The notes beneath the pieces are model-generated. The model saw only the letters and a list, made by a program, of their open reading frames with translations, was not told the origin of the DNA and searched no databases. A stretch of DNA of 42,150 bases. Origin: a virus. Positions 1-42,150 of this stretch are shown here, piece by piece; the stretch's first letter is position 1; each line of letters starts with the position of its first letter. Made by a program: the position numbers and the translations under genes. Location of the stretch: positions 1 to 42,150 of IMG/VR virus record IMGVR_UViG_3300025671_000143; one strand, written 5' to 3'.

Positions 1-2
1 CT

Positions 3-755
3 CTGGCCAAGCGAGTGAAGAAAAGTAAAATAGGAGTTATCTTTCACACCACATATACAGGTGACACATTACAAGATATGACAGCCTCATTTGGTGCCGA
101 TGTGTCTAAGCTACGAAGAGCGGGTAGTGTGTTTTTTGATAACGCAGACTATCGTGATGTATCAGGAACAGCTACACTGACAGCGAAAGAAACAACTGAA
201 GTCACTCGTTATCTGTCTCGTGCAGGAACAGTATTCCAAAAGATCCCCGGGCCAGCTCTACGAAAGTTTTTGACGTTTCAGCAATCGTTGTCTGGATCGG
301 TTTCTGGAGCTTCTTTTGCCACATATACAAATAGTCTGATTCGTCAGGGTAAGACGATTACAGATCCGCGTAAGCACACCAGAGAATATAGAGAGTATTT
401 CAAGAACTACTGGGAGACGAAGGTGATTGCGAAGGTGAAGAGCCCCGAGAAGATCGAAGAGAAGCGTCGGCTCCTGAAGGAGCATTTGCGGGCTATTGCG
501 GAGATCGAAGTTACCCTACGAAGCGTTATTGAGTTTCAAATTAACATTATGGCAGCAAAGAATATGTTGGTAAAAAAACTCAACACTGCTGGAGGAATGG
601 CGAGAACCTTTGTTAAGGTGAACGACGGTTATCGCGCGACTACACCAGAAGGATTTGTTGCGATTGACAGAATGAGTGGAAACGCAGTTAAACTCGTAGA
701 CCGCTTGGAGTTCTCTCATCTCAACTTCACAGTAGCCAAGAATTGGGACAAGTAG
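3..755 (+). CDS. DUF6267-like phage protein, 3' part (5' end outside window)
   Basis: The frame is open from the window edge (L-A-K-R-V-K-K-S-K...), so the GTG at 15 is probably internal and the gene starts upstream. The segment near KIGVIFHTTYTGDTLQDM resembles what I remember of DUF6267 proteins of marine T4-like phages, which sit just before a basic small protein and a nucleotidyltransferase, exactly as here. The C-terminal half is rich in Lys/Arg and helical (KVKSPEKIEEKRRLLKEHLR). No catalytic motif is evident in the visible part and the function is unknown. The gene order with the next three genes supports a place in the virion-morphogenesis block. The family call is from memory and moderately sure; that the reading frame is a real gene is very likely. 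Confidence 0.7.
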   Translation: MAKRVKKSKIGVIFHTTYTGDTLQDMTASFGADVSKLRRAGSVFFDNADYRDVSGTATLTAKETTEVTRYLSRAGTVFQKIPGPALRKFLTFQQSLSGSVSGASFATYTNSLIRQGKTITDPRKHTREYREYFKNYWETKVIAKVKSPEKIEEKRRLLKEHLRAIAEIEVTLRSVIEFQINIMAAKNMLVKKLNTAGGMARTFVKVNDGYRATTPEGFVAIDRMSGNAVKLVDRLEFSHLNFTVAKNWDK

Positions 756-768
756 AGTTACCGTAACA

Positions 769-776
769 CATAAATA
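769..776 (+). promoter_or_regulatory. possible T4-type late promoter (CATAAATA)
   Basis: CATAAATA differs at one base from the T4 late promoter core TATAAATA and lies in the 29-bp gap before the gene at 785. A start six or so bases downstream would give a nearly leaderless message, and no clear Shine-Dalgarno precedes that ATG. The motif is short, so chance occurrence is a real possibility; TATAAATA itself also occurs inside the coding region at 1773-1780. Confidence 0.3.
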
Positions 777-784
777 GAGACACT

Positions 785-1159
785 ATGGCAAAAGACCTGT
801 CTGAAATGCGCGAGGAGCTACAAGAAGCTCTAACGACTGCTCAACGAATGAAGCGGCGAATGGTGTTCCGTCGGCAAAAACCTAAGATCAAGAAAGCGCG
901 CGAGCGCGCACAGAAACGAATGGCACCAAAAGAAAAGCTAGAAAAGCGAGCAATGAAGCAGGCTAGAAAGAAGATCGAGATGAAAATTCTCGGAGGTAAG
1001 AAAAAAGACGATCTTCCATTTGCAGCACGAACCGCGATTGAAAAGAAAGTGGATCAGCGATCTGCTGCTATTAAACGTATCGCAAAACGAATGTTTCCCG
1101 GCGTCCGAAAAGCTGAACTTGAGAGACTTCAAGCATATCGGAGAGGGGGATCAAAATGA
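785..1159 (+). CDS. small highly basic phage protein, probably virion-associated
   Basis: 124 aa, extremely rich in Lys and Arg throughout (for example MKRRMVFRRQKPKIKKARER), with no membrane segment or cysteine. Proteins of this size and composition occur in marine T4-like phages in the same place, between a DUF6267 protein and a cytidylyltransferase-like protein, and are usually annotated as structural or hypothetical. The charge suggests nucleic-acid binding, perhaps with packaged DNA; this is inference. The C-terminal half (residues about 75-110, AARTAIEKKVDQRSAAIKRI) looks helical. The stop overlaps the next start by 4 bp (ATGA), suggesting translational coupling. Confidence 0.75.
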   Translation: MAKDLSEMREELQEALTTAQRMKRRMVFRRQKPKIKKARERAQKRMAPKEKLEKRAMKQARKKIEMKILGGKKKDDLPFAARTAIEKKVDQRSAAIKRIAKRMFPGVRKAELERLQAYRRGGSK

Positions 1160-2010
1160 GTACCGCAGTAGTTACATTCGGTCGATTTAATCCTCCTCAC
1201 ATTGGGCATAAGCTCGTCGTCGATACGGTCAAAAAGATCGCAAAGAAAGAGAAAGGAACTCCTTTGGTGTTTCTTTCCCACACTCAGAACCAGAAGAAAG
1301 ATCCCCTGACATACGATCAGAAAATCAAGTTTGGAAAGTCCTTTTTTGGTAGCGTAATACAAAAGACGAGTGCGAAGAATATTGTTCAGATTGCCCAGGA
1401 ACTCGATGATAATTACGATAATCTTGTGATGGTCGTGGGCGCAGATCGTGTCAAAGAATTTGACAATATGCTTCAGAAATACAACGGAAAGGACTTTGAC
1501 TTCGACAGCATAAAAGTCATTTCCGCAGGAGAGCGAGATCCAGACGCAGACGATGTAACCGGAATGAGTGCATCAAAGATGCGAAAGCTCGCTGCTGACG
1601 GTAACTTTGCCGAGTTCAAAAAAGGCGTTCCTAAATCCAACATGGCTCGTGCGCTGTTTGATGCAACTCGACAGGGAATGAGAGTTAATGAGAGATTTGA
1701 AAAAGACGGTGTATTTGATGTGCTTCAAGCTCTTGAAGAGAGGGAAGATTGGGATGATCTTACCGAAGATATTATAAATAACAGACGATTCAACTCACTT
1801 TTGAGATTTGGTCTTGTTGCAGATCGAGATATTCCGATTACAAGAAGAGCATTCTCCGATATGAAACGAGCAAAATTAGATTATACGCTTCGTGACATTG
1901 TATTTGAAGTTACACAAAGAATGGCCGATTATGTTTTGGAGGATGACCTCCTTTACACTCGATTACTGCTACTCGTACAGCGAGATCAGTTTTTCAATTT
2001 AAAAAACTAG
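1156..2010 (+). CDS. cytidylyltransferase-like nucleotidyltransferase
   Basis: 284 aa. The N-terminus is a classical HxGH nucleotidyltransferase: TFGRFNPPHIGH puts H15 and H18 in the phosphate-binding motif, and TGMSASKMR at about residues 135-143 matches the second ATP-binding motif (ISxTxxR type). This is the Rossmann-like fold of NMN adenylyltransferases and CTP:glycerol-3-phosphate cytidylyltransferases. Residues from about 160 onward form a separate helical domain of unknown role. Marine T4-like phages carry such a protein beside their virion genes; its substrate is not known. An NAD-related or cytidylyl-transfer role would be a guess. The start overlaps the previous gene by 4 bp and the end lies 9 bp before the next ATG. 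Confidence 0.85.
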   Translation: MSTAVVTFGRFNPPHIGHKLVVDTVKKIAKKEKGTPLVFLSHTQNQKKDPLTYDQKIKFGKSFFGSVIQKTSAKNIVQIAQELDDNYDNLVMVVGADRVKEFDNMLQKYNGKDFDFDSIKVISAGERDPDADDVTGMSASKMRKLAADGNFAEFKKGVPKSNMARALFDATRQGMRVNERFEKDGVFDVLQALEEREDWDDLTEDIINNRRFNSLLRFGLVADRDIPITRRAFSDMKRAKLDYTLRDIVFEVTQRMADYVLEDDLLYTRLLLLVQRDQFFNLKN

Positions 2011-2019
2011 GAGAAATGT

Positions 2020-2886
2020 ATGTTTGGAAAAAAACTTGTATCAGACTCGCTGATCGACGCGGTGAGAAATGTTATTTCATCGACACAGGAAGACGCCGCT
2101 GGTGTTCAGATCGAGGCCGGAGAGGCCGTGTATGTCATTGAAGGTGCATATGAAGGGCACTCTGGAAAGATCCTAGAGTTTCCTACGGCTGGTAAAGCAC
2201 TTGTTCAACTCAATCATGGTCGTGCAGTCGCAATCACCAATGATAGCTTTGTTTGTGAGAATACGATTAATCTGTTCGAGGCAAATAAGCTCGATCCCGT
2301 TGGTAAAGAGGATGACGACATTGACAATGATGGTGATTCAGATGATTCCGATGAGTATCTGATGAAGCGCCGACAGGCAATCAAGAAGGCCATGAAGGAA
2401 GGAAACTGCGGTTGCTGTGAGGGCGAGTGCCAGTGTTCTGCTGATTGCTCTGATTGTGATTGCAATAAGTCTGTTGATGAGGCATTTGAGAATCTTGATG
2501 AATTAAAGGTTTCTACAAAGATTCGAGCAGCAGCACAACGCGCGGCTGATGCCTCTGGCGATCGTATTGATGCTCGATGGGCTACCACTGACTCAGGCGC
2601 GAAAGATGCGGAAAAGTCAGCCGTAAAGAACCAAAGCTCGGCTGATAAGATGCGAAAGCAGATTGCAAAGAAGCATGGTGATCGAGCAGCCAAGGGTGTT
2701 GATAACCTCGCTAATATCCGAGCCGGAAAGAAGATGTCGCATTCGCGTGTGAGAAACTCACAGAAGCCTGACAGTCTTGCAAATCGACCAAGCACAAGCA
2801 TCTCCAAGAGTGGAGAGCGCAAGGGTAAGATTACGCGAGCAAGCGCAGAACGGCTAAAGACTGCTATTCGCAATCGACGAAAGTAA
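2020..2886 (+). CDS. acidic EF-hand-like, Cys-rich phage virion-associated protein
   Basis: 288 aa with three visible parts. Residues about 33-75 look like a small beta domain of KOW type (EAVYVIEGAYEGHSGKILEF). Residues 98-112 (DDDIDNDGDSDDSDE) are an EF-hand/thrombospondin-like calcium loop preceded by KLDPVGKED and followed by EYLMKRRQAIKKA; this combination recurs in proteins of T4-like cyanophages. Residues about 127-149 hold a dense cysteine cluster (CGCCEGECQC, CSDCDC). The C-terminal 120 residues are basic and low in hydrophobics, likely disordered or nucleic-acid binding. AGGAGA precedes the ATG. No enzyme motif is seen; a virion role is inferred from position. Confidence 0.75.
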   Translation: MFGKKLVSDSLIDAVRNVISSTQEDAAGVQIEAGEAVYVIEGAYEGHSGKILEFPTAGKALVQLNHGRAVAITNDSFVCENTINLFEANKLDPVGKEDDDIDNDGDSDDSDEYLMKRRQAIKKAMKEGNCGCCEGECQCSADCSDCDCNKSVDEAFENLDELKVSTKIRAAAQRAADASGDRIDARWATTDSGAKDAEKSAVKNQSSADKMRKQIAKKHGDRAAKGVDNLANIRAGKKMSHSRVRNSQKPDSLANRPSTSISKSGERKGKITRASAERLKTAIRNRRK

Positions 2887-2898
2887 AGGAGAACTAAA

Positions 2899-3573
2899 AT
2901 GCCTAACTGGACAGGAAATTCAGCACCAAATTGGTTTAAGGATTTGTCTGATAGTCAATCCGTAGATCGACCCAATCACCCAAATGGACCGATTGGTGAT
3001 CTTTATTTGGATGCTCGTGGGTGGGTACGAAAAGTAACATATACCGATCAACACGGTCGCAGCCGAACAAAAGAAGAGGTTGTCATTGCAGACCGACAAG
3101 CACAGTCACAGAGTGGAACCGTGTTTGTTACAGACATTCGTGTTGCGAACGCTGCTGACTTCACAACCACACCTCCGACCGCTGCTGCTACTGGTAGTGG
3201 CTCCGGTACTAAGTGGGTGATTACATTCAATCAGCCAGTTGCTACTGGAGGGAGTACCACATTTACATGGGGTGGATCAGCAGACAGTGGAGGAGTGACT
3301 GCATTTGAGGCTACTTATGTATCAGGAAATTTGACAAATGAAATTACAGTCGAATATGATACAAGCACATTTGATGCTGCTAGCCCCGTTGGTCTGACTG
3401 GTGTATGCACGCTTGGTGTTGATGCCTATGATACTTCTGCGGGAGCAGCCATATCATCCGCAACTGTAGGAAATATTCCTGCTGGATCTGATATTACATC
3501 GTATGCTACTGGTGTTGTTGCATCTACCGTAACATTTGTTGATGGAGCAACAGCTAACGTCGTTGTTGGATAA
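2899..3573 (+). CDS. probable virion structural protein
   Basis: 224 aa. The N-terminus (MPNWTGNSAPNWFKDLSD, then GPIGDLYLDARGWVRK at about residues 34-49) resembles short structural proteins in marine T4-like phages that begin with a W-rich segment and a GxxYLDxxGWVR stretch. From residue about 90 the protein becomes a Thr/Ser/Ala/Gly-rich beta-strand domain (FNQPVATGGSTTFTWGG), the composition of tail or decoration beta-sandwiches. AAGGAG lies at a good distance before the ATG, and another AAGGAG just after the stop serves the next gene. No signal peptide. The exact structural role is not visible. Confidence 0.7.
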   Translation: MPNWTGNSAPNWFKDLSDSQSVDRPNHPNGPIGDLYLDARGWVRKVTYTDQHGRSRTKEEVVIADRQAQSQSGTVFVTDIRVANAADFTTTPPTAAATGSGSGTKWVITFNQPVATGGSTTFTWGGSADSGGVTAFEATYVSGNLTNEITVEYDTSTFDAASPVGLTGVCTLGVDAYDTSAGAAISSATVGNIPAGSDITSYATGVVASTVTFVDGATANVVVG

Positions 3574-3584
3574 GGAGCATAGCT

Positions 3585-4034
3585 ATGCGCGCGTTTATTA
3601 CAATGTTGATTGTGCTGTTGATGACATCTCCAGCGTTTGCAGCAGATTATACCAAAAAGGTTCCAACCAACAAGTGTTCGTCTCCTATAGGCCCAATCCT
3701 AGATGGCGACAACTGGTATTGGGATATTGGTTACTCATCAAACGCTGAAGCTGCTCCTGTCTCTGTTTTTCTTGATCACCACATCGGCAATACTTCCGTT
3801 TCAGCTCAGAGATTGACCCTTTACGCCTGTCTAACTGCTGAAGATCCTAATAGTTGTGTTGCTCTTCAGTGGGACTCCGATGCTGATGGTGTCCCAGATA
3901 CTAATGTCATGGGTGCGACTGCTGCGTTGACGGATACTGGTGTGACAGGAATCAGTGGATTCCCATATCTTCGTGTTGAAGAAACAGGCACAGTAGATTC
4001 AAATGCAAGATATGTTGTTTGTAGGGGATTTTAG
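3585..4034 (+). CDS. small secreted protein with signal peptide
   Basis: 149 aa. Residues 1-19 (MRAFITMLIVLLMTSPAFA) form a textbook Sec signal peptide: short basic n-region, hydrophobic core, and A-F-A before the predicted cleavage. The mature part has four cysteines (in NKCSS, YACLT, NSCVA and VVCRG), well suited to disulfides in the periplasm or outside the cell, and a beta-rich composition with a DSDADGVPD calcium-loop-like stretch. AAGGAG precedes the ATG. It is the first of several signal-peptide proteins in the fibre region and may be a partner or cap of the large secreted proteins downstream; that is inference. I do not recognise the family. Confidence 0.7.
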   Translation: MRAFITMLIVLLMTSPAFAADYTKKVPTNKCSSPIGPILDGDNWYWDIGYSSNAEAAPVSVFLDHHIGNTSVSAQRLTLYACLTAEDPNSCVALQWDSDADGVPDTNVMGATAALTDTGVTGISGFPYLRVEETGTVDSNARYVVCRGF

Positions 4035-4055
4035 TATAGCATACATATCTACATT

Positions 4056-4445
4056 ATGGCAGATGACTTGAATGATAACACGATTGATATGTATATGCTT
4101 AGATCATACATGAACCCTCAGTGTATTGGCATCGAGGAATATAATGATGATGTGAGTCGTATTAAGTATATCAAAAGGTTACTAAACAGGTATGCCACAA
4201 ATGGAGAGTTAAAAGAACAACTACTATTGAATCATGTGATTATCATATACAATGTGTTTGGTGTGATTCCAGCCACTAGAATATTGTTCTATAATATACA
4301 GGAGGAACACTGGTCAGCACTTAAAACGATTATGGTGTTTCTTCAAACTATGCCTGATATTATAAAAGGTATCAATGGTAAAGATATTTTGAACTCGGAC
4401 ATTGCGGTCGATATGAACATCGCAAGGAGATTAAGAGAGATATGA
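4056..4445 (+). CDS. conserved hypothetical protein of T4-like phages
   Basis: 129 aa, helical, no signal peptide. The pattern EYNDDVSRIKYIKRLLNRY, then LNHVIIIYNVFGVIPATRIL and W-S-A-L-K-T-I-M-V-F-L, matches a small protein I remember as widely conserved in marine T4-like phages near neck or tail genes, with no established function. The neighbouring genes differ in kind (secreted proteins on both sides), so this is a core phage gene flanked by variable ones. Its TGA overlaps the next ATG (ATGA). Confidence 0.7.
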   Translation: MADDLNDNTIDMYMLRSYMNPQCIGIEEYNDDVSRIKYIKRLLNRYATNGELKEQLLLNHVIIIYNVFGVIPATRILFYNIQEEHWSALKTIMVFLQTMPDIIKGINGKDILNSDIAVDMNIARRLREI

Positions 4446-6961
4446 TTCCGAAAATTCGACCACTACTAATCTTCATGTGTTTTATCATTGCGAGCGTGAC
4501 ATATGCTGGAGCATTGGACGCGCCAACAGACTTCGTGCCGGGCACACCAATTATTGCTGGTGCCGTGAACACAAACTTTGACAATATTGATATTGCGGTT
4601 GATGGAAATGCAACAGACATTAACACGCTTCAAGGGAAAGTCACTGCACTAGAAAATACGTCTTCTGTGTTTAGAGCGACAGATCGAGATTCAAGTGGAA
4701 CGCTGACTGGAGCAGACATTCAGGCCACGATGGATTTGTGTGTTGGAGAATTTGCAAAAACCGGATGTATCATTGAACTTTTAAATCAAACATACACTGA
4801 TGTGAGAATTGAAATTCCTGTTGGTGTTAAAGAACTTCGCCCTATTGATGATGCCGATGCTTCATATAAACCTATTCTTGTTGGTCATGCAGATCCACTT
4901 ACCAATGCTAGAGTATCTCCACCAGTCTCAACAGATTCAATATATGAAGTAGTATATGTCGATTCAACTAATCGAACACATCCTTTGTGGATTCACGATT
5001 TTAAAATTGACGGCAATAAACAGAATTGGGTGCTTGGATCTAATGATAATAATTTTGCTGGTACTTCTCCTTACGGTATTGATAATGGGTGGGATCACAA
5101 TGATACACATGACTGCATTTCCGTAACCAGCACAGCAGACGGTACGGTCCATAGAGCAAATGGAATAATCATAGAAAGAATGCACATCGAGAATTGTGGA
5201 AAAGGTATTCAAGTATTGAACGCCGAAAATGTAGTGATCAGAGACAATCTTTTGCAAAATTTTGGTTGTTGGGATCAAAGAGCCGTATTTGCTGATCATG
5301 CAGGAACCCAAATAACCGGAGTATCAAATTTACCAGACTGGACCCCAAATGGAATTCCAGTTGATCAGGTTAGGTGTGGTGCATGGGGCGCAGGTGTAAC
5401 TAGATTAGCACTTAATCAACCGGGAAACAAATTTGAAGGATTTGGTATTCAGTTAGGGCGATCTGTCCATGAAGCTCTAATAACTGGAAACACGATAAGA
5501 TACTTCACGAAAATGGGAATTGAGACATTTTCACTAGATTATTCCAAATCAGTTCGATCGAGAAATATAAAAATCACAAACAATCGTGTATCATATGGAG
5601 CCGCAGCTGGTATTGTCAATAACTCAAATGCAGAATCCATATTGATTGATGCAAATTTAGTTGAACACATAGATGCGTTTTGGCAATACGCTAATACTGG
5701 ATTCGGAATGCAACTTCTACTCGGATCTGATTTTCAGGTAACAAATAACATCATAAGACACAGCGGAAGACAAGCTATTAACTTACAACCTTCATGTCAA
5801 TTAGAAGTTCTTGGTGGATATAATAATGATTATGTCTTTGATTGTTCTACTGTAGTAGCAAATAATGTTTTAGATCATCCATGTCAGGGAACATTGAGTG
5901 CTAACACAGGACTAACCAGCGGATCTTTTCCTTTTGGGCAAGCACGATATGATGATACTAATCAGGTACCTTTTACATTTGGTATTACTCCTTTTGTGTT
6001 AACAGGAGGAGCATATTATCAAAGTGGTAGCCCGCCATCTATACCGGCCAACCCGGACCTTGCATCTAATCTTTCTTGGATTGATAATGAAGTGTCAAAT
6101 GATTTTGCATGTCAAGCCAGTTCACTTGTTGGTACAGGCGAAACGAGGTATAACAATTCAATCTATCCCCTATTCATTAAGTTACCCGAATCATTGACAG
6201 CACTCGTATCAACGACCGATGGAACCTTGGTAAATTCAGCCACAGATAATTCAGTTGCAGCATATAATACAGACGGTACGGTACATGAAGCTCCGTGTAC
6301 GATTAGCGACACTGGATCAATTCAATGCCCCACTTCTGGATCAACACTAGACCTTGCAGCAAACTCCACTTTGGGTGGATCAATAGCACTTAAAGAAGCT
6401 AGTGGTAATGGTACAGAAACCTTTACATTGAAAGTTCCCGATTTCGATGATACTGATCCTCAAAATATTGTCGGTGGATTAACTGCTGATCGTACTTGTC
6501 TAATTGAGGATGATGGAACACCACTTGACTCTTGTGTCACAATCAACAGTACCACTGCATTTTCAGAGTGCTATACCATGTTTGTTCCTGTTCCACATGC
6601 ACCAAGCGTTGCTCCAAATTATGCAGGGAGTACCAGTCTAGGAATCCTAGATACATATGATGTTCAATCAATATGGCGCGCTCCACAAGCAGTAACAATT
6701 ACCGAAATGTGGTGTCAAACCGACAAAGGTGAGATTTCAATGGATCTTCAAATTGATAGTGGTACTCTTGCTAATGTTGCGGGAGTAGATTTGAATTGTG
6801 ACTCTACTGGAGTAGCAGATAATTCATCTTTGAATGGAAGCATGTCGGCCGGAAATACGCTTGATATTGCAATATCAAGTGTAGCGATCGTTCAGGCAGA
6901 TCGGTCAGACACGCCAGAAAGATTGACAGTTTGTTTTGAATATAACTATGTTGGTCAATAG
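4442..6961 (+). CDS. secreted right-handed beta-helix protein (adhesin or fibre)
   Basis: 839 aa. Residues 1-22 form a signal peptide (IFMCFIIASVTYA before cleavage). Next comes FVPGTPIIAGAVNTNFDNI, a motif shared with two other large proteins of the window, then a short coiled coil (VDGNATDINTLQGKVTALE). Residues 81-92 (DRDSSGTLTGAD) are an EF-hand/dockerin-like loop. Residues about 170-560 show repeated short strands with N, D and G turns (IIIERMHIENC, VVIRDNLLQN, ALITGNTIRYF, IKITNNRVSYG), the pattern of a parallel beta-helix as in tailspikes and pectate lyases. The C-terminal ~130 residues (WRAPQAVTITEMWCQTD) look like a separate beta-sandwich tip. Several Cys pairs fit a secreted protein. 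The signal peptide is odd for a phage fibre. Polysaccharide binding or cleavage is plausible but no catalytic residues can be assigned. Confidence 0.8.
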   Translation: MIPKIRPLLIFMCFIIASVTYAGALDAPTDFVPGTPIIAGAVNTNFDNIDIAVDGNATDINTLQGKVTALENTSSVFRATDRDSSGTLTGADIQATMDLCVGEFAKTGCIIELLNQTYTDVRIEIPVGVKELRPIDDADASYKPILVGHADPLTNARVSPPVSTDSIYEVVYVDSTNRTHPLWIHDFKIDGNKQNWVLGSNDNNFAGTSPYGIDNGWDHNDTHDCISVTSTADGTVHRANGIIIERMHIENCGKGIQVLNAENVVIRDNLLQNFGCWDQRAVFADHAGTQITGVSNLPDWTPNGIPVDQVRCGAWGAGVTRLALNQPGNKFEGFGIQLGRSVHEALITGNTIRYFTKMGIETFSLDYSKSVRSRNIKITNNRVSYGAAAGIVNNSNAESILIDANLVEHIDAFWQYANTGFGMQLLLGSDFQVTNNIIRHSGRQAINLQPSCQLEVLGGYNNDYVFDCSTVVANNVLDHPCQGTLSANTGLTSGSFPFGQARYDDTNQVPFTFGITPFVLTGGAYYQSGSPPSIPANPDLASNLSWIDNEVSNDFACQASSLVGTGETRYNNSIYPLFIKLPESLTALVSTTDGTLVNSATDNSVAAYNTDGTVHEAPCTISDTGSIQCPTSGSTLDLAANSTLGGSIALKEASGNGTETFTLKVPDFDDTDPQNIVGGLTADRTCLIEDDGTPLDSCVTINSTTAFSECYTMFVPVPHAPSVAPNYAGSTSLGILDTYDVQSIWRAPQAVTITEMWCQTDKGEISMDLQIDSGTLANVAGVDLNCDSTGVADNSSLNGSMSAGNTLDIAISSVAIVQADRSDTPERLTVCFEYNYVGQ

Positions 6962-6967
6962 GAGTAT

Positions 6968-9900
6968 ATGATGAATAGGTGGATCGGCATTGCTGTATTT
7001 TTATTGATCCCGTTTTTTGCGTTGGCGCAGACGGAAGAAGATATTGGATTGTTAGAGAATGATATAGAACCTACATTTCTTCCAGTTAATGTAGCGGGAG
7101 GTACTGCCAGTGGTGTAGATTTTACACCGTTTGCATATACACCTCCAGTGGTGATCGCACCGAATCAACAAGGTGTCGCATATACAGATACTTTTACGCG
7201 CACATTCTCGGATGTGTCACCAACACCCGACCCTAATCCAGACGGTCATCCTGATCTTCTTGCAGATAGGTGTTCGGGTACAGATGTTTGCAGTTGGGAG
7301 ACTGTATTTACAGACAGAAGACAAGTTTATATTGGCTATTCGAGTCAGTGGACCATTCCGGCTAATGATGCGACTAATGGTTTTGTAACCGGCGGGCCCG
7401 GGAGTAGCTATCGGGCTAGTATGACTAAACCAGCAGACACACTTTCTCAATATGTGGCTGCTCAAATATCGGGCCCGCTGTATGGTAGGTTCCACGGTGT
7501 CACTCTTCGCGGTAATGGTCTAGTTCCTGTTGTAGATAATAGACAATACTATGTGTTTAGACATAATGACAGGCCTAGTTCCAGCCCAGGCAGTGACGGC
7601 GCGGACGCGGACGCTGCATATGGAATTTATCTCTGTCGAGGTAATTATGATTGTGGAAATGGTCAATCTATCTATGAAATATCTACACAACAACTGGGAG
7701 TAATGAATCGCGGCGATTCATTAGGTATGGAAGTCAACTATGGAACAGGAAATGACATTGTATTTAAAATTTGGCATTGGACTGTGATTGGTGGTTATCC
7801 AGAGGGCCCTCCCGCTCGACCTTGGGGCGATCCAAGCCTAACAGTATGCGCTTCTGGATGCGATGTTGTGTGGACAACTCCGCCTGAAAATTATACTGAT
7901 GCGATTGATTCAACTATTAAATTTACACCAGCAACCGGAATGCACGGTGGGTTTTCTGCCGGAACCGTGGGAAGTAGTACCGAATTTGATAATTGGATGT
8001 TTGGTGATGCGTTTTATGATGCTCAGATACCCACTCAACCGGGAGAACCAACTCCAACACCAGAACCACCGCCGGTACCCCCAGCTCCCCCGGAAGGAGA
8101 CGGTGGAACCACCGTAGAAACTATAGCAACATTAGAAGGAGTGTATCCTTCTTATACTTCTGGTTCACTTCCTCCAGTTCTTCCAGCAGACATGACCACT
8201 TCAAACTCACCTGCATGGGGGCATTTGCATCCAGATTGCTCAGTCAAATATGGAACATTTCCAGCCAATCCTCCAGTATGTTCTGCTAATAACACATTAT
8301 TAGGTGATACAACCTATAGTAATTGTGTAATGAATGGCACTCAAACTTTTGCTGGAGATAATATAACAGTTGAGTGTGTTCGCTGGGATCTCGCAGGAGA
8401 TAGAATTGGGCTTGACGGTGCTGGCGGATCTCCGGCGACAGCTAGTTGGAATAGAGCCAATAAATGTTCAAATCCCGGTGGATGTAAAAATATTATCATA
8501 AGCAAAGTGACAATGGATGGATCATATGCCAGAAACGACGACGAGACTGGATATATTGAAACTGTATCAGGATCAGATTTCCTTAAATTCTCTACAACAT
8601 ACCAGCAAACATCTGATCCGATACTTTCGCATACAATAACAATCGGAACCACTTCGACATATACTACTAATTTTAGTAGGTTTGTAGGCTTTAGAACTAT
8701 AAACACAAACAAAAGAAGATTGGAAAGCGGAGTAAATAATGACACTCGCCCTATGTTTAACTATCTCGGAAGCACGAAGTGTAGTCTACAGGATGACTCA
8801 ACAATTCCTATAGGCAACATACACGTTTATTGCGGTGAAGGTACATCTGCAATACCAACAGAAAATGGAACGCTGATAGCATCTAATGTCGGTACGGTCG
8901 ATTACGCAACCGGGACAGTTACTATATTCGACACATTTACTCCAACTAACGCTACTTCACTAACTCTTCAAGCTGTGGCGCCATCAAGACACACCACACT
9001 CATCGAAAAAAGTTTGTTTCAAGGCAATCGAGTTTCAATCTTTGGTGGCTATGGCCATGACTCAAACACAGAGATAGGTGGAGCAGATTTGAATGTGCTT
9101 GGTTATCCAGGCTATTCTATGGTCATTTCGGAAAATATATTCAGGTATCCAGATTATCAAAAATCAAGCGATGGGACTATCAATGATCATATGGAACATC
9201 TGGCTATAATGGAAGAAATTAATGGAATCCTTATCAGAAATAATACATTCGTATGCGACGAGGCCGAAGAATGTAATACTGGAATTGCACTATTAGAGCC
9301 GGTAGCTGGTCAAGGTTATCCTCATGGTGTAAATACTATTGATTGGTATGGAAATAGATTTGTTGGAGATGCTGCTGGATATATGATAAATTTTCCACCT
9401 GCCAGTAAGCCTTTTTGCCCAACGAATCAAAAATATATTGGAAATGTGTTTGAAGACCCACAAACACCCACAAACGTAACTCAATTTCAAGCAGGTGGAT
9501 TTACTGAAGATCCATCCTACGGAGTTGGAATGTTTTCTGGTGCATGTAGGCCATTCCTAGAGTGTGATCTTAATTTGTTAAATGGTGAATCATACGGTTC
9601 TGTTGTTAATCAATGTATATTTACACCGCCAACATATTATCAGGTTGCTAATCCTCCGGCAGCAGATCCCACTGCGCTTCCTTTATATGATGCTGTTTCT
9701 CGCCCTGAGGGATATTACCCCGGAATGTTTAGTACGGGAGAGAATGTTGATGGTAGTGGGGGATACCCTGCGGGCGGGGCTCTCGGTGCCATTCCATATG
9801 GCCAGCCATCAATTCCTTCAGAGATGGTGAGTGATGGAACAACCACACCTAGTGCCACAAACAATTTTCCTGCATGGGGGCATTTGCATCCAGATTGTGT

Positions 9901-12900
9901 GACTGAGTATGGCTCGCCTGGAGATGGTTTGGGGCTAGCGCGTTCTGCTCCAACGTGGAACATAACTGATAATGAATGCACAACGGTTACTGATGGGAAT
10001 GGAGTCCGTACTATTGCAGCAAACAGTACCGTAGAAAACTGTACGTTGACAACTCAAGAACCAGTAAACTTATTGGGTGATAACATTACGTTTAAGTGTA
10101 TGGTCATTGATGTACCTGGAGATTATCTGAATCCCCCAACAGGAGGCCTAGGGGATAGACAAACCGGAATAACTTGCAAGAATGATTATCAAAATGTCCC
10201 CGGCGTTGGTTTTAGATACACTGGATCAGCTTGCAAAAACACAGTATTTACTAAAATAACTACGGATGGGAATTGGGCTCCCGCAACTGCCCCCGGAGGC
10301 CGTGATCTTTATGGGGTGTTAGAAGAAGACGGAGGAATTGCGAGCGAACCATTTGCGGCTGAACATATTGTCGCAGATGGCCTTACTGTTGGATCAAACG
10401 GGCGTGGAGGCGAAACTTCGCTTCTTATGCCTGATGGCGGATTTAATGGTACATATAATAGCGAAACTTTCACCACTCCATTTGTTGATACAGGAACACA
10501 TACTACAACATCATTTGTGATACAAACTGATGCCGGGTTATCTGTAATTCCAAATGGAGTGGCCGCGGCCGGCGCTACTATTATTGTTAAGAATCTTACA
10601 AATGGAGCTTCGAGTGAAAGTGTAATTCAATCATATGATTCGGGTACCCGAACTGTTACTGTTTCTCCGGCACTTAGTTTCACTCCGACTTCAGGCAATC
10701 AATACTTTATAAACCCGGTATTCAGGCCTGGAGGATCATATCCAAACGGTACATACATTCGCGCATACAACGAAGCCCCTTCTAGCTTTGATGCTTTACG
10801 CATAGATACTGGTGCTTATTATACTTTTAGACGAACGTGGACGCGATGGAAGAAAAATGCAGACAATACTATTTACCTAGATGACGCTGGCAGAAGAGAG
10901 GCCATAGGTTATTACAATTACGGAATAACCGGCTCTCGCACATTGATGCCCGGTGCGGCGTGGGGTGATTCATATGATTTATTTAACGATCCAGCTACAG
11001 TTCTTATAGAAAAGTCAGTTCTACAAGGTGACGGCACTCATGTATGGACAGACAGTATAGATGGAAGGGTTGCATCAGTTACAGGTTATCCTGGGTATGG
11101 ATTGGTCATCAAGGAAAATATATTCAGATGGGGAAAGCATCACCATCATCACGAATATACTATTCGTGATCACGGCAATATGTTAACAGCATCACAACAT
11201 ATGTTTGGTATGTTAGTTAAGGACAATATCTTCGTTTGTGATTGGGAAAACGGCATGGTTGATCCAGACACGGGGAGACACAATTTTAATGGATGCCCGA
11301 CCTCAGCTTTCATGGTTCAACCCGACACAGGTAATGGTTCTGGAATTGATGTTATAGGAAATGTATTTTGGGGAGATGACGCAGGTCCAGCTATGTCTTG
11401 GGGGCATAATATTGCGAAGCCCGGCCGTTGTGTTCTTGGGGCTAGAGTATTAGACAACAAATTTTATGCACCTGTTATCGGCAACAAAGTTGCTGAAGGT
11501 TTTTATGCTGATCCGTTTTATCTTTCACCGGGCTCCGAAAATTGTAGATTAGACGGCTGGAAACCCGATAGATGGGGTGATGTGATTACGGAGTGTAGAG
11601 GGAATAAAGTTCAATATGAGGATGCGGACGCTCGGCGAAGTGGGACATCCCATATGTATAATCGTGTTTGGAATCCTGAAGAAGATTTATTCTATGATAA
11701 TGGTACGGGCGGAGGATGTATACCAACTCCTGTTGCTGTTCCAGGTTCTCCCGATCCGAATATTGGAGTGGAGTTTAGATTAGATACACCTGAATCTCCT
11801 CTAGCTCTAGGGCGGCTTAACACTTTAGCATATACTGAATTACCATATAAGGTACAGGTTACTCCTGTGAGTCCCCAATCTTATTCAACTATGTTCTGGG
11901 CATCAAACCGACAAAATTATCTTAACCTTGTTTACAAAAGATTTTACGACGGCCAGTATACTCTTGGAACTTCTCCTTATTCAGCAGAGAAGAAGACAAA
12001 GGGAGGTAGTATTGATGTGGGTGTTTTTGATCCAACTCAAAATCCGCCGTTCCGCTTCAATACAGTGGATTCAAACGGCGATTATGATGTATATCCTTCA
12101 GGGTTATTAGAGATGTCTTCGGACATTATTACAGTTCCAGAAGAAATGAATGCCACAAATCATATCGCATGGGGACATCTCCATCCAGAGTGTGCTGATA
12201 TATATGGAGAGTTTGACTGGAATAATGTTTGTGACACTGATTATAGTGATAATATTGACCCGGCGACTGGGCAAATTTATATCAATCCATATACCGGAAC
12301 TCCTTATAAACCTGGGGTAATTCCGCCGGGTGTCACTCTGAGTAACTGTCGTGTTGGGCCATCACCTGAAGAACGGGAATCCATTTTGATTGCTGGTGAC
12401 AATGTAACTGTTGATTGTGTTTTATTTGATTATGATGGAGATTTAAAAAATAATCGCGAATACGCCGTATCACCGAGCGGGCCTAGCTCGGCGTTCTACT
12501 GTATGCACGATCTTAATTCCACCTATTCGGGTGTTTCGTGTCAAAATTTGAATATTCGGAGATCAACATTTGATGGGTCATATATACCTAATCAATTAAG
12601 TTACACTGTAGACGGAAATAAACAATTTGCGGATTATGTCGTAGAGCAGGGAGCGACACTTGAAAATGTTCGCAATCTTAGTGGATCAAGAGCCTTTGGG
12701 TTCGTAGGTACTATGAGTCGTATACGCGCCGAGTCGCCAAGGATTTATCATAGCATACTCGTAGAGAAGAGTTTATCTCAGGGTCAATGGATAAACATGC
12801 AACTCGGTGGTGGATCGGATTCTGCTGGAAATAGATGGCCGATGTTTGATGGCGATCAAGCGTCTGTTGAAGGATATTCTGGAACAAATGGAGAACCAGG

Positions 12901-14755
12901 CCCATATGCTCTGGTTGTTAAGGACAACATATTCAGATTTCCAGATGGTCAATTATGGAATACTACAGACGAAAAGCTCGGGCCCGAACCGAATCTTAAC
13001 GTAAGTGATCATGTAAATTCAATTTATATCTCTGGTCCTGTCGATGGCGTTTTGTTTGATAATAATCTAATAACATGCGCTGAAGGAGACGCATGTGGTT
13101 CATCCGTTGGGTCATTCTTTTCCGTGACGGGGGCCACAGCCGACGAAGACGCTTCGATCAGGAATGTCCACTATACTAATAATAGATGGATTGTTGACCA
13201 TGAAGGATGGGGTTGGGCCATTAAAGGTGGATACCAAAATAACTGGGGATGCGATGGCGGCGGGGCTCCACTCATAGACGTACAAATAATCAATAACAGA
13301 TTTGATAACCCAGGAGACACTGATCCAGATGCTATGCGTTATGGAAATGGTACACCGTGGGCTCCGCAAACACCCACAAAAGAACCAGATGATCCAAGAG
13401 TGCTTTTGTTTCCCACTAAACATTACAACAGCCCTACTGATATAAGAATCTCCCGGGCCAACTGGACTACAGTAATGGTCAATAATTATGTAAGAACCAC
13501 GGTTGGAACACCACCCAACGCCACAAGCGGCGGAAAGGAATGTAAGTCGCAGATTACAAAATGTTATGGTAACACATGGAACGGAGGAATGAATACAAAG
13601 GTTCCTTGGACTGTTGCCCAGCAATCTTTTATAAATCCAGGCATTTCGCCGACGTGTGGTGATGTATTGCCACCAACAGGCGCTTCTGAAGTTGGGCACA
13701 GACAGTCTAGCTGTGAGGCTGATTACGGCCTTGATGCTGCTACTATTGAAGCAACTCCATGTAGCATTACAAATGGAGAATTGACAGCCGGCACAACATA
13801 CACTGCATGTAGTATTGCTGGCCCTGTTACACTGCAAGGAAGCGATATTACGCTCGATTGCGTTTATATGGACACAGGAACGACAGCTTCAGTTTATGGT
13901 ATAAGCTGTGACAACACCACTTCATCTTGCGATAATATTGAAATCAAACGATCAACCCTCATAGGAAACAATGGAAGTAATTCAACTCCAATGACCGGAT
14001 TGATTCATACGGGCGAAAGCACCAGCGGAACAGCCGTAATTAGAATGTTAATCGAAGGTAATGATATTAGCGGAGCGGACGGTTTGATTTCAATCGCAGG
14101 AGACCATATGGAATTAGCTTCGGATCTTTATGCGTTTGATGACTCAGTTACTTATCCTACTCCAATCAGATCAGCAGGGCAGGCAAATGGCCTTAACGGC
14201 GATAAACTTAGTGTTGATGTGGGCGATGTAGTGTCGGATCTGCGGTATCCAGGCTATGCTATTGTTGTGAAGGAAAACTATCTTCACGGTAATGTTGCAA
14301 CGACCGGAGGAACTGGAACCACAGACTTCATTGCAATAACTGGATCTCCTCGTGGTGTGCTGGTTAAAAATAATTTCCTTGATTCAACTGGGTCTATTCC
14401 TGATGATGGATCAATGGTTCGAGTTGAAATGAGTGGCGATGGCCCTGGCGGTGCTGGTGAATATACTTTCAGTAACAATCACATCATTCCAGATGGGCAA
14501 GGCCCAGTAGTGAACTTTGCTCCAGGCGCAAGTTGTTATGTTCCAGTTAAAAATTCAGTACCCGCTAATAATGAGCGTCTAAAGTGGGTAGGAAATGAAG
14601 TAGAATACACACCCACCGCTGGTACGCTGTTTAATTATAATCGAGCTGGATGCGCCAACCCGACACCAACGCTTATCGAACGCGAGCCATTTTTCTGTGC
14701 TGGAAACACTTTTGGTGATGGTAGCCACCAGACTTGTACGCCTAACGGATTTTAA
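6968..14755 (+). CDS. giant modular secreted beta-helix protein, 2595 aa
   Basis: Signal peptide at residues 1-20 (WIGIAVFLLIPFFALA before cleavage). GGAG lies 3 bp before the first ATG and 6 bp before a second ATG at 6971, so the latter may be the true start. Residues about 55-350 resemble a concanavalin/LamG-type lectin domain (FKIWHWTVIGG, GGFSAGTVGSSTEFDNWMFGD). A Pro-rich linker follows (PTPTPEPPPVPPAPP, about 360-377). Then come four modules opened by AWGHLHPDC at 416, AWGHLHPDC at 969, AWGHLHPEC at 1734 and a degenerate GHRQSSC at 2243. Each module repeats the order GDNxT..C, a DG-rich segment, EKSxxQG, GYPGY-like, VIxENIFR-like, and NN or DN strands of a beta-helix. Many cysteines are conserved between modules. 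This is likely a surface or receptor-binding protein; I know no described homologue of this size. Confidence 0.8.
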   Translation: MMNRWIGIAVFLLIPFFALAQTEEDIGLLENDIEPTFLPVNVAGGTASGVDFTPFAYTPPVVIAPNQQGVAYTDTFTRTFSDVSPTPDPNPDGHPDLLADRCSGTDVCSWETVFTDRRQVYIGYSSQWTIPANDATNGFVTGGPGSSYRASMTKPADTLSQYVAAQISGPLYGRFHGVTLRGNGLVPVVDNRQYYVFRHNDRPSSSPGSDGADADAAYGIYLCRGNYDCGNGQSIYEISTQQLGVMNRGDSLGMEVNYGTGNDIVFKIWHWTVIGGYPEGPPARPWGDPSLTVCASGCDVVWTTPPENYTDAIDSTIKFTPATGMHGGFSAGTVGSSTEFDNWMFGDAFYDAQIPTQPGEPTPTPEPPPVPPAPPEGDGGTTVETIATLEGVYPSYTSGSLPPVLPADMTTSNSPAWGHLHPDCSVKYGTFPANPPVCSANNTLLGDTTYSNCVMNGTQTFAGDNITVECVRWDLAGDRIGLDGAGGSPATASWNRANKCSNPGGCKNIIISKVTMDGSYARNDDETGYIETVSGSDFLKFSTTYQQTSDPILSHTITIGTTSTYTTNFSRFVGFRTINTNKRRLESGVNNDTRPMFNYLGSTKCSLQDDSTIPIGNIHVYCGEGTSAIPTENGTLIASNVGTVDYATGTVTIFDTFTPTNATSLTLQAVAPSRHTTLIEKSLFQGNRVSIFGGYGHDSNTEIGGADLNVLGYPGYSMVISENIFRYPDYQKSSDGTINDHMEHLAIMEEINGILIRNNTFVCDEAEECNTGIALLEPVAGQGYPHGVNTIDWYGNRFVGDAAGYMINFPPASKPFCPTNQKYIGNVFEDPQTPTNVTQFQAGGFTEDPSYGVGMFSGACRPFLECDLNLLNGESYGSVVNQCIFTPPTYYQVANPPAADPTALPLYDAVSRPEGYYPGMFSTGENVDGSGGYPAGGALGAIPYGQPSIPSEMVSDGTTTPSATNNFPAWGHLHPDCVTEYGSPGDGLGLARSAPTWNITDNECTTVTDGNGVRTIAANSTVENCTLTTQEPVNLLGDNITFKCMVIDVPGDYLNPPTGGLGDRQTGITCKNDYQNVPGVGFRYTGSACKNTVFTKITTDGNWAPATAPGGRDLYGVLEEDGGIASEPFAAEHIVADGLTVGSNGRGGETSLLMPDGGFNGTYNSETFTTPFVDTGTHTTTSFVIQTDAGLSVIPNGVAAAGATIIVKNLTNGASSESVIQSYDSGTRTVTVSPALSFTPTSGNQYFINPVFRPGGSYPNGTYIRAYNEAPSSFDALRIDTGAYYTFRRTWTRWKKNADNTIYLDDAGRREAIGYYNYGITGSRTLMPGAAWGDSYDLFNDPATVLIEKSVLQGDGTHVWTDSIDGRVASVTGYPGYGLVIKENIFRWGKHHHHHEYTIRDHGNMLTASQHMFGMLVKDNIFVCDWENGMVDPDTGRHNFNGCPTSAFMVQPDTGNGSGIDVIGNVFWGDDAGPAMSWGHNIAKPGRCVLGARVLDNKFYAPVIGNKVAEGFYADPFYLSPGSENCRLDGWKPDRWGDVITECRGNKVQYEDADARRSGTSHMYNRVWNPEEDLFYDNGTGGGCIPTPVAVPGSPDPNIGVEFRLDTPESPLALGRLNTLAYTELPYKVQVTPVSPQSYSTMFWASNRQNYLNLVYKRFYDGQYTLGTSPYSAEKKTKGGSIDVGVFDPTQNPPFRFNTVDSNGDYDVYPSGLLEMSSDIITVPEEMNATNHIAWGHLHPECADIYGEFDWNNVCDTDYSDNIDPATGQIYINPYTGTPYKPGVIPPGVTLSNCRVGPSPEERESILIAGDNVTVDCVLFDYDGDLKNNREYAVSPSGPSSAFYCMHDLNSTYSGVSCQNLNIRRSTFDGSYIPNQLSYTVDGNKQFADYVVEQGATLENVRNLSGSRAFGFVGTMSRIRAESPRIYHSILVEKSLSQGQWINMQLGGGSDSAGNRWPMFDGDQASVEGYSGTNGEPGPYALVVKDNIFRFPDGQLWNTTDEKLGPEPNLNVSDHVNSIYISGPVDGVLFDNNLITCAEGDACGSSVGSFFSVTGATADEDASIRNVHYTNNRWIVDHEGWGWAIKGGYQNNWGCDGGGAPLIDVQIINNRFDNPGDTDPDAMRYGNGTPWAPQTPTKEPDDPRVLLFPTKHYNSPTDIRISRANWTTVMVNNYVRTTVGTPPNATSGGKECKSQITKCYGNTWNGGMNTKVPWTVAQQSFINPGISPTCGDVLPPTGASEVGHRQSSCEADYGLDAATIEATPCSITNGELTAGTTYTACSIAGPVTLQGSDITLDCVYMDTGTTASVYGISCDNTTSSCDNIEIKRSTLIGNNGSNSTPMTGLIHTGESTSGTAVIRMLIEGNDISGADGLISIAGDHMELASDLYAFDDSVTYPTPIRSAGQANGLNGDKLSVDVGDVVSDLRYPGYAIVVKENYLHGNVATTGGTGTTDFIAITGSPRGVLVKNNFLDSTGSIPDDGSMVRVEMSGDGPGGAGEYTFSNNHIIPDGQGPVVNFAPGASCYVPVKNSVPANNERLKWVGNEVEYTPTAGTLFNYNRAGCANPTPTLIEREPFFCAGNTFGDGSHQTCTPNGF
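8210..14755 (+). repeat. four tandem diverged protein modules (AWGHLHP repeats)
   Basis: Module starts are at about 8213, 9872, 12167 and 13694, giving module lengths of about 553, 765, 509 and 352 residues. Modules one and two share an identical 29-bp stretch (8210-8238 and 9869-9897, covering the PAWGHLHPD codons); module three has the same residues with other codons, and module four keeps only G-H and C. Later landmarks also repeat: LIEKSLFQG, LIEKSVLQG, LVEKSLSQG and LIEGNDISG, then ENIFRYP, ENIFRWG, DNIFRFP and ENYLHG. This indicates internal duplication followed by divergence, with recent homogenisation between the first two. Confidence 0.8.
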
Positions 14756-14767
14756 AAGGAAAATCAA

Positions 14768-15121
14768 ATGAAATCATTTGAAGAACTAAGAGAAATGATG
14801 GGAATTGGTGGAGGAGGTATTGCTGGATCTGCTGAAGCTGGTGATGATCCACCTGTCCGAAAGAAGGATCAAGCAAAGCTGATTCGTCGCAACAGATTTA
14901 TGAAGAATGAGGTATTTGAAGTTCCTGCTGAGATATATAATCGTATTCTACGCCCCAAGTTCAATGCAGAGAGATTCAACTCTATTGTGGGAGCAGATGA
15001 GATCGGAGAAGCGATTCGTCAGTATGCCAAGGACAACCCAGGTAAAGGCATTCTAGTTCAATGCGAAAATACTGGATGTATGACGTGGTTGAGACTGCCT
15101 CGCGCAAGAAAGGCTAAATAG
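14768..15121 (+). CDS. small conserved virion-associated protein of T4-like phages
   Basis: 117 aa, cytoplasmic, no signal peptide. MKSFEELREMM followed by a Gly/Ala-rich segment (GIGGGGIAGSAEAGDDPP), a KK-rich stretch, and a C-terminal half ending in IRQYAKDNPGKGILVQCENTGCMTWLR. Cyanophages and pelagiphages carry a protein with this layout (Gly-rich N-terminus, QYAxDNP, ENTGxMxxxR) among their structural genes; the role is unknown. Its presence between signal-peptide proteins shows that the beta-helix genes sit inside the virion block. AAGGA lies 7 bp before the ATG. Confidence 0.75.
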   Translation: MKSFEELREMMGIGGGGIAGSAEAGDDPPVRKKDQAKLIRRNRFMKNEVFEVPAEIYNRILRPKFNAERFNSIVGADEIGEAIRQYAKDNPGKGILVQCENTGCMTWLRLPRARKAK

Positions 15122-15122
15122 C

Positions 15123-15368
15123 ATGTGGGAAACAATTATTGGTGGAGTAGTTACTTTAGTTGTCGGATTGTTCGGTATCTGGTGGAAAAATAGAACTGAC
15201 AAGACAAAGCAAGAAGAACTCGGTGAACAAAGAATTTCTAATCTGCACCATCAGAAAAATGCAGCAGCCAAGAAAGCTGCTGATAAAAGACTCAGACAGG
15301 ATTTGCCCGAAGGGAAGGAGTTAATAGATGCGCTGGAAGAAGACGCTCGCCGCTCTGGTCGCGATTAG
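15123..15368 (+). CDS. one-TM small membrane protein (holin- or i-spanin-like candidate)
   Basis: 81 aa. Residues 3-21 (ETIIGGVVTLVVGLFGIWW) make one membrane segment with almost no n-region, followed by a charged helical tail (KNRTDKTKQEELGEQ, then AAAKKAADKRL). No cysteine. An N-terminal anchor plus a charged helix fits an inner-membrane spanin subunit, a small holin, or a membrane tether; a small lipoprotein encoded at 21097 could be an outer-membrane partner, though the two are not adjacent. Its 3' end overlaps the next gene by 41 bp, in which the Shine-Dalgarno for that gene lies. Function not established. Confidence 0.65.
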   Translation: MWETIIGGVVTLVVGLFGIWWKNRTDKTKQEELGEQRISNLHHQKNAAAKKAADKRLRQDLPEGKELIDALEEDARRSGRD

Positions 15369-17742
15369 TATATCTGGTATTTCGTATGCTGAATCGTTGG
15401 CTCCCGGTGCTACGACTACATTTAACACGGGAGATCCAATAATTGCTGGTGATATGAATACTAATTTTAATAATATTGTTACTGAGGTTAATGATAATGA
15501 TGGTCGTATTGATCAGAATATAATCAACATTGGTACTAATGTAACAGACATTAGTAATATTAAATCGACTATCGGCGGAACTTTTCCGAGAACACCTACA
15601 TTAGATTCGCAAATTGTTAGTTTAGAAAATACGAGAGACAATCGTACTGTCGTGTCTTTGTTGGATTATCCCAACATATATCCGTGGATAGGTAATGATG
15701 GTCCCGGTGTTGCGCTGAACGATATTCCAGCGAGTAGTATTGCAAGTTATAACTTTACAGTAAATCCCGTTAATCTCGCTAATGATCAAGATAGTGGGCC
15801 AGGCATACAAGCTGCTATGCAAGATGCCATCGACAACCATCTTGTTTTGGAATTTCCTGTAGGTCAAATATTTTGGATCAAAACTCCGATTACTCTTTAT
15901 GTTGGTAGTGAACACGAAGTCGGGCCTAACGCGGATCTCGAACCTCTTTTGGATCAACAAACTTTCGATATTCGAGGAAATAATTCGGAGCTTTATGTAG
16001 CTAACTGGGGAACTTTCAATGGACCTGTTATAACAATTAAGGGAAGGCAGTTGCTAGCGGAAATGGCTGATCCGAATAAACGTGTTGCGTCGGCCTTTTC
16101 ATCTTCAATCAGAGACTTAAAAATAGAACTTAATGGGCATTATAATCAAGATCCTCATCGTGATTTATATGCACTTCAAATAGGTCATCCAGATTATGCA
16201 ACATCGGCTGATGGTCAACTTAACATTGAAGGTTGGCGCATAAAACGTAGATTTACAAATAATTCGCAGAACTCGGTGCTCAACAACGAAAAGGAAGGTT
16301 ATTTCAACAATGCTTTAATAAAAGTAACAAATACTAATTTATTCACAATTCGAGATTGCAATCTTGTGTTCGGAGGAATTTACATAGAAGGTGTGAATGG
16401 TTATGTTTCTGGTAGCGCATGGATTCATGGCAATGACATTAGAGGCCCAATGTCAGGAAGAGGATCAACAGGTGGCGAGATGACCTGGGCTCCTGACATC
16501 AATACCAATGCTCTTATAGCGGATCGCGCTTTGACAATATATTCTTCGAGTGGCGGGCAAGCTGCATCAATCTATGTTAGTGAAAATCAACTATATCATG
16601 CCTCGGCATTAATTCGAGCAGATGCGACCAGTTCCATTCATAATATTCACATGAGCGATAATGAGTTTGATATTGGCGTAGATAGTACGCCTTTTGTTAG
16701 AGTATCTATTGAACCGCAGCCGAACAATACGGCCGTGCATGAAGCGGGAATCTTTTTTCTTCGTTTCACTGATAATACATTTTCTGCACCATCCAATTCT
16801 CCTATTTTCCTGTTTGAAGGGGGATTCTCTCCAAATCGACTTAGTGGCCTTCCGGGGATTTATGGTCTTTCTATAACAAGCAATAGTGCGATTCTTGGTA
16901 ATTCATATGACCCATCAGTCGCACTCACCGGGTCGACCCAGGCGACTGTCCCATCCGCTGATGGCATCCCCGGCCTTAACACATACGGTGCTTTAGTTCA
17001 TATGGACGATATGGTAGACACAGCAGTTATTAGTGACAACACCATTTCAAAGTATGGTGGATATAGTTGGAATACGGCCGTCGGCGACACCGTCGCCGAC
17101 ACGCCACCTTGGACATCATTAGTCAGTATTCAAAATAATGCATCGAACCCACAAAAGAAAAAATATATAAATGTGACCAACAATATTTGGGAGGATAGTG
17201 AAAGAGAATTCTGGACTCAAGCTACTACCATTGGTTCGTTAAATGGAGTATTTCCAAGCACCGCTCCAGCGTCAGCGGTTAGATTAATTGATTCAATACC
17301 ACATGATCTTAATCTTGTAGTTCAAGGAAATAATTTTCCACCAAACGTCCCCACATTATCATATGCCAACATAGCTCAAAATTTAATTAATGGAGGGCGA
17401 TTCGTAATCGAAGGTAATAGCACTTCTAGTGTTATTACCACCACTGCGACTGCTAAAGTGTGGGTACCAGATGGAGCGATGATGAACCTGAGCAGCGGGA
17501 GCCCCATTAGAAACTTTGTTGTCGGTGACGGATCATCTGCTCCCCCGGCAGGTCACGAATTTACGGTATATGCAAGCGGTACGATTACTATAAATCACGA
17601 AGACAACTCTAATCAAGATAATGGAAAAATATCACTCATTCACGGTCAGAATTTAATTGTTCCGACTGGAACTGTTTTGAAATTTATTTCTGATGGAACG
17701 GTTGTTCGCGAAATCGGTGGCACATCTCAATTTGCTCCATAG
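15328..17742 (+). CDS. secreted beta-helix protein, paralogue A
   Basis: 804 aa. AAGGAG lies 7 bp before the ATG, which sits inside the previous gene. Signal peptide at residues 1-21 (MRWKKTLAALVAISISGISYA). TFNTGDPIIAGDMNTNFNNI follows, the same post-signal motif as in the protein at 4442. At residues about 155-180, DSGPGIQAAMQDAIDNHLV then EFP resembles the first turns of pectate-lyase-3 type tailspikes. After that come beta-helix rungs (LFTIRDCNLVFGG, IYVSENQLYHAS, IHNIHMSDNEFD). The C-terminus is a beta domain (HEFTVYASGTITINHED). It is clearly homologous to the next gene over the first ~700 residues. It could be a fibre, a polysaccharide-binding adhesin or a depolymerase; no catalytic residues are assigned. 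Confidence 0.8.
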   Translation: MRWKKTLAALVAISISGISYAESLAPGATTTFNTGDPIIAGDMNTNFNNIVTEVNDNDGRIDQNIINIGTNVTDISNIKSTIGGTFPRTPTLDSQIVSLENTRDNRTVVSLLDYPNIYPWIGNDGPGVALNDIPASSIASYNFTVNPVNLANDQDSGPGIQAAMQDAIDNHLVLEFPVGQIFWIKTPITLYVGSEHEVGPNADLEPLLDQQTFDIRGNNSELYVANWGTFNGPVITIKGRQLLAEMADPNKRVASAFSSSIRDLKIELNGHYNQDPHRDLYALQIGHPDYATSADGQLNIEGWRIKRRFTNNSQNSVLNNEKEGYFNNALIKVTNTNLFTIRDCNLVFGGIYIEGVNGYVSGSAWIHGNDIRGPMSGRGSTGGEMTWAPDINTNALIADRALTIYSSSGGQAASIYVSENQLYHASALIRADATSSIHNIHMSDNEFDIGVDSTPFVRVSIEPQPNNTAVHEAGIFFLRFTDNTFSAPSNSPIFLFEGGFSPNRLSGLPGIYGLSITSNSAILGNSYDPSVALTGSTQATVPSADGIPGLNTYGALVHMDDMVDTAVISDNTISKYGGYSWNTAVGDTVADTPPWTSLVSIQNNASNPQKKKYINVTNNIWEDSEREFWTQATTIGSLNGVFPSTAPASAVRLIDSIPHDLNLVVQGNNFPPNVPTLSYANIAQNLINGGRFVIEGNSTSSVITTTATAKVWVPDGAMMNLSSGSPIRNFVVGDGSSAPPAGHEFTVYASGTITINHEDNSNQDNGKISLIHGQNLIVPTGTVLKFISDGTVVREIGGTSQFAP

Positions 17743-17761
17743 CAATATAAGGACATCAAGG

Positions 17762-20700
17762 ATGAAAAACTTAAATCACATATTAATATTCGTCTTAATA
17801 CTGTTGAGCATGTCTTTTATAGGGCATACCCGAGAACTGACCAACGCAGACACTACAACATTTGCAAATGGAGATTCTATTTCTGCTACAACCATGAATC
17901 AAAATTTCAATAGTATTATTACAAATGGAGTGAATGACAATAATACCAATATTAATACTCTCCGAACTGATGTTAACAGTACGTTAGGTGTAACTATTCC
18001 AACCACACCAACATTCAATGCTCGGGTTGATGACCTTGAGAGTTCAAAAACCAAGAGAGCTGTTGTGTCGATCGACGAGTATCCAAACGTATTTCCATAT
18101 TATGATAGTAATGATAATCCGTTGTATACGGCAGGAACGCGAGATAGTGGTCCAGGTATCCAAGCGGCCATTCAGGATGCTATAGATAACCATCTTGTTT
18201 TGGAGTTCCCCGCCAATCAGCTATATTGGATTCATGGTACTATTACTGTTTATGTTGGAGCTGATTCTGCGGTGGATGCCCAACCGCACCAGGGCGAGCA
18301 ATCATTTGATATTAGAGGAAACTTTAGTAAACTTTGGGCTTGGAATTGGGAAAACTTTAACGGACCTATGTTGAGAGTTCTTTCAAGGGAAACTCTAAAC
18401 AATATAAACTATCGCTCATTTGGAGGACGCTTTGAGAACTTTCAACTTGAAATGAATGGCCATTACGGGTCCGGGCCTCCACATCCAGATATGTATGCTA
18501 TTCAAGTTGGCGCCGCTAATAATTCTGTATGGCCCCGTCATAGATTGTTTTTTGAAGGATTCCATATCTCTCGCAAAATTGGCCAAAGTACCTTATACAC
18601 CGGAGCAGGCGGTGCCACTCAGACAATCGACTACAACAATAATGCCGTCGTCGTTACCAATTCTAAACATATTGTGTTTAGAGATTGTTCATTCATAACT
18701 GGAGGAATTACTTTTCAAGCTGTTCCTAATCCAGATAATAGTGACGCTGGAGGATTTGTTGGGGATCTTTGGGTAGATAACTGTGATCTTAGAGGAACAC
18801 CAACAGACGCCACCACGTTCGTAAACGGTGCAACACCAGAAGGGCCTGGCAATGAAACAGCAGCAATCACACCATATCGAGCTATTACAATTCGCGCTGA
18901 AGGAAATGATCTTGTATTTGATGGAGCATCAAGAAACCCATCCCAAGTAGGTGGACTATATGTAACAAATAATCAAATCTATGGTGGAAATGTTTTGATC
19001 CGCGCAGACAAGAACTCATCTCTTCATAATGTTCATTTCACACACAACGAGTTTGATTGGAGTGGAGATGGTGTTCCTCATGTAAAACTTGCTGTATATG
19101 GAGGAGACGGAACCTTTGGCGCTAGTGGAATTAGTGATGCCATTCATGACAGAGGTAACATGCACGCTATTAGGTTTGTAGAAAATACATTCACTGTTCC
19201 AAAGAACGCACCAGTTTTTGTCATTGAGGATCTTCCTCCAGCTTCATCATCGGGCTCGGCGATTGGAGGAACCGATGCTGAAATATATGATGTTGGGTTC
19301 ATCAATAACAGGGCTGACGGTGGCATAGTTACAACCGGAACCGCGCAGCCCGCAGCATTTTTGCAAATGGATGGTAGTGTTAATAATATCATCATTGATG
19401 GTAATGTTGTTAATCGTTATGCTGGTGATGGAAGTTGGACAAGTATGGTTAGCGTTGACAATGCAAAAGGAAAAATCAACTTCAATAATAATCAGTGGGA
19501 CGATAGCGTAGAAAACTGGATTCCGGGGCAGGTTTATAGTTATACAGGCGACAATGCTGCCTCACAAAAGCCCACCAACGCAATCAATTTTACAGGAACT
19601 ACTGAGAATACGCTTACCATGACTGCTACTGGAAATGTATTCCCAGATGGTGTTAATCTAGTCGGAGGAAATCAAAATGGGCGTATTATAGTAGGCACAA
19701 ACACAGCGTCAGCGGTAAAAAATATTGATCTCAATTCTCTTAGCACCATACCTCCTAACGAGCCGCGTCTCGCGAGACCGTATGCACCCAATGTAACGAT
19801 TGGAGCATTGAATGTAGTAACTAATACTACTAATCCTTCTAACGGCGTTGGCTGGGATATTGAAACTTTTCATGTAGATGATGATACAACACCAAATCGG
19901 CCGGCCCCCCCTGCCGGATCGAAATTTTCAATCAAGGTTGACGATCCGAACGGACTTGAAATATTGGATACCAGTAATCGAAGCACCTACCCAACCAGCA
20001 CCAACCGGAGCGAATATGGTAGAATACATACCCTATCAGGATCTCCAAAGATATTTCCACAAGGATCTATTATTGAATTTATTTCGGACGGAACTGATGT
20101 TTGGGAACTTCCAGGTACATCAACCAGTGTACGCGATTTGAGTGATGTATCATCGGCAATCCCCGCAGCCGGTAACACCCTAGTATACGACGCAGTTGCT
20201 CAAGAATACCAGCCTGGTAATCCAGGTTCAGGAATAGAATTGGGAGATTTGTCAAATGTCATAACAGATCCAGCCATTACCCAGGTCGCCCTGGCGATCG
20301 GCAGGGTATTAAAATGGAATGGTGCTCGCTGGGAGCCGGGTTTGGATAATGAAACCTCAGGGACAACAAACCTCAGCGACCTGCCGGATGTCTTTATAGA
20401 GGCAGGTGCTATAAATCCCGAGGAGGTCGCGAGTGGAGACCTCCTGCGAATTAACACTGACACGCCGTCCGGGGAGCCACAATATATTAGCACTAAAACA
20501 AACACATACAGAAAAATGATGTCTGTGTCTATAGATCCTTGGCCAACAGCCTCGAATGTTATAGATGTTTTAATAAGCCAGGCTGGCGTTAATGAGGATT
20601 TAATAATAGTGTTTGAGGATATAATATTTACTGAACGTGTTAATGCAATAGGAATACAAGTTATAAACGGAGCGGCGGGGACCACATATATAAATGAAGG

Positions 20701-21100
20701 TTATCATTTCCGAACAGAGTCGGATAGAGGTGGAGGTGTACCGTCAGCAAACCATGGTGGTGTAAATGCAATTCCTTATTTTAGAGGTGATAACTCAGGA
20801 AATTCAACGATAGGAATAAAAAGACTTGAGATGAGAGTAACACAAGCGACCGAGAACTCTGGAATGTTCATAGACATGGAAGGACAATTTATATACAATC
20901 CCGGTGGTGGAACGGATACATATACATCGTATGTTAAAGGTTGGCTAAGCCTCGATGATCTTGATCCATCGGGGAATAACAATATCAAACAAATAAAAAT
21001 AATACCATCTCAAACCAATGGTACGCCAGTCACAGAAAATGCAAGTAATATTATTCCTGCTGGTTGGAGATTGTCTACTTATCGAGAGCTGACACCATGA
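17762..21100 (+). CDS. secreted beta-helix protein, paralogue B with tail-fibre C-terminus
   Basis: 1112 aa from the ATG at 17762, chosen because AAGGA precedes it and it gives a signal peptide (MKNLNHILIFVLILLSMSFIG); the open frame runs 69 bp further upstream inside the previous gene. Post-signal motif TFANGDSISATTMNQNFNSI. Residues about 127-150 match paralogue A (SGPGIQAAIQDAIDNHLV). Beta-helix rungs follow (IVFRDCSFITGG, LYVTNNQIYGG, LHNVHFTHNEFD). After about residue 780 it gains a part paralogue A lacks: repeats of LSDVSS, LGDLSN and LSDLPD with RVLKWNGARWEPG, typical of phage tail fibres, then a beta-rich end domain. A fibre-type C-terminus behind a signal peptide is unusual. Its TGA overlaps the next ATG. 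Confidence 0.8.
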   Translation: MKNLNHILIFVLILLSMSFIGHTRELTNADTTTFANGDSISATTMNQNFNSIITNGVNDNNTNINTLRTDVNSTLGVTIPTTPTFNARVDDLESSKTKRAVVSIDEYPNVFPYYDSNDNPLYTAGTRDSGPGIQAAIQDAIDNHLVLEFPANQLYWIHGTITVYVGADSAVDAQPHQGEQSFDIRGNFSKLWAWNWENFNGPMLRVLSRETLNNINYRSFGGRFENFQLEMNGHYGSGPPHPDMYAIQVGAANNSVWPRHRLFFEGFHISRKIGQSTLYTGAGGATQTIDYNNNAVVVTNSKHIVFRDCSFITGGITFQAVPNPDNSDAGGFVGDLWVDNCDLRGTPTDATTFVNGATPEGPGNETAAITPYRAITIRAEGNDLVFDGASRNPSQVGGLYVTNNQIYGGNVLIRADKNSSLHNVHFTHNEFDWSGDGVPHVKLAVYGGDGTFGASGISDAIHDRGNMHAIRFVENTFTVPKNAPVFVIEDLPPASSSGSAIGGTDAEIYDVGFINNRADGGIVTTGTAQPAAFLQMDGSVNNIIIDGNVVNRYAGDGSWTSMVSVDNAKGKINFNNNQWDDSVENWIPGQVYSYTGDNAASQKPTNAINFTGTTENTLTMTATGNVFPDGVNLVGGNQNGRIIVGTNTASAVKNIDLNSLSTIPPNEPRLARPYAPNVTIGALNVVTNTTNPSNGVGWDIETFHVDDDTTPNRPAPPAGSKFSIKVDDPNGLEILDTSNRSTYPTSTNRSEYGRIHTLSGSPKIFPQGSIIEFISDGTDVWELPGTSTSVRDLSDVSSAIPAAGNTLVYDAVAQEYQPGNPGSGIELGDLSNVITDPAITQVALAIGRVLKWNGARWEPGLDNETSGTTNLSDLPDVFIEAGAINPEEVASGDLLRINTDTPSGEPQYISTKTNTYRKMMSVSIDPWPTASNVIDVLISQAGVNEDLIIVFEDIIFTERVNAIGIQVINGAAGTTYINEGYHFRTESDRGGGVPSANHGGVNAIPYFRGDNSGNSTIGIKRLEMRVTQATENSGMFIDMEGQFIYNPGGGTDTYTSYVKGWLSLDDLDPSGNNNIKQIKIIPSQTNGTPVTENASNIIPAGWRLSTYRELTP

Positions 21101-21348
21101 ACAAAAAACAAAACTACATAATAGTAATGATAGTGCTACTAAACACCGGATGCGCTCCTTGGTGGAAAACTGATGTTGTGGTATCCTATGAACCTCCAAG
21201 ATGTGATATTATCTGGGAGTCGGATGATCGGGCAGAATTGATTGCCTTTATGGACAGCGAGCTACCATCAGATAAGGTATTCGAGAAGATTGCCGAATAT
21301 CGGCGGTATTGTAATGCTGTGAATGATTATATCAACGGAGCTGAGTAG
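21097..21348 (+). CDS. small putative lipoprotein
   Basis: 83 aa from the ATG at 21097, which overlaps the previous stop (ATGA). The n-region MNKKQN, a hydrophobic core (YIIVMIVLL) and LLNTGC make a plausible lipobox with the cysteine at residue 19, so a lipid-anchored periplasmic or outer-membrane protein is likely. The mature part is short and acidic with two further cysteines (PPRCD and YRRYCN). It could be an outer-membrane spanin subunit, a surface anchor for the large secreted proteins, or an exclusion lipoprotein; nothing in the sequence decides between these. It is the last gene before the primase promoter. Confidence 0.65.
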   Translation: MNKKQNYIIVMIVLLNTGCAPWWKTDVVVSYEPPRCDIIWESDDRAELIAFMDSELPSDKVFEKIAEYRRYCNAVNDYINGAE

Positions 21349-21354
21349 AAACAC

Positions 21355-21383
21355 TTGACATATGTGCTTCGCGTGATTATACT
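21355..21383 (+). promoter_or_regulatory. sigma70-type promoter of the primase operon
   Basis: TTGACA (21355-21360), a 17-bp spacer and TATACT (21378-21383) make a near-perfect sigma70 promoter. The expected transcription start falls at about 21390, the A of the primase ATG, so the message may be leaderless. It separates the secreted/virion block from the replication genes and implies that host RNA polymerase can transcribe them early. Confidence 0.75.
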
Positions 21384-21389
21384 TTCAGT

Positions 21390-22400
21390 ATGAAGTATAT
21401 CGACGTAAAATACCTTCGGCTATTATCTCCGCAGCTCAATCTATTTACCGATAAAGGCAATGATCTGTTCAACTTTCGTTGCCCTATCTGTGGTGATTCT
21501 GAACGGGATCAAACTCGTGCGCGGGGGTATGTTTTTCCTGCGGATAATCGCCTGATCTTCAAATGTCATAACTGCGGCGACAGTCGCGGTATTGGCAATC
21601 TTCTGCGTTCGGTTGATCCTCGTCTTGCTGACGAATACCGAATGGAGATGTTTGAAGCAAAGTTCGGCAACAAGCCACAGAAGAAATCTGTGGAGAAGCT
21701 GATCACTCCAGCCCCTCTCTTTCAAGCAAACTCGCCATCAAAAGTGCTGCTTGCGCTCGATGGTGTAAAAAGACTTTCTGATCTTCCAAACGATCACAAA
21801 GCGTGTCAGTATATGCGTTCGCGCAAGATTGACGATTTAAGTGGGCTTTTCTATTGTGACGATGATAACGTGCTGGAGAAGCTCTCTACTGCTTATATTG
21901 GAAGGATTAGAGGAGGGGTGTCAAGAATTTTGATTCCCTTCACGGACCGGACTGGAAACCTTGTCGGATTAACTGGGAGAGCCTTGTCCCCCGACGCATT
22001 GCGCTATCTGCACATCAAGATTACCGAAGATCCTCTGATATATGGGCTCGACAAGTGGGAGTCTACGGAGTATACATATGTTGTAGAAGGGCAGTTCGAC
22101 TCGATGTTTCTTCCCAACGCTCTGGCTGTTGGTGGATCTGATCTCGCCAAGATGACCGAGATTGTAGACAAGCACAATACGGTATTTGTGTTTGACAACG
22201 AGCCTCGCAATCGCGAGAATATAAAGAAACTGAGAAAGCTCGTGTCTGAGGGATATTCTGTTTGTGTCTGGCCAAGCCAGATTGAGCAGAAAGATGTAAA
22301 TGATATGGTGATGGCTGGCATCGACGTGAAGAAGATCATTGATCTAAATACGGAACGTGGTCTGAGTGCGGAGCTGGCAATAAATGATTGGAGTAGATAA
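21390..22400 (+). CDS. 61: DNA primase, T4 gp61-like
   Basis: 336 aa, close to T4 gp61 (342 aa). The N-terminal zinc-binding module is complete: C31-P-I-C34 and C59-H-N-C62. The TOPRIM core follows: YVVEGQFDSMF gives the catalytic glutamate E233, and VFVFDNE gives the metal-binding acidic residues D269 and E271. The protein makes RNA primers for lagging-strand synthesis together with a gp41-type helicase, which is not in this window. The ATG sits at the predicted transcription start of a strong promoter and has no leader or Shine-Dalgarno. The stop overlaps the ThyX start (TAATG). Assignment as a gp61/DnaG-type primase is secure. Confidence 0.92.
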   Translation: MKYIDVKYLRLLSPQLNLFTDKGNDLFNFRCPICGDSERDQTRARGYVFPADNRLIFKCHNCGDSRGIGNLLRSVDPRLADEYRMEMFEAKFGNKPQKKSVEKLITPAPLFQANSPSKVLLALDGVKRLSDLPNDHKACQYMRSRKIDDLSGLFYCDDDNVLEKLSTAYIGRIRGGVSRILIPFTDRTGNLVGLTGRALSPDALRYLHIKITEDPLIYGLDKWESTEYTYVVEGQFDSMFLPNALAVGGSDLAKMTEIVDKHNTVFVFDNEPRNRENIKKLRKLVSEGYSVCVWPSQIEQKDVNDMVMAGIDVKKIIDLNTERGLSAELAINDWSR

Positions 22401-23032
22401 TGAGAGCTGAGTATGTGGATCACATGGGATCTGATCTAACCGTTGTAAATGCTGCGCGGGTTTCGTTTGATAAACACGCTACGGAGTTCTCTGCCAGAGA
22501 TGAAAAGCTCATCAAATACTTAGCTTCGCATAATCACTTCACTCCTTTCACGCACCCGCAAATCACCGTGCGTGAGACTGTGCCGATCTTTGTTGCGCGT
22601 CAGCGTTTCAAGCACACCGTTGGGTTCACCTACAACGAGGTGTCTCGGAGATATGTTTCCGACGATCCAGAGTTCTTCATTCCCGAGGAGTGGCGAGCTT
22701 CTGCTGAAAATGTCAAGCAGGGATCATCAAGTGATGCTGTAGAGGAGCCGTGGTTGACTGAAGCTGTTGAAGCACATCACGAAATGTCATTATCCCTATA
22801 TAAGAAACTCATGGAATCGGGAGTTTGTAATGAGCAAGCCCGCATGGTTCTTCCACAGTCCATGTATACCTCATATTATGTGACAGGATCATTATCTGCG
22901 TGGGCTCGCGCATATATACTCCGCGCTGAAAAAACAGCACAGAAAGAAATCCAAGAGCTTGCTCATATATGGGCGAGCATTCTTGTCCCCCTATTCCCAG
23001 CAAGCTGGGCTGCCCTTACGGAAGGAAAGTAA
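22400..23032 (+). CDS. thyX: flavin-dependent thymidylate synthase ThyX
   Basis: 210 aa. The ThyX signature appears as R67-Q-R-F-K-H-T-V-G-F-T-Y-N-E-V-S-R-R-Y85, a relative of RHRxxSxNExSxRY. HNHFTPFTHPQI (about 44-55) is the conserved FAD/dUMP segment preceding it, and EQARMVLPQSMYT (about 145-157) is the usual second motif. It converts dUMP to dTMP with methylene-THF and reduced FAD. Next to a class II ribonucleotide reductase it completes a phage dNTP supply route. ATG overlaps the primase stop; the stop abuts the RNR start. Confidence 0.93.
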   Translation: MRAEYVDHMGSDLTVVNAARVSFDKHATEFSARDEKLIKYLASHNHFTPFTHPQITVRETVPIFVARQRFKHTVGFTYNEVSRRYVSDDPEFFIPEEWRASAENVKQGSSSDAVEEPWLTEAVEAHHEMSLSLYKKLMESGVCNEQARMVLPQSMYTSYYVTGSLSAWARAYILRAEKTAQKEIQELAHIWASILVPLFPASWAALTEGK

Positions 23033-24943
23033 ATGTCAGTCGATCTACCTACGCTCTACCAGTCTTACATTCACCTTTCACGATACTCTCGATGGCTTCC
23101 TGAGAAGAACCGTCGTGAAACTTGGGAGGAAACGGTAAAGCGTTATTTCGACTTCTTTGAATGGCATCTAGTTGAGAATACCACAGGAAAGCTATCAGCG
23201 CAGACACGCAATGAGCTAGAACAAGCTGTATTGAATCTTGAGGTGATGCCTTCTATGCGTTGTCTGATGACAGCAGGTGACGCATTGGCTCGTGAAAATA
23301 TCGCAGGTTATAACTGCTCGTATGTGGCTATCGACAATCTTCGTGCGTTCGACGAAGTGTTGTATATTCTGATGAACGGCACAGGTGTTGGCTTCTCGGT
23401 TGAGGAGCATTATGTTCAACAGTTAGGTATTGTGAATGATGAGTTTAATCAAACCGATACCGTTATTGTTGTTCCCGATTCCAAGTTAGGATGGGCAAAG
23501 GCTCTTCGCGAGCTTCTTGCCATGCTCTATGCTGGGCAAGTTCCTCGATGGGATCTGTCTCGCCTGCGACCCGCTGGCGCGCCATTGAAGACATTTGGCG
23601 GCCGCGCATCTGGACCCGAGCCACTGGACACGCTTTTTAGGTTTTGCGTGAACACGCTAAAAGGTGCGGCTGGTCGCAGGTTAACTTCGCTCGAATGTCA
23701 CGACATTGTATGCAAGATCGCAGAGTCGATCGTTGTCGGTGGTGTTCGTCGGTCTGCCTTGATCTCTCTGTCTAATCTTTCTGATGAAAGAATGCGACAC
23801 GCAAAGACTGGGCAGTGGTGGGATACAGAAGGGCAGCGAGCGTTGGCTAACAACTCTGCTGTATATAATGAGAAGCCTGAGATGGGTATCTTCATGCAGG
23901 AGTGGTTGTCTCTCTACGAATCAAAGTCGGGAGAACGTGGTATATTCTCGCGTGCTGCTTCTATCAAGCAATCATTGAAGAATGGTAGACGAGATGCTGA
24001 GTGGGAATTTGGAACAAATCCTTGCTCCGAGATTATTCTTCGCCCTCGCGAGTTCTGTAATCTGAGTGAAGTTGTGGTTCGCGCAGATGATACTGAAGAG
24101 TCGCTGAAGCGAAAGGTTCGTCTTGCTACCATTCTCGGAACAATGCAATCAACGCTGACCAACTTCCGCTTCATTAGTGCAGCATGGAAGAAGAACTGCG
24201 AAGAGGAACGATTGCTTGGTGTTTCGATGACAGGCATCATGGATTGTAATCTTACTAACGGTAAGAAGGTTGGATTGGCGAATCGCCTTGAAGAGCTTCG
24301 CAATGAAGCAATCAAAACAAATGCAGAGTGGGCAAAGAACTTCGGTGTCAACCAGTCTGCTGCGATTACTTGCGTCAAGCCTTCGGGAACAGTATCGCAG
24401 CTCGTGGATGCAGCGAGTGGTATTCATGCACGTCACAGCGAATACTATATTCGTACCATTCGAGCAGATAAGAAAGATCCGCTTGCGCGTATGATGGTAG
24501 AGAAAGGATTTCCGGTTGAGGATGATGTGATGCAGCCGGATCATAACTATGTTTTCTCGTTTCCCATCAAGTGCCCAAAGAACGCAATCTTTCGAGAGGA
24601 TCTGACTGCTATCGAGCAGCTTGAGTTGTGGCTGACATATCAACGACATTGGTGCGAACACAAGCCTTCTGTTACAATCTCAGTCAAGGAACACGAGTGG
24701 TTTGAAGTTGGAGCGTGGGTATACAAGCACTTCGATGAGATGAGTGGTGTATCATTCCTGCCATTCGTTGGGCACATTTATCAACAGGCTCCGTATCAAG
24801 ATTGCGATAAGGAACGATATGAAAAAGTTTTGAAGCAGATGCCACAGAATGTAGACTGGGCTGATCTATCCGAGTATGAAGTATCTGATCAAACCACAGG
24901 AAGCCAAGAGCTTGCGTGTGCAGCAGGAGGATGCGAAGTATAA
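23033..24943 (+). CDS. nrdJ: adenosylcobalamin-dependent (class II) ribonucleotide reductase
   Basis: 636 aa, shorter than the ~740-aa Lactobacillus enzyme but in the range of phage monomeric class II enzymes. Visible motifs: MRCLMTAGDALARENIAGYNCSY with C95, MNGTGVGFSVE, NPCSEIILRPREFCNLSE (N329, C331, E333; the thiyl-radical and catalytic loop), CVKPSGTVSQLVDAASGIH, and a C-terminal CAAGGC (C629, C634) as the redox pair that regenerates the active site. There is no separate small subunit or activase nearby, as expected for a B12-dependent enzyme. It reduces ribonucleotides (probably triphosphates) and needs host cobalamin. It lies directly after thyX and its stop overlaps the next ATG. Confidence 0.92.
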   Translation: MSVDLPTLYQSYIHLSRYSRWLPEKNRRETWEETVKRYFDFFEWHLVENTTGKLSAQTRNELEQAVLNLEVMPSMRCLMTAGDALARENIAGYNCSYVAIDNLRAFDEVLYILMNGTGVGFSVEEHYVQQLGIVNDEFNQTDTVIVVPDSKLGWAKALRELLAMLYAGQVPRWDLSRLRPAGAPLKTFGGRASGPEPLDTLFRFCVNTLKGAAGRRLTSLECHDIVCKIAESIVVGGVRRSALISLSNLSDERMRHAKTGQWWDTEGQRALANNSAVYNEKPEMGIFMQEWLSLYESKSGERGIFSRAASIKQSLKNGRRDAEWEFGTNPCSEIILRPREFCNLSEVVVRADDTEESLKRKVRLATILGTMQSTLTNFRFISAAWKKNCEEERLLGVSMTGIMDCNLTNGKKVGLANRLEELRNEAIKTNAEWAKNFGVNQSAAITCVKPSGTVSQLVDAASGIHARHSEYYIRTIRADKKDPLARMMVEKGFPVEDDVMQPDHNYVFSFPIKCPKNAIFREDLTAIEQLELWLTYQRHWCEHKPSVTISVKEHEWFEVGAWVYKHFDEMSGVSFLPFVGHIYQQAPYQDCDKERYEKVLKQMPQNVDWADLSEYEVSDQTTGSQELACAAGGCEV

Positions 24944-25089
24944 TGGATGAATTGGATATTGACTGGGATGACATTGACCCAAGAATATGTCGAGCGTGCG
25001 AAGCGGAGTTCATCGTTATTTTAGCCGATGATCTTTTGGAAGCGGATCATGCGTTTTGCCCGTTCTGCTCAGAGCCAATGATGGATTAA
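24943..25089 (+). CDS. 48-aa zinc-ribbon-like protein
   Basis: A short open frame starting in the TAATG overlap with the RNR stop and ending 3 bp before the RuvC-like gene. It encodes MDELDIDWDDIDPRICRAC, then a spacer, then HAFCPFCSEPMMD. The two CxxC pairs (CRAC and CPFC), about 22 residues apart, form a zinc-ribbon pattern, and the N-terminus is strongly acidic. It fills the gap between two real genes, which supports it being translated. Role unknown; small zinc ribbons in T4-like phages can be transcription or protein-interaction factors. Confidence 0.65.
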   Translation: MDELDIDWDDIDPRICRACEAEFIVILADDLLEADHAFCPFCSEPMMD

Positions 25090-25092
25090 CCA

Positions 25093-25680
25093 ATGTTAGT
25101 CGTAGGCATTGACTATTCTCTGACATCTCCTGCGATCTGTCTATATAATACAGACCATGAGTTCAAGTTTAGTAATACGAAGTGTCATTTTCTCGCAAGC
25201 AAGAAAATGCACGAAGCCTACAACGATGGCGTAATCATATCTGAAAACTACCCGAAACTCTGGACAACGGATGAGGGAAGATATAGTTCGATCGCATATT
25301 GGGCAGAACAGGTGATATTCAATGCGTTGGGTCTATCTTCAAACAATGAAATTTCTATCTTCATTGAAGGTTATGCTTTTGGTGCTTCTGGTAAAGTATT
25401 CCACATTGCTGAGAACACTGCCATACTGAAACATAAGCTATATAATGCTGGAGTCAGTTATGAAACTGTTGCTCCAACTGCGGTGAAGAAATTTGCAACA
25501 GGTAAAGGCAATTCCAATAAAGAGGCAATGTATGAAGCATTTATTGAAGAGACAGGAGAGGACTTGATGATGAAGCTATCTCCGAAAGCGGGTAAGATAA
25601 ACTCTCCGGTATCTGACATTGTGGATGCTTACTATATCTGTAAATATGGAGTAGCATCCCTTAAGGGATGCGTAGCGTAG
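25093..25680 (+). CDS. RuvC-like Holliday-junction or branched-DNA nuclease
   Basis: 195 aa with an RNase H-like fold. GIDYSLTSPAI supplies the first catalytic aspartate D7, IFIEGYAFG the glutamate E92, and SDIVDAYYI the late acidic residues D175 and D178. APTAVKKFATGKGNSNKEAM is the usual connecting segment of RuvC-type nucleases. It probably resolves recombination intermediates or trims branched DNA before packaging, in place of T4 endonuclease VII. The end of the frame contains an 18-bp perfect palindrome (25654-25671). Confidence 0.85.
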   Translation: MLVVGIDYSLTSPAICLYNTDHEFKFSNTKCHFLASKKMHEAYNDGVIISENYPKLWTTDEGRYSSIAYWAEQVIFNALGLSSNNEISIFIEGYAFGASGKVFHIAENTAILKHKLYNAGVSYETVAPTAVKKFATGKGNSNKEAMYEAFIEETGEDLMMKLSPKAGKINSPVSDIVDAYYICKYGVASLKGCVA

Positions 25681-25684
25681 CTAC
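25654..25684 (+). terminator. palindromic hairpin pair at the end of the RuvC-like gene (possible terminator)
   Basis: An 18-bp perfect palindrome (GCATCCCTTAAGGGATGC) is followed at once by GTAGC-GTA-GCTAC. The position at a gene end suggests a transcript end or processing site. There is no T-run after it, so a standard Rho-independent terminator is not shown. Confidence 0.35.
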
Positions 25685-25705
25685 TACCTTATTACTATAT
25701 CTACT

Positions 25706-25734
25706 TTGGTTTCGGCCGACTACATCTCTATATA
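25706..25734 (+). promoter_or_regulatory. possible promoter before the small gene at 25782
   Basis: TTGGTT (25706-25711), 17 bp, TATATA (25729-25734) lies in a 101-bp gap. Transcription would start near 25741. The leader then holds TTGCC (25758-25762) and GGCAA (25772-25776), which can pair and would hide the only weak AGG before the ATG. The -35 element is imperfect. Confidence 0.4.
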
Positions 25735-25781
25735 TAAGACAAAGACACAAAAAACACTTGCCAATTTCATAGGCAATCAAA

Positions 25782-26132
25782 ATGGCAAGCATACCATTTT
25801 TGACTTATTTCAAAATGATTGTTGACATGCTCCAATTGGGAGCTATAATATGGGACATGATGAAGAATAGAAATTTCAAATGCGTTATTGAATGGCAGCT
25901 CAACTCAGCCGAAGGTGAGCTTGAACAGGCAAATCAAAGTCTTTTTTGGGCAGAAGAAAATGCTGAAAAGAGAAAGGTAGAAAAGGCTGATGACGTGAAT
26001 GTTATCGCTGGTATTAATCGTGTGAACTCAGCACAAGTTCGCCTTCAGCGAGCAAGAGAGTTAATGGCGGAGCATAAATGTGAAACGCACGCCATTTGCG
26101 CCATTTTGAATAAAAGTAAAAATGGTAGTTAG
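25782..26132 (+). CDS. hypothetical coiled-coil protein
   Basis: 116 aa, not recognised. Residues 4-27 are hydrophobic with aromatic residues (FLTYFKMIVDMLQLGAIIW), possibly membrane-associated. Residues about 40-98 are charged and helical with heptad character (AEGELEQANQSLFWAEENAEK, VNSAQVRLQRARELMAEH). Two cysteines near the end (HKCETHAICAI). It has its own probable promoter and is bracketed by hairpins, so it may be an early small gene that interacts with the host. The end overlaps a CCATTTT/AAAATGG hairpin (26101-26125) followed by a T-rich stretch. Confidence 0.55.
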   Translation: MASIPFLTYFKMIVDMLQLGAIIWDMMKNRNFKCVIEWQLNSAEGELEQANQSLFWAEENAEKRKVEKADDVNVIAGINRVNSAQVRLQRARELMAEHKCETHAICAILNKSKNGS

Positions 26133-26162
26133 TTTTTCTGTGTAGTTTGACTACATAGTAAT

Positions 26163-26202
26163 AAGAACAGAGCGGACGGTGCGACGGCGCCCCTTTGTTC
26201 TT
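26163..26202 (+). ncRNA. structured leader RNA hairpin upstream of the HTH gene
   Basis: AAGAACAGAG (26163-26172) pairs with CTTTGTTCTT (26193-26202) with one G-U pair. Inside it GGTGC (26178-26182) pairs with GCGCC (26187-26191) around a GACG tetraloop. No T-run follows, so it looks like a leader element and not a terminator. It lies 36 bp before the ATG at 26238 in a 105-bp gap. Its function is unknown. Confidence 0.4.
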
Positions 26203-26237
26203 TATGTAAATCTGTCGTATTTGAAAGGTAATATACT

Positions 26238-26459
26238 ATGGCATTTCGTTCTACTTCTACCAACCGCAAGGTCGTTGACTATCTCGCTTCGGGGAAGACC
26301 CTGACCGCTGCACAGGCAAAGGCGCGCTTCGGCGTCGCTAATCTCCGCGCAACGATCTCCGACATTCGTTCGGTTGTCGAGGCTTACGGCAATCACGAGA
26401 TTTTCTCGGAGACGACCGCTACGGGCAAGACTGCCTATGGAATGCGATCGTTCAACTAA
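26238..26459 (+). CDS. small winged-helix/HTH protein
   Basis: 73 aa, basic. Residues about 17-43 (LASGKTLTAAQAKARFGVAN, then LRATISDIR) fit a helix-turn-helix: a helix entering at TAAQAKARF, a turn at GV, and a recognition helix NLRATISDIR. The C-terminal TGKTAYGMRSF is a likely wing. Proteins like this are common in T4-like phages and probably bind DNA. GAAAGG precedes the ATG. Structured RNA flanks it on both sides, so this small gene appears to be separately expressed. Overall design is similar to the protein at 39964. Confidence 0.7.
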   Translation: MAFRSTSTNRKVVDYLASGKTLTAAQAKARFGVANLRATISDIRSVVEAYGNHEIFSETTATGKTAYGMRSFN

Positions 26460-26474
26460 TCCTAGTTGATAATG

Positions 26475-26567
26475 CTATATTAGAAACTTCGGAGCTGCAT
26501 CCGAGTCGGGTCTAATATAGTTTCGAGTCAGGGGGCTGCGGTCTGATCAGCCGTGGTCCCCTGACTC
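26475..26567 (+). ncRNA. double-hairpin structured RNA before the glycosyltransferase operon
   Basis: Two consecutive strong stems fill most of a 122-bp gap. Stem one: CTATATTAGA (26475-26484) with TCTAATATAG (26511-26520), 10 perfect pairs, enclosing ACT-T-CGGA / TCCGAGT with one bulged T. Stem two: GAGTCAGGGG (26525-26534) with CCCCTGACTC (26558-26567), 10 perfect pairs, enclosing a short GGCTG/CAGCC alternative. The Shine-Dalgarno GGAGGG begins at 26572, five bases after stem two. No T-run follows. It could be a small phage RNA, a stability or processing element, or a regulatory leader. Confidence 0.5.
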
Positions 26568-26581
26568 ATATGGAGGGCACG

Positions 26582-27556
26582 ATGAGCTTTGAGCTTAGTA
26601 TCAAGAATGACCAAGAAGACAAGACACTTGTTCACCCCAACTCGAATGGCGGAACCGAGCAGCTTTATCGTGAGCTGAAAGCGCGTATCGACCCTGACCT
26701 CTTTGATAAGTTTAATATCATTCCTTCGCGTGTTCGCGAAGATATGTTTGATGATCGCCCTACTATTCTCTGGCTTCACGATCTTCCTGAAGATCCAGAG
26801 TCAGCCATGCTGGCTAATGCAGAATACCGAAAGAAGTTCGACAAGATCGTCTTCGTTTCTAACTGGCAGCGCGACGCATACAATCGAGTGCTTGGCGTTC
26901 CGCTTGATGAAGGCATTGTCATCAAGAACGCAATCGAGCCTATTATGGATGCGCGCCCCGACCCGATTCCAGATCAGCCGATTCGTCTAACATACTTCTC
27001 CACTCCTCATCGTGGTCTTTCCTTGTTGTATCCTGCGCTCCATGTGCTGCGGCAGCATCGTCAGGACTTTACCGTTGACATCTATTCTTCATTCGAGCTT
27101 TACGGATGGAAGGATAATGATGCTGCGTTTCAGGAGTTGTTTGATAAGCTGAGTGGCATTGACGGTGTGAAGCTCCACGGGACCGTGATGAACGCGAAGC
27201 TCCGTAATGAGCTTATCCACACCGACATTCTCGCATATCCCTCCATCTATCAAGAGACGAGCTGTCGCGTTCTGATCGAGTCGATGTGTGCTGGTTTGCT
27301 TCCGGTCATTCCGAACTACGCTGCACTTACCGAAACAGCTTGCGATTTCGCATTCATGTATGAGTGGAGTTCTAATCCGCAGAAGCATGTTGAACTATTC
27401 ACGAGTGTTCTGAATCACGCGATGGATTGTTTTCGTCTGCCATTTTACCAGAATGTCTTGAAAATGCAGCGAAGCTACTATCAGTATTTCTATGGTTGGG
27501 ATCTTCGTGCTGCACAATGGACTGCAATGCTTACAAAGATGTTGGAGAATAAGTAA
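26582..27556 (+). CDS. GT4-type glycosyltransferase
   Basis: 324 aa from the ATG at 26582, chosen because GGAGGG (26572-26577) sits just before it; an in-frame ATG at 26570 overlaps that site. NSNGGTEQLYREL (about 20-32) is the N-terminal GT-B glycine motif. IVFVSNWQRDAY and IKNAIEP are typical of the domain junction. YQETSCRVLIESMCAGLLPV contains the E-x7-E signature of family GT4. It transfers a sugar from a nucleotide donor, here perhaps to host surface glycan or to virion or DNA components. It opens a seven-gene sugar block. Its base composition (about 52% G+C in one sampled line) is like the rest of the phage, unlike the next genes. Confidence 0.85.
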   Translation: MSFELSIKNDQEDKTLVHPNSNGGTEQLYRELKARIDPDLFDKFNIIPSRVREDMFDDRPTILWLHDLPEDPESAMLANAEYRKKFDKIVFVSNWQRDAYNRVLGVPLDEGIVIKNAIEPIMDARPDPIPDQPIRLTYFSTPHRGLSLLYPALHVLRQHRQDFTVDIYSSFELYGWKDNDAAFQELFDKLSGIDGVKLHGTVMNAKLRNELIHTDILAYPSIYQETSCRVLIESMCAGLLPVIPNYAALTETACDFAFMYEWSSNPQKHVELFTSVLNHAMDCFRLPFYQNVLKMQRSYYQYFYGWDLRAAQWTAMLTKMLENK

Positions 27557-28260
27557 TGGCTCATATTCTATGTAAATTTCCCACTCGAACTAGACCAAAT
27601 GAATTTGATGATAGTTTACGATCATTTGTTCAATATCAATCAGATGACGTAAAGGTAACGTATCTCATTTCATGTGACGATGATGACGACACAATGAAAG
27701 ACTATGTGAAGTCAGAGGGCAAGTTTCTTGAAAAAATTGGAGCAAATGTAATTTTTGCCGAACGAGCTGGAAAGATTGGCTCCATCAATCGAGATATGGA
27801 GTATGCTCCTAGTGACTATGACATTATAATGCAGCCAGCTGATGATTTCACTTGTCGTGTTGCGGGATGGAACACTCGAATCGTTGAGGAACTTTCCACT
27901 TTCGATAACTATGATGGTGTCATATGGTTCTTTGATGGGTATCAGCCGAACATTGACACACTCTCGATCATGGGTCGAAAGTATTATGAACGATTCAACT
28001 ACATATATCATCCCGAGTATCGTATTCTTTGGGCAGATGTAGAATTTACTGAAGTTGCTGACCGACTAGATCGTCTTATTTTTTCTGAAGATGTTTTATT
28101 TGTTCACGAGCATCCAGATTGGACTCATGCACAAGGATGGGATGGTAGAAGAAATGGGTATGATCAACTGAATCTTGATAATGATAAAGATGATGATCGT
28201 ATCCATGATGAAAAACTTTTTTATGAAAGAAGATCAAATAATTTTGGGCTAGAACTATGA
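27556..28260 (+). CDS. GT2-like glycosyltransferase
   Basis: 234 aa. CKFPTRTRPNEFDDSLRSF at the start is typical of GT-A fold proteins of the GT2 superfamily in phages, followed by VTYLISCDDDDD. IIMQPADDF (about residues 91-99) is the probable DxD-equivalent metal/nucleotide-sugar site. The C-terminal RNGYDQLNLDNDKDDDRIHDE is acidic. No membrane segment. The acceptor is unknown. The start overlaps the preceding stop (TAATG), and the stop overlaps the next start (ATGA). AT-rich relative to the GT4 gene. Confidence 0.75.
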   Translation: MAHILCKFPTRTRPNEFDDSLRSFVQYQSDDVKVTYLISCDDDDDTMKDYVKSEGKFLEKIGANVIFAERAGKIGSINRDMEYAPSDYDIIMQPADDFTCRVAGWNTRIVEELSTFDNYDGVIWFFDGYQPNIDTLSIMGRKYYERFNYIYHPEYRILWADVEFTEVADRLDRLIFSEDVLFVHEHPDWTHAQGWDGRRNGYDQLNLDNDKDDDRIHDEKLFYERRSNNFGLEL

Positions 28261-29078
28261 AGATTCATACGAATACACAAATCAAAAATGAAGAAATATT
28301 ACTAGAGCATGTGCTTCCATTTTGGCAAGAATATGATGTAGACGAATTTGTTTTTGTTGATGATGGATCTACGGATAGCACCGTTGAAGTAATTAAAGAT
28401 TTTTTGGGAGACGAGGCCACAATTCTGAGAAGAGATGATGATTTTCATCACGAAGGTTTATGTCGATCTACGCTGTTAGAATACAGTAGAGAATCTGGTG
28501 CTGATATTGTTATTTCAATAGACTCGGATGAACTATTATCGCGTTCGTTCGTCGATAAGTTTGATTGGATTATGGATAATGCACTTAATTATCAACTCTA
28601 TGTGTATCAGTATAATGTTGTAGGGTCTTTAAGTAAAATTAGACAAGATCCTGCGTATGTCAATAACTACAGGGATTTTATTTTTCCCGTTCAACACACG
28701 GGAAAATTTGATTTAACAAAAAGAGAATTTCACGATCCTAGAACTCCTCCTATAGACCTGCCTTCAGTTGCTATTCAGGATGTTGGCTTTATTCATCTTC
28801 AAGCTATTAATCTAAAATACTATGCTCTAAAGAGTTTATGGTATAAAGTTCTTGAATATAAAGAATATGGAAAGACACCAGAACAAATTAATTCTTATTA
28901 TGATCCCGTTATGAATAATTTGAATTTCTGTGAAGTTGATACGCCATCTCATGCTATTGGTGATTGGGCATTTGATCCATCTGTTTATGATAAAATTTTA
29001 GAGCAGAGAAATTATTTGGAATATATTCACAAATATGGCACTCCTGAATTATATACCTTTGGTCAAGAGTATTTGTAA
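28257..29078 (+). CDS. family 2 glycosyltransferase
   Basis: 273 aa. FVFVDDGSTDSTVEVIKDF (about 31-49) is the canonical GT2 nucleotide-binding motif, and IVISIDSDELL (about 83-93) is the DxD motif. Downstream W-x and H-rich segments (DVGFIHLQAINLKYYALKS) resemble the acceptor-side helices of LPS glycosyltransferases. No trans-membrane helix. Markedly AT-rich: 28% G+C in one sampled 60-base line (28561), a sign of separate origin. Start overlaps the previous gene by 4 bp and stop overlaps the next ATG (TAATG). Confidence 0.85.
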   Translation: MKIHTNTQIKNEEILLEHVLPFWQEYDVDEFVFVDDGSTDSTVEVIKDFLGDEATILRRDDDFHHEGLCRSTLLEYSRESGADIVISIDSDELLSRSFVDKFDWIMDNALNYQLYVYQYNVVGSLSKIRQDPAYVNNYRDFIFPVQHTGKFDLTKREFHDPRTPPIDLPSVAIQDVGFIHLQAINLKYYALKSLWYKVLEYKEYGKTPEQINSYYDPVMNNLNFCEVDTPSHAIGDWAFDPSVYDKILEQRNYLEYIHKYGTPELYTFGQEYL

Positions 29079-30052
29079 TGCCTAAAATCTTAATGACAGG
29101 TGGTATGGGATTTATTGGTTCTCATTGTGTCGAGAAATGGAAATTGATTGGTTGGGATGTTTGTATTATAGATAATATGTCTACGAATGCTATTCCATTG
29201 AATCATTCTATTTTAGATGGAGTGGAAATTATTCAGAATGATATTTTGAAAACGGATTATAAAACACTACCAAGAGTTGATCTTGTCCTTCATCTTGCAT
29301 CTCCCGTTGGGCCTGTCGGGGTTCTCAAACATTCTGGTAATATGGCAAGAATTATTCTTGATGATATTTACTGGGCGATCAATACGGCAAAGCATAATAA
29401 TTGCCCTTTGATATTTGTCTCTACATCTGAAATATATGGTCATCGAGAAGAAAAATCATACCTTGAGGAAGAGAGCGATAAAATTCTTCATGGTGAGTTT
29501 ACGGTTAGAAATGAGTATGCGATCGCTAAACTTTTGTCTGAAATTGTCCTAACTAATCAAGCAAAGATTGATTCAGATTTCAGGTATCAAATTATCAGAC
29601 CATTTAATGTTACTGGTAAATATCAGCTTCCTGATGGTGGATTTGTTCTTCCTAGATTCGTCACTCAAGCATTGAGTGGAGAGGACATTACAGTTTATTA
29701 TGATGGGTTTCAACTGAGAGCTTTCACTTGGGTTAAAGATATTGTTAATGGGATTTATTTGACATCCATTGCCGATAATAAAAATTGGAACGAAGAATGG
29801 AACATAGGTAATGAACAAAACGAAAGAAGTATTCTTTATCTTGCAGAAAAGGTAAAAGAAATTACTAAAACGAAATCTAATATAATTAATGTTGATCCAA
29901 TTCAACTTCATGGTCCTTTGTTTGCAGAAGCACCAGAGAAAATTCCTAATAGTGAAAAAATTAAAAAGACACTCGGATGGGAAGCAACAAAGGGAGTAGA
30001 TGAGGTTATTTTGGAAGTAGTTGAGTATTATAAAAATGGTGTTTGTGTATAA
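29078..30052 (+). CDS. NAD-dependent sugar epimerase/dehydratase (extended SDR)
   Basis: 324 aa. ILMTGGMGFIGSHCVEKW is the GxxGxxG NAD-binding loop; LHLASPVGPVGVL, VSTSEIYGH and the YAIAK catalytic Tyr/Lys pair give the extended SDR pattern. RPFNVTGKYQLPDGGFVLPRF and RAFTWVKDIVNGIYL resemble UDP-glucuronate decarboxylases and UDP-sugar epimerases. It makes or alters a nucleotide sugar used by the neighbouring glycosyltransferases; the substrate cannot be fixed from sequence. It lies in the AT-rich part of the sugar block and overlaps the previous stop. Confidence 0.85.
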   Translation: MPKILMTGGMGFIGSHCVEKWKLIGWDVCIIDNMSTNAIPLNHSILDGVEIIQNDILKTDYKTLPRVDLVLHLASPVGPVGVLKHSGNMARIILDDIYWAINTAKHNNCPLIFVSTSEIYGHREEKSYLEEESDKILHGEFTVRNEYAIAKLLSEIVLTNQAKIDSDFRYQIIRPFNVTGKYQLPDGGFVLPRFVTQALSGEDITVYYDGFQLRAFTWVKDIVNGIYLTSIADNKNWNEEWNIGNEQNERSILYLAEKVKEITKTKSNIINVDPIQLHGPLFAEAPEKIPNSEKIKKTLGWEATKGVDEVILEVVEYYKNGVCV

Positions 30053-30070
30053 ATGAGGAGATGTTGTTTG

Positions 30071-31219
30071 ATGTCGTGGAATTTAATGACCGATAACGCA
30101 ATATCAGAGAATGATCGAAGTGTATTGAGTAACTTCGTTTTGAACTCGGGAAAACTCACGCAGGGTCCAGTTGTCAAGGAATTTGAAAGGCGTTGGTCGG
30201 AATGGCTTGGATGCAAGTATTCTGTATTTGTCAATTCAGGTTCCTCTGCCAATCTATTGATTGCCAGAGCTTTGGCTGAAGAGAATCAGACTTGGGTTTG
30301 TCAAGCCTCGACATGGATTACAAATGTATCTCCTGTCATTCAAAATAATCTAAAATTGATTTTGTGTGACATTGATCTTCACAACTTCGGTCCAAAGCTG
30401 GAGTATCTTGAAGACATTTTTCAGAAGAATGAAAACTGCGTATTATTTCTAACTCATTTCATTGGTATTCCTGCTATCACCAAGGAGCTTCTGGCTTTAT
30501 GTGAAAAATATAATGTTACGTTAGTTGAAGATTGCTGTGAGTCACATGGAGCAACTTATCAGAATGTTCGAGTTGGAAACTTTGGAGTAGCGTCATCATT
30601 CTCTTTTTACTATGGTCATCATATGACGACCATAGAGGGTGGTATGGTCTGCACGAATGATGAAGAATTGTATAATCAATTTTTACTTCTTCGATCACAC
30701 GGAATGCTTCGGGAGTTACCTTCAGAAGTTCAGAGTAGACCTGAATATCATTTTGAAGAGTGTGATCCAAGATTTACATTTATTAGAGACGCATATAATG
30801 TGAGAAGCAGCGATCTTAATGCAAAGTTAGGTTTGGAGCAACTTCCCAGACTCGATTCCATTATTGAAAGTCGAAACGAAAATTATAGAGCATTTTATGG
30901 TCGCCTAGATAATAGTAAGTATCATTTTGATTTTGCAGTTGATGAGCCTTATGGATTGAGTTCTTTTTGTTTACCAATTATTCCGAAAAATGGAAACTTG
31001 CAAGATGTCAAATCTTTGTTGGATAGATTGAACGTCGAAAGTAGACCATTCATCGGTGGCAACTTGAGCAGACATCCTATTTTCCAAATAAATCAATGCA
31101 ATAAAACTGATCTAAAAAATGTAGAATATCTAAACTATAATTGTGTTTATGTTGGAAATCATCAGGATGTTAATGTTGATATGGTTACTGATTTAGCCGA
31201 CTCGTTGAATTGTTTTTGA
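30071..31219 (+). CDS. ColD-like PLP-dependent sugar 3-dehydratase
   Basis: 382 aa from the ATG at 30071, chosen because AGGAG (30056-30060) precedes it; the in-frame ATG at 30053 lies over that site and has none of its own. The fold is that of DegT/DnrJ/EryC1 aminotransferases: FVNSGSSANLL, LVEDCCESHGA (the PLP-stacking aspartate region), and SFYYGHHMTTIEGGMV. In this last motif the PLP-binding lysine of ordinary aminotransferases is replaced by histidine (H183). That substitution marks the ColD (GDP-4-keto-6-deoxymannose 3-dehydratase) and RfbH/E1 group, which remove the C3 hydroxyl of a 4-keto-6-deoxy sugar. So a 3,6-dideoxy sugar is a likely product, not an amino sugar. The next gene is a GDP-mannose epimerase relative. 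Confidence 0.85.
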   Translation: MSWNLMTDNAISENDRSVLSNFVLNSGKLTQGPVVKEFERRWSEWLGCKYSVFVNSGSSANLLIARALAEENQTWVCQASTWITNVSPVIQNNLKLILCDIDLHNFGPKLEYLEDIFQKNENCVLFLTHFIGIPAITKELLALCEKYNVTLVEDCCESHGATYQNVRVGNFGVASSFSFYYGHHMTTIEGGMVCTNDEELYNQFLLLRSHGMLRELPSEVQSRPEYHFEECDPRFTFIRDAYNVRSSDLNAKLGLEQLPRLDSIIESRNENYRAFYGRLDNSKYHFDFAVDEPYGLSSFCLPIIPKNGNLQDVKSLLDRLNVESRPFIGGNLSRHPIFQINQCNKTDLKNVEYLNYNCVYVGNHQDVNVDMVTDLADSLNCF

Positions 31220-31234
31220 TCGTATGGAGCTTTT

Positions 31235-32218
31235 ATGAATAATCAAAAAAGAGCTTTGGTTTGTGGTGCAGCCGGATTTATTGGAGCGCATCTTGTCAAG
31301 AAGCTCAAGCGTGAGGGTTATTGGGTTCGTGGTGTAGATACCCATTACCCAAGGCATAGCAATACACATGCTGACGAGTTTTTGGTTGGAAGTTTAGTTG
31401 ACTCCAAAGTATGTGATGTTGTTTTAGATGATTCCTTTGACGAGGTGTATCAATTAGCTGCTGATATGGGTGGTGTGGGTTTCATAAGCTCGGCTGAAGT
31501 TGCGATTATGACCAATAGTGCTTTGATAAACATCAACATGATTAAAGCTGCGGTTGAAAAGGGAATTAAGAAATACTTTTTCTCTTCATCGGCTTGTGTG
31601 TATCCCGACAAAGAGATTGGATCTGAAGCTGTTTCTGAGGAGGATGTGTATCCAGCAAATCCAGATAATGAGTATGGGTGGGAAAAATTATTTTCTGAAA
31701 GGACTGCGTTAGCGGTAGCAAGAAACACGGATCTTGAAGTTCGCATCGCTCGTTTCCAAAATTGCTTTGGACCGGAAACTACATGGAAAGGTGGTAGAGA
31801 AAAAGCTCCTGCTGCTTTGTGCAGAAAGATTGCAATGCTTCCGAGTCGAGGAGGAGAAATTGAAGTTTGGGGAAGCGGTGAAGCTGAACGGAACTTTGTT
31901 TATGTGGATGATTTGTGTGATGCCATATATATACTGATGCAATCAGATTATGGGCAACCCGTAAACATTGGAACCAATGAGTTGATTACAGTCAATGATC
32001 TGGTTGACATTATTGCAGAAGTTTCCGGTAAGACAGTTCAAAAGAAGCACATTGATGGTCCCGTTGGTGTTGTTGGTAGACACAATACGACCGATAAAAT
32101 TGTATCTTTAGGTTGGGTGCCTAAGTATGATATAAAAACGGGGATGGAAATTACTTATAAATGGATTGAAGAACAGGTCAAACAAGACGAAGTTTGGATA
32201 AATTTACATGGAAAGTAA
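31235..32218 (+). CDS. GDP-mannose 3,5-epimerase-like SDR enzyme
   Basis: 327 aa. Besides the NAD loop (CGAAGFIGAHLV) it carries the specific landmarks of GDP-mannose 3,5-epimerase: AADMGGVGFI, SSACVYP with the catalytic cysteine C121, YGWEK (Y147, K151), TWKGGREKAPAALCRK with the second acid/base lysine K190, WGSGEAERNF and GPVGVVGRHN. The plant and bacterial enzymes turn GDP-D-mannose into GDP-L-galactose. The similarity extends along the whole length. GGAG lies 6 bp before the ATG. With the ColD-like gene before it, a GDP-linked sugar pathway is likely; GDP-mannose 4,6-dehydratase and a ColC-type reductase are not in the window and may come from the host. Confidence 0.85.
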   Translation: MNNQKRALVCGAAGFIGAHLVKKLKREGYWVRGVDTHYPRHSNTHADEFLVGSLVDSKVCDVVLDDSFDEVYQLAADMGGVGFISSAEVAIMTNSALININMIKAAVEKGIKKYFFSSSACVYPDKEIGSEAVSEEDVYPANPDNEYGWEKLFSERTALAVARNTDLEVRIARFQNCFGPETTWKGGREKAPAALCRKIAMLPSRGGEIEVWGSGEAERNFVYVDDLCDAIYILMQSDYGQPVNIGTNELITVNDLVDIIAEVSGKTVQKKHIDGPVGVVGRHNTTDKIVSLGWVPKYDIKTGMEITYKWIEEQVKQDEVWINLHGK

Positions 32219-32231
32219 ATGAGGTAATTTG

Positions 32232-33146
32232 GTGAAGTTTTTGATTGCTCCTCTGTGTTCTGATTTGACCAGACCGTTAGAGGTTACGCGATGTGTGAAT
32301 AGTATTCGCGACCAAGAAGAGCATCCATTTGAGTGGGATGTGAAGGTCGTTTGTAATACAAATGATGACGCTTATCATAAAACGATTGATGATATAATAT
32401 CAGAGCATGAAGTCATTCGCACAGAAAGCAATGGCGGAAATGGAATGGGGCACAATAGCGTTCTTCAGTTGTTTCGCGATCGTTACCGTGATGAAGGATA
32501 CACACATCTGATTATGATCGACGCAGACGATTTGTTGTATCCTTGCGCGTTCGAGGTAATCAGCGACATTCTGATGCTTGCTCCCGAAACAGATTATTGT
32601 GGAGTCGGATCAAACGCAGACAGCGTGCGTCGGGGGCCGAGCGGAAATCCGAATGGAAGTATAGAACTGATCCCCGGAATACATCTACATAGCAACTTCA
32701 ACTGGAAATACCCTGTTCCGACGTATCCCATTTATGCGGGGATCGAAAACGGGTGCCCCGGTGGAGAAGTAACTCTGTTCGTATCCGCAAACGCTGTTGA
32801 GCGCGATCTTCATCATCTCGAATATCCCATGATACCTGATGACTTTACCCACATGCTCTGGGGCATCAAGCATCATCTTTTGGGTAATCTTCAGTATGTC
32901 AGCACAGACACGACTGATATATACGTTTATGACAAGACGAATTCCGTAGGAACAACAAATCAACCGGAGTTCAAGTTTGACCCAAAACAATGGCCAGCAG
33001 AAGCGGTAGATTATGTCCGAGATAACTTCAGCGACATTGTAGGGGTAACCAGAGCGCATTTGCCATTTCTAACATTGCCGCCAGTATTGTTCCCCGGTGA
33101 AAAGTGTGATTTCGTTCGCGACCAGTTACTTTTCTTCGACGAGTGA
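32232..33146 (+). CDS. GT-A type glycosyltransferase
   Basis: 304 aa from GTG at 32232, where GAGG (32221-32224) is 7 bp upstream; an adjacent TTG at 32229 would have only 4 bp. IAPLCSDLTRPLEVTRCVNSI and THLIMIDADDLLYP (DxD at the nucleotide-sugar site) mark a GT-A glycosyltransferase. The C-terminal two thirds (GNPNGSIELIPGIHLHS, YPMIPDDFTHMLWGIKHH) are not like common GT2 proteins. G+C is back to the phage average, so this gene may belong to the phage core and not to the imported sugar genes. It closes the sugar block before a promoter. Confidence 0.7.
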   Translation: MKFLIAPLCSDLTRPLEVTRCVNSIRDQEEHPFEWDVKVVCNTNDDAYHKTIDDIISEHEVIRTESNGGNGMGHNSVLQLFRDRYRDEGYTHLIMIDADDLLYPCAFEVISDILMLAPETDYCGVGSNADSVRRGPSGNPNGSIELIPGIHLHSNFNWKYPVPTYPIYAGIENGCPGGEVTLFVSANAVERDLHHLEYPMIPDDFTHMLWGIKHHLLGNLQYVSTDTTDIYVYDKTNSVGTTNQPEFKFDPKQWPAEAVDYVRDNFSDIVGVTRAHLPFLTLPPVLFPGEKCDFVRDQLLFFDE

Positions 33147-33147
33147 C

Positions 33148-33175
33148 TTGACAGTCCTCATTCGGGGATTATCTT
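33148..33175 (+). promoter_or_regulatory. phage promoter, TTGACA-N16-TATCTT class
   Basis: TTGACA (33148-33153), 16 bp, TATCTT (33170-33175), followed by ATAGTC. The same layout occurs at 37168, 37311 and 39886. Transcription would start near 33182, giving a leader of about 22 bases that carries AAGGAG before a TTG start. The -10 is weak by sigma70 rules, but the recurrence makes it convincing. Confidence 0.6.
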
Positions 33176-33203
33176 ATAGTCAAATCACGAGAAGGAGTGT
33201 CCC

Positions 33204-34325
33204 TTGGCACGCAAAAAGATTACCGCTCCGGTCATCGACGATTGGAGCAATCTTACCGAAGTCGATCGCGCAGAAGCGATCAAGAACCATCCCCGTTGGT
33301 ATCAAGAAAACATTGCCACTCCTAAACTTCGGCAATCATTCTTTGACTTTGCCAAAGCCAATCTGAGTGAAGATGACTTTACTCTCGTGCGAGCAGGTAC
33401 TCCGTTCATCACAGACTTGGATGGTGCGCTCGCGCGTTGCATTGAAGATGGCTATGATCACGGGCCTTATGTTCGGCGACTGCTGACCAAGCGCATTCCC
33501 CAGATCATTTCTCTCGTTCAAGAAAAGCAGAAGGAAAAAGCTGAGCTTGATGAGATCCTTGGGCGTATTCCGTCGAACATCACGGTCAAGACTCTGAGCA
33601 TTCAGGAACGCATCGCTGACCAGACGCGATTCATCATTGGGCACCTTGAAGCAGAGATTGACACCTTTCTAGCCGACAAATGTAAAAAGAGCAAGCTCGA
33701 TGCCAAGAAGTTTCTCGTTCACCATGATGTCAAAGTGCCTCAGGCTAAACTGATTATTGAGTTCCTTGATACCAATCTAGCTGAGATCAAGGAGTTGCTG
33801 GAACGCAAGGATGATCAGCTTACCGAGGCATATTCACATCTTACCAAATCGCAGCAGAAGAAGTTTTATGACTTCCTTTATTCTCTGAAGTATGCTACAC
33901 TACAGAGGATTGATTCAGTCAAACAAACGCGCAAGCCGCGCAAGCGAAAGGCAAAGACTCCGCAGCAGCTTGTGGCTAACTTGAGGTATCTCGACAAGAG
34001 TGAAGATGGCAAGCTGACTTCGATTGATCCTGCGAACATTGTTGGAGCGACGCAGTTGTGGGTATATGATACCAAGACTCGTTTCCTGTTCCACTATCAG
34101 GCTCATATCGGATTATCTGTCAAGGGATCAACACTTCAGGATTTTGATCCTGATGTATCTACCAGCAAGAAGGTGCGCGAGCAGTATACTGATGGTATTA
34201 TCGCTGACGTTCTGTCTGGCGGAAAGGTCAAGCTGCGACGTATCATGCCGAACATTAACGCAAAGGATAAAGAAGTGACCGGTCGAATCAACAAAAATCA
34301 AATAATCCTGAGGGCAATCAAGTGA
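33204..34325 (+). CDS. conserved phage protein of unknown function, basic C-terminal linker
   Basis: 373 aa starting at TTG, chosen because AAGGAG (33191-33196) is well spaced and MARKKITAPVIDDW begins the coherent domain. Residues about 100-235 are helical and charged (RIPQIISLVQEKQKEKAELDE, LLERKDDQLTEAYSHLTK). A basic linker KQTRKPRKRKAKTPQQ (about 235-250) leads to a C-terminal beta-rich domain (GATQLWVYDTKTRFLFHYQA, GLSVKGSTLQDFDPD). Relatives exist in T4-like cyanophages as hypothetical proteins. The basic linker suggests nucleic-acid contact. Strong promoter and position before small early-type genes suggest an early or middle role. No enzyme motif found. Confidence 0.7.
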   Translation: MARKKITAPVIDDWSNLTEVDRAEAIKNHPRWYQENIATPKLRQSFFDFAKANLSEDDFTLVRAGTPFITDLDGALARCIEDGYDHGPYVRRLLTKRIPQIISLVQEKQKEKAELDEILGRIPSNITVKTLSIQERIADQTRFIIGHLEAEIDTFLADKCKKSKLDAKKFLVHHDVKVPQAKLIIEFLDTNLAEIKELLERKDDQLTEAYSHLTKSQQKKFYDFLYSLKYATLQRIDSVKQTRKPRKRKAKTPQQLVANLRYLDKSEDGKLTSIDPANIVGATQLWVYDTKTRFLFHYQAHIGLSVKGSTLQDFDPDVSTSKKVREQYTDGIIADVLSGGKVKLRRIMPNINAKDKEVTGRINKNQIILRAIK

Positions 34326-34516
34326 CAATAAGAGATCGTGTAGCAAAACTTGTGCGTGAAGCATACGACTTGGGAACTGAAAGTCAGCGGCTTCAAACAA
34401 ATGAAGATCCTAGAATCTCGATTATGATACTCGTAGACGAGATCATGCGGTTTTGCGATTGTACCTGCACATGCTCGGTGGAATCGTATCATTGCCCGGT
34501 TCATTGGGAGGAATAA
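34322..34516 (+). CDS. small Cys-rich hypothetical protein
   Basis: 64 aa beginning with GTG in a GTGA overlap with the previous stop. N-terminal helix (IRDRVAKLVREAYDLGTESQR), then a cysteine-rich tail CDCTCTCSVESYHCPVH that could bind zinc. Function unknown. It leads directly into the 40-codon membrane gene. Confidence 0.6.
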   Translation: MTIRDRVAKLVREAYDLGTESQRLQTNEDPRISIMILVDEIMRFCDCTCTCSVESYHCPVHWEE

Positions 34517-34639
34517 ATGACCAACATAGTTTGGTTGGGTATTGTGTTTCTTCCAGTATTGTTCTGGATCGCGATCAGCCTATCAATAATCGCAAACAAT
34601 TTAACTGATCTAAAACGAATAGCAAAGAGACGACGATGA
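34517..34639 (+). CDS. 40-aa single-TM membrane peptide
   Basis: ATG follows the preceding TAA directly, with GGGAGG (34506-34511) as Shine-Dalgarno. The peptide MTNIVWLGIVFLPVLFWIAI continues with SLSIIANN and ends in the basic tail LKRIAKRRR: one membrane segment with a positively charged cytoplasmic end. The TGA overlaps the next ATG (ATGA). It fills the gap exactly between two genes, so translation is likely. Role unknown. Confidence 0.6.
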   Translation: MTNIVWLGIVFLPVLFWIAISLSIIANNLTDLKRIAKRRR

Positions 34640-35115
34640 ACATTTTCTATCTCGATTCCGACCCATACGTTGCCGCTCAAATGAGTTGTGACAAGCATGT
34701 GGTCAAGATGATTCTCGAAAGCGCGCAGATGCTCTGTACGGCTCATCGGGAATTGGATGATGACGATGTACCTAAAAACTTTTATAAGAAAGCACACCTG
34801 AATCATCCAAGCACAATCTGGACACGATCTGCTTCGGCAAATTACTCTTGGCTATACGATCATTTTCTTGGTCTATGCGACGAGTATACTCATCGCTATG
34901 GTAAGGTTCATATGTCCGATTTAAAGTTGCGCGACGCTCTTGGTTGGTTTCCGCGCAACATTAAGACGGGCAAGTTTACTGAACCTCCTCAATGTATGCC
35001 CGATCAATACAAGGTAGAGGGTGACTCGATCGCTGCCTACCGTAACTATTACAAAGGCGACAAGGCTCGTTTCGCAGAGTGGAATAAGTCTCGCCCTGCT
35101 CCTAACTGGTGGTAA
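34636..35115 (+). CDS. conserved phage protein of unknown function
   Basis: 159 aa. MNIFYLDSDPYVAAQMSCDKH, then MILESAQMLCTAHREL, HPSTIWTRSASANYSWLYDH and QCMPDQYK are landmarks of a family common in T4-like and other phages and usually left unnamed (sometimes annotated as pyrimidine-dimer glycosylase-like, which I cannot confirm from motifs). The conserved His, Asp, Lys and Trp residues suggest a catalytic or nucleic-acid role. The start overlaps the preceding membrane peptide by 4 bp; the stop is 1 bp before the RNase H gene. Confidence 0.75.
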   Translation: MNIFYLDSDPYVAAQMSCDKHVVKMILESAQMLCTAHRELDDDDVPKNFYKKAHLNHPSTIWTRSASANYSWLYDHFLGLCDEYTHRYGKVHMSDLKLRDALGWFPRNIKTGKFTEPPQCMPDQYKVEGDSIAAYRNYYKGDKARFAEWNKSRPAPNWW

Positions 35116-35116
35116 A

Positions 35117-36016
35117 ATGATTCTCGTAGATATGTCTCAAATCCAAATCGCCAACCTAATGGCTGGTATCAACTCGTGGATGAAAGGAATGAATGTCGAT
35201 GAAAACATTCTTCGACACATGATCCTCAATTCTTTGCGTAGCTATCGCGATCAGTTTGAAGGTGATTATGGAGAACTGGTTCTGTGCTACGATAGCCACT
35301 CGTGGCGTAAAGAACGCTTTCCGTTCTACAAGGCTGCTCGCAAGAAGGCTCGCGCTGCAAGTGGGCTCGATTGGAATGAGGTGTTTGAAGCATTTGGCAA
35401 GATCGAGAAAGAGCTGCGGGAGAACTTCCCCTATGCTACTCTTCGTGTCAATCGCGCAGAAGCAGACGACATTATCGGTGCAATCGTGATTGACAAGTGC
35501 CAGATCGTCGGTGGCGAGAAGGTGCTGATTATCTCTGGCGACAAAGACTTCATTCAGCTTCATAATCGAGGTGACGTGACACAATGGTCGCCCACGCTTA
35601 AGAAGTTTGTGAAGCACGATGCTCCGGCTCGCTATCTGGCAGAACACATCTGCCGTGGTGATTCTGGTGATGGGATTCCCAATATTCTTTCTGATGACGA
35701 TACGTTCGTTGTAGCTTCAAAGCGACAGAAGCAGCTTCGCGCGAAAGCTCTGGAGGAGTTGATTACAATCGGTATTGTTGAATATGATTACTCGAACAGC
35801 GACCCGAAGCTCATCAACGAAACGACTATTCGCAACTGGGCTCGAAACGAGGAACTGATCGACATCAACCGAATGCCGGAAGAGATCAGAGCTGAAATCC
35901 TAAATACATATAACATTGAAAGTGAAGCTGCGGAAAAGCGTGGAAGGAAGAACCTTTACACTTATTTCGTGGAGCATCGTCTGATCAATCTGTTGGATGA
36001 GATCAGCGCATTTTAG
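35117..36016 (+). CDS. rnh: RNase H / 5'-3' exonuclease, T4 Rnh-like
   Basis: 299 aa from the ATG at 35117 (T4 RNase H has 305); upstream in-frame codons lie within the previous gene. ILVDMSQIQIANL holds the first metal aspartate, LVLCYDSHSWRKERFPFYKA the second with the helical-arch basic residues, VNRAEADDIIGAIV the EADD cluster, and ISGDKDFIQL the GDKD acidic pair; CRGDSGDGIPNI is the helix-hairpin-helix with the last aspartates. It removes RNA primers and flap DNA during lagging-strand synthesis, acting with the primase encoded upstream at 21390. Confidence 0.93.
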   Translation: MILVDMSQIQIANLMAGINSWMKGMNVDENILRHMILNSLRSYRDQFEGDYGELVLCYDSHSWRKERFPFYKAARKKARAASGLDWNEVFEAFGKIEKELRENFPYATLRVNRAEADDIIGAIVIDKCQIVGGEKVLIISGDKDFIQLHNRGDVTQWSPTLKKFVKHDAPARYLAEHICRGDSGDGIPNILSDDDTFVVASKRQKQLRAKALEELITIGIVEYDYSNSDPKLINETTIRNWARNEELIDINRMPEEIRAEILNTYNIESEAAEKRGRKNLYTYFVEHRLINLLDEISAF

Positions 36017-36022
36017 GAGAGT

Positions 36023-36520
36023 ATGGTGCCGAATTTTAGTGAGAGTCTTCCCGAACTATTCGAGAAGATCAATAAAGAAGATGACGAAGCAAAGAAAATT
36101 GCTCTGCTGACTGGATACAAAGTCCAGCAAACGATACAGACACTTCTACAATCTGCCTATGGTCCGTTTACTTGGGCTCTACCGGAAGGTCGCCCTCCGT
36201 TTCGAGAGAATCAAGATCCATATGGCATGGGTACTCCTCTGGACAGAGAGATTCGCAAGTTCGTGTATCTCTTTGAGGAGTCTGGGCGAAAGATTCAACA
36301 GAACATCAAGCGTGAAAGTGTGTTTATTGAGATGCTAGAGAATCTACATCCGAGTGAATCGGAGCTGATTCTTCAGGCAAAAGAAGGAAACATTATCGGT
36401 GTTCCTCACGAGCTGGTATACAAAGCCTTTCCTGGCTTGGTAGGGCCTCCTCCTGAGAAGCCAAAACCTGCACCTAAGAAAAAGAAGGCAGCAGCAAAGA
36501 AGAAGAAGACCAATGAGTAA
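36023..36520 (+). CDS. DUF6433-like conserved phage protein
   Basis: 165 aa. PNFSESLPELFEKINKEDDE, LLTGYKVQQTIQTLLQ, and ENLHPSESELILQAKEGNI resemble the DUF6433 family of T4-like phages, with no known function. The C-terminus is a Pro/Lys tail (PPPEKPKPAPKKKKAAAKKKK) probably disordered and nucleic-acid binding. AGGAG (36015-36019) lies only 3 bp from the ATG but 6 bp from a GTG at 36026, so GTG could be the real start. The end overlaps the next gene by 8 bp. Confidence 0.7.
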   Translation: MVPNFSESLPELFEKINKEDDEAKKIALLTGYKVQQTIQTLLQSAYGPFTWALPEGRPPFRENQDPYGMGTPLDREIRKFVYLFEESGRKIQQNIKRESVFIEMLENLHPSESELILQAKEGNIIGVPHELVYKAFPGLVGPPPEKPKPAPKKKKAAAKKKKTNE

Positions 36521-36704
36521 TCGTAATCAGCAAGTTGGTGATGACGATGTGGATGCTTTCGGTGATTATTCGTTAGAGCGAAAAGACCGACGCCGCGATC
36601 GGCAACACACAAAAAAGAACAAGTCAAGTAAGAAGAAGCACAACAAGCGAAAAGACATGAACGAGTTCGACGACCTTTCATACGAGGAGTTTTTTGGTCG
36701 ATGA
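36513..36704 (+). CDS. small charged hypothetical protein
   Basis: 63 aa, very hydrophilic: an acidic start (GDDDVDAFGDYS), a basic middle (ERKDRRRDRQHTKKNKSSKK) and an acidic end (NEFDDLSYEEFFGR). Likely disordered, possibly RNA- or DNA-binding. Overlaps both neighbours by a few bases, consistent with a translationally coupled small-gene run. Not recognised. Confidence 0.6.
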   Translation: MSNRNQQVGDDDVDAFGDYSLERKDRRRDRQHTKKNKSSKKKHNKRKDMNEFDDLSYEEFFGR

Positions 36705-36904
36705 TGATTGATACGACGGTTTTGTTTTTCATTCAGGGCGCACTCATTCCGATTTGTGCCTGGGTTTCATTCAAGCGTGGATGGAATACTGGAGTGAAGT
36801 TTGGCCTTGAACGAGTTGTCAATCGTTTGATTGATAGTAACCGTATGAGTGTTCGTGAAGTTGAGAAACTGCTAGACTGCGAGTTGTATGAAGATGGCAA
36901 GTAA
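36701..36904 (+). CDS. small membrane-anchored hypothetical protein
   Basis: 67 aa. Residues 4-23 (DTTVLFFIQGALIPICAWVS) form an N-terminal membrane segment; the rest is a soluble helix-rich tail (WNTGVKFGLERVVNRLIDSN, VREVEKLLDCELYEDG). Proteins with this layout are common among the small early genes of T4-like phages; function unknown. ATG-ATG start overlaps the previous TGA; the stop overlaps the next ATG (TAATG). Confidence 0.6.
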   Translation: MMIDTTVLFFIQGALIPICAWVSFKRGWNTGVKFGLERVVNRLIDSNRMSVREVEKLLDCELYEDGK

Positions 36905-37128
36905 TGTCTAAGCGCGATGAAATAGAGGCGGAGACTCTTCGGCTGATCAATGAAGAGGTCGAGGATGAGCTTGCCCGATTGCGCTTGGAGATATTCGGGC
37001 AATGTCATATCTGCCATGGTAATGTAACCGAGTATGATATGACCTATGGAAGCTGGGGCGGCGAGTTCCGTGGCGAGGCCTGTTATCACTCGGTCTGCCT
37101 CTCAGGCAAGCTGGCCGTGAGTGCCTGA
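36904..37128 (+). CDS. small putative zinc-binding protein
   Basis: 74 aa. An acidic N-terminal helix (DEIEAETLRLINEEVEDELAR) is followed by CHICHG and, about 25 residues on, CYHSVCLSG; the Cys and His residues form a plausible treble-clef or zinc-ribbon site. No homologue named. Last gene before a 235-bp intergenic region with two promoters. Confidence 0.6.
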   Translation: MSKRDEIEAETLRLINEEVEDELARLRLEIFGQCHICHGNVTEYDMTYGSWGGEFRGEACYHSVCLSGKLAVSA

Positions 37129-37142
37129 TCCCCGAGGGAAAA

Positions 37143-37195
37143 TGACCGACGGTCAGCTTTGGGGTGCTTGACACCCCTCCCGCCGTGCTTACCTT
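37143..37195 (+). promoter_or_regulatory. promoter (TTGACA-N16-TACCTT) with overlapping inverted repeats
   Basis: TTGACA (37168-37173), 16 bp, TACCTT (37190-37195). The -35 lies within the inverted repeat GGGGTG-CTTGA-CACCCC (37161-37177), and TGACCG-A-CGGTCA (37143-37155) is a second inverted repeat just upstream. These could be operator sites. Transcription from about 37202 would give a leader of about 160 bases before the TTG at 37364. The region 37202-37310 holds no gene I can support. Confidence 0.5.
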
Positions 37196-37310
37196 TTAGG
37201 AGCTTGAGGGGGAAGAAAACCGTGTTTCGGCGTAAGTCCTTGATTTTACAGGGTTTTTCAAAAAATGACTGACCGTCTCGTTTTTTCTGGGCTCCCCACG
37301 GGGAAAGCCC

Positions 37311-37338
37311 TTGACTTCCGCCCTCAGGTTGCTACCTT
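37311..37338 (+). promoter_or_regulatory. promoter (TTGACT-N16-TACCTT) of the CobT-like gene
   Basis: TTGACT (37311-37316), 16 bp, TACCTT (37333-37338), followed by ATAGTC exactly as at 33176-33181. The expected start near 37345 leaves a 19-base leader with GGGAGA (37351-37356) before the TTG start codon. It is the second promoter in front of this gene. Confidence 0.6.
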
Positions 37339-37363
37339 ATAGTCTCAATCGGGAGATTTTCAC

Positions 37364-39844
37364 TTGTCCTACAATACTTCGGCAATCGCTCGTTATAACG
37401 AGTTCGCCCGCGTGTCCGTTTCCGCGAAGGAACGTCTCGCGAAGCTCCTCGCTTCCGAGGACATTCGGGTCGTTCACTCGAACGAATACAATACGGCTGC
37501 TTTCGACGTTCGGAATCGCGTCCTCACTCTTCCGGTTTGGAAGAACATGGACGGCGACCTTTACGACCTCTTCGTCGGGCACGAGACCGGTCATGCGCTT
37601 TACACTCCCGATGGCGATCACTTCGATTCCATGACGGCTGGTCAGCGCGCATACCTCAACGTGGTCGAGGACGCTCGGATCGAGAACGGACAGAAGCGAA
37701 AGTTCCCCGGTCTTCGACGGCCGATGCGCGACGGTTATTCGTCGCTCGTCGATCGCAAGTTTTTCGGCGAGCTTGACGATATTGCTGGTCTGTCCTTGAT
37801 CGACCGGATCAACCTCAAGGCGAAGCTCGGAACGGCTCTCGACGTTCCCTTCACCGATGACGAGCTGGTCACGTTCGAGCGGGTCATGGCGCTTCGCTGC
37901 TCCGATGATCCGGCTCGCAACGCTGAGCTTTTCGAGGAAGCCAAGGCGCTTGCTCTGGAGCTTTGGCATGACGAGCGCGAGCGGCAGTCGGAGACTGACA
38001 CTCACTCCGATGGTGGTGCTGACGAGCCCGGTGATTCTGACGAGTCCGATGACTCCGCTGGCGAGTCTTCGGAGTCTAACTCCACTGACGGCGCTGGCGA
38101 CGAGAACGGCGAGTCTGACTCTTCGTCGAACGATGGTGGCGAGTCTGACTCTTCGTCGAACGATGGTGGCGAGTCTGACTCTTCAGCCTCCGACGCTGAC
38201 GGCGAGGGTGATGAGTCCGACGCTTCTTCCTCTGACTCTTCTGATGACGCGGGCGAAGACGACGGCGACGCTTCGGGCAAGTCTGGCGACAACGGCGAGT
38301 TCACCGACGAGCCGAGCGACGCTTCGGGTTCTACTGCGTCCAACTCTCGCGAGGACGACGGGGCTGACCCCGGAGCGGTGACGTATGATACGTTCCGCGA
38401 GAACGAGGCCTCGCTCGCCGAGGACAAGCCCGATTTCAGCTATGGCGAGCCTTCGTTTGTCAATATGACCATCCCCGCTTCGGGCGACATTCCGACGGCT
38501 GACTTCGTGATTCCGACCAGCGCGCATGTCGAGGCTGCTCTGGCTCACTGGTCGAACGAGGTTCGCGACGTTGCGGACATTGCGAAGGCTTCTCGGAAGA
38601 TTCTCGATGAGACGACCAAGAAGGGCGTGTCTCTGCTCCTGAAGGAGTTCGAGATGAAGAAGGCTGCGGACGCTTGCAAGCGAGCCATGACCTCTTCGAC
38701 TGGCGTGATTGATACCAACAAGCTCCACACCTACAAGTGGAACGAGAATATCTTCGCCAAGAACACGATCATCCCTGACGGCAAGTCTCACGGGCTCGTT
38801 ATGTTCATCGACTTCTCAGGCTCGATGATGAATAACCTGTCTGGGACCATCGAACAGCTCTGGGCTCTTCTCGCGTTCTGCGATCGAGCTTCGGTGCCTT
38901 ACGATGTGTATTCCTTCACCTCTGGTGCTTGGGGTCGCTTCGGAGTGCCGGACGCGGTTCGGGAAATCGTCGATCGAGGCCTCGCACACAACTTCGACTC
39001 TGGTGATCAGCGGCTCGGGCTTTCTAGCCGAATGCCCCACCTGCTTCAGCTTGCGTCGTCGCGTGACAACCGAACGCTGCGCTCGGCTTCGCGGGATATG
39101 CTCGCTCTGATTTGGAAGGCGAATCTCGATCGCTATGCGGACCCGACTTCTTCTCGCTTGAACTACGGGCTTCCGAAGTGGCTCGCGCTTGGTGCCACGC
39201 CGCTGAACGAGACGATCGTGCTTGCGTCCAACCTCATTCGCACGTTCCAGAACGAAACGCGAGTGCAGATTGTCAATGCAGTGTTCCTCACCGATGGTGA
39301 TGGCCATCGCACCGCACCCGGCGCGAGTCGCTATGCTACCATCGTTGCTCGGGATGAGGAAACTCGCCGGGAGTATCTGATGAATGGCGCTGCTCGCGGA
39401 GCGGGCGAGACTGCGGTTCTCAATCAGATGCTTCGGGATCGGACGGGAGCGAACGTGGTCAACTTCTTCGTCTCTGATGCGAAGCGGGCTAATCACTTCG
39501 TGACGATGCTGGTCAAGCAGGATGCTGACGCGGCCGCTGCTTTTCCGAAGCGACCGCGCAATCGCTCGGCCGAAAAGGCTTCCGAAACCATCAAGCGCCC
39601 CGAGTTCGCATCCAAGTGGGATGCGTGGCGGAAGGATGGTGGGGTTGTGATCGAAAACTCTGCCCTCGGATATGACCAGCAGTATCTCATTCACGCAGAA
39701 AGCCATGCTGGCGACGACAACGGTATCGAGGTTGATGCTGGTGCGTCCAAGGCAAAGATCCAGCGAGCGTTCCTGAATAGCCGAAAGAATGCCCTCAAGG
39801 CCCGACGGGTTCTTCAGGAGTTTACGTCGGTGATTTCGTGCTGA
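37364..39844 (+). CDS. CobT-like metallopeptidase/VWA-domain protein
   Basis: 826 aa from TTG (GGGAGA 7 bp upstream). N-terminal domain: VGHETGHALYTP is an HExxH zinc-peptidase motif (H73, E74, H77), and YLNVVEDARIE (E102) could give the third ligand. Residues about 210-345 are an acidic Ser/Asp/Glu/Gly linker with a tandem repeat. The C-terminal von Willebrand A domain has an intact MIDAS, FIDFSGSM (D483, S485, S487). This architecture is that of CobT-like proteins, which in T4-like phages pair with a MoxR/CobS-type AAA+ ATPase; no cobalt-chelation role is implied, and no ATPase gene is in the window. It may remodel or cleave proteins. The gene is strongly G+C-rich (58% in one sampled line) compared with the window. 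Confidence 0.85.
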   Translation: MSYNTSAIARYNEFARVSVSAKERLAKLLASEDIRVVHSNEYNTAAFDVRNRVLTLPVWKNMDGDLYDLFVGHETGHALYTPDGDHFDSMTAGQRAYLNVVEDARIENGQKRKFPGLRRPMRDGYSSLVDRKFFGELDDIAGLSLIDRINLKAKLGTALDVPFTDDELVTFERVMALRCSDDPARNAELFEEAKALALELWHDERERQSETDTHSDGGADEPGDSDESDDSAGESSESNSTDGAGDENGESDSSSNDGGESDSSSNDGGESDSSASDADGEGDESDASSSDSSDDAGEDDGDASGKSGDNGEFTDEPSDASGSTASNSREDDGADPGAVTYDTFRENEASLAEDKPDFSYGEPSFVNMTIPASGDIPTADFVIPTSAHVEAALAHWSNEVRDVADIAKASRKILDETTKKGVSLLLKEFEMKKAADACKRAMTSSTGVIDTNKLHTYKWNENIFAKNTIIPDGKSHGLVMFIDFSGSMMNNLSGTIEQLWALLAFCDRASVPYDVYSFTSGAWGRFGVPDAVREIVDRGLAHNFDSGDQRLGLSSRMPHLLQLASSRDNRTLRSASRDMLALIWKANLDRYADPTSSRLNYGLPKWLALGATPLNETIVLASNLIRTFQNETRVQIVNAVFLTDGDGHRTAPGASRYATIVARDEETRREYLMNGAARGAGETAVLNQMLRDRTGANVVNFFVSDAKRANHFVTMLVKQDADAAAAFPKRPRNRSAEKASETIKRPEFASKWDAWRKDGGVVIENSALGYDQQYLIHAESHAGDDNGIEVDAGASKAKIQRAFLNSRKNALKARRVLQEFTSVISC
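38108..38184 (+). repeat. 30-bp tandem repeat in the acidic linker
   Basis: Two identical 30-bp units (38108-38137, 38138-38167) and a partial third encode GESDSSSNDG copies in the acidic linker of the CobT-like protein. Such in-frame repeats can change linker length by slippage. Confidence 0.85.
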
Positions 39845-39885
39845 TCGCGGCATAGTTGCCATTTTGTTTTTCTTTCGATGGAAGG

Positions 39886-39942
39886 TTGACACTCCAATAT
39901 TGGGGCATACCTTTACATCATTCAACCGGGGATATATACCCC
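39886..39942 (+). promoter_or_regulatory. promoter (TTGACA-N16-TACCTT) with downstream operator-like repeat
   Basis: TTGACA (39886-39891), 16 bp, TACCTT (39908-39913); transcription expected from about 39920. GGGG-ATATATA-CCCC (39928-39942) follows at about +9, where a bound protein could block transcription or where the RNA could fold. AGGAG (39949-39953) is 10 bp before the ATG at 39964. Confidence 0.6.
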
Positions 39943-39963
39943 CAAAACAGGAGTCCATATATT

Positions 39964-40308
39964 ATGGCAAAGCAGAAGCATTTTGAAAAGATCATTGACA
40001 TTCTTCGCGCTCACGATGGCGCAGTTACCAAGGAATATATCCTGAAGTCTCTGGAAGGAGAGATTGTCGCCAATCGTCTTTCTACTTACTTCTGGGAGAT
40101 CCGCTCCAAGGCAAACCTTGACGTTGAGGTTGTCAAGGAAGGTCGCAAGGTCGTTGGCTATCGTCTCGCCGCTGTTTCGGCTCCGGCCCCCGACGGCTCG
40201 GCGCCTGTTATTCCTGCTGACGCGCAGCCCGTTGCGTCTGAAGCGGACGCTGTTGCGGTGAATCGAGCGTATTACGATGGGTCGCAGGACGAGGACGACG
40301 ATGCCTAA
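39964..40308 (+). CDS. winged-helix DNA-binding protein
   Basis: 114 aa; ATG at 39964 fits the AGGAG site and begins the conserved part. Residues about 7-45 (FEKIIDILRAHDGAVTKEYI, then LSTYFWEIR) form a helix-turn-helix with the recognition helix around ANRLSTYFWEIR. KEGRKVVGYRL is a typical beta-wing. The C-terminal 45 residues are Ala/Pro/acidic and likely disordered, ending in DEDDDA. Possibly a transcriptional regulator that could bind the inverted repeat in its own promoter; this is inference. It shares design with the 73-aa protein at 26238. Confidence 0.75.
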   Translation: MAKQKHFEKIIDILRAHDGAVTKEYILKSLEGEIVANRLSTYFWEIRSKANLDVEVVKEGRKVVGYRLAAVSAPAPDGSAPVIPADAQPVASEADAVAVNRAYYDGSQDEDDDA

Positions 40309-40519
40309 CCAACTCATTCGGTCGCTAAGACAAGAGTTGGATCAGGTCGAGCAGGAAATGAAAGCCTGTATCGCCGAAATGTCTGCTGGCATTGACTACG
40401 ATTACAATCAAGATTTGTATGATGAGTTGGCCGGCCGGCGCGATTCGATTAGGCTAAACTTAGAAGCAACACAAAACTTCTATGACCATGCCAGGAATGT
40501 CGAGGCTATGGATGAATGA
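40301..40519 (+). CDS. small coiled-coil hypothetical protein
   Basis: 72 aa from the ATG at 40301, which overlaps the previous gene by 8 bp; an upstream in-frame ATG at 40277 lacks a ribosome-binding site. MPNQLIRSLRQELDQVEQEM and DELAGRRDSIRLNLEATQNF are amphipathic helices of a helical hairpin. Function unknown. The stop overlaps the next ATG. Confidence 0.6.
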   Translation: MPNQLIRSLRQELDQVEQEMKACIAEMSAGIDYDYNQDLYDELAGRRDSIRLNLEATQNFYDHARNVEAMDE

Positions 40520-41055
40520 TGGCTGAATGGAAGACCATATCCGGGCGTAAGATTGCGTCTATTTGCAAGGAAATACTGCGTCTAAATGAAGATAGCCCAA
40601 GGCACATTCATATCGGAACAGACGCTCAGTTTCGCGGAACGAAAATGGTCTTCGCTACAGCAGTAGCAGTCCTGAATCCGGGGAAGGGTGGTATGGCTTA
40701 CTATCGCCGTTCCGCTTTCCCCGGACAGGAGTACCGCTCACTCGCCCAAAAGCTCTTCAAGGAGGTTGAGCTTTCAATCGAGGTTGCGACCGAAGTGTCG
40801 AATGTTCTTGATCCAGAGTACCACAGTAATATCGTGGTTCATGTTGATGCCAATCCGAATGTTCAACACAGCTCTTCTGATTATCATCGCGCTCTGGTTG
40901 GATGGGTTGCTGGAGCAGGATTTGAGTGTGTATCGAAACCTGAAAGTTGGTGCGCCAGTCATGTAGCGGATCATATCGCAAACGGAAGAAATGTTCGTGA
41001 TACCCGTATTCGTCGTAAAGAGTTCCCTAGAAAGAAAGGAAAGAAGTGGCAGTGA
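40516..41055 (+). CDS. DUF458/YkuK-like RNase H-fold protein
   Basis: 179 aa. HIHIGTDAQFRGTKMVFATA (first acidic residue of an RNase H-like fold), IVVHVDANPN (second), and ALVGWVAGAGFECVSKPESW followed by ASHVADHIANG correspond to the DUF458/YkuK family, which is proposed to be a nuclease of the RNase H superfamily. The biochemical role is unproven. The C-terminus is basic (RIRRKEFPRKKGKKWQ), fitting nucleic-acid binding. Starts in an ATGATGGCT overlap with the preceding gene. Confidence 0.75.
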   Translation: MMAEWKTISGRKIASICKEILRLNEDSPRHIHIGTDAQFRGTKMVFATAVAVLNPGKGGMAYYRRSAFPGQEYRSLAQKLFKEVELSIEVATEVSNVLDPEYHSNIVVHVDANPNVQHSSSDYHRALVGWVAGAGFECVSKPESWCASHVADHIANGRNVRDTRIRRKEFPRKKGKKWQ

Positions 41056-41291
41056 TTATGCGTTTGCCTGATTCCGTAACCCGCAATATGAAAGAGCAGT
41101 TCAGACCGATCGAGTGTATTTGTGGTTGTTCGGAGATCGTAATGATCGAAGATCCCAATCATATCTTCTCTCTTGCGTGTATTGATTGCGGGCATCATGG
41201 ACCCGGAAAATACGAAGGTGATTATGTTTCGTGTGTGATGGCCTGGAACGCAGAGGTGGTGCAATTTGAAGAACTCCTCGAAATGTTCTGA
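41046..41291 (+). CDS. Lar-like small zinc-ribbon protein
   Basis: 81 aa from GTG at 41046 (AAAGGA 5 bp upstream); GTG at 41052 in a GTGA overlap or ATG at 41058 are alternatives. CICGCSEIVMIEDPNHIFSL then ACIDCGHHGPGKY and VMAWNAEV give the CxCG...CxxCGxxGP...AWN pattern of Lar-like restriction-alleviation zinc ribbons. E. coli Lar modulates type I restriction, but most phage proteins with this pattern are untested. Confidence 0.65.
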   Translation: MAVIMRLPDSVTRNMKEQFRPIECICGCSEIVMIEDPNHIFSLACIDCGHHGPGKYEGDYVSCVMAWNAEVVQFEELLEMF

Positions 41292-41388
41292 AGCAGCATA
41301 CTTCATTCTCGCATATATACTTCAGGTCGCATTACTAGCAGTTATTGTTACTGTAGGTGCGATTATTGTGAAAGGATGTTCGGCATGA
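41266..41388 (+). CDS. 40-aa single-TM membrane peptide
   Basis: TTG start with GAGGTGG (41253-41259) 6 bp upstream, overlapping the end of the Lar-like gene in another frame; its TGA overlaps the next start (ATGA at 41385). The peptide has one long membrane segment (AAYFILAYILQVALLAVIVT, then VGAIIV) and ends KGCSA. It is the only frame that fills 41292-41384. Function unknown. Confidence 0.5.
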   Translation: MKNSSKCSEAAYFILAYILQVALLAVIVTVGAIIVKGCSA

Positions 41389-41600
41389 GAAAAAAGAGAA
41401 CGATCGCTGTCGCTGCGGCTGTTTTGCTTGCACCAGCACTAATGGGTCTTTCTGTTAAAATGGAAGACGCTCCTCGATACGGAATCGCTGCTGCTGGGAA
41501 TGTTGTTGTTTACCGAGTTGATACATCAACCGGAGAGATATGTAGATTCGTCGGAACTGAACTCCACGAATGCTTTGGGACAGTTGACGATAATCCATAG
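41385..41600 (+). CDS. small exported or membrane-anchored protein
   Basis: 71 aa from the ATG at 41385, which has AAAGGA 8 bp upstream and an ATGA overlap; the in-frame ATG at 41376 overlaps that site. MRKKRTIAVAAAVLLAPALM is a basic n-region and hydrophobic core, a signal peptide or anchor. The outer part (EDAPRYGIAAAGNVVVYRVD, EICRFVGTELHECFG) has two cysteines that could form a disulfide. Last gene before the tRNA array. Not recognised. Confidence 0.6.
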   Translation: MRKKRTIAVAAAVLLAPALMGLSVKMEDAPRYGIAAAGNVVVYRVDTSTGEICRFVGTELHECFGTVDDNP

Positions 41601-41607
41601 AATTTTC

Positions 41608-41695
41608 GGAGAGTTGGCTGAGTCTGGTTGAAAGCACTCGACTTGAAATCGAGCGTGCGAAAGCACCGTGGGTTCAAATCCTACACTCTCCGCCA
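41608..41695 (+). tRNA. tRNA-Ser (anticodon TGA)
   Basis: 88 nt with encoded CCA. Acceptor GGAGAGT/ACTCTCC is perfect, the anticodon loop CTTGAAA sits on a CTCGA/TCGAG stem, and a long variable arm (GTGC-GAAA-GCAC) marks class II. The T arm with GTTCAAAT is present. It decodes UCA. Confidence 0.95.
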
Positions 41696-41699
41696 TTTT

Positions 41700-41785
41700 G
41701 GAAGGGTGGCCGACCGGAAAGGCTCCCGGTTGCTAACCGGAGGATGGTGAATACCAAGAGGGTTCGACTCCCTCCCCTTCCGCCA
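41700..41785 (+). tRNA. tRNA-Ser (anticodon GCT)
   Basis: 86 nt with encoded CCA. Acceptor GGAAGGG/CCCTTCC, anticodon loop TTGCTAA, long variable arm with a GGT/ACC stem, and GTTCGACT in the T loop. It decodes AGC/AGU; two serine tRNAs lie side by side. Confidence 0.93.
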
Positions 41786-41795
41786 CAAATATAAT

Positions 41796-41870
41796 GGGGA
41801 TATGGTGAAATTGGGATCACGGTAGATTTGCATTCTACAATTCTCGGTTCGATTCCGGGTATCTCCACCA
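41796..41870 (+). tRNA. tRNA-Ala (anticodon TGC)
   Basis: 75 nt with encoded CCA. Anticodon stem GTAGA/TCTAC, loop TTTGCAT giving TGC. The acceptor GGGGATA/TATCTCC has the G3-U70 pair that identifies tRNA-Ala, which rules out the alternative reading as Cys (GCA). A73 precedes CCA. Confidence 0.9.
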
Positions 41871-41874
41871 CTTT

Positions 41875-41948
41875 TCGCCGATGGTGTAATGGTAACACAC
41901 AGGCCTTTGAAGCCTTCATTCCAGGTTCGAGTCCTGGTCGGCGAACCA
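41875..41948 (+). tRNA. tRNA-Gln (anticodon TTG)
   Basis: 74 nt with encoded CCA. Acceptor TCGCCGA/TCGGCGA with the U1-A72 pair typical of glutamine tRNAs; anticodon loop CTTTGAA gives TTG; T arm CCAGG-TTCGAGT-CCTGG is perfect. Confidence 0.92.
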
Positions 41949-41959
41949 TGAACGATTTA

Positions 41960-42036
41960 CGGGATGTAGCACAGCTTGGTAGTGCGTCCGCTTTGGGAGC
42001 GGAAGGTCGCAGGTTCAAATCCTGCCATCCCGACCA
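41960..42036 (+). tRNA. tRNA-Pro (anticodon TGG)
   Basis: 77 nt with encoded CCA. Acceptor CGGGATG/CATCCCG with C1-G72 as in proline tRNAs; anticodon stem TCCGC/GCGGA, loop TTTGGGA; T arm GCAGG-TTCAAAT-CCTGC. Confidence 0.94.
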
Positions 42037-42041
42037 TTTAA

Positions 42042-42118
42042 GCCGGCTTAGCTCAGATGGCCAGAGCAACGGTCTTGTAAACCGTAGGTCGTCGGTTCGA
42101 CTCCGACAGTCGGCTCCA
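42042..42118 (+). tRNA. tRNA-Thr (anticodon TGT)
   Basis: 77 nt with encoded CCA. Acceptor GCCGGCT/AGTCGGC with one G-U pair; anticodon stem ACGGT/ACCGT, loop CTTGTAA; T arm GTCGG-TTCGACT-CCGAC. Discriminator T. Confidence 0.94.
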
Positions 42119-42126
42119 TATACACG

Positions 42127-42150
42127 GGGCGTGTAGCTCAATAGGCTAGA
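42127..42150 (+). tRNA. tRNA, 5' part only (cut by window end)
   Basis: GGGCGTG followed by TAGCTCAATAGGCTAGA is the acceptor strand and D arm of a tRNA, spaced 8 bases after the preceding CCA like the other members of the array. The anticodon is outside the window. Confidence 0.75.

Follow-up and report, generated by a model that had tools for sequence, protein, structure and literature searches.

The window, by which we mean the whole stretch of DNA analysed, is a linear virus record of 42,150 bases. Judged by its genes, which include a cytidyltransferase, DUF7207, a gp61-type primase, ThyX, ribonucleotide reductase, a RuvC-like resolvase and tRNAs, its content is that of a T4-like phage. 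Among phage records the primase finds its top matches in cyanophage primases (41% identity), and the main structural module is absent from the contig. The host of the lineage is probably a member of the Pseudomonadota. Relatives were located through the primase and DUF7207 genes; the record L003 and its near-identical companions have flanking proteins 88-99% identical to those of the window, and L007 is a more distant relative.

Positions 26570-33146 hold a sugar cluster of glycosyltransferases, epimerases and an aminotransferase, in which, from about position 27565 on, DNA homology to L003 is patchy and down to about 69% from 97%. The aminotransferase was tried as a pointer to the host, but its matches reach 36-41% and lie in Pelagibacteraceae, Flavobacteriaceae and Bdellovibrio, so that no host is named. 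A 288-aa protein encoded at 2020-2886, with weak similarity to the KOW motif and nine Cys, including a tight Cys cluster, looks metal-binding. Late-promoter-like TAAATA sites number nine on the coding strand and nine on the other strand. On the G001 contig of a close relative, positions 2870-4471 of L090 encode an AAA ATPase with proteasomal-ATPase OB domains (PF17758, PF16450, PF00004).

The region of interest comprises six genes, named here by their first position (Table 1), which are real open reading frames with the coordinates given to them in the initial annotation. Ribosome-binding sites are convincing for five of the six, the exception being 21097. The start of 15328 overlaps the 15123 gene by 41 nt. 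The first gene, 3585, is kept with its leader in close relatives at 91% identity, with a dN/dS of 0.29. The large proteins 4442, 6968, 15328 and 17762 are referred to below as the giants.

Table 1. Genes and variable slots of the region, with positions in the window
Feature	Position	Strand	Remarks
149-aa conserved protein, predicted exported	3585..4034	+	leader residues 1-19; 4 Cys
Variable slot A	4442..14767		between the DUF7207 gene and gene 14768; DNA homology to L003 interrupted
839-aa beta-helix protein, predicted exported	4442..6961	+	leader about 1-22, then VNTNF module; 19 Cys; PF13229
2595-aa protein, predicted exported	6968..14755	+	leader 1-20; four diverged tandem repeats; 54 Cys; without VNTNF module
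Conserved flanking gene, phrog_3286, family of unknown function	14768..15121	+	PHROG match; kept in relatives
Left border of slot B: 81-aa protein, single N-terminal transmembrane stretch	15123..15368	+	possible i-spanin or holin
804-aa protein, predicted exported	15328..17742	+	leader 1-21, VNTNF module, probable beta-helix body
Variable slot B	15486..21144		DNA homology to L003 interrupted
1112-aa protein, predicted exported	17762..21100	+	leader about 1-23, VNQNF-type module, beta-helix-like body
Right border of slot B: lipoprotein of 83 aa, from its position a probable o-spanin	21097..21348	+	

Leaders and the module behind them

Five of these proteins had been described as carrying Sec-type leaders, and by sequence all five do, 17762 being the weakest case. 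The leaders read MRAFITMLIVLLMTSPAFA^A in 3585, MIPKIRPLLIFMCFIIASVTYA^G in 4442, MMNRWIGIAVFLLIPFFALA^Q in 6968, MRWKKTLAALVAISISGISYA^E in 15328 and MKNLNHILIFVLILLSMSFIGHT^R in 17762, which has the weakest cleavage site of the five. Each consists of a short positive n-region, an unbroken hydrophobic stretch and a small-residue cleavage site, and the twin-arginine motif is absent from all of them. They were graded with a rule-based score of our own for the n-, h- and c-regions, which is no substitute for SignalP; it passes 15 out of 15 well-known E. coli leaders. The scores are 7.4 for 3585, 8.0 for 4442, 7.5 for 6968 and 7.0 for 15328, while 17762, read from its own start, falls below the threshold of 6.5 (6.34). 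Among the 20 window ORFs that encode 200 aa or more, three (4442, 6968 and 15328) pass this threshold; the background is one of 319 ORFs from the primase regions of other T4-like phages (Fisher p = 7e-4) and none of 438 shuffled N-termini. By this measure the window leaders are far above the T4-like background. It is very likely, as predicted from their N-termini, that the proteins cross the inner membrane into the periplasm; a Sec leader alone implies no further travel to the cell surface.

Directly behind the leader, three of the four giants (4442, 15328 and 17762) share a module of the form 'tF..Gt.i.a..vNtNF..I', and the same succession of Sec leader and module is found in a 1091-aa protein of L003 and a 569-aa protein of L007. 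The module is absent from 6968 and 3585, as well as from the 664-aa and 387-aa proteins of L007. A tblastn search of 50,697 phage records (E <= 1, one phage and one bacterial representative as queries), a method that is not very sensitive with a sequence this short, did not find it. A leader-plus-module profile has matches in 16 of 399 sampled Pseudomonadota genomes and an extended profile in 22 of the 399, the latter with none in 198 Bacteroidota genomes or in 36 other T4-like contigs. Because profiles A1 and A4 contain leader columns, the association with the leader was re-tested with A5, which represents the module alone. This profile retrieved 28 proteins from 22 of the 399 Pseudomonadota genomes, 27 of which have a leader directly before the module (scoring 6 or more and ending no further than 12 residues from it), a proportion in which some bias remains since the rows of A5 were partly drawn from A1 hits.

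The bodies of the bacterial module proteins are varied: one is collagen-like, one C-type-lectin-like by eye, and some have coiled C-terminal ends. Those filed as L109-L126 and L131-L186 are exported-type proteins of Pseudomonadota that share the leader-plus-module start and continue into bodies that differ widely; the module itself was not found here under any family name. The module also occurs without a leader. In the viral contig L191, which is unrelated to the window lineage, it opens a leaderless VNANF-module gene (5995-6303) downstream of which coding continues in another frame, and the neighbours, by their order, look like a virion-protein cluster. In Roseobacter phage CRP-5 a weaker match, again leaderless, opens a protein annotated as a 'putative structural protein'. 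By sequence comparison the leader-plus-module of the window giants is homologous to that of the bacterial proteins with leaders, and the contrast with these two leaderless phage examples, few as they are, suggests that the window genes group with the bacterial exported form.

The initial annotation had offered a choice between true export and an origin of the fibre genes in secreted proteins of bacteria, the leader being a remnant. The data join these two readings: there is a match to a bacterial module, and the leader looks used and not relic. It matches, together with its module, a widespread exported-protein module of Pseudomonadota, and unrelated bodies in the corresponding slots of related phages bear leaders as well.

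Two variable slots and their borders

The layout seen in the window recurs in related phages, where the same slots contain other leader-bearing genes between the same flanking genes (L003 and L007). DNA homology between the window and L003 extends to 4445, resumes from 14768 to 15485 and again from 21145. Slot A is empty in L003, its two flanking genes abutting, and in L007 it holds a 664-aa protein and the end of another one. Slot B has its left breakpoint after the leader and module of 15328, and its right breakpoint cuts the leader of lipoprotein 21097. Here L003 has a single protein of 1091 aa, which resembles the C-terminal part of 17762 (E 9e-9), and L007 has two, of 387 and 569 aa. A leader is present on all slot proteins that have their start within the sequence, of which four belong to the window, three to L007 and one to L003. 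Taken alone, the slot B leader of L003 is a weak case, since it is homologous, with its module, to that of 15328 and lies partly within the overlapping gene; the leaders of 17762, of the slot A proteins and of the L007 proteins differ in sequence. By these comparisons the bodies are swapped in two slots with the leaders kept, and in slot B with the following module as well.

Further leader-bearing proteins of 1305, 290, 282 and 528 aa are encoded outside the two slots on a 73.8-kb contig of the L003 group (L090 7045-10962 on the minus strand, 12887-13759 and 13780-14628; L092 7786-9372). No family match was found for any of the four.

The lipoprotein gene 21097 had been grouped with the giants, an assignment that we revise. 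Spanin genes lie immediately upstream of or near the primase in other T4-like loci, with PHROG matches to the spanin pair or its lipoprotein in L009, L013, L015, L026, L040, L053 and L062 and a similar-looking pair before the primase in Stenotrophomonas phage DLP_6, and 21097 occupies that position. Its mature part has a dN/dS of 0.03 over 66 codons, indicative of strong purifying selection. From position and constraint, a lysis gene that borders slot B is likelier than a member of the giants. The leader (window 21097-21150) is swapped with respect to L003, the rest being 98% identical. As for the lipobox that the initial annotation saw, LNTGC in the window fails the strict pattern at -3, and the orthologues have the better LTTGC and LFTGC. 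On the other side of the slot, 15123 is 97% identical in relatives and shows weak PHROG matches to Rz-like proteins (E 0.009) and to holins (E 0.006). We read 21097 as a probable o-spanin bordering slot B, and 15123 may be the i-spanin, with the difference that spanin pairs are adjacent in other T4-like loci and these two genes are separated by slot B. The placing of 4056 and 14768 among the core virion proteins was not established either; their sole matches are families of unknown function, and neither matches a solved structure.

Bodies of the giants

All the giants had been described as beta-helices, a description that has direct profile support for 4442 (PF13229, E 9e-8) and no other. For 15328, which is 32% identical to 17762, the support is an AlphaFold2 model of low confidence (aligned with 17762, mean pLDDT about 41). 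Nearly all of its best Foldseek matches are right-handed beta-helices, such as the PfbA adhesin, tailspikes and polysaccharide lyases, and those in the viral library are tailspike and pectate-lyase proteins, with low TM-scores and with E-values that at best reach 1e-3 for PDB entries and 3e-7 for the viral library. The model of the 6968 repeat (mean pLDDT again about 41) was uninformative and its Foldseek results meaningless; 6968 also has no Pfam or PHROG match over the cut-off. From the beta-helix resemblance, the bodies may bind or cleave glycans. None of these proteins could be placed in a catalytic family.

Cys residues of 6968 are conserved in three or four of its four diverged repeats, a pattern that would fit disulfides. 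This argument does not extend to 15328 and 17762, in which Cys is nearly absent. The C-terminal end region of 17762 contains tail-fibre-like 'LSDLsDV...G.vL.ynG..W' repeats. Neither an outer-membrane anchor domain nor a recognised virion-attachment domain was found on the giants. Autotransporter and two-partner secretion were considered as export routes and rejected, no giant having a Pfam match to a C-terminal beta-barrel or an N-terminal TPS domain at E 0.1. Homologues of the bodies of 4442, 6968 and 15328 were not found by tblastn in the 50,697 phage records, nor by pattern scans of viral contigs, and PDB sequence searches with the giants gave no match. The 664-aa protein of L007 likewise had none in the genome-contig scan.

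Readings of the locus and known systems

The reading we prefer, to which we give about an even chance, is that of a T4-like lineage with diversifying exported giants that act on the surface polysaccharides of the host population and thereby aid the spread of progeny. We infer export, disulfides, the glycan target, an enzymatic activity, the timing and the benefit of the giants alike. The diversifying genes of these phages would encode large proteins destined for export, which the Sec translocon and signal peptidase of the host would take into the periplasm, where the Cys-rich ones could form disulfides. The giants would then get outside by a host secretion route or at lysis. Once there, their beta-helix and other bodies would bind or cut the surface polysaccharides of the host population, which would allow progeny to escape and spread. 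Swapping of bodies with leaders kept is what one would expect if the targets vary between hosts.

A broader formulation, which we consider possible and put forward tentatively, holds that this is a dedicated diversifying locus of exported giants built on a captured bacterial leader module, with products that serve during infection as a released public good or as a cell-surface coat and are not virion parts. Such a locus would have two cassette slots, one of them between probable lysis genes.

That the giants are instead tail fibres or tailspikes of the virion, with an N-terminus acquired from bacterial secreted proteins and a leader that is unused, or cleaved with attachment from outside or at lysis, appears unlikely to us. 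Swapping the body behind a conserved N-terminus is what fibres classically do, the bodies are tailspike-like in a weak model, and tail-fibre-like repeats are present in 17762 and in the L003 protein. The collagen-like body of the 569-aa protein of L007 matches tail-fibre PHROGs through its collagen stretch, and collagen and such repeats are typical of virion fibres. Moreover, a tail fibre of 1775 aa lies in the syntenic interval of DLP_6, a cultured relative. That fibre, however, has no leader, as is the case for the two module proteins in virion-type phage loci (L191 and CRP-5), and no slot protein with a known start has the leaderless N-terminus expected of a virion fibre. An unused leader should also decay, but in slot A and in other places unrelated bodies have intact leaders that differ from one another.

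Export could alternatively provide a coat on the infected cell or its receptors against other phages or the phage's own progeny, that is, a superinfection-exclusion shield or decoy. The leaders and the variable bodies in two slots would suit this role, as would the Foldseek similarity to the surface adhesin PfbA, drawn from the weak 15328 model. We judge it rather improbable, as the giants lack an outer-membrane anchor, a lipobox or an autotransporter domain. Known phage exclusion proteins are small.

Still less probable is a service in lysis, in which giants exported late with the spanins would act from within the periplasm to loosen the capsule or envelope. Slot B does lie between the transmembrane gene 15123 and the probable o-spanin gene 21097, at the position of the spanin pair in other T4-like phages. 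Against this, 15123 is weakly spanin-like, slot A lies outside the pair, L003 does without slot A proteins and variability does not suit a conserved lysis function. An assembly artefact or contamination joining bacterial genes to a phage contig, which the bacterial character of the leader module might bring to mind, has next to no credibility, because the slots recur in contigs of other records (L003 and L007), filled with different leader-bearing genes and framed by the same phage genes, and because the slot boundaries fall at gene starts or in frame inside genes.

Phage tailspikes are usually studied as parts of the virion, and the open-access literature that was searched does not describe spike-like giants of phages that bear Sec leaders. 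If our preferred reading of exported giants is true, cells infected by such a lytic-type phage would secrete surface-active proteins chosen by the phage before or at lysis, and these would act on neighbours, on the biofilm matrix or on competing phages.

The right-handed beta-helix tailspikes and tail-fibre depolymerases of phages (for example HK620, CBA120 TSP3 and Sf6) resemble the giants in their large size and probable beta-helix body, in a conserved N-terminus followed by a swapped body and in variation between close relatives. Unlike the slot proteins of the window, which bear leaders and have no recognised virion-attachment domain, they are virion parts without a Sec leader. Auxiliary polysaccharide enzymes of phages, such as the GH32 enzymes of Bacillus phages, reported to be without signal peptide (PMC4595243), and a soil viral chitosanase (PMC9485262), are non-virion and glycan-directed, as is proposed for the giants, but they are single enzymes, whereas the window holds a swappable set. 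WceF of Pantoea stewartii, an exported, tailspike-like trimeric beta-helix that acts on exopolysaccharide (PMC7949094), sets a precedent for tailspike-like folds working after export. It differs in being a bacterial protein of an exopolysaccharide operon with a Tat leader (PMC7949094). The Pseudomonadota proteins with a leader and a 'TFtaGTPa.AadVNANF' module have the same order of leader and module and the same variability of bodies as the window, although they are bacterial, are encoded mostly by frames of 170-490 aa and, as far as examined, stand in another gene order. Through the shared leader module, phage spike-like proteins are tied to widespread bacterial proteins of the exported type.
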